Shown piece after piece: positions 1 through 64,000 of a DNA stretch of 64,000 bases. The notes beneath the pieces were generated by a model, which saw only the letters and a list, made by a program, of their open reading frames with translations, made no database searches and was not told where the DNA came from. The position numbers were made by a program, and so were the translations under genes. This stretch comes from Cymbomonas tetramitiformis (lineage: Eukaryota; Chlorophyta; Pyramimonadophyceae; Pyramimonadales; Pyramimonadaceae), in the NCBI GenBank assembly GCA_001247695.2, contig LGRX02034248.1, positions 1 through 64,000 on the forward strand. The letters run 5' to 3'. The first letter of the stretch is position 1; the number at the start of each line of letters is the position of its first letter.

Positions 1-420
1 GTTCCCCAACGTCCTGACTAAGTCGACGCTCGTGTGCTGCAGGAAACATGTTTCCAGGAATTATTTTGGATCTGTGCTCGTGTTTTCTTATCGCCCACGG
101 GTCGTCGAACCCTTGGATTAGAAACTAGCAACCTAGTATGGATGGTATTAATTATGCTATTGTTTTTTAAGAGTCTAATTTGTGTTTGCTAATCTTTTCG
201 ACCGATCTGAAATGCCTGCATGTTTGCCTCGTGCTAATATGCATGATAGTTTGATAGCATTAATTTCTTGGCATCCTCCATACAACTGTCTAATATATTC
301 GTATTACATGCCATCTGCGCGGTAGGCGGTACTCTTAGTTCAATAAAAATGTACTATGATTTATGTGCGGTGTCAATCGTTTGTGGTTCCAATAGCTCGA
401 AAATTCGTTTTCGTGAATTT
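1..420. other. No gene seen
   Basis: AT-rich stretch with stops in all frames beyond short ORFs. I see no domain, splice structure or repeat in it. It lies downstream of the 3' end of the minus-strand ORF at 600-4016. Confidence 0.5.
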
Positions 421-590
421 TGTAGCCAGCTACAAAATGGGCCACCCCGGGAGCTTTTGTAGCTATAGCTACAAAACGGGCCACCCCGGCAGCTTTTGTA
501 GCTATAGCTACAAAACGGGCCACCCCGGCAGCTTTTGTAGCTAAGCTACAAACCCGGGTAGCTACAAAAATGGTAGGGGGTAGCTACAAA
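421..590. repeat. 39-bp tandem repeat with internal palindrome
   Basis: Three copies of a 39-bp unit containing GGGCCACCCCGG start near 439, 478 and 517. Each is flanked by the near-palindrome TTTTGTAGCTATAGCTACAAAA, split over adjacent units. The array decays into further GTAGCTACAAA words up to 590, just before the stop codon of the minus-strand ORF. It could form hairpins in the 3' UTR of that gene. Unit and period were read directly. Confidence 0.8.
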
Positions 591-599
591 AACGTCGTG

Positions 600-3500
600 T
601 TACCGCGCCAAGGGAACCACTATGACGTCCAGGGTGAGGTTCTTACCTTCCCGAGCCTCCGTCAACACCGAAGAAAGCTCGCGGTACTCGGAGCTGAGTT
701 TGCCGAAGCAGTGTCTGGCCACTTCTGACAGCAGGGAGTGGTCCGACAACACCTTCTCCTCACCCCCGCTCTCTAGTGGTCCCAGACGCGCCATCTCCAT
801 GGCGTAGCGCACCGGCTCCAGTTCCCGAACCTCCCTGACCTGCCGAACAAATCGGAGGAGCCGACCAAAGACGTGGGACGACCCCTCCACCTCTGTGTGG
901 TATTTGTCCACTGCCTTCTCCATGGCTCTGGTGGCCTCCTTGAGAGCGTGCTGCTCGTCCTTACGACTGTAATGGCTCCGGGGCTCCCTGTAACGAGAGG
1001 AAGACGAGAAGGTGAACTGGCTGTCGCCATCCCCGTCTTCGCCATCGCCGCCAGGGTCCTCGCCCGGACTCCCCGGGCCTCCCGGCCCTCCAGGGTCACC
1101 GCTCCCCGAGCCACCAGGACCACCATGACTGCCGGCACCGGGCATCTCCGAAAGCTCGTTTGGCTCCGAGTGCTCCAGTTGAGGGACCATCCCCCCCCCG
1201 TCTTCTGGCGTGTCTGCCGCCTTAGGAATCGGAGGTGGCATCACAGCCGGAAAGTGGTCGAAAGCACCGGGCCACACGTCCGCGGCGCAAAACCCACACA
1301 CCGGCAGGTACACCTTTTTCATGAGCGCCACCACACTTCTCTTAGCGCTTGCCTGACACGCCCACATACGCACCGGGCTCTCCTCGTGCCCGCACCCACA
1401 TCGAGCGCAGCTCTCTGCGACGGACGCCAAGGCCGTCGTGAGACTGTGAATCACCTGGGCCCCGAGGACCCTGTTCTCGTCCGAGAACTTTGCCTTCAGG
1501 CACTGCCTGATCTGGTTGGAAGGGTGTAAGCACCCGGCGACCTGACCAAGGGCGCGATACCTACGAGCAGCGTCGTAAAACAGGCGCTGGGCGTCGATCC
1601 CCGAGTTGGCATACCCGACCACGTGTTTCCGGAGGGCGTCGCAGACCCGTATAGGAAGGGAAATAAAGTCCCATGAGTGCGGTGGAGACGCTGTCACGTC
1701 CGCGCGCGACTCCTCCGGAGGGCTTTGAACGTCCCGGTTTTCGACGTCACAGGTGACGACGGAAGTCGGCTCTACCAGCTCATGTCCCTCTCGGGAGATG
1801 GGCGTCTCCTGAACCGGACTCGACGCTGCCGCTGAGGGCCCTCGAGCGGCTGACTCCACGGGCCCCGAGGGCGAAGCCTGAACCAGGGCGAGCCTTTGGA
1901 CTTGTGACTCTATGACCGCCTGCAGCCTCTCCTCCAGCTGGGCCTCGGCTGCCGCTCGCCGCTCCTCGGCGGCTACCTGCTGAGCGACGCTCTCGTCGAC
2001 AGCCAACTGCCGGGTAGTCTCCCGGGCTTCTGCGGCCAGCCGGTCTGCAGCCCAGCGCTCTTCGACAGCGCGTCGCTCGGAGACCCTGCGTTCCTCGGCA
2101 GCGCGCTGATCGGAGATCCTGCGCTCCTCGGCAGCTCTTTGACTCTCTTGGAGTTGCCGAGACAGCTGTTCCAGGCGAGCCTCGGCAGCTGCCTCCCGAG
2201 CTTGCGACTCCTTCTGCCAGGCTTCCTTCAGCTCTCGCAGGTCCTGACTGTTCCTGCTCGAAGTGGACTCCGGGGACGACGACGTGTTCCCCGAGGAAGT
2301 CGGACCGGGGTGCGGGGCCGATGGTGCTCGACTGGGCTTCCGGGTGCGAGGCACCGGGCGACTGGGGCCGCTCGGCTTAGGCGCCTGAGTCCTGGGCCTC
2401 GGACGTTCCGCGGGATGCTCTTCCTCCGATGAGGACGAGAGGGGAGCAAACCGGTTCGACCAGTTCCCACCGGGAGCTGCGGAACTCGGAGGTGCTGCAC
2501 CTGACTTCCTAAGACCCCTGTGTGACTTCCGGGTGCGGCCGCTCATTCTGACGGCCGCGACGACCGCTCTCCTTACCTCCTGGAGGTCCGCTCCTTGGCG
2601 TACCAGCTCCCCTGGTCTGCTGGCGTTGATGGCAAAGACAGAGAATCTACACCTCCCAAGGGAGTTGTGAGGGTCCTCGCGCTTTTGCTGCATCAACACC
2701 CTGGACTCGGAGACTGACTGCTGGTGGATCTCCAGACGATAAGCGCCGTCCTCGGAGAGCCCATAGTCCTCGAGCTGGAACCACATTAGCCCTGGCAGCG
2801 GGTGGTCTTTCCCCAGGCGCTTTAGGCCTCGACGGATGTCCTGCCACATGGACTTCTGGTCGGAATCCGAGCAAGAGCTGACACCGGATGAGGTTCCCGC
2901 CTTCCTTACCGGACGCCGAGCACTCGTTCCCTGGGACGAGTCCGAGCTGACTGGGGTCGTCCTGGGGAGCCGGCGCCACTCGCGAAGACACCTCCTGCCC
3001 ATCTGGGTCATCCGGTGTCTCCGGGCTCCAACCCACCAGGTGCTCCTCTCCTTGGCGAGCATCGTCTGCTGGTGCCATGCCATGAAGACTGCTCCAGCTT
3101 GACGTCTGCCTCTGCGCCACAGACCCTGTGTCTGGACGACATGCTGGCGCCATGCTGCGAAAGCGGACTCGACCCGGCGCCGACTGCCTTTGTCAAACAG
3201 GCCCTGAAGTTGGGCGACCTGTTGGGTGACGTCATTCCACGCTTGGAATGCTAGGCGCCGGAGCTCGCGCTGATGCGCTGACTGGTCCGTCCTGGCCCTC
3301 CATGCGACCCACGCAAGCCGCGCTGTTGCGCGCTGACGAGATGGCAGGGAGACTCTCGCACGTCGTTGCGCTGAATTCAGCGCCCAGGTGCTCCATTGAC
3401 GGAGGGCCAATGCGAGCATGGATTGACGTCGCTCTCCTCGCCAAGCCGGATTGGGCTGGATGCGAGACTCGCGCCCCCGTGACTGGACGACGTCTAGCTG

Positions 3501-4016
3501 CTCTGGGCGCCGGACATCATCAGACTCCCCTTCTGCCGGGGGACTCCAGTCACTGGCTCGGTAAACCTCAAAGCGCCCTGCGGCACTGATGAGATTCCCT
3601 TGCTCGCTCCCCACGAGGGAAGAGAGGGAGGATGCTGCCGGTCCCGACGTCGGTTCCTGACGGACGACCCTACTACTCGCACTCTTGCTGGACGCAGGGA
3701 GTGGGGAGAAGGGAGCTGCCGAGGGGTTCAACCCCTTAGCAGAGCGGTCCGAGTCCGACCCGGAGCCGGCGCTTGCCGCCGGCGGTGCCGGAGCCTCGGG
3801 CGACGCACGCTTCCGGCGCGCCGGCTGCCGTAGCGCCGAGCTCAATGCGAGCTCGGACACTGGCGCAGCTCCACTGACCCTCGCTGGTGAAGGGGCTTTT
3901 GGTGGCGAGGCCCTACGGGGCCCACCAGACAACCCTGGAGGGGCTCTCAGGGGCGTGCGCGCCGGTGTAACCTCGAGGGCTTCACCGCCGTATTGGCGCG
4001 CAAGCGCGCGCCGCAC
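600..4016 (-). CDS. Large GC-rich protein with Trp repeats and coiled coil, unknown function
   Basis: An uninterrupted 1138-codon ORF. The N-terminal ~150 residues are Pro/Ala/Ser-rich. Residues about 200-345 hold several Trp-containing repeats of the type AFxAW or AFQAW about 30 residues apart, resembling the short helical centrin-binding repeats of SFI1-like proteins. Residues ~590-700 form an Ala/Glu/Arg coiled coil with repeated AAEERR blocks. A Cys-rich cluster (CARCGCGHE, then CGFC) sits near residues 880-930, followed by a Gly/Pro-rich linker and a charged C-terminus. No catalytic domain is visible. The reading frame is open above the first Met, so the start is uncertain. It could be a structural host protein or ORF1 of a retroelement extending off the window. 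I do not recognise the family. Confidence 0.6.
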   Translation of the reverse strand: MRRALARQYGGEALEVTPARTPLRAPPGLSGGPRRASPPKAPSPARVSGAAPVSELALSSALRQPARRKRASPEAPAPPAASAGSGSDSDRSAKGLNPSAAPFSPLPASSKSASSRVVRQEPTSGPAASSLSSLVGSEQGNLISAAGRFEVYRASDWSPPAEGESDDVRRPEQLDVVQSRGRESRIQPNPAWRGERRQSMLALALRQWSTWALNSAQRRARVSLPSRQRATARLAWVAWRARTDQSAHQRELRRLAFQAWNDVTQQVAQLQGLFDKGSRRRVESAFAAWRQHVVQTQGLWRRGRRQAGAVFMAWHQQTMLAKERSTWWVGARRHRMTQMGRRCLREWRRLPRTTPVSSDSSQGTSARRPVRKAGTSSGVSSCSDSDQKSMWQDIRRGLKRLGKDHPLPGLMWFQLEDYGLSEDGAYRLEIHQQSVSESRVLMQQKREDPHNSLGRCRFSVFAINASRPGELVRQGADLQEVRRAVVAAVRMSGRTRKSHRGLRKSGAAPPSSAAPGGNWSNRFAPLSSSSEEEHPAERPRPRTQAPKPSGPSRPVPRTRKPSRAPSAPHPGPTSSGNTSSSPESTSSRNSQDLRELKEAWQKESQAREAAAEARLEQLSRQLQESQRAAEERRISDQRAAEERRVSERRAVEERWAADRLAAEARETTRQLAVDESVAQQVAAEERRAAAEAQLEERLQAVIESQVQRLALVQASPSGPVESAARGPSAAASSPVQETPISREGHELVEPTSVVTCDVENRDVQSPPEESRADVTASPPHSWDFISLPIRVCDALRKHVVGYANSGIDAQRLFYDAARRYRALGQVAGCLHPSNQIRQCLKAKFSDENRVLGAQVIHSLTTALASVAESCARCGCGHEESPVRMWACQASAKRSVVALMKKVYLPVCGFCAADVWPGAFDHFPAVMPPPIPKAADTPEDGGGMVPQLEHSEPNELSEMPGAGSHGGPGGSGSGDPGGPGGPGSPGEDPGGDGEDGDGDSQFTFSSSSRYREPRSHYSRKDEQHALKEATRAMEKAVDKYHTEVEGSSHVFGRLLRFVRQVREVRELEPVRYAMEMARLGPLESGGEEKVLSDHSLLSEVARHCFGKLSSEYRELSSVLTEAREGKNLTLDVIVVPLAR

Positions 4017-6129
4017 TCCCCCCCCCTCTCACGGGAGCGCCAATCCCGGCTGTCTGACCCGCCAGCTGCGCCCCAGAACTCCCCAGAGCCTGGGCCAACC
4101 GACAGGCCTGCAGCGCGAGACCCCGACCGACCGGACCCCACGGCTGAGCCGGGGGCGGCGCCGGCCCGACCCCCCCCCACGCCGGCCCGACCGACCGAGG
4201 CATTCCTCTTCATCCGAATACATGGGCATAGTATGCGTGCTATGCGTGAGATCTAATTTAGCTAAAACCGAAAGTGCACACGACACACGTGGCAACTAGC
4301 ACCCGATCCCAGGAATACGCCACTTGCGCGCGAGCACAAGTAAGCACACCGGCCGAAGCGCGGAGATTCCCGAATAGGGGGGACTAGAAGGCTAAATTAA
4401 AGGTAGGGGAAACCCCGAACCAACCCCGAATTTCAGCAAAGGCTTACGCAAAATTGAAAAATTTGCGCAGCGCTTCCGCCGCGAAGGGTCGGAATTGCCG
4501 AAAAACGGAGGCGATTTGGTCCTCCCGCACCTGCGAGTCCAAAAGCACGGATATGCGTGCTATGCGTGTATGCGTGCTAGGACTAAGGCAACGCTCGCAC
4601 CTTAAAAGATTGTCGTCGAGCTAGATTTCTCCACACCGACGCGGCTCCAAGCAACCTGGAACCATCAATCCCACACACCACCGCGCAACAAGAACGAGAG
4701 CACAGGCATTCTCGATTTCGTAGTGCAAGTACTCGCTAACTAATCGCACAAGGCGGGGCGGGTTGATCAGAACTTGCGCAAGAAAGACAAGGAAGCAACG
4801 TGAAAACACGAACTAATTACCATTTTGTAGGAGTCTACACCTTGACTTCTTCTCTTCTTTACGGTTTCGGACTTATACTATTCTACACTTATTAAACGAC
4901 CGCACGAGGTATGCTTACGATTGGTCAACTACAAGACTTCGGTTTCGTAAATCTATATAGTTATGCTTTTGCTATCAGTGCATGCTTTCAATACACAATA
5001 TACAGCAGTTACGGTTCTTTACTTTTATGTCTTACTTTTCAGTTCAGTTCATCTCCCCGAAACGGGTTACTCTTAGAGTTCTTATACATTCAGGAACTCT
5101 TTCCATAACTCAACTGTACTGAGTTCTCCGTACAACAGTCTAGGCACCTCACATCAACATCATTCTGATCGGTCCTACTGTACTCCGTACTGAGTACTCC
5201 TGCGTTTTATACTTAGCCGTTTTTCTTGCTCTTGTGCTTGCCTCCTAGCACAGAAACCTGTTGCAGCTATCACTACGCGAACACGTTGATATGTATGATA
5301 CATCCTATCCTAGAAGGGAACCCTTGATGGGCCCTGACAACAATACATTCATGTATTATTATCGGGCCTCTCATGAGAAGCTCGCGCCGACGTAACTTCG
5401 TTCTAAGGTGAGGCCACGACGGCAGCAAGTATCATGTGCCGCATTGAAACATTAGGATAGCAAGTACCGATCGGTCACTGGATGCGCAGTGCCGGTTTTT
5501 TCCTTTAGGCCATACTTAGCAATGACATGTATAAAGGGTTGTCATCCCCTGACTCGTAACGGACAAACGTCAACACCCCAACCCCCAAGGCAACATGAGC
5601 AAGCGCTACCGACATGGTCAAACGTCACGGTAGGAACCTAGTCGTAACTCATCGGTAGGATAATTGCTCCCACGAAATGTGCATTAGTAAATTAATGCAA
5701 ATGTATTGTCGATTCTAATCATTCATGTGAGAGCGTCGTGAGAGCGCCGTACGAACGCTGTTAGACTTCTCCCAATCGAATGCAAGTATTTGGCGAATAC
5801 TCCGCTCTTACAGCGCTCTTATAGAGCTCGTCCAGCGATTTCAACATGGATGATCGGAATCGACAATACTCTTGAGATGTAGTTCTGCTAAGCATATATA
5901 CCCGTAACAACCATCAATATATTGTCGCTGGATCCTTGGGATCGCGTTCGATAAGCGTGAGATCGATTTGATCTGACGCGTCCAGCACATCGAGTCTTGC
6001 CCGACTTGTGCGGCGCGATCTCACATCGAATTGCGGGGCGAATATGTTGTCAGACTCGAAATTCCGGTCCGGGCTTAATTATGCCCACGTGGCGGTCATC
6101 GGCCGGTATTTCTGAATCTGGACTTTTCC
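4017..6129. other. No gene seen; short TATGCGTGC words
   Basis: About 2.1 kb without a supported gene. The upstream end is GC-rich and may be the 5' region of the 600-4016 ORF. TATGCGTGCTATGCGTG words occur near 4230 and 4555. The rest is AT-rich with only short ORFs. Confidence 0.5.
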
Positions 6130-6217
6130 TTACCTCTGACCTTTATCGTCTTGGCATGAAGTGAATTACCTTACGTACTACCTCTGACCTTTATAATCTT
6201 CACCCAAACCAAATTTT
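6130..6217. repeat. CCTCTGACCTTTAT short direct repeats
   Basis: The words CCTCTGACCTTTAT and CTTCACCCAAACCAAATT recur here and again as a denser array at 20,405-20,602, with a single copy at 19,273. In both larger places they stand directly upstream of a CAG-headed dispersed repeat, so they probably travel with that family. Confidence 0.7.
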
Positions 6218-6332
6218 CATCTCCGTTCGCTGTACGTGTTATGAATTTAGATATGGGTCATCTGAATGACCATCTCCGTTCGCCTTTTTCTTTATTTGCT
6301 ATGTATGAGGAAAGCGAACGGAGATGTTCATT

Positions 6333-6653
6333 CAGCAGCAGCAGCAGCAGCAGCAAAGCTCGAATCCCAACGGGCGATACAGTCGAATGTTCCATCTCAC
6401 GATCGCCAGACGCTAACGATGACAGTGACACAACAGTCGCGTGTATGTACCACGACGCCACCCACGCGTTATGGCATGGCATGCTGGGAACCAAAAAGCA
6501 AAGCGCTGTCGCGCACATGATCCTGCGGTCATATGATGTAATGGCGATATCCATGTGTTAACATCGCATGGTAATTATTCGTGCTGTCCAAAATGCTGTC
6601 CAAAAAGATCGACGCCTAGTGGAGATCGCATATTTGTGATCGACAGCGCCTAG
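6333..6653 (+). repeat. CAG-headed dispersed repeat, copy 1 (~300 bp)
   Basis: Starts with a (CAG)n run, continues through a conserved body (AAGCTCGAATCCCAACGGGC, later CACCCACGCGTTATGGCATG) and ends in the hairpin GATCGCATATTTGTGATC plus GACAGCGCCTAG. Near-identical copies lie at 20,603-20,904 and 20,918-21,222. No protein is encoded. It looks like a SINE or MITE; I could not find clear target duplications. Confidence 0.8.
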
Positions 6654-6687
6654 AATAAACTAAACTTGGCCTATGCCACGTCAATCG

Positions 6688-6880
6688 GCAGCAGCAGCAA
6701 CAACAAAGCTCAAATCGCAACGGGCGTCACAGACGACTTTCGATCTCACGATCGCCAGACGCTAACGATGGCAGTGCCGCTGCATTCGTGTGCATTTACC
6801 GCGACGCCACCCACGCGTTATGGCATCGCATGTCGAGACGCACATATTAAGCACTGTCGCACACATGATCCTAACGCTCC
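6688..6880 (+). repeat. CAG-headed dispersed repeat, copy 2 (truncated, diverged)
   Basis: Same head and body as copy 1 (GCAGCAGCAGCAACAACAAA, then the CACGATCGCCAGACGCTAACG block and CACCCACGCGTTATGGCAT), with more substitutions and lacking the terminal hairpin. Confidence 0.7.
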
Positions 6881-9675
6881 GGGGAGGACTTAAAATGCCA
6901 GATTATATTTGATACTCGGCATTGTTCGACGGTTCCGCTCGCAGCTCAACAGCGGAGCGCTGATTTTTGAACGTGGCTTTTTATGTGTACACTGCCCACA
7001 TAGGTTGCATGCTGTTATTTTGTGTGTTTCGTTTTTGGGACGCGTTGCGCGCATGAGCATGGATGTGCGCGCGCATGCTTGTTTTCGATATTCGTCGTTT
7101 TGTTAACGACGTGCGCATAATCAGTCGTTGCTTTGATCGCATGTGTCCTCATTCAGTATGTAAGAACTGCATGCATGCGATTGTGCGCGCCACATGCGTG
7201 CATGCTGCGCATCGGCATGTACCCGCGCGCGTGTGCGTTGATTGTGAGCATGCTCTCGCAATGGCAAGGATAATATATTTCCGTTGCCAACACGTTTGCG
7301 GTATGTGTAGCGCGCGTACGAAGAGCGGCAGCCAATTTATCATGCAAGTTGTTGTAACAGAAAGGTGTGTGTGTGTGTTTGGCACAGGGTCATGATGGCA
7401 GAGGTCGATGACGGAGACGCCATTCGTGCTTCGATTTACAATGCTGCGACCGATCGAAGTAGCGCGAGGTTTGATGCACGTTCATGGCTGTGAAATGCAC
7501 TTTTATGTATATATGATATAAGAAGCGCTTGCCCATTAATATCGCCACACGTGAAGGCAGCCAACCATCATGCATAGGCTCGCGCCAGCCGCGAGTGGGA
7601 ATTGCAAATGTCACTCAGTCGAATGATGAATTATAACGAGCAAGTAGTGTATGCATGTAGCCGCAGTCAGGTATCATTCCGATGGTTACATGTTGGATAT
7701 TCGCACGCATGCATTATCGACACCCACCATTCACACAGGAATGCACTACGGGCACATCAATATATGTGCCAAATCATGGAAGCAAAGTAGCTCTTGCTTC
7801 TCTCTCACACACGAACACACACACACACACATCACATACTCAACACTAAGCACTAAGTTACACACCACGGAGAGCATCATATATATCACGCCCTGCACAT
7901 GCACGTTGATGCGTTTATCGGATGATGAAGGAGGACGATGTCCACGAGACTCGCACAAGTTCTTGGTCTGGGTTCGATCCCCGGCGTCCTGCATCAGTAA
8001 ATATTGCTTTATTCGCACGTTTTCCGGTTGGATACACAATTACGCATGCACAATCATATAATAATCCGCATACACAGCCAATCATTTGCGTCTCGGCATA
8101 ATGTGATATTTTTTATTCGCAAGGGTAATTGTTAAAGATTGCATTCGATATACGCATCAGCCTATTTGCGCACAGTTTGTGCAGCATGCAGTCATAATAA
8201 GATTTTCACATTGTCAAAATTTAAAGTACTAATATGATGATCATAGTAGTATGCCATGCGTGCTAGATGCCAACTGCCACAGTGCTACAAACGTGCCCCC
8301 CTTTGCTATTCGTCCTAAAACACAAATGCCAGCTCAAGATGGGCACAATAATTCTATGCATGTGCAAGGGGTATCAATGGACATCAGATTATGCAGTGCT
8401 CGCCTCAAGCACCGCCTCAGTCACTATCTCGGCTTGTGCTCAAAATTATTGATGAATATCAGCGAGTGCGTTGTGAGTGCATACGCCCGTTGATGCACAC
8501 ACGCACACGCACTAAGCACACACGCACGCGCGTGCGACACACACATACACACACATAATAAAGTGAACGAGCTAATGCGCATGCCAATCAAAGCTAGACG
8601 TATATATACATATATATGTATACAACGTTGTATATATATATATATGTGTGTGGGGACTTCAATGCAGCCGATTTCCCTCTCGAATTTCACGGTGTGCGCT
8701 CGAGCACCAACGTGTGATATTTTCATAATATACTTGCAGTGTAACACTGGCTGAGCTTGCAACGTGGCTGCACACTTTCTTTTTTGGCTAGGATGTGTGG
8801 GTGCGGTATATAGTCATGCCCTGATCTATTCCCACAAGCATGTTTCTCACATCCACTGGATTGATGGTGGGTCTGCTTTTGTCAGCGGGCAACGTGTGCA
8901 TGCTACATGCGACATGCATATCGATTGTTAAAGTGGCAAGAATGTGTGTGTGCGCGTGCGCTTGCAGTCGCGAGTGTGCGTGTGTGTGTGTGTGTGTGTA
9001 TGAGTTGTGTTTGGATGCGTGTGCAAGTATGTAATTATGCGCGTGCATGAGTGTGGCTTTTCCTTGGACCGACTCCTTTGGCACACCGTAGCCGCAGAAG
9101 ATCAATTGCACTATGTACCCACACCGGGGATCAAAGCATTCAGCCATGATTGTGTGTGTGTGTGTGTGAAAGAGAGTGAGCATGTGTATCACATGTATGC
9201 AAAATGGGCATGTGCACCACCAACTCATGTATAGTGAGCCTCCATTATTTTTCACATGATGTTCGCCCTCACCTAAGCAATTGCCACAAGCTGACGGACA
9301 TCGCCATACATGTGTAGCAGAAAAGTAACTCTGCTACGAGGGTCATATATTGCTTGCTCAGACTTCAGCTAACACTCCAAGAGGTTGTTGACATCAACAT
9401 TATCCACATCAACATGTATAACGCTCCATATATTCTTCACGATTTGTTGCAGATATGTCTCATCAATTAGGCAATCTTAGTATTGATTATGCAGTTAGCG
9501 CTAATTGCGCGCAGCGCGCCGCGATGTTGATGTATTGATCGGTGCGTGAGCATTTACATTCTGCACATTCAACAGATTGTTTTCGATGCCATGCATGTGC
9601 AAATGCTAAATAGTATGTAAGATATGTATGCAGAGTGTCTGCTTATTCGACTACACGTGTATCTACACTACAATT
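6881..9675. other. Microsatellite-rich DNA, no gene seen
   Basis: About 2.8 kb rich in alternating purine-pyrimidine sequence. (CA)n lies near 7805-7830, (TA)n near 8600-8650, (GT)n near 8975-9000 and 9152-9168. GCATGC and GCGCGC words are frequent from 7000 to 7300. ORFs here are short and made of these repeats. Confidence 0.6.
7931..7993 (+). other. tRNA-like fragment
   Basis: Contains GGGTTCGATCCCC, a good B box and T arm with a 5-bp stem (CTGGG/CCCGG), followed by CGTCCTGCA. The 5' AGGACG can pair with the 3' CGTCCT. Only about 30 nt separate the acceptor strand from the T arm, too little for both D and anticodon arms. It is probably a degenerate tRNA or the head of a tRNA-derived SINE, not a functional tRNA. 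Confidence 0.35.
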
Positions 9676-10137
9676 GCCAAGCGTAAGCAACGTGCGAAAG
9701 CTAAGAAAACGTTCGTACTAGAAAATAAGTAATCATAGTAACTATTTGTGTCCCCGATAATCATATTGGATAGCCAAACCTTGCTCCGCCATTCAATATT
9801 TGCAACTAGCTTACATTACATGTACGCCGCCACCATATATCATATCTAGCTATATAACACATTTAATATCTCACATCCCAAATCATATCGCCGTACATAC
9901 ATAACAACCGCCCAACTGATAACTAATGAATACCTGAACGAAAGGGATATATCATCATCCATACACCGCCATCAAGCGCAACCAACACGCGAACGCTAGG
10001 GAAAAGTTTGCACTAGAAAGTAACGTATCATTATAGTAACTAGCTATGTCGCCTTGGTAATCATATTGGACATTCAAACCTTGCTCCGCCATCCTCTATT
10101 TGTAACTAGCGTATACTACATGTACGCCGTCGACATA
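9676..10137. repeat. ~296-bp tandem duplication, second unit interrupted by the MULE
   Basis: Unit A (about 9676-9972) and unit B (from about 9972) share long stretches such as AATCATATTGGA, CAAACCTTGCTCCGCCAT and ACATGTACGCCG. Unit B is broken at 10,146 by the MULE and resumes at 19,112, where ATATCTAACCATATAACAC matches unit A near 9845. Unit A is thus an in-window empty-site reference for the insertion. Confidence 0.85.
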
Positions 10138-10146
10138 ATATATAAT
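10138..10146. repeat. MULE target-site duplication, left
   Basis: ATATATAAT, identical to 19,112-19,120. A 9-bp duplication is the hallmark of Mutator-like elements. Confidence 0.85.
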
Positions 10147-10250
10147 GGAAAAATATTTATTTTAGATTATTTATTGCTGATTTTAGATTAACTCTTTTTC
10201 ATGTTGATTTTAGATTAAGTTTTCTTGATGTCATCCGGCTATGACCGGTG
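10147..10250 (+). repeat. MULE terminal inverted repeat, left
   Basis: Starts GGAAAAATATTTATTTTAGA and holds three copies of TTTTAGATTA before ending at ACCGGTG. It pairs with 19,007-19,111 on the opposite strand, with identity high except near the outer ~10 bases. The internal repeats are candidate transposase-binding sites. Confidence 0.85.
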
Positions 10251-10320
10251 GTCCTTTTCACGACTCGTGTTCAAATAATGTGCACACGCAGGTCAAACGC
10301 TGTAGTTCCCGCTTGCCATC

Positions 10321-11060
10321 ATGAGGAAGCCTCCAAAAAGCTTTAAGAAGGTTTGTCTCACTTGTGATAATGGTGGGCGCCGTTGTAATAGACACTCCCG
10401 GCGTGTTCTGCTTGAAAATAAGGCCCCCCACTATCAACCCACAGCTTTCAAAGGCACTGTATTCGACGAGTATGTCCAAACTGGCTTCCGGCTAAAGTTT
10501 ACAGACACTGTGAACCTATGGGAGAGTGACGATAGTGACGGTAACCCTATATGGGACTTTCGTAACCGCTATGTGTATCTCGAATACACGGAGGGTATGC
10601 CTTGGGGAGGGGTTGTACCTTCACGTGGGAACTGGGGATATTCACCGTACGACACTTGTTCTCTGGTGGGTCGTTTCCCTTGTTTCACTACACTAACCAT
10701 GTTGCAGGGTGGCAACTCGACGATATTTTGCAAACTTTCTTATCGGTGTTATACAACCGGGAAAGAAACATGTCATACATGGCTCGATTCTTGTATTGGT
10801 TATCACTATTAGCTACTAGGGAGCACCGTAGCGTCCACCATTGCTCAGCGGGCGCTATGCTTACAATTAGGCAATGTGGAAACACTATTGGCAAACTTTG
10901 TGCAAGTTGTGCTTCAGAACTAACTGTGCACAATAGGGGGTACGATTTAAGGCACGAATGGTGTGCTTCATCACCTACGGGGGTGAGTCTATGCAAATAC
11001 GTTATGGTTGACTCTCCTGTTTTCGCAGAGGAGTACTCACCTTGCACTGTTGTACGTTAA
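10321..11060 (+). CDS. MULE cargo protein, unknown, frame break near 10,600-10,680
   Basis: Two overlapping frames together look like one ~245-residue protein. The first half starts at 10,321 (MRKPPKSFKKVCLTC) and has Cys/His-rich basic sequence. The second half continues in another frame to 11,060 with CASCASEL and HEWC, a second Cys cluster. The shift is near the G-runs at 10,606-10,615. Putative zinc-binding ends flank an aromatic-rich centre. I recognise no family. It lies just inside the left TIR and is convergent with the next gene, overlapping it by four bases. Confidence 0.5.
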
Positions 11061-11494
11061 ATATAATGTGGTGGCCAATACACCGGGGCTGGTTTGCTTA
11101 GACGCCTATCATACATTTTGTATAAAGTAACGCAATAGCGCACTCCCTCAAAACCTTCAGAAGCTACTCTATGTTTGCACCGCGCATCGCACTTTAAAAC
11201 CTTATGGCTTTCAGAGAATTGGAGAAGGGTGCCCTTGCTATCCTCTCTAGGCGACTCCATCTCCAGAACCGCGTTCTTGTAGTTTCCAAGAAAAATTATG
11301 TATTGATGTGACACATCTTTTCTGTCCTCGTGTCGCTTCACTTCGCACTTTCCGGCTAGCATGCACGACACATACAAGCACCAATCGCCGTCTCGCTTGT
11401 AATCCGCGTCTATTATTTCTAAGATTTGACCTGCTAGGATGTAAAGCTCTTTCTTCCAATACGGCTTGCTTGCACTTGTTAGCGGATCGTCCAT
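11057..11494 (-). CDS. MULE cargo protein, 145 aa, unknown
   Basis: Intact ORF starting MDDPLTSASKPYWKKE and ending in PVYWPPHYI. Acidic and basic residues are balanced, and there are five Cys (two in CDARC). The pattern suggests a small globular beta-rich domain, but no motif is recognised. It is on the same strand as the methyltransferase-like gene, with a 237-bp gap that contains no other supported gene. Confidence 0.5.
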   Translation of the reverse strand: MDDPLTSASKPYWKKELYILAGQILEIIDADYKRDGDWCLYVSCMLAGKCEVKRHEDRKDVSHQYIIFLGNYKNAVLEMESPREDSKGTLLQFSESHKVLKCDARCKHRVASEGFEGVRYCVTLYKMYDRRLSKPAPVYWPPHYI

Positions 11495-11731
11495 GTAAAC
11501 TCCTTTTTTCTTGTGCCAAGGGTGGGGCGTCCCGAAAGCACATGTGCCATCTAGCTTAGGGGCAAACCCCTCTTGCTCTTGCCCATGTTAAACCACCACC
11601 CAACATTCCAACCCTCCTTCCCTCCTTTCTTGCCTTTTGCCTCGTTTGCGCAGCCACGCTCTATTATCTTGCACGTTTGTGCATGCAACGTTGCTTCAAA
11701 TTCCGTGAGTAGCACCTTTAGCCTTTGGTTA

Positions 11732-12744
11732 TCACTTATGAGCACCGGCCGCCTGTTTCCGCGAATCCCACAAAATAAGTCCTCGATCCTTGAAAGATGC
11801 AACGTTGTGCTCTACGCCATCATAAATAAAAGGTACGCTCCCAGCACTTTCCGGGTATCCTCTGTCTTTGTACAGCAATTTGTGAAACTCACTAACACTT
11901 TTCTTTAGTAAAACTTTTGTTGTCGCTGAGTTGAAAAAAATATACCAGGCTTCAACTTCTCCTAAACTACGGTCGAACCCCGGATACTTTGCAGGCGGTA
12001 GCAAAATCTTTAAGCCAAGTCTTTGGAACGCACTAGCTCTACTATCCCCAACCACAGGACGTTCGAACGAATGCAATAGCTTCAAACACACGATCGAGGC
12101 GTTGGATTGAAGACACGCAGCTAACAAAGGTTCGCACTTCCCTCTTGCATATGGCAAGGACGATATTATGATGTCTACTTGCGGGTTGAATTCTTCCCAC
12201 TTGATTTTCTCTAAGTCTAGGCGTCTTATGCCTTGCGCAGGATGCTTATCGCTCAGAAAGATCGTCTTCGGTTTGAACCGAACTAGGTTGTTGTAAACGT
12301 AGCGAGGTCCCTTACCACAGCAAAAATCCCCAATTTTTTTCCGTGAAACAAACTGCCAATAACTGCTAATAGAGGCGTGTATTGTTGTGCGATTGTGGGA
12401 TAAAAACTAGTGCCTTTATCACATACCCTTGGTATCGTTATTTTAAATGGTAAATTTTTCATAGGAGCACACCTCGTTGACAACGCACTCCGTTTTCGTT
12501 TCGGAAACAACTTCCTCGCGTTGTCGTCGTTTGCATTGTCGTTCGCATTGTTGTCCACAACGCGCTCCGTTGTTTCATACGGTTCAATCTCGTCGCATGT
12601 CGCAATCTCCGCGTTCACATTGTTTTGCCCTATGGGTTCAGTAGGTTGGCATACATCGGAGAGTGTTGGCGACTGGTTTGAAAAAAAGATTTCGTCCACC
12701 CATGCGTCGTAAGCTACCATTGTATTATGCCTATCACAGCACAC
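11732..12744 (-). CDS. SAM-dependent methyltransferase-like protein, frameshift at A7
   Basis: The N-terminal frame (12,744 to about 12,335) starts MCCDRHNTMVAYDAW, is acidic, then has a nuclear-localisation-like KRKR stretch. At a run of seven A on the coding strand (12,334-12,340) the frame changes. Reading continues with KIGDFCCGKG, a good motif I (FxGxG) for SAM binding, then FLSDKHP (motif II-like acidic turn), then DIIISSLPYA in the position of motif IV of amino-methyltransferases (D/N/S-P-P-Y/F). The middle Pro is Leu here. The order I, II, IV and the spacing fit N6-adenine-type DNA or RNA methyltransferases. Target and activity are inferred; the SLPY variant may weaken catalysis. Total about 335 residues. 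Confidence 0.55.
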
Positions 12745-12894
12745 TTCGAGCGAGGATTGAAGCTAACGCGGAAAAAAATAAAGCAAGTTGACCTTCTTTA
12801 ATTGCATTCTCACTCCCTAAGATATGTACGAAATATGATTTCAACAAAATCAAGAGCTCTCCAACTTTATATTGCGAATACCCATTTCTTCCGC

Positions 12895-13029
12895 CTATGG
12901 ACTCGAATTGCGCATTGGGCGTATCTCTTCGAGCTTTGCATACGGTCCCAATATCATTGCCACTACTCGCCGTAAATCTTGCTTGCTAGGTGCTTTCGGA
13001 CAGCATACACCGCACTTATCACGAGGCAT
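12895..13029 (-). CDS. Possible 44-aa Cys-rich small protein
   Basis: A short ORF starting MPRDKCGVCCPKAPSKQDL, with CGVCC resembling half a zinc site. It lies between the methyltransferase-like gene and the palindrome array, on the same strand. It may be a first exon or the upstream part of a broken gene, since an open stretch follows the TAG. Weak evidence. Confidence 0.3.
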   Translation of the reverse strand: MPRDKCGVCCPKAPSKQDLRRVVAMILGPYAKLEEIRPMRNSSP

Positions 13030-13128
13030 CTTTTAGTTAGTCACAATCGGTCGTAAATCGGCAACTTGTTTCTCAAAATACTTCCCCCTTGCAACTTTCC
13101 GAGTCGCGCCAGAAACGGTATCCCAGTT

Positions 13129-13266
13129 ATTCACGGCCGTGAATTCTAGATTCACGGCCGTGAATCTTTCCGAATGGAACCAAAAACCGTTCGATTTTAA
13201 TCGAACGGGTTTTGGTTCCATTCGGAAAGATTCACGGCCGTGAATCTAGAATTCACGGCCGTGAAT
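13129..13266. promoter_or_regulatory. Palindrome block 1: 138-bp inverted repeat with four ATTCACGGCCGTGAAT sites
   Basis: The perfect 16-bp palindrome ATTCACGGCCGTGAAT stands at 13,129, 13,150, 13,230 and 13,251. The block itself folds back: arms CTTTCCGAATGGAACC and GGTTCCATTCGGAAAG surround CGTTCGATTTTAATCGAACG. Sites within each arm are exactly 21 bp apart, two helical turns. It lies in the divergent region between the minus-strand methyltransferase side and the plus-strand dioxygenase gene. Confidence 0.85.
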
Positions 13267-13400
13267 ACGCATCTCTTGAAGGGGTTAGGCGGGCCCAACA
13301 GACAGTGAGCCGCAAAAAAACCAATACCCGCACAATCACAGAAACTGTCGTAGATAACTCTGGGGCCACGTCTTATTATTTAGTACTATATCTTTTTTTC

Positions 13401-13537
13401 GGGGTGGGTGTTAAAGGGGGGTGAGAGGGGGTGAGTGGGGGCTGAGAGGGGGGCTGGGTGGGGGGTAAGGGGGGGGTCGGGTGGGGGGTGTTAGGTGGGG
13501 GGTCGGGTGGGGGTGTTAGTGGGGGAGGGGGCTTGGG
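13401..13537 (+). other. G-rich tract with G-quadruplex potential
   Basis: About 137 nt of GGGG to GGGGGGGG runs separated by GT, GA or GTGTTA. It lies between the two palindrome blocks. The minus-strand ORF over it is Pro/Thr low-complexity and not a gene. Confidence 0.8.
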
Positions 13538-13548
13538 TCCCAGCTTAT

Positions 13549-13707
13549 TCACGGTCAGAATTTTAGATTCACGGCCGTGAATCTTTCCGAATGGAACCAA
13601 AAGCCGTTCGATTAAAATCGAACGGTTTTTGGTTCCATTCGGACATGGAATTCACGGCCGTGAATCTGGAATTCACGGCCGTGAATCTGGAATTCACGGC
13701 CGTGAAT
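13549..13707. promoter_or_regulatory. Palindrome block 2: four more ATTCACGGCCGTGAAT sites
   Basis: Perfect copies start at 13,567, 13,650, 13,671 and 13,692, and a degenerate copy at 13,549. The inner hairpin is almost the same as block 1 (GAATGGAACCAAAAGCCGTT and its partner). The last three sites are again 21 bp apart. Block 2 ends 78 bp before the start of the dioxygenase-like gene. Confidence 0.85.
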
Positions 13708-13784
13708 ATGCAAGTTAGTGGCGCTTGTATTGCCTTTCGTGAAAGTTGAAATATATTATAACCCGAACGTAAATCGTAACGACT

Positions 13785-15031
13785 ATGGAACAATCAACAC
13801 TTGCCGAGCTCTGCGAATGCGGACAGTTAAACAAGAAGGGAAAGCTCATTGAATGCAAGCAAGACCCGTTGACTATGGACCACGCGGGCAAACCATGCAC
13901 ACGATCTAAAAGAGGCAAGGGCGAGTTGAGATGCGCAAAATGCAGCGGTCAACAAAAAAAGAAAGAGCCTGCCGTCAAGGAAACATTTTTGGACGACTTT
14001 GACCGTACGCGAGCTATAGGTTTCGCTAACACCTTCGTGGTGTCTTTACCAGACGAGTCGCGAGAACATCTGGAAAGGCGGTATTCGTGTATGTGGGGGG
14101 AGGCCGTGAACAAGGTCCCGGACTGGAAAAATCTTCCTCCTGGGGTGGTAACCCTCACTGGAGGAAAGCTGGAGGTGTTTCACGAGTCCGCGAAACACGG
14201 GGGGGGGGAGTGCAGACCGACTTCTACGAGCAATATCTCACAGACGAAGATCGAAAGCACTTGAACGTCTTCGTACACGAGTTGGAAACGAAGGTTATGG
14301 AAAATCTTCGTAACGAGTACACAATCGAGAATCAAGCATTCTTAATCAACGACAATCTCGTTCGGGAGATTCAGGGGGCGCCTAATACGGTCCTCTCCAC
14401 CCTTACCGGGTGGCAACCTTGGCACTTGGACCAGCCACTTAACCAACCTCTCACCGAACGCCCTCATCACTTGGCCATTGTGGCCTACCTTGGCCCATCA
14501 TCCCCAACAAGGTTGTGTTGTGCACCAACACCGTCCTTCGACGCGTCGGTTGAGCTCCTAGGCCAATCGACGCAAGAGAGGTTGCAACTCAACTGCGATG
14601 TCCAATTCCACGAGCAGCGAGCCCTCATGCTCTCGAAGGAAACCCTCGACGCGTATGCGACGAACGTTGGGGGAAAGGATAAAGTGGGATTGGGCGACTG
14701 CGCGGTGGTGGGAGGGGTACACCAAGGGGTGACCAACGCGGATGGCACGCCCCGGGTGGTGTTCTCCGCCAACTTGGCGTTGAAGGGCGTGGCGTCCTAC
14801 GACCCTGATGTTCAGCTGAACCCCGTGAACTCGGCCTTACATTGGGGTTATCTCGACTTCGTTACGAAGGAGTTCGTGAAGTACTTTCTAGCGGGCACAG
14901 ACCTCACCAACACGGTGGACGAGGAGCATAAGAAAGTCCTGAAGGTTTTGGCACGCGATGTTGAGAAAGCCTTAGACAAAGCCGCGAAGGGACCCGTAGG
15001 GAAGGAACAAGCCAAGCGAAAGCGTACATAA
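13785..15031 (+). CDS. 2-oxoglutarate/Fe(II) dioxygenase-like protein, frameshift at G10
   Basis: The first frame starts MEQSTLAELCECGQLNKKG, with a Cys-rich N-terminus (CECG, CAKC) that may bind zinc, and runs to a ten-G run at 14,199-14,208. The protein continues in the -1 frame to 15,031. In the second part WHLD (H at 14,423, D at 14,429) gives the HxD iron ligands, VHQG (H at 14,720) the distal His, and Arg at 14,753 is 11 residues on (H-x10-R), the 2OG-binding spacing. GDCAVVGG precedes the distal His, as in phytanoyl-/prolyl-hydroxylase-like folds. The C-terminus is Lys-rich. Members of the superfamily oxidise methylated bases, proteins or small molecules; next to a methyltransferase a base-demethylase role is attractive but unproven. 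Confidence 0.55.
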
Positions 15032-15215
15032 TAGGCTTACAAAATGCTTTACTTTCAAGACGTGTATGCCATGCTTGGACACTAGCTCAATAGGTGAATA
15101 AACATGAACATTTACAAGTTTATGCATATTATTACTTGTTTTTGCAAACGAATATTATTTGTTTTACTTGCTCGTTATCGTTACTAGTCTGTGCTAATTC
15201 GTTATATTCTATATC

Positions 15216-15722
15216 CTATATTAGCTCGAACTCGACGTTCAAACGTTCAGAAATATTCAAACTTGCATTGCGCTCGTGCCTCTCGAGAGGCACCACCATC
15301 CTCTGACAAGTTTTAGCGCACTTGCTGCACAACTTGTACGACACAAGGGAGGTGAATTTTCCATCGTCGTCGTTTCCATGGTCGTGGAAAACAATGCGAG
15401 TGGTTGCGATCTCCTCGCACCACACCCACGCACCCTGCTTGCGGTTGTCGACAGCGTAGTGGTCGAGCATTGGGAAACAATCGAAAGGAAACTCTAATGG
15501 CCAAACGCCAGCCTCCCCATACTCAACCATGCATATGAGGACCTTATGCAACTCGCACCGCTTGTTGGGGCGAGTGAGTCGATAGTGGGGATCCTTCGTA
15601 GGGTTCTCGTCTTGCCCGCGGACCACGACGTGCTTTTGCCAAAGCGCTGGGCAATTGTACGGGGCGGGTAGGTAGCCTCTGGAAGATTGATAGTCCTCGT
15701 CCCTATTTATTACTCTGTTCAT
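15216..15722 (-). CDS. MULE cargo protein, 168 aa, unknown
   Basis: Intact ORF starting MNRVINRDEDYQSSRGY. His/Cys-rich with CSKCAKTC near residue 130 and several Trp/Phe-rich segments in the centre. Possibly a small zinc-containing protein. No family recognised. Convergent with the dioxygenase-like gene. Confidence 0.45.
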   Translation of the reverse strand: MNRVINRDEDYQSSRGYLPAPYNCPALWQKHVVVRGQDENPTKDPHYRLTRPNKRCELHKVLICMVEYGEAGVWPLEFPFDCFPMLDHYAVDNRKQGAWVWCEEIATTRIVFHDHGNDDDGKFTSLVSYKLCSKCAKTCQRMVVPLERHERNASLNISERLNVEFELI

Positions 15723-15919
15723 TTTTTTATTTGCGGGCTAAGACTTAGTCAAATAGGTTTAGTCAAATACAATAGCGTCTATAACGTATATGGTATAAGA
15801 TATCGTATAGCGTGTACTATATAATAACATATCACGTTGTTCGCATACATACTCCCTTGTGTTCGCATCTTACTATCACTTATCGACCCAAGGAAACTTT
15901 GTTAAAGTACGAAACAAGT

Positions 15920-16204
15920 ATGCCCCAACCATGTTGCGACCACTGCGAACGGAAAGCGTGGCTCCGCGCTCGGTTCAACCGGGACTTGCAAGACCTGCAA
16001 CAATCTTTCGCCAACAATTTTGAAGGGTACCCCGACCACGAGCGGTTCCTTGCAAGGTGGGCGGTAGTGGGTAGGGACCTAGCCGATATTCCCTTGCCAC
16101 AACCTGACCGGCTCACTTGCAAAAGTTGCTTCAAGAACATTTGGCTACCACATGCTACCACGGATATTTACTTCACCTCCTGGGCCAAGTGGGAATTTTT
16201 ATAA
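15920..16204 (+). CDS. MULE cargo protein, 94 aa, two CxxC motifs
   Basis: From the Met at 15,920 the ORF begins MPQPCCDHCERKAW and later has CKSC, giving a CxxC...CxxC pair about 50 residues apart as in a small treble-clef or zinc-ribbon protein. Helical charged residues lie between. A longer upstream start at 15,812 is open but hydrophobic and unlikely. Convergent with the transposase gene, 112 bp away. Function unknown. Confidence 0.45.
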   Translation: MPQPCCDHCERKAWLRARFNRDLQDLQQSFANNFEGYPDHERFLARWAVVGRDLADIPLPQPDRLTCKSCFKNIWLPHATTDIYFTSWAKWEFL

Positions 16205-16315
16205 AGTAAAGCAAAGTAGAGCAAACTAGATTGATTCAAAAAAATACTTGAGAATAGTGTGTACACAAAATATTAATACTTGCTATTACACGTATGTACA
16301 CCTTAAGAAAATTGT

Positions 16316-18934
16316 CTATTCCTTAGCTACGCATAGTCCGCACAACCATGTTCCTGCTGGGATCTTGCTTAGGCTTGGACGCAAGCAAAAAATATGGAAG
16401 CCCTTATTGCACACGTCGCATAACAACATTTCATCTCCGTTGTCTTCTTCACCGCACAGTTCGCACGATAAACTTTTAGGAACTTGCTGCGAGCATCTGG
16501 CTTCCATGTCTAGCTCTGCCATCTCGCGCGCTCGCTTGGATGCTTCCCGTTTCAGTTTCGCGGTGATCTTCCCAAGGGGTTGCCTTTTCAAGGCGCCAAC
16601 CGGTTTTCTCGGGCGTCCCACTTGTGGGTGTCGGCCAATTATGTCGAGATGTTTTTCAAGAGGCGCCTTAAACTTCCCTTTGAATAAGCCAACAGCAATA
16701 CTACATGCACACGTGACGCTCTCCGCGTAGATAGGGCACATACACCAGTGGTGCCCAAATTCGGTGACGTTATTAGCGTCCAATGGTCGTAAGATCACAA
16801 AAGACTTGTAGGTGTTCATGAACTGCTCGAAGGTGACAACCGTCGCAGGAGGGTGTTCAGGGTCGCGCATAAGGGCGAGGAACTTTACCACAAGGGGAGC
16901 AATCTCTTTCCTTTTATCCGCGATAGTGGAAGCACTCAACTTCTCGAAGGTCTTAAGGGAGGGAACGACATAGGAAGGACTGTCTGTAACCCCCAAGACG
17001 CCGGTCGTGCGCGTCATAAGCTCGAGCATGTTGTTGTCAATCATAAGAAGCGCCTCCCGCCAAATAGCTTGTGTAATAACTGGAGTCGTAGGTATTGGGT
17101 GTTGCCCGTCGTAGATCGTCTCCTCGTGCATGTATTTTAGCGCAGAAGGATGGAATACCTCGAGTTGGAGTTGCTTACGCAGGGTCATCTCGTCTTTCAC
17201 GTGTCTATTCACGCACTCGGGACTATTCTGCGTAGATTGGATCCCTTCTGGCATGAAGCCAAGAACCCACCCACCCCACTTGCCCCACCAAGTCTCCACG
17301 AACCAGTTGCAAATATACTCTTCATCACGCTTGTATAGTTCGATGAAGAGCTTGAATGCACTATCACGAGCACCAACGATGGTGATGTTGTGTATATCCG
17401 TAACGCCCTGCTTGAAGCCGTTAACGTTATGCGCGTCGTTGAATAGCGCGGTCTTCTCGTTAAGCTTCATCATGCAATGCGACCAACATATCCCTTGCGT
17501 AATCTCTTCCGCGACAAGTGTACAGAGGTTCGTAGGTAACCTCAAGTGCTCTAGAACATGCGTGATGGTTTCCGGAAGCTTGGCGTTAGCGTTGAAGAAA
17601 GCGAGGGAGTGATCCAAAGTATGATAACGAGGTTGCCACACTTTCTGGAAACCAAGTTGCATAGCCGCGATCAAGCAAAAGTCCACTATTTGCGAAGCAT
17701 AGGCGTCCTCGTGCGATTTGATGGCGAGCGCCCCGAGACGAAAACGCTTATCCAAGTACGAAGACCCGTTGCATTCAAGGGGTAAGCCTTGCCAGTTCGT
17801 CTTGTACGTGTCGTCGCGTGAGCGGTGATCCTTTGCGAGAAGTACCTCGAGTTTCCCCCAAGTGGTGTAAATCACGCACCACCTTTTGCGTTTCTGCGCT
17901 GCGACATAATCCTTGACGAGTTCGGTGTAGTTCTTGTAAAGGGCACGCAAGTTAAACTTCCCTTTGTAAAACCTTTTCGAACGCGTACTCCACCCTTGGA
18001 CGACAAGCATGTTCTCTAAGATATGCACGAAGTACTCAGCAGACTCGCAAGCAAGAATTGAGATGAAATGTGCTTGAAGGTTCCGTTCATAAACGGAAAA
18101 GTCTTCATTCCAACCCGCCAGCTTCCAAGTATTAAGCTCATCTTGGGTTGCTTGGGCTTCGAAAGGAATAGGAGGCAGGGTGTTCGCGGAATTCTCGGCG
18201 TAATGTTCCACGGTTTCGAAGCCGCTCGGTTGGAGTACTTGTCCTTCAAACATGCAAAGCGTCCCCGCCGTTTTGCGATCGGTCACGGGGATGGCCAACA
18301 AGTTGGAGGTCTGGCAAACCTCCATGAACTGACCGCATGTCTTTATGGTTCTAAGCTCCAAGATTTGTTTGCGATTGTTGTACACAAAGCTCTTTATGAC
18401 CTTGTAATCAACGACGTCATCGTCTTCCATGGCTGTGGTGACTGCGGTACTAAGCTTCTTAAAAATGGCTTTAGGCGGAAGCTTTTCCTTGATCGCCTCC
18501 TTACACTTGTCCTTTAAATCTTTCGACATACCCTTTCCTATGAAATAAGTATGGTCGTGTGTCCCACGGGTGTACATGTTGCATGGAATAGTAGGGCATA
18601 AGGTCGTTCCCTTGACAATTTTGTAGTAAACCTGACAACCGTGTGTATGCTGTAAAGCACACCTGAAGTTTTGAGGCACGGAACCGTTTTTTTTCGACCT
18701 ATAATCCTTGCCAGACTTGGTCACACCCTCGAGGCTCAAGGTTTCCATCTTCTCTGTGCACTCTACATACGATACACCATTGAGGACGGTACTCCACACT
18801 AAGGGGACACGGGTACGTTTCGACTTTTCCATGTGGTTAACGAGGAATTCCTCTTCATCCTCTTCATCCGAATGATATATATCTTCCACATTTTTTCCCG
18901 GGCTTGTGAACTCAAAGTCGTCGGCCGCAGCCAT
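16316..18934 (-). CDS. MULE transposase with C-terminal PHD finger
   Basis: About 872 residues from the Met at 18,934; an upstream Met at 19,009 would start inside the TIR (numbering below uses that Met). An acidic N-terminus is followed by a FLYWCH/WRKY-like zinc finger (C117, C125, H151, H153). The RNase-H-fold core has Asp at ~400 in RDDTYKTNW, Asp at ~466 in TLDHSLAFF, the C-x2-H pair CWSH at ~508-511 and Glu at ~598 in NSPECVNRH, matching the MULE DDE pattern. A SWIM-like CMC...CAC motif follows near 770-790. The C-terminus is a C4HC3 PHD finger (CELC, CDVC, FHIFC, WLCGLC), which in other proteins reads histone tails. No frame break. It should cut and insert the 8.9-kb element. Confidence 0.85.
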   Translation of the reverse strand: MAAADDFEFTSPGKNVEDIYHSDEEDEEEFLVNHMEKSKRTRVPLVWSTVLNGVSYVECTEKMETLSLEGVTKSGKDYRSKKNGSVPQNFRCALQHTHGCQVYYKIVKGTTLCPTIPCNMYTRGTHDHTYFIGKGMSKDLKDKCKEAIKEKLPPKAIFKKLSTAVTTAMEDDDVVDYKVIKSFVYNNRKQILELRTIKTCGQFMEVCQTSNLLAIPVTDRKTAGTLCMFEGQVLQPSGFETVEHYAENSANTLPPIPFEAQATQDELNTWKLAGWNEDFSVYERNLQAHFISILACESAEYFVHILENMLVVQGWSTRSKRFYKGKFNLRALYKNYTELVKDYVAAQKRKRWCVIYTTWGKLEVLLAKDHRSRDDTYKTNWQGLPLECNGSSYLDKRFRLGALAIKSHEDAYASQIVDFCLIAAMQLGFQKVWQPRYHTLDHSLAFFNANAKLPETITHVLEHLRLPTNLCTLVAEEITQGICWSHCMMKLNEKTALFNDAHNVNGFKQGVTDIHNITIVGARDSAFKLFIELYKRDEEYICNWFVETWWGKWGGWVLGFMPEGIQSTQNSPECVNRHVKDEMTLRKQLQLEVFHPSALKYMHEETIYDGQHPIPTTPVITQAIWREALLMIDNNMLELMTRTTGVLGVTDSPSYVVPSLKTFEKLSASTIADKRKEIAPLVVKFLALMRDPEHPPATVVTFEQFMNTYKSFVILRPLDANNVTEFGHHWCMCPIYAESVTCACSIAVGLFKGKFKAPLEKHLDIIGRHPQVGRPRKPVGALKRQPLGKITAKLKREASKRAREMAELDMEARCSQQVPKSLSCELCGEEDNGDEMLLCDVCNKGFHIFCLRPSLSKIPAGTWLCGLCVAKE

Positions 18935-19006
18935 GTTACTTTCCTCTCGTTTGGCTACGCGACAACTGCTTTGTGTAACGTAGTGTAACGATGGCATGGA
19001 TGCATG

Positions 19007-19111
19007 CACCGGTAATAGCCAGATGAGATAAAAAAAACTTAATCTAAAATCAACATGAAAAATGGGTTAATCTAAAATCAGAGAGAAATAATCTAAAATA
19101 AATTGCCTACC
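19007..19111 (-). repeat. MULE terminal inverted repeat, right
   Basis: Reverse complement starts GGTAGGCAATTTATTTTAGA and matches the left TIR through the three TTTTAGATTA words to ACCGGTG. It ends immediately before the second ATATATAAT. Confidence 0.85.
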
Positions 19112-19215
19112 ATATATAATATCTAACCATATAACACATATAATGTCTCACATTGCAAATCATACCGCCATGCATAACAACCGCCCAATCAATAACTAAT
19201 GAGCAATATATTTAA
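19112..19215. repeat. Target duplication (right) and rest of tandem unit B
   Basis: ATATATAAT at 19,112-19,120, then sequence homologous to unit A at about 9838-9935 (AACCATATAACACATATAAT, CATAACAACCGCCCAA). It completes the repeat unit the MULE entered. Confidence 0.85.
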
Positions 19216-19224
19216 CCGATTGAA

Positions 19225-19275
19225 TTGTCGGATGGCCTAGTGGAGATCTCATCTTTGAGATCGACCGGGCCTAGA
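19225..19275 (+). repeat. Isolated terminal hairpin of the CAG-headed repeat family
   Basis: GGCCTAGTGGAGATCTCATC continues into a TTTGAGATCGACC hairpin half and GGGCCTAG. It is the same 3'-end structure as in the CAG-headed repeats, but the stem pair differs (T-A in place of G-T). GGCCTAGTGG also resembles a Pol III A box. Confidence 0.6.
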
Positions 19276-19344
19276 CCTCTGACCTTTATTGGGGAAAAAA
19301 TCGGAGATGGAATCGAAGATCCCCCTCTTTTGAAAAATCGGGAA

Positions 19345-19712
19345 ATATAATTCAGTCGCTCTTAACACTGTGTCATTGTCGAAATTCACGAATTCCCCTT
19401 AACAGTGCGAAAAAATGAAGCCAGATCGTAGGCTATATACACTGTGACATTGTACGCTGTACACGACACAGTATATAAATGGAGGCTTCATTCAAATACC
19501 CATGAATAATGCCTCAGTTAGATAAAGTTACATTTTTGTCTCAGTTTTTTTGGTCTTCATTCTTCAAATCTGAGAAATGTGTGCACGGATTCCGAAAATT
19601 CAGTCGCTCTTAACACTGTGTCATTGTCGAAACTCACGAATTCCCCTTAACAGTGCGAAAAAATGAAGCCAGAATCGTAGGCTGTACACTGTACGCTGTA
19701 CACGACACAGTG
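19345..19712. repeat. Direct repeat of ~115 bp, two copies ~247 bp apart
   Basis: ATTCAGTCGCTCTTAACACT through GTGCGAAAAAATGAAGCCAG and the CTGTACACGACACAGT end occurs at about 19,351 and 19,598. Each ends in imperfect ACACTGT/ACAGTGT inversions. No protein is coded. Confidence 0.75.
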
Positions 19713-19865
19713 TAGCGGTAACACGACAATATAAAATCCGTTGAAGCCATTGTATAAAATATATACGACATTGTATTATACGAGTTGAAGCCATCATTTG
19801 TATCCAGCCAATTAAATCAATGTGAGCTGCGACACTGTAACACACGACTTCGATTAATGGCAGTA

Positions 19866-20036
19866 CACACGACACGACACGACACGACACGACACGACAC
19901 CACACGACGACACGACACGACACGACACGACACGACACGACACGACACGACACGACACGAACCCGACCGACGACACGACACGACACGACACGACTGACAC
20001 ACGACACGACACGACGACACACGACACACACGGCGA
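19866..20036 (+). repeat. (ACGAC)n minisatellite
   Basis: About 170 bp of ACACG/ACGAC pentamers with a few interruptions. ORFs across it on both strands (Thr/Arg/His repeats, Val/Ser/Arg repeats) are by-products. Confidence 0.95.
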
Positions 20037-20404
20037 TAAATAAAATTAAATATAAATATAAAGGTCATCCATGAATGACAAGGTATGACTTCACGGGCGG
20101 TAATAATCAAATTTTAATATATTTTAACCAGTCATCGATGAATAATGAAGGGGGGCTACCAGAGGGGCTCATGCGGTTCATGCATGAATGGCAACGTATG
20201 ACTTCACACGGCGTTAATAATGTAATTTAGGTCATCGAGAGAAAAAATGAAGGGGGGGTCCCGAGAGCCTGAAGGTACCAACCTCCTCCTCCCCCCGCCT
20301 TGGCCGCCTCTATTTGTCGCGGGTCTCTCACTCTTCACATGATGATGATGCGGATGATGGATACTGGGGGGGTTTATTTTTTCCCCACACGTACGTTCAC
20401 GTAC
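20037..20404. other. No gene seen
   Basis: Two related segments share AATGGCAACGTATGACTTCAC or close variants (about 20,070 and 20,185), each next to GGTCATC..GATGAAT and AATGAAGGGGGG. Probably a decayed tandem repeat. Confidence 0.4.
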
Positions 20405-20602
20405 CCCCTATAATCTTCACCCAAACCAAATTACCTTACTTACCTTACTACCTATGACCTTTATAATCTTCACCCAAACCAAATTACCTTACTTACTTAC
20501 CTCTGATCTTTATCGTCTTGGCATGAAGTGAATTACCTTACTTACTTACTACCTTTGACCTTTATAATCTTCACCCAAACCAAATTACCTTACCTTACTT
20601 AA
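20405..20602. repeat. Short direct repeat array (CTTCACCCAAACCAAATTACC)
   Basis: The block ending CTTCACCCAAACCAAATTAC occurs three times, separated by TACCTTACTTACC runs. It leads straight into the CAG-headed repeats. Confidence 0.75.
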
Positions 20603-20904
20603 TCAGCAGCAGCAGCAGCAAAGCTCGAATCCCAACGGGCGATACAGTCGAATGTTCCATTTCACGATCGCCAGACGCTAACGATGACAGTGCCACAACA
20701 GTCGCGTACATTTACCGCGACGCCACCCACGCGTTATGGCATGGCATGCTGGGAAGCAAAAAGCAAAGCACTGTCGCGCACATGATCCTGCGGTCATATG
20801 ATGTTATGGCGATATCCATGTTAACATCGCATGGTAATTAATCGTGTTGTCCAAAAAGATCGACGCCTAGTGGAGATCGCATATTTGTGATCGACAGCGC
20901 CTAG
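20603..20904 (+). repeat. CAG-headed dispersed repeat, copy 3
   Basis: Full-length copy, nearly identical to copies 1 and 4, ending GACAGCGCCTAG. Copy 4 starts after only TACCTTACCTTAAT, so 3 and 4 are a tandem pair. Confidence 0.85.
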
Positions 20905-20917
20905 TACCTTACCTTAA

Positions 20918-21222
20918 TCAGCAGCAGCAGCAGCAGCAAAGCTCGAATCCCAACGGGCGATACAGTCGAATGTTCCATCTCACGATCGCCAGACGCTAAC
21001 GATGACGGTGCCACAACAGTCGCGTGTATCTACCACGACGCCACCCACGCGTTATGGCATGGCATGCTGGGAAGCAAAAAGCAAAGCACTGTCGCGCACA
21101 TGATCCTGCGGTCATATGATGTAATGGCGATATCCATGTTAACATCGCATGGTAATTAATCGTGCTGTCCAAAAAGATCGACGCCTAGTGGAGATCGCAT
21201 ATTTGTGATCGACAGCGCCTAG
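20918..21222 (+). repeat. CAG-headed dispersed repeat, copy 4
   Basis: Full-length copy. Few substitutions from copy 3, indicating recent duplication. Ends GACAGCGCCTAG at 21,222, just before the viral remnant. Confidence 0.85.
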
Positions 21223-21339
21223 TATGGACTCGGCGCGACGAAAAGTAATTGTGACTTAAAGGTACAATTCCTACGGCGATATCATAATATCAGTAAAAAC
21301 GATGTGTGTCGTGTCGGTATCGTACGATTGGCACAAATA

Positions 21340-21605
21340 ATGGATTTCGTAAAATTCAACGACGATTGGTCTAAATTATCCAATGACGAACAGGTTCATT
21401 TCGATTGGTCCGATGTTAATTCTAAAATGATGGAAATCGCACCGCGAAAACGAAAATCTGATTTTTTACTTAAATTACGTACCGGTAAAAGAGGGGGGCG
21501 TTATCGTGGATACTGCCGGTAAAAAATTCGAAGTGTCTCTGATTATCGAAGAAGCCGACTTCAATTGGAAAGATGGCGATCTGAGCTATGATAATGTCAC
21601 AAACC
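21340..21605 (+). pseudogene. Small AT-rich gene fragment, probably viral (PLV), frameshift at G6
   Basis: Starts MDFVKFNDDWSKLSNDEQ. At a six-G run (21,493-21,498) coding passes to another frame (GGVIVDTAGKKFEVSLIIEE) and is cut near 21,605 where GC-rich retroelement sequence begins. Base composition matches the capsid genes at 30-32 kb and differs from the retroelement, so I take it as part of the same integrated virus. Function unknown. Confidence 0.4.
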
Positions 21606-22066
21606 GCGGCCTATCGTGTATCTTGGCCGGGTTGTGACACTCGTAGTAGCAGTCCATGTGACGAACATATGACACGCGCAGTACGAGACGCGCGAGCAGT
21701 TATGACAGTGAAGAGATACGGAAAGACAAGCGGGTGTTACACTGGTTTTAGAGATATTGAGAATAAGGAGGGCGGCGCAGCAGAGTGAGGCAGATGCTCA
21801 TTTTTGTTTTGCCTTCGTAACAGCGATTCCGAAGAGAGGAAAGACTCGCTCAGACCGCGAAAACAGCAGTGTCATGATATAAGAATTAATGAGATATAGC
21901 ATTCTTTTGCTTGCGAAGAGATACATTGGTGGAACTTGTTCCTGTGTGATGGCGTCAGAACTGTAATCTACAGTCTTTTACAAAACAAAAATGTGCCTCA
22001 TTACAGACATGTCGTCTGTAATTCTGAGAGTGTAGCAGCAGTCCTGAAGAACGAGACTTCTGAACG

Positions 22067-22620
22067 GTGAAGCCAGGGACGGAGTCGTCCGTACTGGTAA
22101 ACCTTTGAAGAGGTTGAGGGAAACAGACTGTTGTGATACTCGAAGTTCAGCAGTCTTGCGAAAGTTCAGCGGCATAATTAGAGCGAAACTGGGTGCCTAG
22201 TGTTCACTACGACTGCAGCGTTGAGAATGGCATGCAGGGCTATTTCGGGAAGTGACATCCTTCTGGAGCGAAGCACCAGACGGTAAAGCCAGGGACGGAT
22301 TCATCCGTACTGGTACGCCAGAAGGCGTGGAGCGAAAGAGGATTGTCAGTGTTCACTGTCACGACAGCGTTCTTTGCGACAGCTTAACCCATTCTGGCAT
22401 CCTTCCGAGCTACGGTACTAACCAAGCACACTGGGGATTGAGGCAACCTTGCTCAGCATCCGGGAGAAGCAGTGCCAGCCAAAGTCGAGCTACTGACGAA
22501 ACTCAGCACACCATCTATGAGTGAGACCATCCTTACGGTGATTGCTACTTAGAGCGAAGCACTGAAAGGTGAAGCCAGGGACGGATCCATCCGTACTGGT
22601 AAGCTCGGAAGTGTGGAGTG
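22067..22620 (+). repeat. Three copies of a leader stem-loop repeat
   Basis: GCCAGGGACGGA followed by a short variable loop and TCCGTACTGGTA occurs near 22,073, 22,282 and 22,574. Each copy can form an ACGGA/TCCGT stem. They precede gag and could be RNA packaging or dimerisation signals, or LTR-internal repeats. Confidence 0.7.
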
Positions 22621-22726
22621 AAAAGAGCCTTCACATTGGCAACTCCTCACCACCGGGAAAGTAGCAACGGAGTCCAGCACTGACCTACAGAAACAGCAAA
22701 GGGCAGAGAGGCGTAACCAGAGAGCA

Positions 22727-24443
22727 GTGCGGGTGAGCCAGCACTTTACAGAGCTGGAAGAAGAGGAAGAGGCTGCCAGAGGCCAGCCTGAGGGCCAGGC
22801 CCTAGTACAACCTCAGGTCCAAGCCCCAGTGCAACCACAGGCACCAGTGCAACCTCTGGTGCAAGCACAAGGGCCAGTAGTGATATTTGAGGAGGAAATG
22901 GAGTACACTGACTCCACACGCCTCGCCCTTGGTACTATACCCATTTACACGGGCACCAAGGAGGAGGACCGTCCCAAGTTCCTGAGGGAATTCGCCAACA
23001 TGTGCGAGAACTTTGTGCGTCAGCACAACGCCAACATCAGGAAGAAGCTCAGGTCCGTGGCTGGCACGCTCACAGAAGCGCAGATCAAGGCCCTGAGAGA
23101 GACACCTCCTGACTTTGAAACATTGTGGGACATTATCCCCGCATGTCTGGATGGCGAGAACTCGCAGACCCTCAGCTGGTGGCGTGAGAATTATGAGAAA
23201 GGGGGTGTAGTGGCCTCCAACATGGACAGAGTCCTCAAAGACACTAGTGAACATGGCCCACTTGAGGGTTCTATCCCATGTGCCAGGCGCGCCCCCTTTC
23301 AATGAGATGAATGCTGGTGCCACGTGGGTAATAGCGAGGCCAGCGACTAACCATGACGCCGAAGGGGAAGTTTCCGACGACTATCTGACTGATGGGACTT
23401 CGTTGAAGGGCTTGACGGGACATGACGGTACCCGTGACATGCAGTACTTCTATGCGCTCAGGGGTTTCATCGCTGCCCTTGACAAGAAGTTCATGATGAA
23501 GGGAACTCAAGAGAAAGTTGATCTGTTGACACAGAAGCCGCAAGAGTTGGGGCAGGATGGGCTAACGTACATGAAGATGTGTCAACGCAGGGAGATGCAG
23601 CTCAGCACTGGTAAACAGCTGAGCGACGCAGAGCTGCGTACCTACATCGAGGACTGCGTAGAGAACCTGCGCATCAAGATCTTCCAGACACGGGTGAAGG
23701 AGCAGCTGAGGGCACAGTTCCCGCCGCCCAATCGGGTGACCTGGAAGGACCTGGAGTCCATCGTCGAGGTACAGGACAAGCTCAAGAACGACGCGGAGTC
23801 CTGGATCCTCATCTTCCTGCAGGAGATCACCAGGCGATGTGGCTGCCAGTACTCTACCTGGGAAGCTCGTCAACATGGCCTCGACCTCAAGGCGATAAAA
23901 AACTCGATTAAGAAGATTGAGGCAGCTAGGGAAGGACAGTCAGGCGACCTGGAGGACAGCAAGAAGGCGGAGACACCGCCCTCTAAGAAAATGAAGAAGG
24001 AGGTGAATGTGGCCGAGAGATTGAACCAAGAAGCCCTCCTACAACAAGACGCCGCCGCCAGCAGAGGGCACCCGCACGAACGATAAGCCCAAGTGTTTAC
24101 GCTGTTTCGGAGGGGGCTGGCACGAGTCCGAGCCTGAGCAGTGCAGGAGTGGCTACAAGCACGTCAAGATGCCTGCGTGCGGGGTACCACGAGGACAGGC
24201 TTGGTTCCAGCAAGTGGTGGGACGCGGAGAATGCCGCCCTGCGCATGTACAACTTGAAGAACCGCTTCAAGAGCTCCGACTGGGGCATTCTGGTGACGGA
24301 CTGGCAGCAACTGTCCAACGACGAGAAGGACAAGTATAGAGCACCAGTCAAGAAACTACCAGCGGACAACCACAAGGGTACAGCTGGCAACCCTGAGGCG
24401 TTGAAGGCTGAGTACCAGGGCATGGTGGCTGCCCGAAAGACTG
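22727..24443 (+). pseudogene. Gag-like region with zinc knuckle, several frame breaks
   Basis: A Gln/Pro-rich N-terminus leads into a capsid-like helical region (IPIYTGTKEEDRPKFLREFA). The frame changes near 23,245 and the capsid region continues to 24,086 with a Lys-rich tail. A third frame gives CLRC...WH...QC at 24,093-24,140, a zinc knuckle-like motif. The last frame (to 24,460) has WQQLSNDEKDKYRAPVKK, reminiscent of an HMG box. At least three frame changes mean this copy cannot make a normal Gag unless some are sequence errors. Confidence 0.6.
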
Positions 24444-24449
24444 CCAGTC

Positions 24450-27400
24450 GTGCTCGGTAGTGTGAGGTCGCAGGTACTGTCTGAAGATGAGGGTTCCGAC
24501 GAGGAGCCAGTCGCAGCGCGTGTCGCGGAGAGGGAGACGTACAGCGTCAACATACACGAGGTGCATAACCATGGTCACGCAGAAGCAGGAGCGCTGTCTG
24601 GCTCTCCAACCAATCTACTCGCGGCACTGGCCGAGGAGATGGGTGAAGACGTGCTCTCGGACGCGCTCGACACCTTGGGCTTGGGGGAACTCCCTGAGAC
24701 ACCAAGCAAGAGTGCTGACCCCGAGTACACAGCAGCACCGGCTGTAGCACTGGGCAGTACCCAACGCATGAGGGGCTTTCCAGTAAAGACACCTGAGGAG
24801 TACGAGGCCGACGCACAGGTGCCCATGGCGCCTGCGGCGGACGAGATGCAGAGGAAGGTGCAGCTCATGGCTTCAGTGATCAAGAGCCTAGGAGCGGCTT
24901 TCCGTAAGCTATCTGCTGGACTCGTGGCAGAGGGTCGGATAACAGCCGCTAGGGGTGTGGAAACCTTGGTGGAGCTAGCGGAGACCGACCAGCTCCCCAT
25001 GCCGACAGCCTTAGCAGCAGACTGTCAGGGCAGAGGCGAAGAGAATGGTGATGACAGCGACGAAGACGACGACTGCCCAGGCATGGAATCGGGCGACGAC
25101 AGCGACGTGGAAGAGATTCCCCTGGACGAGATGCCGGAGGACATGGTGGAACAGCCCAGGAAGGGGAGAACTACGGTGCGCGTCACCGCTGCAGCGGCCA
25201 CAGTCCAGGAGAGCTTTGGGGTGAAGGACTTCAGTGAGAGGGGCGAGCTACACGCAGGGACCATGGAGGCCAAAGCGTACGAGCAGCTAAAGAAGAAGAT
25301 GCTCAGTGGCCTCACAGAGGAGCAGCTCACTGCCATGGCGCAGGTCCAGCCTGTGTGCAAGCTTCTGAACGAGGCTCTGGCACAAGGGATGGCGTTGGTG
25401 GCCTCTGGGGGTCTTCTCATGCTGTACAAGGCTCTCCTTCTAGACACCGGAGCCAACTGCAACATCATCCCCATCAGAACGGTCAACAGGCTCGGCTTGA
25501 CCATCTTCGACGCGGAGACAGGGGCCAGAGTGGCCAGGTGTGACGGCAGCCCTGCAGAGTTCACCAAGTACTGCTACGTGGACGTGGTCCTCGCCGCGGG
25601 CACCCCATACATGACTCTGCATCGACTCCATGCCTTTGTCACATACACCAACGACACCACGTGGGACTTCTTGGTAGGCACGGGACCCTTGAAGAACGCG
25701 CTCAAGCTGACCATCGACCTCTACAGAGGCATCGCCACCTCTGAGGCCGCGGTGTCACTGGGCATGAGGGAGAAGGTCACGCTGCCGCTGATCGAGCTGA
25801 CACCGCCCGCTGATGCGAGGAGCAAGCGAAACGAAGACCCCAGGGTGTGCCTGGCGACTGAGATCTTCGACGACGGTGCCACACCAGCGCGCACTCTTAC
25901 TCCCGCCTTTGAGGACTGTGCTCCACCGCCACGTGAGGCTGTGTCTCCGGACACAAGAGGAGAGGACCGCCTGGCCCTCTCAGGAGAAAGGTGTGCACCT
26001 GCACCATGTGCATTCCTACGAAACCACCCCGAGCTGGCGGAGAGCCTGGCAGGATGGCTAGAAGATATGAGGCTGAGAAGGTTCAACCAGGAAGAGAAGG
26101 AAATGCTGGAGGCACGCTGCCAGTCCATGGTGGAAGCGGGCATCCTGCGACCCAGCGCGCTTATGCAGGTAGAGGTCACGGGACGGGTCAGCCTGCGGGC
26201 CGAGAACTCGTTGTTCGAACCACCTGCTCCTGGCACGTCCTTAACGAACCAGATGTTGGGCCTGCTGCAAGCGACGTCACGCAGCCAGCAGGAGGCCAAC
26301 GTTGCAACCAGGGACGAATGGTCCAATGATGAAGAGCCAGTCGAGGTGGAGCCCGTCACGCCAGCCAGCCTGGCCACAACTCAGGCAGACCCTCGCTATC
26401 CAGACCTTACTCAAGTGCAAGAGGCTGAGAGTGAAGCTGACTACATGCTGGTCAGTGCACAACCATGGGCGGGCATGGCAGTGAACCCGTGGGATTATCA
26501 GGACGAGGAGAGCAGCTGGTCCCAGCAGCGCCTGTACATCGACCGCACGGGCTTCGCTCGCTTGTGCACACTCTGTGAAGATGACGAAGGAGGTGAAGTG
26601 GACGCAGGATTCGTGCAGGTCAAGTTCCCGCGCTGTGGAGAATGGAAGACCATCTTGGAGGCAGAGCTACTGTGGCCCGACTTCACGCTGGTGGACCAAA
26701 AGGTGGACAAGGAGACGAAGATCCCCTCAGAGACCTGGGCCACACGGGCGAGTTACAAGAAGGACAACGAGCATGTCCAGCGTCCTGACTGTGGTGCCCA
26801 TCGAGAAGCTGGGAGGCACACCATGGCGGATGTTCAGGAGGCCCTCAACGCCCAGCAGATCTACCCTACAGGGGTCGTGACGGGCAAACTCATGTGGGAC
26901 AAGGTGACACGCCAGTTTTGCGTGCTCAGCGAGCACACTCGCGCCCAGTGGGAGCTCATGGAGCACATGGTACGTCACACCATGAATGGTGCCACCGGCG
27001 TGAGCCCCATGGGGAAGGTGACGGGCGAGTTCCAGCTGCCTTTCTACTACGAGAAGGACCAGCGTTGGCGATACCAGCACCTGAAGTACGTGCAGCGGGT
27101 GGACATCAATGACCTCCGAGCTCGTCTGAAGGTGAAGTATGATCAGGAGGTGGCTGGTGTGAAGGTGGTCCCGCAGCTCACGCTGTCGGATGCAGCTGGC
27201 AAGGTGGGGAAGTTCTACCCAGTGACCGATGGGGCAGGAGGAGACGGAGAGGTGTTCAGCACGAACGCCGCCGCCGTGGAGTACCTACACTTGGGGGACA
27301 ATGTCAGAGAGATGCTTGGTGCATGCAAGACAGAGGAACAAGCACGTGACGCACTGGACACCTACGGGGCCAGGCGCGCCCCTCCAGCACGCACGCTCAG

Positions 27401-29411
27401 GACTCCCAGTACACGGAAGACGGTCGGAGGGAGTGATGCAGGGCCATCTGGCTCTGCTCCGCCGCCATCCTCAGCTCCGCCACGCCTGAGGCATCCGACC
27501 TGGCCCAAAGGAGTTTTCGACCCTGCGAAGCCAGAATATCACCCGGCGGTGTTCCAGGGCACCTACGAGCCAGAGTCACCCACCCGCAGCGAGAACACTA
27601 CTCAAGAGGCCGAGTGGCTGGATCCGGAGGGGATCACTGAGTTCGCAGCGTTGAACGAGCAGACAGTCTTCCTCATCCAGTACCGCTGCTTCAGAGGCAA
27701 GATCGAGTTCCAGCTTGGGAAGCCCTATGCAGAGCGAGGGAAGGGGTTGCATACGTGCCAACTCAGCAACAGGATGCTGCACCAGTACTCCTCCTCCGCA
27801 AAAGTGGGTCAGCGGGGAGAGTGTTTGCCTCTGGGTGGGCAGTCGAAAGGCTGCACGGGTGGACTCCTGGGCACCATACAGAAGCACGTGGAGCACCTGG
27901 GCGCGAGCACACGGCTGGTGGAGATAGCCAAGAGCCACTTGGGCGATGGTCCACAGCGAGGCACTCTACGGGTGTTCAAGACACGAGCCAACCCCCAGGC
28001 CAAGGCCGTCTACTACCTCTTTGAAGACCGGCGCTACTACCATGACCGGGGATCCGACGAGCTATGGTTCACCGTGGAGTACCTCTCCTCTGAGACACGC
28101 AAGTTCAACTGCTGCGGCTGGGAGACCTGGAGCAGGGTGGCCGTTATGCACCGGGAGCCATTACGTGAGTTCACGTCCCTGGTAGGGCCCACGTTGCTGG
28201 CTGAAGCACGCCAGCGGGAGGAGATACACGAGCACCTGCGCAACGACTTCATGCGGTGCTTAGACCCAGCGGAGGAGGATGATGGTTCCCATCACGAACA
28301 TGCAGGGGATGAGGAAGAAGTCAGCGGTGCCTCGCACTGGACACCTACGTCGCCACAGACAGAGAGTTCCTCCGAGGACGAGGAATTGGAGATCACTAGT
28401 GAGAACTTTGCTGGTCTGGTCGCTAATCTGGCACGAGCGCGCGCCGAGGGCGCGGCGCGTGCCATCACCATAGCAGCGCTTGAAGAATCCATACGAGCCC
28501 GCACGGAGATCATCAGGGAGTACGAAGAGCGACCTCGCGCTGCCCGCGTAACTGCGAGGATCAGCACGCTCGGGGCCGACTGCCCTGGGCTTGATGGTCG
28601 TGGTGGTGCGAGAGCAACGCCTACGAGGGAACGCCACCCTGGCCAGGCTCCCAGTGGGGCACAAGCCGGGGCCTTAGAGGTCAACATGGCTCAGCGGTCC
28701 GAGCACCAGTCAATCAACGACATTCTGAGGTCCCCGACGCATTCTGACTGCACGCAGCAGACGGAAGCGATGCTTCCGGCTGCGCAGGAGCAGGGGGGCA
28801 CTTCGCTAGTACCATCGCCAAGCCGGGGCTCTACAGCGCCCAGCAGCCCAGGATGGTCCAGTGGCCTCGTCGCGCAAACCGACACGCTACGTGAAGACCA
28901 CCTTGCGACAAGCCCGCAGAGTCCGACTGAGAGGCCCATGCAGCAACGCTCGCCGCGGGCTGGCCAGCGCAGGAGGAGATCCCCAAGCCCCAGGAGGGCA
29001 GCCAGACATCATGGAGCCGCTCGCAGTCAGCGTGCATTGTGGCAACGCCATTACTGGGCGGGTATGAAACAGGATGTGCAAGCGGTGGTTACGCAGTGTC
29101 AGACTTGCCAGAGGGTGAAGACGCACTACGCACGGGAGGAGGCGATGCTCACGCCGCTGGAAATCAAGTCCTTCATGTACCGCTGGTCCCTGGACTTAGC
29201 CTGGCCGACGAAGCGCATCACGAAGGCCAAGAACCAACGAGTCTTGGTCATGATCGAGCACTATACGCGATTCGTCGTGTGCGTTCCAATTCCTGACAAG
29301 GAGGCCGCCACCATCGCCAGTGCGTTCCGTAATCACGTTCTATCCGTGTTTGGAGCGCCAGCGGAATGCCTTGTAGATGGGGGCTTGGAGTTCGATGAAG
29401 TTCGCCGATAA
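24450..29411 (+). CDS. Pol-like ORF: protease, RT stub, ~950-codon unknown insert, partial integrase
   Basis: A single open frame of 1653 codons. Residues ~329-345 hold the retropepsin signature LLLDTGANCNIIP (Asp at 332). Around 555-568 EEKEMLEARCQSMVEAGILR is the usual lead-in to a Ty3-type RT, but the RT and RNase H cores are absent. From about residue 572 to 1525 follows sequence I do not recognise: a Cys/Trp-containing part, Pro-rich linkers, acidic stretches and a Glu/Arg coiled coil near 1345-1400. The integrase zinc domain (HYWAGMKQDV, CQTCQ) and the first two catalytic Asp (WSLDLAW; CLVDGG) come next, and the ORF ends before the Glu. A 5-kb frame kept open through the insert is surprising for a dead copy. 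Confidence 0.65.
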   Translation: MLGSVRSQVLSEDEGSDEEPVAARVAERETYSVNIHEVHNHGHAEAGALSGSPTNLLAALAEEMGEDVLSDALDTLGLGELPETPSKSADPEYTAAPAVALGSTQRMRGFPVKTPEEYEADAQVPMAPAADEMQRKVQLMASVIKSLGAAFRKLSAGLVAEGRITAARGVETLVELAETDQLPMPTALAADCQGRGEENGDDSDEDDDCPGMESGDDSDVEEIPLDEMPEDMVEQPRKGRTTVRVTAAAATVQESFGVKDFSERGELHAGTMEAKAYEQLKKKMLSGLTEEQLTAMAQVQPVCKLLNEALAQGMALVASGGLLMLYKALLLDTGANCNIIPIRTVNRLGLTIFDAETGARVARCDGSPAEFTKYCYVDVVLAAGTPYMTLHRLHAFVTYTNDTTWDFLVGTGPLKNALKLTIDLYRGIATSEAAVSLGMREKVTLPLIELTPPADARSKRNEDPRVCLATEIFDDGATPARTLTPAFEDCAPPPREAVSPDTRGEDRLALSGERCAPAPCAFLRNHPELAESLAGWLEDMRLRRFNQEEKEMLEARCQSMVEAGILRPSALMQVEVTGRVSLRAENSLFEPPAPGTSLTNQMLGLLQATSRSQQEANVATRDEWSNDEEPVEVEPVTPASLATTQADPRYPDLTQVQEAESEADYMLVSAQPWAGMAVNPWDYQDEESSWSQQRLYIDRTGFARLCTLCEDDEGGEVDAGFVQVKFPRCGEWKTILEAELLWPDFTLVDQKVDKETKIPSETWATRASYKKDNEHVQRPDCGAHREAGRHTMADVQEALNAQQIYPTGVVTGKLMWDKVTRQFCVLSEHTRAQWELMEHMVRHTMNGATGVSPMGKVTGEFQLPFYYEKDQRWRYQHLKYVQRVDINDLRARLKVKYDQEVAGVKVVPQLTLSDAAGKVGKFYPVTDGAGGDGEVFSTNAAAVEYLHLGDNVREMLGACKTEEQARDALDTYGARRAPPARTLRTPSTRKTVGGSDAGPSGSAPPPSSAPPRLRHPTWPKGVFDPAKPEYHPAVFQGTYEPESPTRSENTTQEAEWLDPEGITEFAALNEQTVFLIQYRCFRGKIEFQLGKPYAERGKGLHTCQLSNRMLHQYSSSAKVGQRGECLPLGGQSKGCTGGLLGTIQKHVEHLGASTRLVEIAKSHLGDGPQRGTLRVFKTRANPQAKAVYYLFEDRRYYHDRGSDELWFTVEYLSSETRKFNCCGWETWSRVAVMHREPLREFTSLVGPTLLAEARQREEIHEHLRNDFMRCLDPAEEDDGSHHEHAGDEEEVSGASHWTPTSPQTESSSEDEELEITSENFAGLVANLARARAEGAARAITIAALEESIRARTEIIREYEERPRAARVTARISTLGADCPGLDGRGGARATPTRERHPGQAPSGAQAGALEVNMAQRSEHQSINDILRSPTHSDCTQQTEAMLPAAQEQGGTSLVPSPSRGSTAPSSPGWSSGLVAQTDTLREDHLATSPQSPTERPMQQRSPRAGQRRRRSPSPRRAARHHGAARSQRALWQRHYWAGMKQDVQAVVTQCQTCQRVKTHYAREEAMLTPLEIKSFMYRWSLDLAWPTKRITKAKNQRVLVMIEHYTRFVVCVPIPDKEAATIASAFRNHVLSVFGAPAECLVDGGLEFDEVRR

Positions 29412-29684
29412 ATATTGTATGACCAAGATAAAAGGTTTCTCTTTGAGTACTGAAAACTTAGAACATATCAATCATGATGTTATGAAAAATATGATTCTAA
29501 ATCAAAGGAACGACCCAGTCAAAATGAATACAGTAACCTTGTTATCAGACATCAATCCAAAAGCAACAATCAAAGATTGTTGCCATTAGGATTAGAAGTC
29601 AGATCGGAATTCAAGACATTTTACTTCAGTTATGACAAAGGAAACATTGATTGGACGACATGGGACATTTTACCATTGTCGTAA
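29404..29684 (+). pseudogene. C-terminal fragment of a viral protein, possibly PolB
   Basis: The frame reading MTKIKGFSLSTENLEHINHD resembles the KxKGxxL-type C-terminal region of protein-primed B-family polymerases of Polinton/PLV-like viruses. It breaks near 29,585 and resumes as LLPLGLEVRSEFKTFYFSYD in another frame to the stop at 29,684. The 5' part is missing at the retroelement junction. The polymerase assignment is tentative. Confidence 0.35.
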
Positions 29685-29750
29685 AAGCGTTAAATGTTGT
29701 CAGAATGAGAATATATATATAATATATTACTGTTTTGGCAACATTCATCG
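29685..29750. promoter_or_regulatory. Viral intergenic AT element with hairpin
   Basis: GCGTTAAATGTTGTCAGAAT followed by a TATATATA run, then GGCAACATT. AATGTTG and CAACATT can pair. Nearly the same element (CGCTAAATGTTGCCAGAATG plus TATATA) follows the ORF ending at 30,597, so it is probably a shared terminator/promoter module of the virus. Confidence 0.5.
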
Positions 29751-30029
29751 CTACCATAATAATCGATCTGCATAGTATCCATTGCTACCGACGACATTCC
29801 GGTCTTTCTTGTGTCTGATTTTGTACAGCCGACGTCTTTCATCGGCATACTCTTTACCCTTAGTGGCCATGTATGTAGGGTAATCAGAAGCACCTCGCTG
29901 TCCGACCTGAGCGATCAATTTACCATCCTTGAAAACATCAATCTTTTTGCTTTGATTATTTGATGGGCTGATCTTCACACCGAGTTTCCGTGCTTGACTG
30001 TTTGTGTAAGCTTTGATTTGATAAGTCAT
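29751..30029 (-). CDS. DUF5754-like conserved small viral protein
   Basis: An intact 92-residue ORF starting MTYQIKAYTNSQARKLGV, with the strongly conserved C-terminal pattern RRRLYKIRHKKDR...GYYADRLLW. I recognise this family from giant viruses, virophages and PLVs (DUF5754, number from memory). Its function is unknown; it is small and basic. It is divergent from the integrase fragment with only 30 bp between starts. It appears undamaged, unlike most neighbours. Confidence 0.75.
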   Translation of the reverse strand: MTYQIKAYTNSQARKLGVKISPSNNQSKKIDVFKDGKLIAQVGQRGASDYPTYMATKGKEYADERRRLYKIRHKKDRNVVGSNGYYADRLLW

Positions 30030-30059
30030 TGTATACTATATGTAACACTATTATATAGT

Positions 30060-30341
30060 ATGACAAGTAAACCAATATCTGAGAGTAGACTCCAAGAGTT
30101 ATACCTGGACCCGAAGATCGGAATGAGCGGTGTCAATGCATTCACCAAAAAACTTAAGGCACGAGGCTACAAGGTCACGGAGTCTCAGGTCAAATCTGCA
30201 ATTTTCAAAACACAAACATCACAAGTTTTATCACAACCCAAAAGGGTATCTCGTAAGGATTATTTTCCAACGTATGGCCCGGTCGATAAGGTCTCTATAC
30301 AAGCCGATCTGGCCTTCATAAGGGAATGTTTTAAGTACTAG
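30060..30341 (+). pseudogene. N-terminal fragment of a Polinton/virophage-type rve integrase
   Basis: 93 residues starting MTSKPISESRLQELYLDPKI. The start LYLDPKIGMSG and the later YFPTYGPVDKVSIQADLAFI match the N-terminus and first core strand, with the first catalytic Asp (QADL), of the retroviral-like integrases of Polintons, virophages and some PLVs. The ORF stops a few residues later; the rest of the catalytic core is absent. Confidence 0.55.
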
Positions 30342-30387
30342 TTTAGACATAGTCCAAGGTGGTCTTGCGGCAGACCATGGTCTTCGT

Positions 30388-30597
30388 ATGGTAAGACGAA
30401 ACACAGAACCATCAACATTTTCAAACGCTATAAGTGAAGATTTGAATCCCTATGGCATTTTTGGAGTTGATATAGACCCAGATTATAAATTGACTTACGA
30501 TACGGCTCCGCCGGAAGCTAGATTCCTAGCCGATACCATTAGTGGTAGAGATTCCGATAGAATGATGAGTTTTGAACGACAATCGGAAAGACGCTAA
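30388..30597 (+). CDS. Small viral ORF, 69 aa, unknown
   Basis: Starts MVRRNTEPSTFSNAISEDLN. The frame is open further upstream, so it may be the 3' part of a longer gene. Acidic centre (YGIFGVDIDPDYKLTYD). Followed by the repeated viral intergenic element. No family recognised. Confidence 0.4.
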   Translation: MVRRNTEPSTFSNAISEDLNPYGIFGVDIDPDYKLTYDTAPPEARFLADTISGRDSDRMMSFERQSERR

Positions 30598-30706
30598 ATG
30601 TTGCCAGAATGATTATATATTATATATATATTTGTGTTTGGGAAACAATTAACGCTTTCGGGCAACGAATCTAAGATTGTTGCCATTATTATCTACGTAT
30701 AATAAA
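30598..30706. promoter_or_regulatory. Second copy of viral intergenic AT element
   Basis: TAAATGTTGCCAGAATGATT, a TATATATATA stretch, then AAGATTGTTGCCATTATTAT directly before the next ATG. The first part matches 29,685-29,720. AAGATTGTTGCCATTA also occurs at 29,573. Confidence 0.5.
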
Positions 30707-30919
30707 ATGGACCGTGAAGAATTGATACGATTGGCCAAACTTCAATACCCCGATATTAAAGAAGCTCATGTAGAATTGCTTGTAGATGATTATATCAAAC
30801 GTCTAGAATTTTACGATGACCTTTGTACTGGAAACATTGAAGAACCAATTCCTTTAGATCGGGATACTATTGATTCCATAAAAGCTAATTGTTATATTAA
30901 TATAGATGAGCGTAATTAG
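30707..30919 (+). CDS. Small viral protein, 70 aa, unknown
   Basis: Starts MDREELIRLAKLQYPDIKEA. Acidic and predicted mostly helical. Its stop overlaps the start of the capsid gene by 14 bp, suggesting co-transcription with the virion genes. Confidence 0.5.
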   Translation: MDREELIRLAKLQYPDIKEAHVELLVDDYIKRLEFYDDLCTGNIEEPIPLDRDTIDSIKANCYINIDERN

Positions 30920-31931
30920 CACAAGAACACTATTCTTGTCTTCCGAAGACAATAGCAATGGAGACGCACGTGTTTTGCAAATGAACATGCCCACTCAGCT
31001 GATAAATTACCGAGCACAAACCAAACTGAGATTAACTTTGAATACTTTCTCTTGTGCAAAGACATGGTATAGTATTAACGAGACCAATGGCATCTTCTAT
31101 GTGGGTGATACGGTAAATAATACTTTAACAGAAGTGAAAATACCTTATGCAAATTATACGCAGTTGGATCAATTCACATCTGAATTGGCCACCTCAATAA
31201 GAACTGCTATCGGTGGCACGATAGAAACAGTTACCATAACTTATGATAAGGACAACGGCGGGACCTTAAATTATGAGAACAAATTTCGTATAGAATTAAT
31301 ACCACCACAGCCCGATGTAAAGTTTGTAGCTTTTAGTGTCAGCGGCGATTTTCAAGCTATACCTGGGTCTCCTTTAGACACCGCCTTAAATACCTCAGTT
31401 TCCACAGCAGGCAAATACAACGATTCCGACCAAATACTTGGTGGCCGTGTTAACCGCAGTGCGGCAGGGTTGAGTACAGTGTCTCAGCTCTTAGACTTGT
31501 TTAAAACAGATTATTTCATAGCTAAGACCCTGTGCGAGTCAATATACCCTTGCAACATTCAGACCAATGATGCATTGTATCTTAGGATAACATCGCTCCC
31601 TACACACAATATAGAATCAACCAATCTTTCTACTTTTACAAATAATAACGAAATGATCAGTTCTAATATCTGGGCGAAAATATTATTGCCAAGTGACACA
31701 ACGACAGATTTCATAAGATACATAGATCCAAACGACAACTTTGTTATTGAAGTGTCTGGGTCTCAATTTACTTCATTTAGAATCACACTTACAGATTCTA
31801 AAGCGAGGCTGATCACATTAGCATCTCCGACCCAAGCATCAGACGGTTCTATCAATTATTCATTGAGCATCAAAGTTGAAGAATTGGCACCAATAGGCCT
31901 CTCTGATATTTATAATTTATACTATATATAA
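30906..31931 (+). CDS. PLV minor capsid (penton-like) protein
   Basis: Intact 341-residue ORF starting MSVISTRTLFLSSEDNSNGD. The N-terminal pattern with MNMPTQLINY and LRLTLNTFSCAKTWYSIN is what I associate with penton/minor capsid proteins of polinton-like viruses. The rest is Thr/Ser/Asn-rich beta sequence fitting a jelly roll. It directly precedes the major capsid gene (14 bp), the usual PLV order. It should form the vertices of the icosahedral shell. Confidence 0.65.
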   Translation: MSVISTRTLFLSSEDNSNGDARVLQMNMPTQLINYRAQTKLRLTLNTFSCAKTWYSINETNGIFYVGDTVNNTLTEVKIPYANYTQLDQFTSELATSIRTAIGGTIETVTITYDKDNGGTLNYENKFRIELIPPQPDVKFVAFSVSGDFQAIPGSPLDTALNTSVSTAGKYNDSDQILGGRVNRSAAGLSTVSQLLDLFKTDYFIAKTLCESIYPCNIQTNDALYLRITSLPTHNIESTNLSTFTNNNEMISSNIWAKILLPSDTTTDFIRYIDPNDNFVIEVSGSQFTSFRITLTDSKARLITLASPTQASDGSINYSLSIKVEELAPIGLSDIYNLYYI

Positions 31932-31945
31932 AAACGAGTCTGCCC

Positions 31946-32524
31946 ATGAGCCTCGCGTACGGCTTGTCAAAAATGAACTCGTATTCAACTAATTACTTTA
32001 GATTAGAGACTACTAATCTTACCGAAGCATCAAGGTATAGTACTGTTACACTAAATCTGCCTGTAAATTCAATTGTAAATATGAAGAGTTTAGCCATGCA
32101 TTGTTTAGGTTCCTGTACAACGCCTTATAAAAATGACGCAGATGTGGATGATGCATTACATATAACGCTCCCCAATGGCATCGAGAAACTGATTCAAAGA
32201 ATGGAAATTTTCGCCGGAGGGCAGCAGTTAACCACTGGTTTTCAAAGCTACAACACCGTCAGTTGCGTACTTGATACTATCAAAACCACTCTTAGCAAAG
32301 AAATGACTTATCAAAGGGTTCTTAAGAATCAAGAAATCTCTGTAGCCGAGAACTTTTACAGCACACCTCATCCATACATTTTGAATCAATGGCTAACGTT
32401 TTTGGGTGAAGCTGAACCATCCTACATTGATACTTCACTTTTGCCACCGATTCAGATAAGACTGTATCTCGCAGGTCCAGAAGTCCTAGGGTGTTGGCAA
32501 AAAACAAAAAAACACCTGGTGTAG
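31946..32524 (+). pseudogene. PLV major capsid protein, N-terminal part
   Basis: 192 codons starting MSLAYGLSKMNSYSTNYFRL. LITRMEIF-type and FQSYNTVSCVLDTI segments and PPIQIRLYLAGPEVLG match the first jelly roll of PLV double-jelly-roll capsid proteins. Family members are around 500 residues or more, so most of the protein is missing. The frame ends at 32,524 in unrelated sequence just after the GPEVLG segment, pointing to an internal deletion. Confidence 0.65.
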
Positions 32525-32716
32525 CAAGTGCACTTAGCTGTGACAGGATTGGATTCTCGGGGTTTAAACAGTTTATTCTACTATCAGACTTCTCGTGCAT
32601 CACCAGTAGACGATCTACAAAAGGTGGTACTAACAACAAACGAAACCATGATCATTTGCGAAACGACCGCCGTTCTTCGTATCGGTCAAAACCGTGTGAT
32701 CGAAACGGTATTTTAA
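32525..32716 (+). pseudogene. Probable C-terminal remnant of the capsid gene
   Basis: Same strand, open in one frame from about 32,528 (GLNSLFYYQTSRASPVDDL through GQNRVIETVF) to a stop at 32,716. Composition is viral. The simplest reading is that it is the capsid gene's 3' end, joined to the N-terminal part by an internal deletion of several hundred codons. Confidence 0.4.
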
Positions 32717-32739
32717 AAAGCGGTTAATAGTATACAAAC

Positions 32740-32831
32740 ATGGCTCAACAACCAGGATTGGTTGGGTACAACATGATAAAAGATGCAGGACCGAACGTGG
32801 ACAAACAAATTCACACCGCGACGATGTTTCA
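32740..32831 (+). pseudogene. Start of a viral gene cut by a retroelement fragment
   Basis: Starts MAQQPGLVGYNMIKDAGPNV and reads about 31 viral codons before joining sequence homologous to the non-LTR element (from about 32,832). It begins 23 bp after the capsid remnant. Product unknown. Confidence 0.5.
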
Positions 32832-33076
32832 GACTAAACACCACACTAAATGAGTACAAAAATAAATAAATAAATTCTACTAACCCGAATGAGCCAGATT
32901 CTCTCCCACTGTGGCTCACTGACATTCTCGAGGATAGCCCTAAAATCCCTGATACGGCCGCCGCAAGATTATTGACAGAAATCACGCACAAAGAACTTCA
33001 ACAAGCACACTCGGACTGTGGTATTTCTACAGCACCAGGACCCTCAGGAATGAGATACTCGCAGTGGATCAAGGGC
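32832..33076 (+). mobile_element. Fragment of a second copy of the non-LTR element (RT N-terminal region)
   Basis: Matches about 51,815-52,055 with mostly point differences (for example CTACTAACCCGAATGAGCCA and CAGCACCAGGACCCTCAGGA). It keeps GGAATGAGATACTCGCAG where the main copy has GGAATACTCGCAG; those five bases keep the RT frame open. Confidence 0.85.
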
Positions 33077-33476
33077 CCAGACCCTACGTTTCTAGATGCG
33101 TTCAATACACGTGTTGAACACGCATTGAAGGCATATTGGAGGCATATTGAAGACGGTATGGTAATATCTAGATATTGCAATACACGTGCAACATATTGGC
33201 CAAACTATTGAACCGCGATCAGCCTGGACACAGCGAAAATGAGTATGCTAGCATGGGCACCCAAATGGTGTCAGACTCACCCATTAGCACTTGGTATCAT
33301 CTAAGGAAGGGTCTAGCGTTATGGGGACAAGTTTTCACGGCATTTGGACGCGTATCGCAGAAGTCGGTTCTGGGGGGTTTTATGAATTGGGGCGCCGATG
33401 TATTGAAATGGGGCAAAACGATTGGAGGGGTGTTCAATGTGCCTGCAACTGCCTGCAACACACGTATTGAACATGT
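33077..33476. other. No gene seen; TTGAACA/CAATAC-rich DNA
   Basis: Short words such as TTCAATACACGTG, TTGAACACGC and CATATTG are frequent at the left. They recur at 39.6-40.1 kb on the far side of the CACTA-like gene and could be subterminal repeats of that element. The remainder (33,200-33,440) is unrecognised. Confidence 0.4.
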
Positions 33477-33760
33477 GTTGAACACATGTTGAAACATTCA
33501 CGCATAAGGAATCGTTCAATACACATGCAACATGTCTTCAATCAGATGAATTATGCAACACGCTTGCAATATATGTGTTGAACACATACTGAAACATTCA
33601 CTCATGCAGAATCTCTTAAATACATGTGCAATATGTCTACAATCAGAGTGAATTATGCAACACATTTGCAATATATGTGTTGAACACATATTGAAACATA
33701 CACTCATGCAGAATCTCTTGAATACATGTGCAATATGTCTACAACCAGAGTGCCACACGA
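33477..33760. repeat. ~102-bp tandem repeat, three copies
   Basis: Units start near 33,477, 33,578 and 33,680 with GTGTTGAACACAT. Each contains ATTCACTCATGCAGAATCTC or variants and CAATCAGAGTGAATTATGCAA. Three moderately diverged copies. Confidence 0.8.
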
Positions 33761-33877
33761 CTGCAGGGGTAAAGGGGTAAGACCCCCCTGCTGCTCACAT
33801 ATTGCATAATACTTACAATATAGTTGCAATACGTATCTGGTATATTACAGGTATATCAAATATGTACAGAGGCACTA

Positions 33878-34379
33878 CTATGCGTCATCACACTTTCTGC
33901 AGTACCACATTCCAGTGGGGATGTCGGTGAGCCCTGCGCATCGCACGTGCATAGCCTCTTTGCAGCCTGCCCTCTCACACAGAAGGAGCTCGCCACCGAA
34001 TCTACACTTCTTGCATGTGTCAAAGTGACCATCACTACCTACGGGCCTATCAACGAGTGCAAGTTTCTCCATATTGCGGTCGCTCGTATCAAGTATCACC
34101 GCTGAATCCATGCAGGGGTGTTTGACTATCACTACTTGCGCTTGGACTTGATTGGCCAGTAGGTAGGGCTCTCGGTTGTCCATAGTGTACTTGGAGGTGT
34201 CCCATGGGTTGAAGGTGTAGTAAGCCTTCGACACCTTGTCCACGCCGAGGATGGAGTTCTTCAGCTTGAAGCTTGCGATCTGAGCTTCAGTGGGCACGGG
34301 TAGCCAATCACACTTTAAAAAAGTGTAGAAGAGCACACCGCCAATGGTAACCCGCAGAATGGCGTTGATGATACCATAC
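33878..34379 (-). CDS. Last exon: DUF4216-like CACTA transposase tail and PHD finger
   Basis: The exon starts after a GCGCAG acceptor. YGIINAILRVTIGGVLFYTF, LKCDW and REPYLLANQVQAQVV follow the pattern of the C-terminal region of plant CACTA (EnSpm/TNP2) transposases (YGxxxxI, LFxCxW, EPFxLAxQxxQV). The final 45 residues are a C4HC3 PHD finger (CKKC, CERAGC, MHVRC, WYCRKC). A chromatin-reading tail on a transposase would parallel the MULE in this window. Confidence 0.55.
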
Positions 34380-37300
34380 CTGCGCACGAAATGTTCACAT
34401 GTTTGAAAAGTATTCTAGTGCTTCTGAAAACTATTCCTACTTCTTCTATATCCTAAACCCTTTGCCTTGCCTTTTACCTCTGCACGCGACCGGCAAGCAT
34501 CTTTGAAACTTCCGAGTTTCAAAGATGCGTTTTGTATTTTGGGTGCACCCTAATTTTACAAAACAGCCGAGCGCTTCCCGTTTGTGCGGGATATTCACAT
34601 TTATTTCATGGAATATTTCATATGCATTAACACACATGCACACGCAGGGGAAACCCTCGGCTGCTTGGCATCTTTGGGTTTGGGTTTGTGTTCGAACCCA
34701 AACCCGAACCCAATAAATCTGCCTTAGAAATAAATTGCGCGTTGGGCGCGCAAGTAAATTGAAGCCTTGAGCTTCAGGTAACTCAAAGATATGTATCTTG
34801 GCAGTATTTTTGCCAAGTTTCGTGCTCTAGGACGCACGGGAAGCCCTCGGCTGTTTGGCATCTTTGGGTTTGGGTTCGAACCCAAACCCAAACCCAAAAC
34901 ATCTGCCTTAGAAATAAATTGCGCGTTTCGCGCACAAGTAACTTGAAGCCTTGAGCTTCAAGTAACCTGAAGATATGTATCTTGGCAGTATTTCTGCCAA
35001 GTTTCGCGTTCTAGGACGCACGGGAAGCCCTCGGCTGTTTGGAATCTTTGGGTTTGGGTGTCAAGTTCGAACCCAAACCCAAAACATCTGCCTTAGAAAT
35101 AAATTGCGCGTTGGGCGCACAAGTAACTTGAAGCCTTGAGCTTCAGGTAACTCAAAGATATGTATCTTGAAAGTATTTGTGCCAAGTTTCGTGCGCTAGG
35201 ACGCACGGGAAGCCCTCGGCTGTTTGGCATCTTTGGGTTTGGGTACGTTCGAACCCAAACCCAAAGGCAAAGGCATAGGACAGTTTCGTAGATTCTGTCC
35301 CGATACCTTTGCAACCTCGCATGCTAACTCATATTATAATGAATATTCAACATTCAAGCGTTGGATACCCCTACGCCAACGGGAAGCGCTCGGCTGATTT
35401 GTTATTTGGGTATGCGCACCCAAATGACAAAAACGCATCTTTGAAACTCGTTAGTTTCAAAGATGCGTGGCCGATGCCTTCGTGCTTATGTGTATATCTC
35501 ATATGAAATATGCCATGGAATAAATGTGAATATCCCGCACAAACGGGAAGCGCTCGGCTGTTTTGTAATTTTAGAGTGCACCCAAAATACCAAACGCATC
35601 TTTGAAACTTCCGAGTTTCAAAGATGCTTGCCGGTCGCGTGCAGCGGTAAAGGGCAAGGCAAAGGGTTTATGATATATAATAAGTAGGAATAGTCTTTAG
35701 AAGCAATAGAATATTTTTCATATGCTTCTGAAAACTATTCCCCAGCATGCAAGCATGCAACCTGCCTTCATGCTGCCCTCCGCTCGGCAGCATGCAATGT
35801 GTTGATGTGATTTCGCCGGAAATTTCCGGCGAAGAGACGATGACGACCTGTCTCAGGTCTGATGACATCTTCGATCGCGCGGAACCAGTTCCCACTTCGT
35901 GTCCAATATCGTTTACCGCATGGACCCCCCCCGTTTGGGCGCTCGGTCCATGCGAGGTCCACGCATCACCTTCCCTGCGCACCCCATCTCGGGTGCTCCA
36001 CCCCACGGGTCCATGCGAGGTCCACGCATCGCCTTCCCCGTGCAGTCCATCTCGGGTGCTCCACCCACTAGTCCATGCGGGGTCCATGCGAGGTCCACGC
36101 ATCGCCTTCACCACGCAACACATGCCGGGTGCGCCACCCCACGGGTCCATGCGAGGTCCACGCATCGCCTTCCCCGTGCAGTCCATCTTGGGTGCGCCCC
36201 CACTGGTCCATGCGGGGTCCATGCGGGGTCCACGCATCGCCTTCACCACGCAACCCATGCTGGGTGCGCCACACCACGGGTCCATGCGAGGTCCACGCGC
36301 ATCGCCTTCCCCGCCCAGTCTATCTCGGGTGTGCCACCCTACGGGTCCATGCGGGGCCCATGCTGGGTCCATGCGAGGTCCACGCATCGCCTTCACCACG
36401 CACCCCATCTTGGGTGCGCCACTCCCGGGTCCATGCGGGGTCCATGCGAGGTCCACGCATCGCCTCCCCCGTGCAGTCCATCTCGAGTGCTCCACCCATG
36501 GGTCCATGCGGGGTCCACGCGGGGTCCACGCGAGGTCCATATAATTATGGTCCGTACGGTTGGGCGCCTATCGGAGGTTTGGTCCTTGCTGAACTTAACG
36601 GGTCCAACCTGGGTCCGAGCGATCATGTTTGGTCCAGGGTCGGTCCGGGATCGGTCCGGGGCCGGTCCAAGGTCGGTCCATGCACCACATGCTGCATTAA
36701 AGCATGGCCATACGGGTCCATGCGAGGTCCCCCACGCCAGCGGCGAGGAATCCGTGGTGAGATTTCGATGGACACATGGACCCCACATGGACCGACGAAA
36801 CACCGCATGGACCCATGGTGAAATGTCGCATGGACCGAGAAATCAGTGGTACCACGTGTGGGACCCACCCCGGACCGATAGGGATTTTTGGACCAATCTA
36901 GTGGTAAAAACCCGAAGGCTTCATCGACGGGTCCATGTGATCCATTTTTCACGGGTCCATGTGGGGTCCATGTGGTCCCTACGGGTCCATATGGGGTCCA
37001 TGCGGGGTCCCTGTTGGTCCCGGGACCGCATGGACCCGTCCTTATTTGGTATGGGTACGCCGTGTATTGACGACCAAGCCATCCTTCAGGGTCCTCCAAT
37101 GGACCGAACGCGATCGCGGGCACGCCACCCACCTCTGATCGGTTCCGCAGTGCTTGTTTAGAGCGCGCGGCATTCTCCCTGTGATGACAACATATTCTTA
37201 CTATACTTACAATATATGATAAACATACATAAACAAGTTGACAATGTGTTGCAGGTATCGACTACAGATAGTACATGCGTGCGAGCTTGCAGGTTGCACC

Positions 37301-39624
37301 TCCGCCTGAACAGGTCGTACTCAGCATGTTGTTGAAAAAGCTTTCGGTAAGCGGGAATACTCGCTCGCATCCAGCGGGTGAGTTGGTCAATCTCCAAGGA
37401 CGTTAGCTCCAATGGCTTCCCCTTCTCCCCGAAGGTAGTGACCACGATGCCGGGAGCGGGGCCGGAGATCTGCTTCGCCCACCGCAGTATATCTCCCACA
37501 CATATTCAATATGCCCGCAACGGTTTCCGATATATTGCAACATATTATATCACGAAAAATCAGCATGCAAGTTGAGGTGCCTAAATATTCTTACATACCT
37601 CATGGGCTCTTCCATCTCGGCAGCCATGGCATCCGTGATAACTGAAATTGAAGGATCGGCTTCACCCGCCGTGTCCTTCACCTCACCAATCTCCGTGTCC
37701 TTCACCTCAGCTGGCTCTTCCACCGGAGATCGGCTTCGCCCACCGCAGTATATCTCCCACACATATTCAAGATACCCGCAACGGTTTCCGATATATTGCA
37801 ACATATCGTATCACGAAAAATCAGCATGCAAGTTGAGGTGCCTAAATATTCTTACATACCTCATGGGCTCTTCCATCTCGGCAGCCATGGCATCCGTGGT
37901 AACTGAAATTAAATACCAAACTCCAACCGCACGGATAAAATCTGGCCAATCATTTCTTGTCGGACCGCTCCTCCAATGTCGCCCAAGGCACCGAACCTCC
38001 CGCACATTGTCTCGTGTACGATTATCGAGTTGACCAGAGCCGTCGGCCCGCAGCGAGCCGGATGTAGTCGCCTCGAAGTTGCCATCGTGTACTAGGTAGA
38101 CAACAGTTTCCATATGGATCGGTGTCAAAATTGCTTGATGAGCTTCGAAGAAGTCGCAGGCTTCTTCCGCATTCGTTGGTAGGTTGTCTCCGTCGGGGGT
38201 AATGTCAAGTGGAAATTGGTGAGGACTACGTTCCGCGTCAACAGTGGCTACATCAATGAATCCAGCAATCCCGAAATAGTACCTGCTGTCGTATAAACGA
38301 GCTGATTTTGCCACCTCGTGCGCCTCGGGGGGCGCCTCGCCCGCATCTCTGCACAACATCGTCCCAACATGTTTTCAACATCCCATCAACATGCTGCAAC
38401 CATCACGATAGCGTGCTGCAGCATTATTGCAGCGAGCCACGTGAGGAATGGTGGGAGGGAAATCATGCCCCACGAGAGTCCCTTCTTACCTTGCACTCCC
38501 GCCGGCTAGTGGAGGGCTCGTGGGTGCCTCAGCATTGGGCGGCGGGGGGGTCTCCTTGCTTTGGGCCGCGTGCGCCTCGGGGGGCGCCTCGCCCGCATCT
38601 CTGCACAATATCGTCCCAACATGTTTTCAACATCCCATCAACATGCTGCAACCATCACGATAGCGTGCTGCAGCATTATTGCAGCGAGCCACATGAGGAA
38701 TGGTGGGAGGGAAATCATGCCCCACGAGAGTCCCTTACCTGGCCTCTTGCATGCCACGAATCCTTTCGACAATCCGTTGCAAGCAATTAGGCACCGGTGG
38801 AACAAGTCGAAACGATTTCCCCTTAAAGGTTACCGTTGCCGGTTCTAGCTCCAAGATGTCGGAAGGTGGTAACCAAGCCGGCCACGCGGTATTGTCTGGA
38901 GATAAATCGTGCGCCAATCTGGAGAAATCGTGCGGGAGCAGTCGCGTTGGCAGCCACTTATGATGCCATACCGTGTCCACTTCCACATAGTGCGGATCGA
39001 CTTTCCTGCAATGTGTTCCAGGATCCCTACAATATGCTCTCAATATGTATGCAACATATGGTAACCATGTTGCATACATGTAGCAAAGAGTCCTGTGAAG
39101 CAAGAAAGACACAACCTCAACGTCGAGAAGAAAGAGAAAGGGTGCTACCTCGCGGACAACTCCAGTTCCCTCGTAGATATTGGAAGATGTGGAGGCGCAA
39201 TCCACGCCGAAAGGCGTTCCTTCTTCGTAATCGTTTCATACTCCGGGTCGCGGAAGCCTTCCGCGGTACTCCAACCTTCCGGGAATATGAGCTTGATATT
39301 GGGAGGGGGTTTGAGCGATGTACCCTCCTGAGCATTGGAAGGTTTGATCGGCTCTCGATCGGCTAAGCACCCGCCTTGCGCGGGATTTCTCATCGCGCGC
39401 TTGGCTAACGAAGATTGTTGTACGGGGGGGGCCGCCTTCCCTTGGACGAGGGCGGCGGCTCTAGCCGAAGGCAAGCCGGTTCGATGTCGCTCCGCATCAC
39501 TTGGTGATGATGATTGAGGGGATCGTTCATGGCGAGGTCGCTTTTCACCATGAACAGTTTGATCTCCTCGGACCATACTGCATTGAAGTCCCCTTTACCA
39601 CGCCCATCACCCTTCGAAAATGTA
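33878..39624 (-). CDS. Multi-exon gene: CACTA-like region plus PHD finger
   Basis: Reading the minus strand, exons with consensus GT-AG borders are seen at about 39,624-39,149, 39,005-38,739, 38,600-38,490, 38,348-37,860, 37,753-37,599, 37,492 to ~37,220, and 34,379-33,878. Introns begin GTAGCA, GTAAGG, GTAAGA, GTATGTAAG and GTATGTAAG. The encoded protein has a basic, Pro-rich N-terminus, unrecognised globular parts (YYFGIAGFIDVATVDAERS), a Pro-rich linker, then the last exon's CACTA-like and PHD domains. The first exon changes frame, so the start is unresolved. It may be a transposase gene or a host gene that captured one. Exons are supported by splice signals only. Confidence 0.45.
34405..35719. 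mobile_element. Non-autonomous foldback element with ~240-bp inverted repeats
   Basis: Left end (AAAAGTATTCTAGTGCTTCT) and the reverse complement of the right end (AAAAATATTCTATTGCTTCT) start long inverted repeats. They continue through AAACCCTTTGCCTTGCC, GCACGCGACCGGCAAGCATC and AATGTGAATATCCCGCACAA. Between them lie ~185-bp tandem repeats. No coding region. Flanks CACATGTTTG and CATATGCTTC may be a diverged ~9-10 bp target duplication. It sits inside the large last intron of the CACTA-like gene. Confidence 0.75.
34650..35275. repeat. ~185-bp tandem repeats inside the foldback element
   Basis: Units start with CCCTCGGCTG near 34,653, 34,843, 35,028 and 35,212. Each contains an imperfect inverted pair TTTGGGTTTGGGTTCGAACC and its complement, and a TAGAAATAAATTGCGCGTT block. 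Confidence 0.85.
35720..35929. other. Spacer with perfect 22-bp palindrome
   Basis: TTCGCCGGAAATTTCCGGCGAA at about 35,812-35,833, split here as TTCGCCGGAAA and its complement, is a perfect inverted repeat. No gene is seen. Confidence 0.6.
35930..37045. repeat. GGTCCATG minisatellite (~1.1 kb)
   Basis: Tandem units of about 60-80 bp built from GGTCCATGCGGGGTCCATGC, GAGGTCCACGCATCGCC and GGTGCGCCACCC blocks. GGTCC occurs dozens of times. Toward the right the array decays to GGTCC at irregular spacing. Long ORFs on both strands here (up to 420 codons) are by-products of a repeat without stops. Confidence 0.9.
37476..37911. repeat. Direct duplication covering exon end, intron and exon start
   Basis: About 174 bp at 37,476-37,649 recurs at 37,737-37,911. 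It spans the end of one exon (donor GTATGTAAG), an intron and the start of the next (acceptor GTGGGAG). The duplication created a chimeric extra exon (37,599-37,753). Confidence 0.8.
38320..38731. repeat. Direct duplication of exon start and intron
   Basis: About 163 bp at 38,320-38,483 recurs at 38,568-38,731 nearly unchanged. Each copy holds a 5' exon border (GTGCAG then AGATGCGGGC) and the preceding intron, giving two exons that start with the same residues (DAGEAPPEAH). Confidence 0.8.
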
Positions 39625-39875
39625 CTGCAACTATGCTGTGATATGTTGGACATATATTGCGGACATATTGACGATATGGTGAAGGAACTTTCAAGTAAAG
39701 CGATAACCCAAAAGTAGGTTTTCGGACCCCCCACAAAAAACGCACACAAGCTATGTCGCAAAATATAGCTCCTGAGTCCACATAACAAGTCTCACAAGAA
39801 TCGAAGAACATGCTTTTTCAACTTTTTTAGGGCTCACTTCAACACTTCCGCAGCATACTGAAAGGGGGGGGCTAA

Positions 39876-39955
39876 AGGCAGGGCTCAAGGTCTTGAGCTC
39901 TCGCGTAGTGAAGTGAGCCCTCACGTATTGAAGTGATCCCTGTCTTGAGCCCTGC
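39876..39955. other. Inverted repeat GGCAGGGCTCAAG/CTTGAGCCCTGC
   Basis: Near-perfect arms about 55 bp apart with AGTGAGCCCTCACG between. The neighbourhood (39,700-40,115) is rich in GTATTGAA and CAATACG words and may be the 5' subterminal region of the CACTA-like element. Confidence 0.5.
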
Positions 39956-40164
39956 AGGCGGTTGCACGCATATTGACCTTTACAATTTTTTTGTTTAAGA
40001 AAAAAGCTTTTTAGAGGAGAATCTGTTCAATACTACTTCAATACGGGAGGGCTCACTCCAATACGTTAGCGATTACAGGCGTATTGAAATGGCGTATTGG
40101 AGATGTATCATTGAAAAAGTGCCAGGTCAGCTTTTCGACGAAACGTCGCCGTTACCAGTAGCAA

Positions 40165-41431
40165 TGAGTATACCATTGCTGTGACCGCTAAACCGGAAGT
40201 GGACCCTGACACGGGAACAATTAAATATCCCGATCTCCAATATGTCCAAAGGAAAGAGTTCTGGAAACTTTTGGATTGGCACCGCCTTTCCAACAAAGCA
40301 GTTCCATGCTCACCTGCGGAGTACTCGAATAGAGCACATGATATTCATGAAGCACTCAGTGCATGCAAGTTTGAATCGGGCGATCCGAAAAACTGCTACG
40401 CAATAAGAAGATGCCTCTTAGATATTTTGGTGGATGACAGAAACCTGGACAAAAACGGGTGTGAACTCTTCTCCAATCCAATAAATGCCCACCCTAGAAT
40501 TCACTCGAGAAGATGCATACCCACCGCAAGAATGAAAAAAGCCCTCAGACCTTTCTGCCATCATGGGAAAATTGGCTTTGATGGTCTCGCATGGGATGCC
40601 TATGTGGACCCGATAACAGGCATTGGCGGAATCGTTTATGGAAATCCCCCTTTCGATGGGAAAGATAAGGGAAAATCTTCGGCGGTTATGGCCACCTTGG
40701 AAATGGGCCATCAAGCGGCCAACACTGTCTCTGGATTTTCAGGAACATGGATTCTTCCACTGTCCCCCCAAAACCAAAAAAGATGGTTTGATAAAGGCTT
40801 TAAACTTGTTTTCAGAATCCCGCATAACACTGCTAGAATACACAGGAATTAGCCCTGATATTTGGAAAGAAGTTATGAACGAAAGAGACAAGGTACTTCC
40901 CTCTTCACTCTGTCCATAGCCCACTCAAGACCCTCCTCATCATCAGAGTGATATTGAGTCCTACTAGAATATCCTAGTTTACCAGATATCAGAAACTCCC
41001 GAACTATGTGGATAAACCTATAAGATAAATAAACCCTAAGCTAGATATACCCGGAACGGTCTCGGACGGTTTCGGAGTCTAGCCTACCTGTGACACAGCG
41101 TGTGTCACAGCACGAACCTATAGATCAGTTAGTAGTCCAGTGTTGGCCTAGGGGTCTGTCATAGGGGCCTGCACCGGGACTCCCGGTCAGGGCTGCCTAT
41201 ACAGATTTCAGCAAGTCCTATTATGGTGGTCACTACGACACGACAATCACCAATCGGCAAATTCCAAGCCCTTCATGAGCACCGTGAAATGGCCCAAAGT
41301 TCTTACACTCATGGGATACTTCCCTCCTCTTTTTGGTATTGTTCTCAACACGATAGGTGTTCCCCGTAGTAAGATTAAACCACTCCTCAAGAAACTTTCA
41401 AGAATTTGCAGGCAACACACCAAAAACAGGC
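40165..41431 (+). pseudogene. Second copy of the non-LTR element, C-terminal part, with internal deletion
   Basis: Homologous to about 55,627-56,842. It encodes the Dam-like domain up to FRIPHN, then lacks about 220 bp (main-copy 56,286-56,505), continues past TAGAATACACAGGAATTAGC, is split by a solo LTR at 40,962-41,213 and ends near AACACACCAAAAACAGGCGA. Conservation of NPPFDGKDKG in both copies shows the domain belongs to the family and was not picked up by one copy. Confidence 0.85.
40962..41213 (-). mobile_element. Solo LTR of the 58.3-kb LTR element family
   Basis: Reverse complement of the LTR at 58,330-58,588 (TGCTGAAATCTG to ATATCC..AGTA), with more substitutions and small indels. 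Flanked by the 5-bp target duplication AGTCC (40,957-40,961 and 41,214-41,218). It arose by recombination between the LTRs of a full insertion. Confidence 0.9.
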
Positions 41432-42600
41432 GACCTCGTCGAGGAACATCGCTCCCGCTGATTGGGCAGCCGGTGCAGTCGCAACTGTAGCAGTGGCTGG
41501 TGTGGTTGCATGTCTGGCTGCGGCATCGTCGAAAATGTTAACTAGTGAGCGGCGTGCGGCCGCAGTGTGTGATCTCGTAGAAGTGCCCATGATGAAATGA
41601 CTATTGAGACAGGGTGAGGTGAATAATGCTAGGTGAGGCTAACGGTGTGGGCGACGGCTTGCGAGTTGCGGCGAGTCGTCGAGGATAATTCAGGGAAACA
41701 GCAAATAATACGCGGTCGTGTGGGACGAAAGGACGTGATCGATGCCGGACGGTATACTAGTGACCAGAAACAGCAAAATCCAGCCCAACGATACTGCACG
41801 GAAAATCAAGCTGCCACAACGCGCGTCCGTAACTGAGCCATACCGCCCATACCGAAAACCCCTCTATCGCGGGCTCCTCACCCCATCTCAAGCGTCGGTG
41901 TTTAGCCAATCATGGCCAAAGTCGTAGTGTAAAATTAAGAGTGCGTGGGACCAAACCTGCTGAATATATCAGCTGGACTGTATATTCGGTGAGACAGATA
42001 ATAAGAATAGATCACCGGTGAGAATACTCAGTCTTCCCGTTATATGTTCGGGGTCTAGGGTTCCGGGACCGGTGACAGTCATACACCCTCGAACTATAGG
42101 AATGACAGTCGGGGCGTCACTTCCAGCATTTATACCGACACTTACCGACAACGGCCGGCTTGCTTTCGCATCGGTCACCCCCGACATTTTTTTACCGACA
42201 CTTCCCGACATTTACCGACACTTCACGCACGTTACGTGCGTCAAAATTCAACTGAACCGACGATTCCTTTGTGTTCTTCAACCTCTGGACGACAGCACCC
42301 GATCTGCAGCAAAAGTGGCTTACCTGACGCCTACTTTGACTTCACCGACGTTTTCTCCGCGAAATTCTACTATAATTTGACCTTTTCATCGTCTGATTTG
42401 GTTGATTTTACGAGATTCTGCGTTTTTCACCACGAACCCAAACTTTGGCCTTACAGATTTTACAGCCGCAGCTGAATGGCTTCTTTGCGCCAGCATGCGC
42501 GCATGTGCGCGCTGAGATCAGCACTTCACCTGCTTCGACAACGACAATTTACCACTGGTCACAACCTGGTGGTGCCTGGTGGTGCTTGTGCACCAGTGCC
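41432..42600. other. No gene seen
   Basis: About 1.2 kb of unrecognised sequence. TTTACCGACACTT/CCCGACATTT words cluster near 42,130-42,225. Only short ORFs. Confidence 0.5.
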
Positions 42601-42604
42601 CATT

Positions 42605-42990
42605 ACCCGCAGCTTAAGGTGGGTTAAGCCACCTTAACTTAAAGGGCTCATGGGGGCTTCTTCGGAGGTGCTTTCAAAATTTGGAGACCTATGTCGTCAA
42701 GATCTTGAGCTGCTCTTTCTGCAGTGTCTTATCAAAAGTTTGATCCGAGGTCATCTTGACCCTCAAAATCTCGGTTGAAGTAGGATGGGTATTTCCCAAT
42801 TTCCCTTAAGATGGCTTAAGCCACCTTAAGCTAATTAGCTCACCAGGGGCTTCCTCTAAGACGCTTTCAAAATTTGGAGACCCATGTTGTCAAGATCTCG
42901 AGCTGCTCTTTCTGCAGTGTCTTGCCAAAAGTTTGTTCCGAGGTCATCTTGACCCTCAAAATCTCGCTTGAAGTACGAGCAATAGTCACT
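42605..42990. repeat. ~192-bp tandem duplication with CTTAAG palindromes
   Basis: CTTTCAAAATTTGGAGACC starts at about 42,671 and 42,864. The units also share CTCTTTCTGCAGTGTCTT and GAGGTCATCTTGACCCTCAA. Each unit is preceded by a palindromic GGTGGNTTAAGCCACC-type sequence (about 42,617 and 42,811). Confidence 0.85.
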
Positions 42991-43448
42991 TCTCACCATC
43001 GAGTTCGCCCCATGAGGCGAACCTGAAAATGTTTTTCTGAAAAATAATGATATGATATAATATTTTCTGAAGGTTTTTCGAAGCTGGAGGAAGATAAAAA
43101 CGAAGGTAAAAGCGCGCTGTTTTTTACAGCGTGATTTGCGCCTTCTTGTTTCGTCAGATATGCCCAAACCCTATTCACAGTGTGTCCTTCCTGCAAAATT
43201 CTTTTATGATTGTCTTTCGCTAACTCGTGTCTTGGCCTAAAGAGTTAAACTCTGCGGGCAGGATACGTAAAAATAAGCCTGGTGAAGTGAGCAAAGAGCT
43301 CTGCTCTGCGCTCGCGAGGAACCAAAGACCTTGCGCTAATACGAACATCGAAAAAAAGAAGATAAAAAACAAAACGTACAAGAGACTTTGGGAAAAAACA
43401 TCTCTAATCCTTTCCTTGGTGTTTGCTTGCATTGCGTCTTCAGCAGAT

Positions 43449-46217
43449 ATGGAGAACGAATCGGAGCGTCAGCTAGGACAGTCTTGGGATAAAGCCGCGA
43501 CACTTGAAGAAATAAAAAAGCGCAGCGGTGAGATCAAGGCCAAATTCACTGAGTGGGAGTCCTCAGGACTCGACAAGATCGAAATAGGCTCGTGTCTATA
43601 CACGGAATTCATCAAGGCAGTGAAGGAAGACTTGGGGGACGAAGTGGAATTAAACGTCACTGTTTACTTCGGCGATCTCGTGTTACGAAACAGAGTCCTT
43701 CTAACGACCACAATCTTCAAAGTAAGTAACTGTAATTTCCCCCTCTCTTGTGTGAAAGATACTGTGATAAGCATTATGTTAGCATTTGTAATTTCGCGAG
43801 CGCATTGCGGCTGTGGAAAGAAGCATCGCGAAACCCTGAATAAAGCTGACTGCCAAAACGTTTTTACTCTTCATTTTCCGCAGACATTCTAGCGAAATAA
43901 CATCGCTAAAGCACCGGAAAATTATGTTAGCACCTGAAATTTCACGCGCCATTGCTGCTGTAAAAAGAAGCATCGCGAAACCCTGAACAAAGCTGACTGC
44001 CAAATCGCTTTAACTCTTCCATTTTTTCGCAGACATTCCAGCGTAATAACATCGATAAAGCACCGGAAAATTATGCTAGCACCTGAAATTTTACGTGAGC
44101 ATTGTTCTCGCGGAAAGAAGCATCGCGAAACCCTGAACAAAGTTGACTGCCAAATCGCTTTAACTCTTCCATTTTTTCGCAGACATTCCAGCGTAATAAC
44201 ATCGCTAAAGCACCGGAAAATTATGCTAGCACCTGAAATTTTACGTGAGCATTGTTCTTGCGGAAAGAAGCATCGCAAAGCTTTGACAAAAGCTGACAAC
44301 AACAACGCGCGACACTTGCATTTTCCCGCAGACACCCTAATAAAACAGCATTACTAACACACCGGAAAATTTGTATGCAGCACTGCTGTGATCTCTTCTA
44401 TGTGGCGACGAGAGAAGGCGAGCAAGTTGTTTTGGTTGCTGGGGCAAGCGACGTTGCCAAGAAAATCTTGGGAGCATCGAAGGGCGAGATTGACGTGGCG
44501 AGCCTGTGCAACTGCGGAGAGCAGCTGCTGGATTTTGACCAGTACACGCGTGTACTGTCAGCTGTGGAGAAGATAATCGAGAACATTCACAAAGGGGACC
44601 ACGACCTGAATAGCGAACACCTGCAGCTCGCCAACTCTCTGGAAAAACTTATGGACACCGCCTCCAAGGAGATCCCACAACCCTCCACTGAAGCACCTCC
44701 TGCGGAAGATCGCACACCAAACGAGGTGAGCCAAAACGGCATAAAATTACTTGAGCAATTGACTTCCATTACTTGGCTTTCACAAAGGGACACGCCCTCT
44801 ACCTTGGCACGCCACACATTGCGGTTAAGAATTAAACAAGAGACCGCATCAAACTCCATCACACCCTGCCCCCTAACAAATTTACAAGAGTCATTGGACA
44901 CAATTCTTTTCTGTCAACAGGCACCTGTGGGTATGCAAGACTACGAGGAAGAGGACGAGTTCGATCTTGCAGCGTTTGACGAGGCAGAGGAATTCGAGAA
45001 TTTAAACAGAGAGCTTCAAGAGAACGACGATTACGACACGGACGACGAGGACGGTGGACTGCAGAACGACGATTTTCTCGCATCGGTCAAAGTCAAGAGA
45101 CTGGGTGCCACGACAGCAGGCCCCTTCACAGAGCGCGAGATCTCAGAAGTAGGCAGGCTGCTTAAAACGGTGTTGCTCCAATCACAGAAGTCAGTTGCAA
45201 TCTTCAGCGTAGAGGGAAAGAAATACCCTGACAGTGCCACTCCCTTTATGCACGTGAAAGTTGCCTCGATTGAGGAGGCCCGAGTCCTGGTGGAATACGC
45301 AATCGTGGTAGCTGACGGCCAGGATTTTCTCATTACGCCCAAGAGCAGCAAACTAACGTGCATTACTCTGGGCTTCAAACCATACAGGGCCGGAAAGCAG
45401 CCGAGGCTAGCTCACATTCTTAACCACATCAAAGCCTCGCCATTCTCAAAGTTCATTAAAGAGATTACCTTTCAGCAGACGTTCACAGTCAACACAAGGG
45501 CAGGCGGTAAAAAGAAAAGATCGAGACTCGTGAGACAGATTTTTGTTCAACTGAAATCAGGACTTGGCAGGCACCCAGAACCAGCTAGGATTGACAGAAC
45601 TAACAAAGATCACGCTATGTACGCACTCCCTCTGGAGTACTGTACCATTGGTCTGGTCTAGGCACAGTTTTCATCTCGAAGTGCTCCGCCTTGATCTGCC
45701 GAAGCTGTGAGGGTAGAGCAGCAAACGGCCACAGTTCAAAAAACTGCCCCGTAAAGATCTACGGACTCACTGGTTCGGCATCCCAGCCCGCAGAGCCCAG
45801 TGTGCCACCAGCTGAGAGCAACATCCCGCCAGGATTTGGTGAAGGAACAGGCCAGAGCACTGATCAGAAGGCTCCCAGCCGCACACCTCAGAGGCACGGT
45901 GGACATCCCCGAAACTGCAGGTGCTCGGCTTGCATTAAAGGTAACAAAGTTTTACACACCTTCTGTGATTATGTTTTACACTGCTGCTATGCTTCTTCCA
46001 CCTGTCTTGAATTCCTTGCTTGTAACTTAACACAAACTGCAATTCGGCAGGGAAAAAGAGATCCCTTGCACAATCTGAACCGACACCAAGCCCAGGTGAA
46101 CGGAAGAAAACCGCAGGAAGCGACAGGAGAGAGCAGCTCACTCTAATTGCTCAGCAAGAAGGAGCTGAATTGCAAAACAGGTTTAAAGCATTGGAAGATA
46201 TGGACTTTGAGTCTTAA
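43449..46217 (+). CDS. Spliced gag-like gene with zinc knuckle
   Basis: Proposed exons are 43,449-43,721, 44,381-44,725, 44,921-45,940 and 46,051-46,217. Exon 1 starts MENESERQLGQSWDKAATLE. Intron 1 starts GTAAGT and ends after TTACTAAC...TTTGTATGCAG. Intron 2 (195 bp) is GTGAG...TTTTCTGTCAACAG. Intron 3 is GTAACA...TTCGGCAG. Phases match at all three. An RNA-binding, RRM-like region (KVASIEEARVLVEYAIV) is followed by C-x2-C-x7-H-x4-C (CRSCEGRAANGHSSKNC). Between them, near 45,650, a one-base frame change is needed. The C-terminus ends ALEDMDFES. The layout resembles retroelement ORF1 proteins, but introns are unexpected in one, so it may be a domesticated host gene. Confidence 0.55.
43770..44340 (+). 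repeat. ~150-bp tandem repeats inside intron 1, each with a 3' splice-site-like motif
   Basis: AGAAGCATCGCGAAACCCTG recurs at about 43,821, 43,968, 44,118 and (diverged) 44,268. Each unit contains a pyrimidine tract and TTTTCGCAG or TTTTCCGCAG, and CACCGGAAAATTATG. The true acceptor lies past the last unit. Confidence 0.85.
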
Positions 46218-47972
46218 GTCTGCTGCCTTTCCTCTCCGAAAGATCTCTGGTTGCCATTGTGTTGAAAAGCTGACACCTAGGTTGTACTTCCATTGGCACC
46301 ACCAGGCATTGATCGGCTTTCAATTGTTAATTTCAGAGCTGTTTGATAGTGCTCATCGTGTAACACAGCACAACACTCTAAGTATGAGTGATAGCAATAA
46401 AACATTCACACGGCATCTCAGAGTTGTTCACACAGTTCCATCTTATGCTAATTCTCCAGCACACACCTGCATTCCTCTTCCAACTCAAAATTGTGCTGCC
46501 TCTGTTTACAATCGACTTAAACAAGCCAGTAGTGTCAGTTTATTTTTTGCCCTGCTCAATTTGACCTCCAACTTTCTCACCCTGTCTGTGAAAACTCACA
46601 AGTCAACTGCTAGCACACCCACCAGACTGGTGAGACATACTGTGTTTACACTCACTGCGGAGGGCAGTACTAACCAGCTCAACAATAAGGTCATAGATAT
46701 AGTTAAACACCTGTTGGGTTGGAAAATAAACAGTACGGTAAACCTTTCAAACAGATACATAGAAGTCACTAAAAATGTTAGCAACTTAACTAGTTTCTAT
46801 GCCACTAATAAGTGCTGGTTTGGTAGTGTGACAATACAGTCTGTTAGCATAATATACACCTCTGATAGCTTAAGAAAATAGTCCTCAAACCGAACTCAGC
46901 AGGCTGTTAACTTAAGGCAACAGTATGTCAACTTAACACACATATGTGTTAACTTAACACGGCAGTCTGATAACATATATCAGACTGATAACTTGACACA
47001 CTTTCATGTGAACATAACACACATGTATGAAACTTTGATACGGCAACTTGTTTGGACCGCGGAAAGCCCAAATAAACTCACATACTTTCCGAAGCGGCTT
47101 GCTGCTAACCTGAAGCGGGTCACGGCGAACTTAGCTTGTTGTTTAAACAACTTAGAACCGAATGCAATACACCTTAATAGTAATGATAAAATAATTTTAC
47201 GAGAGGCCCGGGAGCACGAACGCATAATTTTAGGGGAAAAGGCGGCTATAAGCACCAAAATAATGAGAAACCCTAACTTCTTGAGTCGATACCTAGGGAA
47301 TATGGGACTGGTAGAGGTGCGTAGGAGTAAAATTGGGCGAAAATATTTCACACAATGCTTATATATGACAATGAGGGATAGTAGGGAAAAAATAAAGGCA
47401 AACGGACAACATTGGACCGGAAGCGAATTGCATGAGGCACAATTCGCTAAAAATCGAAAATTTGCAAAAAAGAGCCTAGAACCAAAAAATTTCAGGGAAG
47501 GGACCCGAGGACATATACGAAGCCATGTGCGAAAGAGGAATGCCCAAATAAACGATATGGTAGCTGAGGGGAGGCACTAAACGGGTGTAACGCGTAACAC
47601 GGAGAGCGCAATAATGCTCAGAAGCCACGGGAATGGGGGAAGCAAGGTGCGCACTGGTCTTGCTAATAAAGACACACGGAATGTAGCCAAGCGGGCTACA
47701 GATAACTTATCTCGGTCTCCAAATGACTTGAAATGGAATGCATCTAACCTCAAAATACGGGCTGTTAATTTAACACAATATATGTATCAAATAACTATAA
47801 GGCACCAAAATAAATTTCCATTTATGGTCAACTTATCATGGCCCTCAAACACTTCAGAACGGAAAGCAGCAAACCTTATAAGGACGGATAAAATATTGAA
47901 GCGCTCTTCGGATAAACAAACTCTGAGTCCAACAAACACGATGCGGCATAAGGCTAATTTAAATGCTGTTAT
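46218..47972 (+). other. AT-rich spacer upstream of the non-LTR ORFs
   Basis: AACTTAACACA, GTTAACTTAA and CTGATAAC words recur from 46,880 to 47,010. ORFs of 122-245 codons exist but have repetitive Asn/Leu/Thr composition without motifs. It may be the 5' UTR of the non-LTR element. The element's 5' end could not be fixed. Confidence 0.4.
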
Positions 47973-49946
47973 ATGGAGATGAAAGCTGACAAAGACATAA
48001 GCGGCAGCATGATTATGACATATTACATAATGCGGCACTTTTTGAGATGTGAGATAAACTATATCAAAACACAAGCGGAACTGCAAGCAACCTCTAATGG
48101 GACTTTTATTATGCTCTTCCACCTAATGACGGGACTTAGTAAAATGAAGCTGTACCCTAAACAATATTTCCCGGGGCCTAGAGTCATAATACACCTAGCC
48201 CACAAGAGACCTAAGGCCTGCAAAAGGATAAGCAAGAGCGCCTTGAAATACATGATTCAAAACCCCAAAATGGTATGGCTTTGGGAGAGGACATGGACCC
48301 AAAATACAAAGAAATCTAAAATGAAATCACCCCTAAGAATAACGAAACATAAAATTCACGGAAAAAAGAATAACGTCACCAAACAACATTATATGCCTGA
48401 ACCTGATCAGATGTTAAGCGGTGGAGCAGGCACCGTAGATATTGCAGTAGATGAAAATATAATGGCTACGGATTCACTTCTCTCGGAAAAAGGGTGGTTA
48501 AATGCAACTCATGTTGGTGATGCCATGAAAATAAGGGACCCGAGTACCATTGCCCCCATGGACCTCACGGACATGGTGCTGAAGATGACAGTGGAGGACC
48601 AAAAACTCACACAACTCATTAACAGCAGACTCAAAAAATATGGCCACACACAAATAGGCGTGTGTGACAATATACATTGGCGTCTCATAATGATCCGCTT
48701 ATCATCATCCGGAAAAATAGATGCTTACATATATGACCCTTTTGGAGATAATGCCGAAAGAGAAACCATCAATATGATTGTGGTAGCACTCACAACCTGG
48801 CTGAAAAATCTCAAAGCCACCACAGAATTTAAGGAATTCACAGTTACTATTAGCAAGGATACATTTCAAACAGATACATACAACTGTGGCACATGGGTAG
48901 CAAAAACCGCCTTTAGATGGGCCCAATGGAACAGAGGTTCACATCAGACCACATTTTTCGAGCACCAAAAATGTGACCTATGTAGTGGGGAGTATGGCGA
49001 CAAAACAATGCAAAAGGAAATACATAAATACCGATTAGAAATGAGGAAAGAATTAGGGCTGACGGCCAATAATACCCGCTACACGCTGGAGCTCAAAAAC
49101 CTGAAGACCACTGGAAATGATGCTGCGATCAGCGGCTCTAATGTGACTTCACCTGCCCACCATGTCCTCACACGTAGAGGTGCCGCACCTAAAAAACAGA
49201 TAGAAACTCTGATAGAAACTTTTAAGCTGAAATGGAAGACACACACTACTAATGAAACAATTGTTTCAGAAACCATCGAATCACATAGGAAATATCATCA
49301 CACCTCGAACACGGATAACACCAACATTCAAATTCATCTTCTTGTGATCAATGAAATATGGTCAACTGCAGTCCACATCATTCCAGAAAGAAAGATTATT
49401 TATTGTGATTTTGATATCCCTACCAATAAACACCAAAAAGATATTCTCACACTCCTCCCTCAAGACCTGAGTGCGCACCGCATAACCTTGAAACTGGGAG
49501 TACATCCGAACAACATGGGGATTTTCAATTTTACACTAGCCCACAAAGCCTTTCACATCCTGCACAACACTAAATTCTTCTCGGCAGCACAATTAAACAG
49601 AGATCTACTACACGAACTTGAAAACCTAAATATTAGAATTCTACCACAAACGGGTAGAGAAGCTAGGATAACCAAACACGAAAATAACAAAGCCATTTCG
49701 ACCATACGACACTCTCTAAGAACTCACCTCCCGAAAGTTGATGCACATCTAACAAAGCCAAATCCTGAAAACAAAGACGGTAAACCCATCTACACTGCTT
49801 ATAATCACTTCATCTCAGGCAAAGGAAAGCTCTCTTGCGAACCTCGCACATATGGATACCGCAGGAAACACTCTCACAAACAAAAGAGAATAATCCTTAA
49901 AACCAAATGCACAAACAAAATCTTTGATATTGAGAACATATTATGA
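47973..49946 (+). CDS. ULP1-like (C48) cysteine protease ORF
   Basis: 657 codons. Catalytic residues in order: His235 (NIHWRL), Asp255 (YIYDPFGD), Gln299 and Cys305 (FQTDTYNCGTW), as in SUMO/ubiquitin-like proteases of the ULP1 fold. The N-terminal 150 residues are Lys-rich, and the part after ~340 is unrecognised and Lys/His/Asn-rich. It overlaps the next ORF by 23 bp in a different frame. In related retroelements a ULP1 domain is thought to process the element's polyprotein or act on host SUMO-like modifiers. Confidence 0.8.
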   Translation: MEMKADKDISGSMIMTYYIMRHFLRCEINYIKTQAELQATSNGTFIMLFHLMTGLSKMKLYPKQYFPGPRVIIHLAHKRPKACKRISKSALKYMIQNPKMVWLWERTWTQNTKKSKMKSPLRITKHKIHGKKNNVTKQHYMPEPDQMLSGGAGTVDIAVDENIMATDSLLSEKGWLNATHVGDAMKIRDPSTIAPMDLTDMVLKMTVEDQKLTQLINSRLKKYGHTQIGVCDNIHWRLIMIRLSSSGKIDAYIYDPFGDNAERETINMIVVALTTWLKNLKATTEFKEFTVTISKDTFQTDTYNCGTWVAKTAFRWAQWNRGSHQTTFFEHQKCDLCSGEYGDKTMQKEIHKYRLEMRKELGLTANNTRYTLELKNLKTTGNDAAISGSNVTSPAHHVLTRRGAAPKKQIETLIETFKLKWKTHTTNETIVSETIESHRKYHHTSNTDNTNIQIHLLVINEIWSTAVHIIPERKIIYCDFDIPTNKHQKDILTLLPQDLSAHRITLKLGVHPNNMGIFNFTLAHKAFHILHNTKFFSAAQLNRDLLHELENLNIRILPQTGREARITKHENNKAISTIRHSLRTHLPKVDAHLTKPNPENKDGKPIYTAYNHFISGKGKLSCEPRTYGYRRKHSHKQKRIILKTKCTNKIFDIENIL

Positions 49947-51291
49947 CGCAGATGGCAGATGCATACTACAAAAAGCAAAACACAAAAACGCCATGAAACA
50001 GTCAGAAGAATTAGACCGACTCACAAAACTACAACTAGCACAACACTCTAACAATTTGATTATAATGGGTATGAATATGAGAGGCCTCCGACACCACAAA
50101 GAAGATAAAGACAGTTTAATCAAATTAGAAACAATCTGCAATCTTTTAATCGACGGACGGGCTGATATAATGTGTATATCAGAAACCAAGGTAAATACTG
50201 AAAACCTTGTATTAATTAAAACCCTAATGACACAAAAAGGAATCCAATTTCGCACGTCTCATGTAAATGAAAGAGCCTCCATTGGTTCCATGATCCTATG
50301 GAATCCGAAAAGTCTACCACTATCCACCTCGGTCACCACAATCGATGGAGATGCAAAGAGAGCAGTAATGACCAAATTTTCAGGAAATAACGGTTTTGAG
50401 CTCTACATAGCCAGCGGTTATATGAATGATGCTACACTCGTAGAGGAACAAGTGGAATTATATGACACACTTACTGACTGGGCAGGGAAGGCAGGAAATA
50501 ATCCAAAAAAGGCCTACGTAGAGATAGGTGACAAAAACTGTACCATTACCCCAAATCAGCGGGTGTCAGGTGGAAGTTACATGTCATATCAAGAGCATGT
50601 CGAAAAGAATAAGTATCTTTTAACTTATTTCAACAATGACAGATGTTCTCTTAATGAACTGATAATGGACCGTAATCCAAACACGGAAATTTTCACACAT
50701 GTCATATCCAAAAACTCAAAAGCAAAACTCACCCATATCATGGCCAACACAACTATGGCAGAAATGACAGTTAAAACAGGATGGACGGAGGAAAACCCTT
50801 ATATCATCTCCGACCACGGGATAGTATGGGCTGAATTTAAGCTCCCTCAAAACGACACCAAACCGGAGATTTCTACCGATACAACTTTGCCAACACCTAG
50901 ATTTAATGGTGCCAAGGAAACCACACATGATGAGTACCCAGGGTACCCAATTAGAATGACAAACAAAAATAAGGATACAAAAAGGAAAATAAACAGGAAA
51001 GATATCGTAGGACTTCTCGAAGCAAACGGATACAGCACAAATGAACTTGTGCACGCGTGCATCAATAAAAACAAAGCTAGAACCGCTATCAGCACCATCA
51101 AGGGTGACACCACTGATCTCGATCTTAAACGGGATAATGCTGACGGCAGCCCCATAACAGTGAGCAAGCTCATAGCTAAAAATAAAGAGGCAGACAACAT
51201 AGAACAATGTCTAAAATGGCACAACAAACCCAAGGAATGGTGGATTCACCTTAATAGCAACTACTTTTTGCACAGAAAGCAAAGTAAGTGA
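49924..51291 (+). CDS. AP-like endonuclease domain (start of the RT polyprotein)
   Basis: Residues about 45-310 form an exonuclease/endonuclease/phosphatase fold: Asn51 (GMNMRGL), Glu87 (CISETK), Asp203/Asn205 (GDKN), Asp297-His298 (ISDHGIVW). It nicks target DNA to prime reverse transcription. The frame ends at a TGA at 51,289; homology continues at once in the next frame, so a frameshift near 51,285 separates it from RT. Confidence 0.8.
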   Translation: MILRTYYDADGRCILQKAKHKNAMKQSEELDRLTKLQLAQHSNNLIIMGMNMRGLRHHKEDKDSLIKLETICNLLIDGRADIMCISETKVNTENLVLIKTLMTQKGIQFRTSHVNERASIGSMILWNPKSLPLSTSVTTIDGDAKRAVMTKFSGNNGFELYIASGYMNDATLVEEQVELYDTLTDWAGKAGNNPKKAYVEIGDKNCTITPNQRVSGGSYMSYQEHVEKNKYLLTYFNNDRCSLNELIMDRNPNTEIFTHVISKNSKAKLTHIMANTTMAEMTVKTGWTEENPYIISDHGIVWAEFKLPQNDTKPEISTDTTLPTPRFNGAKETTHDEYPGYPIRMTNKNKDTKRKINRKDIVGLLEANGYSTNELVHACINKNKARTAISTIKGDTTDLDLKRDNADGSPITVSKLIAKNKEADNIEQCLKWHNKPKEWWIHLNSNYFLHRKQSK

Positions 51292-53580
51292 GCTGCAAGG
51301 AAATGCACCCTGACGTGACATGGGATACCCTGCACAAATTGGCACATCAGGCGGCAAGTGACGCCTTTGGCACCAAGAATCTGAACATAGCTGGGAGGTC
51401 CGAAAAACCATCAGCAGTATCTAACTATACATACAAATGGCTAAACACAGTACGCCGCCCCATCAAATATTTGGATACAAGAACTCATGTAAGCAACATT
51501 CCTAAGCAAGCCAAAAAGGCTGCCCGCACGCTACCGTTTGCCTCGCTCCAACCCAAACACAATGAAACAGCAGCCACATGGGGATTACGTTTGCATGAAA
51601 ATTATGTCATAATTAGAAATGCTTTTCAGAAAAGCAGAGACACAGACATTGAACGACGCAAACTCCGAGAAAAAGAAGCCTTGCAGCATCTTTTCTCAAC
51701 TAACCTTTCGAGGTTTCTAGACACAGTCATGGGAAAGATGAAACCTACTGAAAAAGGTGCAGCCGCTACCCCAGGTAGTGATGGAAAGATACCTGAGACA
51801 AAGACAGATAGACTAAACACAACACTAGATGAATACAAAAATAAAAAACTATTTTCTACTAACCCGAATGAGCCAGATGAACTCCCACAGTGGCTCACTG
51901 ACATTCTCAAGGATAACCCTAAAATCCCCGATACGGCCGCTGCTAGACTACTGACAGAAATCACGCACAAAGAACTTCAACAAGCATACTCGGACTGGGG
52001 TATCTCCACAGCACCAGGACCCTCAGGAATACTCGCAGTGGATCAAGGGCCCAGAGAATTTTCAAGAGGTTACTGTCTCACTTTTTAACCACATTCTTAT
52101 AACTGGGAAATTTCCAAAGAATGCAAAATCTGGAGTCATCCTTCCAATCCCTAAAAATCCCTCTGCACCATGTACAATAGATAACTCTAGACCCCTCACA
52201 ATGTTGGAAACGGGTCTGAAACTATTTAACACAATAATTGCTAACCGTCTCAAAACTATACTTAACACCCACCCCATTCTCTTTCCCATTCAAGATGCCT
52301 TTCTTCCGAATAAAAACATAGATGACTCACTCCAAATTCTGAATGAAGTAATTTCGGATGCCAATAGATACGACAAAGACCTCCACGTAGTTTACCTGGA
52401 CCTCAAACAAGCATTTGATAGAGCTGAATTCTGGATGAGCAATTTAGCGCTCAGAAAGTTGGGACTCCCATCACAAATAATCAACATCATCTCAGACATT
52501 ACCAATGATGCCTCTAGAATGGTACTCACTGAAGAAGGCCTCACGGATGAATGGTCCCTAGAATGTGGAGTTCCTCAGGGAGAAGTTTTGAGCCCACTAA
52601 GGTTTGTAGCCATTATGGACATCCTGGCAATTTGGTTAGCAAAAAGAGCAAACGGTGTAAACCCGACAGGATCCACATATGGATATGAACTGAACTCGGA
52701 ACGCCATAGACCAGACAAACCAGGAAATAATGTTATTCCTCCCTCCCAAAACCTATTAGTAAAGGACACCACTTTAAATATCTTTGCACGGTTCTTTTGT
52801 GATGACATCATTCTCGTGGGGAAAACTAAAGACGAAGTTCAAGACATGCTAGGTATAGTTAATGAATTTACGAGCTTCATTGGTATTCCCATCAATGTTA
52901 AGAAATCCAAATACTCTTACAGAAAGCGCATCAAACCTCAGGGCAAAACAGTAACGCGATATGACCCGTCCGATGATTTACTCATCTCAGGGGGTCACCT
53001 GGAGCCCAATACAAATGACTCAAGTCCTTCCATCGATTCGAAATGGATACCCCCTGAGTCACCAGAATTCCTCGATTTCTCCAACAGCAAAGAGGTAAAC
53101 AGATATCTCGGAGTATGGTTTGCACTAAATGGGGAATGGGACAAACAGGCGGAAATCCTTATCGACAGACTTAAATCTACCTTAATATCCATCCAACTGC
53201 AACACATGACTCTACACCAGCTAAGATATGTCATAAATGCGGTTGTAGTTCCGAGGATGGCATACCCCCTTAAAGTTACCTCAGCAATTGCCAACTCCTC
53301 AAAGAATGTCGCAATTGAATTAGACAAAATGATAGCTTCGTTTATAATTAAATATTTGGGCTGCCCAGTTGACACCAATCACCAAATAATCTGGACAGCA
53401 GTCTGCCAAGGCGGGTACGGTATTGATAGTGTCTTTGATGTTGTAACCGCGTCGTGTATTACCGAAACTATGAACACTCTGTGTTCTGCGGATGAACACG
53501 AATATTGGCAACACAACCACACGGACCGTATCACTGATCCCCACCTCATCTCACTATACCGTAGAAACAGCAATCTATGA
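51288..53580 (+). pseudogene. Reverse transcriptase region, broken by a 5-bp deletion
   Basis: The first frame (to 52,088) has the lead-in GISTAPGPSG and then shifts. Comparison with the copy at 33.05 kb shows five bases (GAGAT) missing near 52,030. The RT core resumes in the next frame: LITGKFPKNAKSGVILPI, YLDLKQAFDRAEF (Asp at codon 67 of the 52,201 ORF), CGVPQGEVLSPLRF and FFCDDIILVG, an FCDD in place of the usual YADD. The frame ends at a TGA (53,578-53,580), after which the same frame continues into RNase H. Confidence 0.85.
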
Positions 53581-53601
53581 CTTAAAATAATAATTCAAAA
53601 C

Positions 53602-56600
53602 ATGAACAACGAAATGGGTAAAAATGCCATCTCGGGTTTCCCCTTATCACACTATGCAACCTACAGTCACACTAAAGACAAACGCTTTAACTGGTTTAGG
53701 CGTACAGGTCACATTATGGCAAAACTTGGATACGCTATCGACTCTAAAAATTACCCTGAAAATGAAGCGGGTGAAACCACATTAATCACCACCCTTCCCA
53801 GACAACTCTACATGTCGAGGAATGTTACCTCCGCAATACAAAAATACAACCTCAAGCACACAGGTTCCTTTCTAACTCCCTGCGGTGGAATGTTAAAAAA
53901 CTGGCAAGAAAGTAAATGCTTTTTCAGGCTGAATGGTAGTAGACCCCCTGGATGGCTAACCGAAATCGAAAAGGAAATGCTTCAAAACCCTGTAGATTTG
54001 GACCCACAGGCTAGATATGTCAAGAAACAATATAGAGACAATATAGTATCCCCCGACACGGGTGAATTTCATTGGAAAGGAAATGGTGACCGAAATTCCA
54101 TCTCTCTTATTCACATTACCAATATTGACATAGAGGCCATGTCAATACAATATACAGAATACAGTAACAATGCCATAAACCCTAATGTCTTTGTCAGAAC
54201 CGAAGGTACCAACAGTCTCCAATACGACTTTGAATATAGCATCACCAATGACGGTTGCATCCTAATTCCAGCAGGTTCTATTTTCGAATATAATGACCAT
54301 ATGGACCCGCCCTCTTCTGTCCTTGCTACAGTCAGTGATATTAACTCACACTATGATTACATCTCAGACAGACAGTATGAAACCATTATTGCCAGAATGA
54401 AAAACAAAACTGCGGAGGAAGAAAGTGAATACAGCTGCCCTAGCGACTCGGAAGAAGAATCCACCTCTAACGCCGAAAAGAGCAACCAAATGGAAGATTA
54501 TGATATGGCAAGCGATGGTTCCCTATTTGCTGGAAAGAAAACAGCATGCAGTGGGGCAGCATATGCCATAAAAAACTTTGACAACGAGATGCCACTTGTA
54601 CGGAAGATGAATATCCCCCCCTCAAGAACTTTCTCCGCATCGGGGCTCCTTATCAAGGAAGATATCCAAAACCCGAGTAGCACATCTGCTGAAATTGCGG
54701 GACTGCGATTTCTACTCACAGAACAAAAAGAGAAACTCCTCAAATCCATTACTCCAATGGTACATGCCATTGACTCCATGGCAGCAATATCTGCGGTAAC
54801 AAAGGATGGCAGGTCCATGAGTGCTCGGGACAAACTACGTGAAGCTAATCGCAGAGATGTGCAGGCTGTTCGCCTACTGCTAGAAGAACTTGGCTTCTAC
54901 AGTGAAGGAGACCACAGTAAAATCATCCTTAAATGGATTAGGGGTCACAATAATGACAAAGTCCACGACAGAGTGGACCGTACTGCTAAAAGAGCCTCAT
55001 TCAGAGGGGGCTGTTTAGACATCTCCCGCTACGACCCTGCCGAGGAACTACCCTTCTCATTATTCTTTTTTGAGGTCCCTATTTTAGGCGATATTCGTAG
55101 TCACATCAGAAGAATTCAACGACTCTCACACTATCATAATTGGAGAACTCTACAGTCCCAAGGGAAGTACCTGAGAATGCTCAACGAGAATAACACCGCC
55201 CCCACCAAAGATATTTCCAAAATAACACCTAAAGCTTTCACCGCTTCTAGAAGTAGAGAACTCCTGGGTCTTCAAGCATCTCCAGCACGCTTATTTAAAC
55301 TGGGGAAAATCGGGTCTGAAAACTGCCCCTACTGCCAACAGAATACAAAATGCACCTTCGAACACATCCAACTTGAATGCCCAGGACATAATAATAGTCT
55401 GTACAGTCTTAGAACAACCCAAGATAGCGAACTAAGGAAAATCATCGCTGAAGAAATCTCAGAAAAGCCTAAACTACTAAACCCTGGAAAAGGTACCACA
55501 TACATCAAAACACAGCCATCGAAACTTTTTCCACTTGCTGACCTAAGACAGGAAATGAATGAGGAATTATACTTACACGCTCTCCCGGAAGCTAGCATGT
55601 ACCGTCCATCAAGTTCAAAAAAGAATACCATTGCTGTGACCGCAAAGCCCGAAGTGGACCATGTCACGGGAACAATTAAATATCCCGAACTCCAATATGT
55701 CCAAAGGAAAGAGTTCTGGAAACTTTTAGCTTGGCACCGCCTTTCCAACAAAGCAGTCCCATGCTCACTTGCGGAGTACTCGAATAGGGCACACGATGTT
55801 CATGAAGCACTCAATGCATGTAAGTTTGAATCGGGAGACCCTAAAAACTGCTACGCAATAAGAAGAAGCCTCTTAGATATTTTGGTGGATGACAGAAACC
55901 TTGACAAAAACGGCTGTGAACTTTTCTCCAACCCACTAAATGCCCACCCTAGAATTTACTCGAGAAGATGCATACCCACCACTAGAATGAAAAAAGCCCT
56001 CAGGCCCTTCTGCCATCATGGGAAAATCGGCTTTGATGGTCTCGCTTGGGATGCCTACGTGGACCCGTTAACAGGCATTGGCAGAATCGTTTACGGAAAT
56101 CCCCCCTTTGATGGGAAGGATAAGGGCAAATCTTCGGCGGTTATGACTACCTTGGAAATGGGACATAAAGCGGCCAACACCGTCCCTGGATTTTCAGGAA
56201 CATGGATTCTTCCGCTGTCTCCCAAAAACCAAAAAAGGTGGTTTGATAAAGGTTTTAAACTTATTTTCAGATTCCCGCATAACACTATTCCATTTATCCC
56301 ACATGGTTATTGGACGGGTGATGACCCCTACGTTCTCCCAGGTGGCGGATGCTATAAGGATGATTTTTCGGATGTCGTTATCATAGCTATAGACAGTACA
56401 CCCAGTGATACTCAACCAGCCTTTGACTGGAGGCCTACACAGAAAAAGATTGCTAGATGGTTCCTCAATGTCCTTCCTAAGTCCAGAGTCACGGAGAAGA
56501 GGCTAGAATACACCGGAGTCAGCCCTGATATTTGGAATGAAGTTCTGAACGAAAGGGACGACGTACTTCCTTCTTCGCTGTGCCCATGGCCCACTCAGGA

Positions 56601-56979
56601 CCCCCCCTATCATCAGAATGGTGCTGAGCATTATTATGGCGGTCACCATGACACGACAATCACCAATGCAACTTCCAAGCCCTTCATAAGCACCGTGAAA
56701 TGGCCCAAAGTACTTACACTCATGGGGTACCTCCCTCCTCTTTTTGGTACTGTCCTCAACACAATAGGTGTTCCCCGTGGCAAGATTAAACCTCTCCTTA
56801 AAAAACTTTCAAGAATCTGTAGGCAACACACCAAAAATAGGCGAGACGTGTTTCTGTTAAACACCACCACCACCTTGAACACTGACCCGCATACAGTTGA
56901 CATCCTGGGCAGTGAGACCATGACAGAAACAGAAGCTGTGCAAAAATCAAACGACTTTCTTCAAACCCTCCTGCAATAA
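53602..56979 (+). CDS. RNase H, zinc motif and Dam-like methyltransferase domain
   Basis: In frame with the RT core after a single TGA. RNase H: Asp305 (ASDGSLF), Glu364 (TSAEIAGL), Asp391 (AIDSMAAI), Asp456/459 (HDRVDRTAK). A CCHC-type motif follows (C575, C578, H588, C593). Residues about 680-900 contain TTRMKKALRPFC, GFDGLAWD and IVYGNPPFDGKDKG (NPPF at 833-836), then TWILPLSPKNQKRWF. This order (T-P-like start, F-D-x-x-A, NPPF/Y, LP-x-x-x-x-x-WF) follows phage-type Dam N6-adenine methyltransferases. I searched for the PD-x12-14-D of restriction-like endonucleases expected in Dualen and did not see it. Residues beyond 950 are unrecognised. Confidence 0.65.
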   Translation: MNNEMGKNAISGFPLSHYATYSHTKDKRFNWFRRTGHIMAKLGYAIDSKNYPENEAGETTLITTLPRQLYMSRNVTSAIQKYNLKHTGSFLTPCGGMLKNWQESKCFFRLNGSRPPGWLTEIEKEMLQNPVDLDPQARYVKKQYRDNIVSPDTGEFHWKGNGDRNSISLIHITNIDIEAMSIQYTEYSNNAINPNVFVRTEGTNSLQYDFEYSITNDGCILIPAGSIFEYNDHMDPPSSVLATVSDINSHYDYISDRQYETIIARMKNKTAEEESEYSCPSDSEEESTSNAEKSNQMEDYDMASDGSLFAGKKTACSGAAYAIKNFDNEMPLVRKMNIPPSRTFSASGLLIKEDIQNPSSTSAEIAGLRFLLTEQKEKLLKSITPMVHAIDSMAAISAVTKDGRSMSARDKLREANRRDVQAVRLLLEELGFYSEGDHSKIILKWIRGHNNDKVHDRVDRTAKRASFRGGCLDISRYDPAEELPFSLFFFEVPILGDIRSHIRRIQRLSHYHNWRTLQSQGKYLRMLNENNTAPTKDISKITPKAFTASRSRELLGLQASPARLFKLGKIGSENCPYCQQNTKCTFEHIQLECPGHNNSLYSLRTTQDSELRKIIAEEISEKPKLLNPGKGTTYIKTQPSKLFPLADLRQEMNEELYLHALPEASMYRPSSSKKNTIAVTAKPEVDHVTGTIKYPELQYVQRKEFWKLLAWHRLSNKAVPCSLAEYSNRAHDVHEALNACKFESGDPKNCYAIRRSLLDILVDDRNLDKNGCELFSNPLNAHPRIYSRRCIPTTRMKKALRPFCHHGKIGFDGLAWDAYVDPLTGIGRIVYGNPPFDGKDKGKSSAVMTTLEMGHKAANTVPGFSGTWILPLSPKNQKRWFDKGFKLIFRFPHNTIPFIPHGYWTGDDPYVLPGGGCYKDDFSDVVIIAIDSTPSDTQPAFDWRPTQKKIARWFLNVLPKSRVTEKRLEYTGVSPDIWNEVLNERDDVLPSSLCPWPTQDPPYHQNGAEHYYGGHHDTTITNATSKPFISTVKWPKVLTLMGYLPPLFGTVLNTIGVPRGKIKPLLKKLSRICRQHTKNRRDVFLLNTTTTLNTDPHTVDILGSETMTETEAVQKSNDFLQTLLQ

Positions 56980-57381
56980 TTTTCAAAAGTCTTGCAATAA
57001 AAGATGGTCTCTGTCCCCTAGGGGAGGGCCCTCCCCCCTCCCCTCCCCCACCACCCCTCTCCCCGCCTACCCCGACCCCCTTCCTCAACGTCTCCAAATA
57101 CCCCCTTAATTCTTCGACTTCCCTCCCCACCGCTCAGATTCAGCCACCCCTCCACTCACCCGGCCATGGTCTTCTCCATCTTCTAGAGTTTTTTGCTTAG
57201 CACCTAGCTTTTTCTCTAGATGTCACCCTGCTGAAAAGTGGGTTGAGCCCCTTTGTGGGCGCGCTATAGCAGAGGGAGTAGCCCCTGGTGTTTTCACTAG
57301 CCTGCTTTGCAGGGATACCGCACTCTCAGGACTTTGTCCCCTTTGCTAGCGTAAATGTTTTATTATTATTATTATTATTGA
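56980..57381 (+). other. 3' UTR and (ATT)n tail of the non-LTR element
   Basis: Pyrimidine-rich CCCTCCCC stretch, then GTTTTATTATTATTATTATT at 57,358-57,381. Many non-LTR families end in short tandem repeats, so this likely marks the 3' end. Confidence 0.6.
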
Positions 57382-57590
57382 AGTAGCATGGGTATGCAAA
57401 AACCGGGAAAATCGCTCAAATTTTACTAAATGTTGCACCCTCTTGGATACATCCCAAAATTGCTCACCGGGAACTTGGGCTTGCCTAATAGTGCACATAG
57501 TGTCTAAAAGAAGACAATGTCGCCGTCATTTTGAGCTAAAAAAATCTAGCTTCCGGTACCGATAGCTCCCGTAATAATTGAAAACGTTAA
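57382..57590. other. No gene seen
   Basis: Unrecognised flanking DNA downstream of the (ATT)n tail. Confidence 0.4.
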
Positions 57591-57638
57591 GGTGGCTTAA
57601 GCCACCCTAAATCGCTGTTAGGGTGGCTTAAGCCACCC
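57591..57638. repeat. Paired GGTGGCTTAAGCCACC palindromes
   Basis: Perfect palindromes at 57,591-57,606 and 57,621-57,638. Related palindromes lie at about 42,617 and 42,811. Neighbouring CCAGGCACC/GGTAAT here matches GGTGCCTGG/ATTACCC there in inverse orientation, so the 42.6-57.6 kb interval is flanked by inverted copies. Confidence 0.7.
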
Positions 57639-58324
57639 GAAGGGTAATAGCCACCAGGCACCAAACACGACTCCGACAATTTCGACATCAGCGGGAACGA
57701 GTGCCTTGACTCCAACGACCTCGTCTCTCCGCATCTCTCACTTTCTCTCATCGCTTTCCGTAGCCGGCATCTGGTGGTGTCTGGTGGTGTTATTACCGCC
57801 ACCACCACCCACCTCAACCGCTCAATCGACACCATTGCACAGTGTGTCACGTTCCTTGTGTGCACTCCCTGCATTTTCCGCCTCCATCCTTCACACCCTC
57901 CTTGCACCGACTCATTTTATTCGGTGGTGCTAGGCTGCTTTCAGCTTTGGCCTCGCGCGAGGAGTGGGCTGGCCGCTTCTTATTTTGGCAATGTTTGCCC
58001 TTACATCAAGGACGCCGCCGCCAACAAATTGAAGCCTGCTTGTTCATTAATTTTAGCAGCCTGCCCCGTGGGAGTAGTAATCCCCACGGCACATCGGCAT
58101 GGGCGCAAGCCCCTAGAGCACAACACAAGTTTAGCGCAGGCGGATGCCACACTAGCTGGGCTGGAAAGGGCCCCTTTGATTCTTGTGATGTGTTCATTTA
58201 GGGTTCCCGTGCTTGTGGGTAAGCATCCTGCTGTGGCACCTCATACCTTCGGGATGAGGTGGTGTCACGGGGAGACTGACTCACACCCCTCCCATAAGGT
58301 TGGGTAGAGCAGCCTCTTCTGTCA
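57639..58324. other. No supported gene
   Basis: Contains an ORF of 177 codons (57,774-58,307) with hydrophobic, Cys/His-rich but motif-free sequence. GGTGGTGT repeats occur near 57,775-57,810. I do not call a gene. Confidence 0.4.
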
Positions 58325-58329
58325 CCCCT

Positions 58330-58588
58330 TGCTGAAATCTGCATAGGCAGCCCTGACCGGGAGTCCCGGTGCAGGCCCCTATGACAGATTCCTAGGTAGC
58401 CAACACTGGACCGTGACTGATCCGTAAGCCTGTGCTGTGACACACCGAGTGTCACAGGTAGCTAGACTCGAGACCGTTCCGACTCCGTGACCGTTCCGGG
58501 TATATCTAGCTTAGGGTTTATTTCTTATACGAGTTTATCTATATTGGTTCACTGACTGTCTGATATCTTGAACCGGGATATTCCAGTA
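58330..58588 (+). repeat. 5' LTR (259 bp)
   Basis: TGCTGAAATCTG...GATATTCCAGTA. Contains the palindromic TGTGACACACCGAGTGTCACA and CCGGGAGTCCCGG. A TGGACCCATTCC six bases on could be the primer-binding site. Confidence 0.9.
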
Positions 58589-58740
58589 GGTCGTGGACCC
58601 ATTCCACGCTATATTCCACAGCTAATTTGGCCATGATTGGCTAAAACAGCCGCTTTGAGAGGTGGTGCGCAACGGCGCGTTTGGGTACGAGTGGGAAGTT
58701 TGAGATGAGCAGTTTGTAAGTGCGTCTTTGAGCCGCCGCT

Positions 58741-61700
58741 ATGGGGATTCGACCTGGACCGGGCTTCGTTGGCGCAATGTCCTTTTACGGTATAGTTCTT
58801 GCCTTGGCCCAGCATGCTACCGCTTCTTGGGCTGGTGTCTGCAGCACCTTCGACCTCGACGACGTCTTCCAGTGCCCCTCGCTCGCATGGCTCTACCGCT
58901 CCTTACGTAACTGTGGCGTCGCATTTTCCCCACGCCATTACCCTTACGCGCCCCAGCGTACCACCTCCCATCAAGCTTTCAGAATTATGGTTGTTCACAC
59001 ACGTGCGAAGAGGTCCCTCACGAGGGACTCCGACATTGACGCCTCGTTGAGGCTGACGGACGCGGTTCGCAACACGCCGACGGCTAGATCACCGGCTGTT
59101 ACGAACCCCGACCCTAATTCCAACACCGACGCCGACGTTGCGACGAGGAAGTACCTGCAGGAGCAGTCCAAGCTTGTGGACGAGGTCTACAAAGGGCGGC
59201 TCCATCGGACATGGGCCAAGGGTATCCGCGAGGATATCCTTGGCGACAAGAAGCATTATTTCAGCGGCACGACTGACGTGGGTCTCCTCTCCGACGTGGT
59301 GGTTCAGCTACGTACGGAGTTTGAGTCCGCTGGGCTGGACCTCGTCTCGTTCGACCTTGACGACCCCCGGGCTCTGGCGGTGAGCAAGGTGAACGCCTTG
59401 CTGTACGACGTGCTTGGGCTTATCATCGAGAAGCACAGCAACGCCCACGTCTGGCTTACGGGTACGGACGCGTCTGCCGACCGAGATGGACGGCGTGCGC
59501 TGGTGGACATCGTGAAGCGCAGCGTACCAGTGGCGTTGCGGGAGTCCTTCCAGCAGGAGCATGCCGCGCTTGGTTATCCCGCGAACGTTGACCCGCAGCC
59601 GATTTTGGCTCGGGAACAACGTTTGGTGCGGGATAACAAGGCGGCCGACTGGACACCCACCGAGGCCACCAGGAAGCTCAGCCTATACAGCAGGCTTGAC
59701 CCGGTGTTCTACGCCGCGGTCAAGGTGCGTTACCCCATGGTGGCCGACCTCGCGTCGGTTTCCAGTGTGTATTGCTTATTTTTTTCTTTACGGCCCGCAA
59801 TCAGCAAATCCACTGGCCCGCTTTCGGCCAATACGGCCAGTCTCCAAAATTGCCCGAAAATTTAATTTTAAGTATGGTGATATTGTAAAAATCGCATAAT
59901 TTTGCATAAATTTTGGTATTTTCATATCAAACGTCACGGCCCGCATCCATGTATTCCATCGGCCCGCATGCGGCCCGGAGTGGTGAGCTACGGCCCCGGG
60001 CCGGCCCGCCACGGTAAGCAATATACTCTGTCGGTTTCCCTTGTGGCCTTGCGCTCTTTGGTCGTCGAGATTTACCAGGCATGGGCGCAAACGGACGTCG
60101 GGAAGGCCTTCCTGGCCAAGCCCGCAGGTGGTGACACGTCGGCCCTACTCACCAGCAGCGAGCACCAGGCGCTGCTGGACAAAATCAACGAGCTGACCGC
60201 GCTGGTTCAGCAAAGGTACGAAGCGGCACCGCCGGTGGTGCAGCGGCAGCAGGACCCGCCGCAGCGGCAGCACGGACAGCGCCGGCAGCAGCAGCAGCGC
60301 GGGCAGTCGCAGCGGGGCTTCCGCATGGGGGTCCAATCCCCACCGGCAGTGGGCTACGATCGTGACGAGCAGCGGGCTAAGCCGCTGTGTACCCGCTGCA
60401 AAAAGACTGGTAAGGATCTTTACCACTTCTACCGCGACTGCCCTCTTGGCGGTCGCCAACATTCCCCTACTTCCGCCGCGGCTTTCTGCGTACCCATCGA
60501 CGAGGAGGATGCGGAGGGAGTCCATGCGCTGGCCATGTGTGCTCTCTTCCAGGAGGCGGCAGATGATGGTGCTGAGGCTTTTGCCCGCGCGGCGACGGCG
60601 TACGGTCCGCCGGCGGTGCTGTGCGGAGGTGTTGTGGGGGGCATCGACGTGTCGGCCTACGGCTTCTCCGTTGACGCGGTGACGCCGGTGGCGGGGACGT
60701 CCGGTGACGACATCCTGCAGCGGCTGGACGACCTCGCGGCAGGGAAGATATCTTCCTGGGATTGGCCGGCCCGGGGCCGTGTCACGGAGGCCCGGGCCGA
60801 AGGCGGGCCGAAGGAAAAGTTGCGGATGGGCCGAGTCGCATTCAGGGGAAAATCGATAAATTTCCAAAATTTTATCGATTTTTGACAAATTGTCATACTT
60901 AAAATTAAAATTTTGCGCCTGCGGCGGGCAATTTTGGGTTCGGGCCGAGACGGGCCGAAATGTGGCCGAAGTAAATTCCCAATGCGGGCCGAGTCACCTC
61001 CGCGCCGGAAGATATCTACCCTGCCTCGCGGCGGAGGTCAACGCGGCGGTAGAGCCTAAGGTACATTACACTCACGCCTCTTTCCCGCCGTCTGGGGGCA
61101 TTGCGACGCAGGCTTCGGCTCTGGTGTGTGACACTGCGGGCGCAGGTATCACACCGGAGGAGCAGGTTCCGGCAGGTGGTGCGGCGGCATCGGCATCCGC
61201 CGTGCCGGCCCCTGCTATGCCTGTCTTGGAGAATGAGGAAGAGCTCCTGGAGCTCCACGGCTACGGCCCGACCGTGTCCCTTCAATCGACGCGGGTGACC
61301 ACTACGGAGAAGTCAGGCGGTGAGTTCGCGGGGGTTGTGGAAGCTGTCAACCACGCCGCGGTTGCGCCGGTTGACTTGGCCGGCTACGACACCGACGACT
61401 ACGAGGATTTTGCAGACGGCAGCTTCGCCGTCAAGCCGCGGGCTCCGGCCATCCGTCGGCCAATCATGCGTCAGAGCCCGCAACCCACGTGCCTGAATCT
61501 GGTGGTGCTTCCCGCACCTACGGATGTGGCAAGCCGCCATGGGGCTTCCCCGCACACGCGGGCCCGTGGGGGTTTCATTCATTACCTTCTCTCCCTTATC
61601 CTTTTCATCTCGATCATGGGTGTGGGAGCTGCCGCCTACACGGCGGCCAATGACATCGGCTCTGTGCAGGTATCGGGTCGGGCTGCACCGCAGCCTGTGC

Positions 61701-61807
61701 TGTGCAGAGGAGATTTGTGCATCTACCCTGGTATATCCGAGATGGACCCCGTCACTCTGGATACTGCACTCCCTGGGTGTTGCGACGGTGGTTCACCGGC
61801 CGCCTGA
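58741..61807 (+). CDS. Gag-like protein with zinc knuckle and C-terminal membrane segment, split by two MITEs
   Basis: Coding parts are 58,741 (or Met at 58,987) to 59,763, 60,040 to 60,753 and 61,018 to 61,807; the frames join once the MITEs and one duplicate of each target are set aside. The N-terminal half is a helical capsid-like region (YLQEQSKLVDEVYKGRLHRT). After a Gln/Arg-rich basic stretch comes C-x2-C-x8-H-x4-C (CTRC...YHFYRDC), a long-loop zinc knuckle. The C-terminal part is acidic, then has a hydrophobic helix (HYLLSLILFISIMGVGAAAY) followed by a Cys-containing tail. A membrane segment at the end of a Gag is unusual. Confidence 0.65.
59764..60029 (+). mobile_element. MITE 1 in gag (266 bp)
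   Basis: Flanked by GTCGGTTTCC at 59,754-59,763 and 60,030-60,039. Ends AGTGTGTATTGCTTAT and, reversed, AGAGTATATTGCTTAC (13 of 16 matching). Interior rich in GGCCCG/CGGGCC words with an AT core. Confidence 0.85.
60754..61006 (-). mobile_element. MITE 2 in gag (253 bp), same family inverted
   Basis: Flanked by GGAAGATATCT at 60,743-60,753 and 61,007-61,017. Aligns to the reverse complement of MITE 1 through GGCCGGCCCGGGGCCGT and CATACTTAAAATTAAAATTT, with different outermost ~15 bases. Confidence 0.8.
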
Positions 61808-62209
61808 CCCACTGGAGAGCAGTGCTGCAAGCTACTACCGTGGACATTGTGGTGACGGTGCCCCTCTGAACCTTGACCCCGAGTAGTTTTCCTTCTGGCT
61901 CTGGCAGCACACCACTCTGGTGGTGTGCTGAGATGTACTTTGACCTCAACGTGGTCTTCAATTTGGTTTATGCTTTGCTTTGACATCTACAATCTTCAAT
62001 CTGGTTTGCTTACACAGTGCCTTTCAGTTGTTTAGCGGGAGCTCCTTACCCGTAGGTTTCTGCACTTGTGCTAGCTAGAGGGTTTCAATTTGTGTATCAG
62101 AATAGCACAGTTGGATTAGCAGTTAGGTTTGTCACCCTAGCTCCTACCCTAACTTATCTTAACTTCTCTGACTTACCTGTCAGTCACCACCCACAGTGTT
62201 GGGGTGGTG
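61808..62209 (+). other. 3' internal untranslated region of the LTR element
   Basis: No ORF of note. Ends TGTTGGGGTGGTG directly before the 3' LTR, a purine-rich stretch in the polypurine-tract position. Confidence 0.6.
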
Positions 62210-62468
62210 TGCTGAAATCTGTATAGGCAGCCCTGACCGGGAGTCCCGGTGCAGGCCCCTATGACAGATTCCTAGGTAGCCAACACTGGACCGTGACTGA
62301 TCCGTAAGCCTGTGCTGTGACACACCGAGTGTCACAGGTAGCTAGACTCGAGACCGTTCAGACTCCGTGACCGTTCCGGGTATATCTAGCTTAGGGTTTA
62401 TTTCTTATACGAGTTTATCTATATTGGTTCACTGACTGTCTGATATCTTGAACCGGGATATTCCAGTA
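62210..62468 (+). repeat. 3' LTR (259 bp)
   Basis: Same sequence as the 5' LTR except for CTGTATAGG (for CTGCATAGG) and GTTCAGACTCC (for GTTCCGACTCC). Confidence 0.9.
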
Positions 62469-62473
62469 CCCCT

Positions 62474-63295
62474 CGCCCTGAGGTGCCACGTCGGCAGTCA
62501 GCTTTTCACCGTTTGCACAGAAAATAAAACACCTAAGTTATTTTATTATCTCATCTTAGTCTTCGTGTGTATCTGCGAGTGCCCGACTGTTTTTTTTTGG
62601 AGTCCGACCTGAATATATATCACAGACATATTTCAGGTTCTCCATTAGAGAGGGAGGGTCCTACGCGCCTGTTGTTGGTTTATATGTCAAAACCCGAGTC
62701 GACAACGCTGTTCATTCGGCTAATTTCGGTTCAAAAAATGCAACATAATAATAACAGAATGGGCTATTATAGTAAGCAATTTGGTTGTAGACAAGGCAGA
62801 CAAGGTTTCATATTTTTAGCACCAAGGTATATTACTTCAGGTTCATAACTACTGTATGCCCCACAAGGTAATGCACTACGGTCACTGTAACTCCGTAAAA
62901 TATCATAACGCGACGGCCGCTCTACGTGACGAAACGTCCCATTTCCCAGCATGGATACACGACAGCGACGCGACGCGATGCGACGTTTGAGAGGATGACG
63001 CTGTGGAATGCATATCCAGTCTATTTTGTTATTCACATCGGTTCGTCCAAATAGCGTCCAAAAGTCCATTTGGGCAGTATCTGACCACCCATTATTTTGT
63101 TTGCAATGCATCTTATGATCTTTGGAAAGATCCTATTTTTGAGACGCCATCGGGTGGGCAGTGACCATTCAATTCTGGACCGGGCAAGCCAAGTGGCCGA
63201 CCTTCCTCCTCCAACAAACAGCCTACTAACAAAAACGAGTTCGCACCGATCACACTCAAGAGAAGGTTCAAGTTTGCGAATTTAGACGCGCCAAA
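62474..63295. other. No confident gene; possible degraded minus-strand ORF
   Basis: A minus-strand ORF at 62,767-63,111 includes NNKIDWICIPQR, faintly like the late part of an AP-endonuclease domain. The evidence is too weak for a gene. The rest has no signal. Confidence 0.3.
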
Positions 63296-64000
63296 ATGTT
63301 TTCGGCTGGTGGTGTCCTAGCCAAACCCCGTGTAGCTACACTGACCACACGCACATTCGTTCCGCGCCCTCGCAACTCCCCACTTTCCCTCAAGAGGGTG
63401 CAAGTGGCCTCCTCTAGCCGTCGCTCCCTCGTTACGTGCTCACTGCGCTCGCCACCAGGATGCTTCGTGTCTGCTATCGACGAGTCGTACAAGGTTATCG
63501 CCAGGGCTGAAATTCCCGGTTCGACTCTTTCCCAACGACTCGAGAACACAGTTTGAATATGCTTATCTGGCAACGCCTCATCTCACCCTTTGCCGTCAAG
63601 CTCCACCAAGCGGTTGTAAGTTATAGCTCGCATTTTCTCGGGTCTTATCACCGTTTGACCCTTTCTTTTGTTGCTAGCGCAGCCTTGGTGGGGCGTGAAG
63701 ATTTCCTTGACCAAATATTCAAATGGGCCATCAATGAGTTTGAAATCAACGGAAGGGAAAAATACGGTATGAAGATGAATGTGGACATCATGGAGAACGA
63801 GGTAACTACCCCGTCTCAGGGAAAACACGTAGATACTTTTATCATGTTTCCGCCTGCGCACGGTGAGAGTTGCTGCGATATTCGGTATATAATTCTGGGT
63901 TCTGTTGCACTTTTGCTTCAACACGGCTGGGATACCTGGTCCCTCGATATTTTCAGTGCATATCGGAAGTTGCACGCTAGAAGCTACTCGCAAAAACGCT
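63296..64000 (+). CDS. Probable plastid-targeted host protein, partial at window edge
   Basis: The Met at 63,296 opens a Ser/Arg/Thr/Val-rich stretch without acidic residues (MFSAGGVLAKPRVATLTTRT), typical of a transit peptide, for about 50 residues. A coding-looking stretch then runs in another frame (FPVRLFPNDSRTQFEYAYLA), so a short indel or unseen intron lies near 63,515. Intron 63,616-63,682 has GTAAGT and TTTTGTTGCTAGCGCAG; the exon after it (63,683-63,801, REDFLDQIFKWAINEFEING) is in phase with that second frame and ends at GAG/GTAACT. The gene continues past the window. Family not recognised. Confidence 0.45.

What the first reader, a model, noticed from the sequence alone, without database searches (positions are those of the whole stretch)
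10147..19111. A MULE transposon carrying a methyltransferase-like and a dioxygenase-like gene pair
The element is complete: 9-bp target duplication, ~105-bp TIRs, transposase intact. Between the TIRs are a SAM-methyltransferase-like protein (FCCGKG, SLPY) and a protein with the HxD...H-x10-R signature of 2OG/Fe(II) dioxygenases, plus small Cys-rich proteins. Known parallels are TET/JBP dioxygenases in fungal KDZ transposons and methyltransferases in some retrotransposons. I know of no MULE with a potential writer and eraser together. Inference: the element may add and remove a base mark on itself or at target sites, to escape silencing or to time transposition.
Basis: partly seen in the sequence, partly recalled or inferred. 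Interest (0 to 1): 0.88.

Follow-up and report, generated by a model that had tools for sequence, protein, structure and literature searches.

The report
Mutator-like transposon with putative modification enzymes
A jumping gene of a green alga carries, besides its own cut-and-paste enzyme, a methyltransferase-like gene and two different oxygenase-like genes that have stayed intact in many copies, which suggests that it brings its own chemistry for marking or unmarking DNA or RNA.

The parts
10138..10146 (.). left target site duplication ATATATAAT
   Evidence: sequence
10147..10250 (+). left terminal inverted repeat (~105 bp, starts GGAAAAAT)
   Evidence: inverted arms I3, I4; alignment
10321..11060 (+). 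'left' gene, Cys-bearing protein MRKPPK...; 246 aa and open in L039, L040, L043; frame break in the window at about 10650-10710
   Evidence: 47% and 54% aa identity to the L042 and L044 versions
11057..11811 (-). diox1: HxD...H-x10-R protein; open 253-aa frame without stop in 107 of 150 scored matches; frame break in the window at about 11575-11644; overlaps the MT end in the +1 frame; no ATG before ...FNMGRT
11732..13029 (-). MT: methyltransferase-like protein (motif I DFCCGKGP, motif IV SSLPY), 440 aa when intact; at least two frame breaks in the window copy
   Evidence: fold comparison
13128..13712 (.). cluster of palindromes (ATTCACGGCCGTGAAT units, 86-bp inverted arms) around a G-rich tract 13403-13531
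13785..15031 (+). diox2: second HxD...H-x10-R protein, no detectable relation to diox1; frame break in the G run at about 14201; ~414 aa when intact
   Evidence: hhalign
13850..15290 (.). replaced tract: 98-100% identical per 150-bp bin to the second element family (L044) and mostly 67-85% to the same-family copy L043; the reverse outside it
15219..15722 (-). Cys1: small Cys-bearing protein, 168 aa, open
   Evidence: 86% in the second family
15920..16204 (+). Cys2: small Cys-bearing protein, 94 aa from its ATG, open; same frame open in L040 and L043
   Evidence: the Cys2 query was translated in a wrong frame and is not used
16316..18934 (-). transposase: D of DDTYKTN, D of TLDHS, E of QNSPE, SWIM-like C-x-C finger, C-terminal PHD finger
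   Evidence: residue assignment by recalled MULE pattern
16331..16465 (-). PHD finger of the transposase
   Evidence: Pfam PF00628 E 7.9e-12, residues 868-912 of the stop-to-stop frame
19007..19111 (-). right terminal inverted repeat
19112..19120 (.). right target site duplication ATATATAAT

Best explanation
A recently active Mutator-like (MULE) family of Cymbomonas tetramitiformis carries a conserved accessory set: a class-I SAM-methyltransferase-like protein (MT), an overlapping HxD...H...R protein (diox1), a second HxD...H...R protein without detectable relation to it (diox2) and three small Cys-bearing proteins. I think the set helps the element against host silencing or guides its transposition: MT puts a methyl mark on nucleic acid of the element (DNA, or its transcripts), and the two proteins, if they are 2OG/Fe(II) dioxygenases, oxidise methyl groups, either the host's silencing mark or MT's own, while the transposase's PHD finger reads chromatin at the target. 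Shown: the anatomy, the copy number, the shared core of the gene set in two transposase families, and exchange of diox2 between the families. Supported: purifying selection (dN/dS). Supported but weak: the methyltransferase fold. Inferred: dioxygenase activity, nucleic-acid substrate, anti-silencing role.
Confidence: 0.45

Rival explanations
1. MT and the dioxygenase-like proteins act on RNA: MT makes an m6A-like mark on the element's transcripts or host RNA, and the dioxygenases edit RNA marks, so the cargo tunes expression rather than DNA silencing.
For: Several of the listed structural neighbours are RNA methyltransferases: METTL5, PH1948, FtsJ/FTSJ1, Spb1, KsgA, ErmC.
Confidence: 0.25
2. 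Passenger cargo: host genes captured by a MULE (Pack-MULE style) that spread by hitch-hiking, without a role for the element.
For: MULEs are known to capture host gene fragments (PMC6431247, passages; PMC6446971, search-listing abstract). Deletion derivatives without one or other gene exist.
Against: Full-length open frames in tens of copies, the core set in two families with ~50% identical transposases and part of it in L042, and dN/dS 0.11-0.23. Passenger genes should decay.
Confidence: 0.1
3. The dioxygenase-like proteins are hypermodifiers rather than erasers: they oxidise a base or methyl group to a bulky or polar mark that shields the element, as JBP does for base J.
For: Two HxD...H-x10-R proteins without detectable relation are more than one eraser needs; fungal DNA transposons carry TET/JBP dioxygenases (PMC12730594, passages).
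Against: No glycosyltransferase or other modifying domain was recognised by Pfam in the element's frames scanned; no TET/JBP profile match.
Confidence: 0.15

Closest known systems
VANDAL MULEs with VANC anti-silencing proteins (Arabidopsis; PMC10398659 and PMC5735166, search-listing abstracts only)
   Same: A MULE that encodes an accessory protein; VANCs counteract epigenetic silencing of these elements
   Different: VANC is described as a sequence-specific binding protein; here the cargo looks enzymatic, with three candidate enzymes. No sequence comparison with VANC was made
Fungal DNA transposons with TET/JBP dioxygenases (PMC12730594, passages)
   Same: Dioxygenase gene inside DNA transposons, exchanged between transposon lineages
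   Different: The passages name other superfamilies (the words MULE and Mutator have 0 occurrences in the held main text; MuDR is named in a passage, for plants and Phytophthora); no methyltransferase partner in the passages seen; here the dioxygenase-like proteins match no TET/JBP profile
MuDR/MULE of Phytophthora with SET histone methyltransferase (PMC6446971 Table 1 and PMC12730594, passages)
   Same: MULE with a methyltransferase-type epigenetic gene
   Different: SET domain, a different fold from the class-I SAM-methyltransferase fold proposed here (recalled)
Rehavkus (PMC6446971, Table 1 and text passages)
   Same: MULE-related, 9-bp duplication, 26-400-bp inverted ends, PHD finger in the transposase
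   Different: One reading frame, minisatellite at the 3' side, animal hosts; no enzyme cargo listed
Retrotransposons that acquired cytosine methyltransferases in dinoflagellates and charophytes (PMC5890265, search-listing abstract)
   Same: A mobile element carrying a nucleic-acid methyltransferase
   Different: Retrotransposons and C5 cytosine enzymes; no dioxygenase partner in the part of the abstract seen

Membership tests
Mutator-like elements (MULE/MuDR) | 8-11-bp target site duplication | tested here: met
   9 bp in the window and in L039, 2 of 4 copies with both ends visible; not seen in L040 nor in the L044 element; left end of L043 reads N
Mutator-like elements (MULE/MuDR) | long terminal inverted repeats | tested here: met
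   ~105 bp, 89-91%; 71 bp, 89% in the second family
Mutator-like elements (MULE/MuDR) | PF10551 MULE transposase domain | tested here: inconclusive
   No PF10551 hit for the window transposase at E<=10, and the window is not among the 128 PF10551 matches listed in its own genome (150 of 214 candidates scored). hhalign against PF10551-bearing frames of that genome (5 usable frames plus 2 junk pieces) puts DDTYKTN on DATYKTN and TLDHS on LVDKD in register, but with probability 0.5 and E 0.13
Mutator-like elements (MULE/MuDR) | DDE triad with zinc finger (FLYWCH/FAR1-like) and SWIM | tested here: inconclusive
   Residues and C-x-C / C...H-x-H patterns read by eye against recalled MULE patterns in both families; no Pfam SWIM or FLYWCH hit
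class-I SAM-dependent methyltransferase (MT) | Rossmann-like fold with SAM motif I | tested here: inconclusive
class-I SAM-dependent methyltransferase (MT) | D/N/S-P-P-Y/F motif IV of amino-methyltransferases | tested here: not met
   The family has invariant S-L-P-Y, so it is not filed as an N6A or N4C enzyme
2OG/Fe(II) dioxygenase (diox1, diox2) | HxD...H iron triad and downstream R | tested here: met
   diox1: H145, D147, H198 and R209 invariant in the 7 rows of A4. diox2: HLD and GVHQGV...TPR in every row of A3 without a gap there; P0010, P0016 and P0017 of 9 lack part of these columns
2OG/Fe(II) dioxygenase (diox1, diox2) | double-stranded beta-helix fold | not tested
TET/JBP dioxygenase | profile match to TET/JBP | tested here: inconclusive
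   No TET/JBP family among matches up to E 10 in Pfam, PHROGs or NCBIfam; an absence at profile level does not exclude distant kinship

The most novel reading that the evidence does not exclude
A DNA transposon that carries a whole modification circuit: a nucleic-acid methyltransferase and two different oxidising enzymes, with MT and diox1 coupled at one overlap. diox1 lacks an ATG before its conserved part and lies in the +1 frame in three lineages, so MT alone and an MT-diox1 fusion could be made from one gene by splicing (EAW TG|GTA...CAG|GCG, the junction used by the published model CYMTET_30269) or by a +1 ribosomal frameshift. That would be a built-in writer/editor switch, with diox2 as an exchangeable module passed between element families.
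Probability: 0.2. Interest if true: 0.92.

Novelty: new variant of a known kind. Interest (0 to 1): 0.72.

Why it matters
Transposons and host silencing are in an arms race, but the elements known to me that bring their own counter-measure mostly carry one such gene. Here three candidate modification enzymes occur together in two transposon families, in well over a hundred scored copies of a sequenced alga for which nanopore data exist. That makes it directly testable whether a DNA transposon writes and edits base or RNA marks for its own benefit.

Tried and rejected
First taken for granted and rejected: that MT and diox1 are one protein (joined); open copies show two overlapping frames. Rejected: an in-frame MT-diox1 fusion of ~671 aa suggested by the 'open_frame_aa' column; the fetched copy L044 has three separate frames, so that column is a chained value there. 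Rejected: a single dioxygenase; there are two, and hhalign finds no relation between their alignments. No relatives in the viral collection for MT, diox1 or diox2 or the transposase. hhalign of MT with the NPPF stretch of the LINE in this window: only an 11-residue match, not at the motif. Faulty queries of mine: the Cys2 protein was in a wrong frame, so the absence of Cys2 from L044 and L042 is not tested by protein; three of eight PF10551 loci were translated in a wrong frame and two of the short pieces stayed in the alignment. Foldback of the palindromes and their role in flipping the diox2-Cys1 block was considered: the block is inverted in L044 relative to the window and flanked there by inverted repeats on both sides, but inversion by these repeats is inference only. 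In one search the 11 rows of 50 that are not methyltransferases by title or recalled name are 7 ribosome-assembly particles whose chain is not named, 2 SAMTOR entries, 1 unnamed protein and 1 GID1A-RGA complex. Literature: searches returned no paper, in listing or passages read, describing a MULE with methyltransferase plus dioxygenase; the library lacks most subscription journals.
Full report
The element. In the window the stretch 10147-19111 is bounded by ATATATAAT on both sides (10138-10146 and 19112-19120) and by imperfect inverted repeats of about 105 bp. The target is a repeated sequence, so an uninterrupted copy of the insertion site lies next door: the joined flanks match 9678-9929 across the junction at 79% over 261 bp. 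The transposase (16316-18934, minus strand) is open over 872 aa from its ATG and ends in a PHD finger (Pfam PF00628, E 7.9e-12).

Is it a MULE? The 9-bp duplication and the long inverted ends fit, and MULE groups with such features are listed in PMC6446971 (passages), where Rehavkus also has a PHD finger. The transposase itself is far from PF10551: no hit at E<=10, and it is not among the 128 PF10551 matches listed in its own genome, where 150 of 214 candidates were scored. A profile comparison with PF10551-bearing frames of that genome aligns the first and second catalytic Asp regions in register but weakly (probability 0.5, E 0.13); of the 8 loci, 3 were translated in a wrong frame, and two of those short pieces stayed in the alignment beside the 5 usable frames. 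I therefore call it Mutator-like with the domain test inconclusive.

The host. The paper on this assembly (PMC10675990, passages) reports a hybrid nanopore/Illumina assembly with 43.6% unclassified repeats and BRAKER2 gene models with transcriptome and protein evidence; the terms methyltransferase and methylation have 0 occurrences in its main text as held.

The cargo. From left to right: a Cys-bearing 'left' protein (plus), diox1 (minus), MT (minus), a palindrome cluster, diox2 (plus), Cys1 (minus), Cys2 (plus), transposase (minus). MT carries DxCCGKxP and SSLPYAR, invariant in the six aligned proteins of A1, the most distant 48% identical; the second family, not in A1, has DFCCGQAP and SSLPYAR. 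diox1 and diox2 each carry HxD, a distal H and an R eleven residues after that H (ten between), kept in every aligned row without a gap there. The two dioxygenase-like proteins show no relation to each other by hhalign.

Frame breaks. In the window MT, diox1, diox2 and the left gene are each broken. These may be assembly errors or decay; I cannot tell. The diox2 break is shared by many copies: 23 of 106 matches begin at residue 122, where it lies. Open frames are common elsewhere: 37 of 103 MT matches span residues 1-440 without stop, 107 of 150 diox1 matches have an open 253-aa frame without stop, 27 of 106 diox2 matches cover residues 1-398 of CYMTET_30271 at 99-100% without stop, and 49 of 52 transposase matches have no internal stop. 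Only the best candidates are scored, so the copy numbers are lower bounds and the proportions are those of the best candidates. The copy L043 covers element positions 16-8965 (its first bases read N) and has all seven frames open.

Linkage and deletion derivatives. Of 52 transposase matches, 32 have a listed diox1 match 4262-5309 bp downstream on the same strand; of the 20 without, 10 lie on the minus strand with less than 4.5 kb of contig left on that side, and only 150 of 746 diox1 candidates were scored. L039 is a 4.8-kb derivative with a perfect 9-bp duplication that kept both ends, the left gene, MT (frame-broken) and diox1, but lost diox2 and the second half of the transposase; L017 lacks MT as well.

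A second family and a third lineage. L044/L045 (contig C13101) is a 9.7-kb element with different inverted ends (GGAATAGAT..., 71 bp at 89%), a transposase 47-52% identical whose PHD finger lies in a frame-broken tail (E 2.2e-11), and the left gene, diox1, MT (two frames), Cys1 and diox2. Cys2 was not found there, but my Cys2 query was faulty. No clean 9-bp duplication was seen at that copy. L042 has the left gene, diox1 and MT all open in the same order and relative frames at 42-58% identity; no transposase was matched in the fetched stretch. Nei-Gojobori dN/dS: diox2 0.23 (L043 versus L044, dS 0.79); MT 0.14 (L043 versus L042, dS 2.78), MT core 0.11 (L043 versus L044, dS 2.51), left gene 0.15 (L043 versus L044, dS 2.44). 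The last three are near saturation. The other pairs are saturated at synonymous sites, including all three diox1 pairs (pN 0.26-0.27 against pS 0.81-0.94) and the transposase pair. The MT tail after EAW gives 0.18 and 0.40, and its third pair is saturated.

Module exchange. In 150-bp bins, window 13941-15140 is 98-100% identical to L044 (inverted) and 67-85% to L043; the bin 15141-15290 is 99% and 94%; on both sides the window is 92-100% identical to L043 and 37-93% to L044. So diox2 of the window copy came from the other family; L040 shares this state. The diox2-Cys1 block is inverted between the window and L044, and inverted palindromic repeats flank it on both sides in L044; that these repeats mediated the exchange is inference.

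The MT-diox1 overlap. diox1 lies in the +1 frame of MT with overlaps of 80, 59 and 44 nt in the window, L042 and L044 (coordinates). Its conserved part begins before the first ATG (ISDN...LHA-TCK...GWNVGW-FNMGRT). The published gene model CYMTET_30269 joins MT ...GDVEAW to RKRLPISDS of diox1; the corresponding bases TG|GTA and CAG|GCG are present in all three lineages. Whether transcripts support this junction was not tested. The GT is fixed by the amino acids W-Y and the rest is partly constrained by both frames, so this is weak evidence. The MT part that such splicing would remove is itself conserved as protein in P0001-P0004, L042 and L044 (P0005 and the L039 frame end before it), so both products could be made.

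Spread. Other public data hold relatives: five of MT at 60-95% on contigs of 1.8-6.1 kb besides CYMTET_30269, and of diox2 four at 56-58% from ENA, NCBI and JGI sources besides five Cymbomonas proteins; their organisms are not named by the tool, and some may be Cymbomonas itself. No relatives were found in the viral collection.

Judgement. The finding is real, and the set looks like a selected trait of a transposon lineage. The idea that it acts on base or RNA marks is the best available reading but rests on motifs and a weak fold match. 'Writer and eraser together' remains a hypothesis. It differs from known elements with epigenetic cargo (VANDAL/VANC, fungal TET/JBP transposons, SET-bearing Phytophthora MULEs) in combining three candidate enzymes in one MULE; in the searches made no such description was seen.

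Noticed in passing
window 47958-56979: A LINE-like element: reverse transcriptase (PF00078, E 1.2e-22 in 51955-53580), weak endonuclease match upstream (E 0.021), and in its last frame the motif GNPPF, which resembles an adenine methyltransferase motif IV (recalled); a protease-like Cys/His region at 47958 is recalled from motif only.
   Followed up: partly
window 23211-29411: Ty3-like retrotransposon frames (integrase zinc-binding PF17921 E 5e-9); a close relative of its gag-like frame lies in L042 7223-9901.
   Followed up: no
window 30906-31931: Open 341-aa frame in an AT-rich stretch with no significant Pfam match; possibly part of a virus-like element, not studied.
   Followed up: no
window 35668-37161: Tandemly repeated coding-like frames (MRGPRMDP / GPCEVHASP units) on both strands.
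   Followed up: no
window 13128-13712: Foldback structure of nested palindromes around a G-rich tract; related palindromes flank the diox2-Cys1 block on both sides in L044.
   Followed up: partly
L044 7362-7916: A second Cys1-like gene (37% to Cys1) next to the transposase of the second family.
   Followed up: no
G000: The genome also holds at least 128 PF10551 MULE transposase matches, distinct from this family.
   Followed up: no
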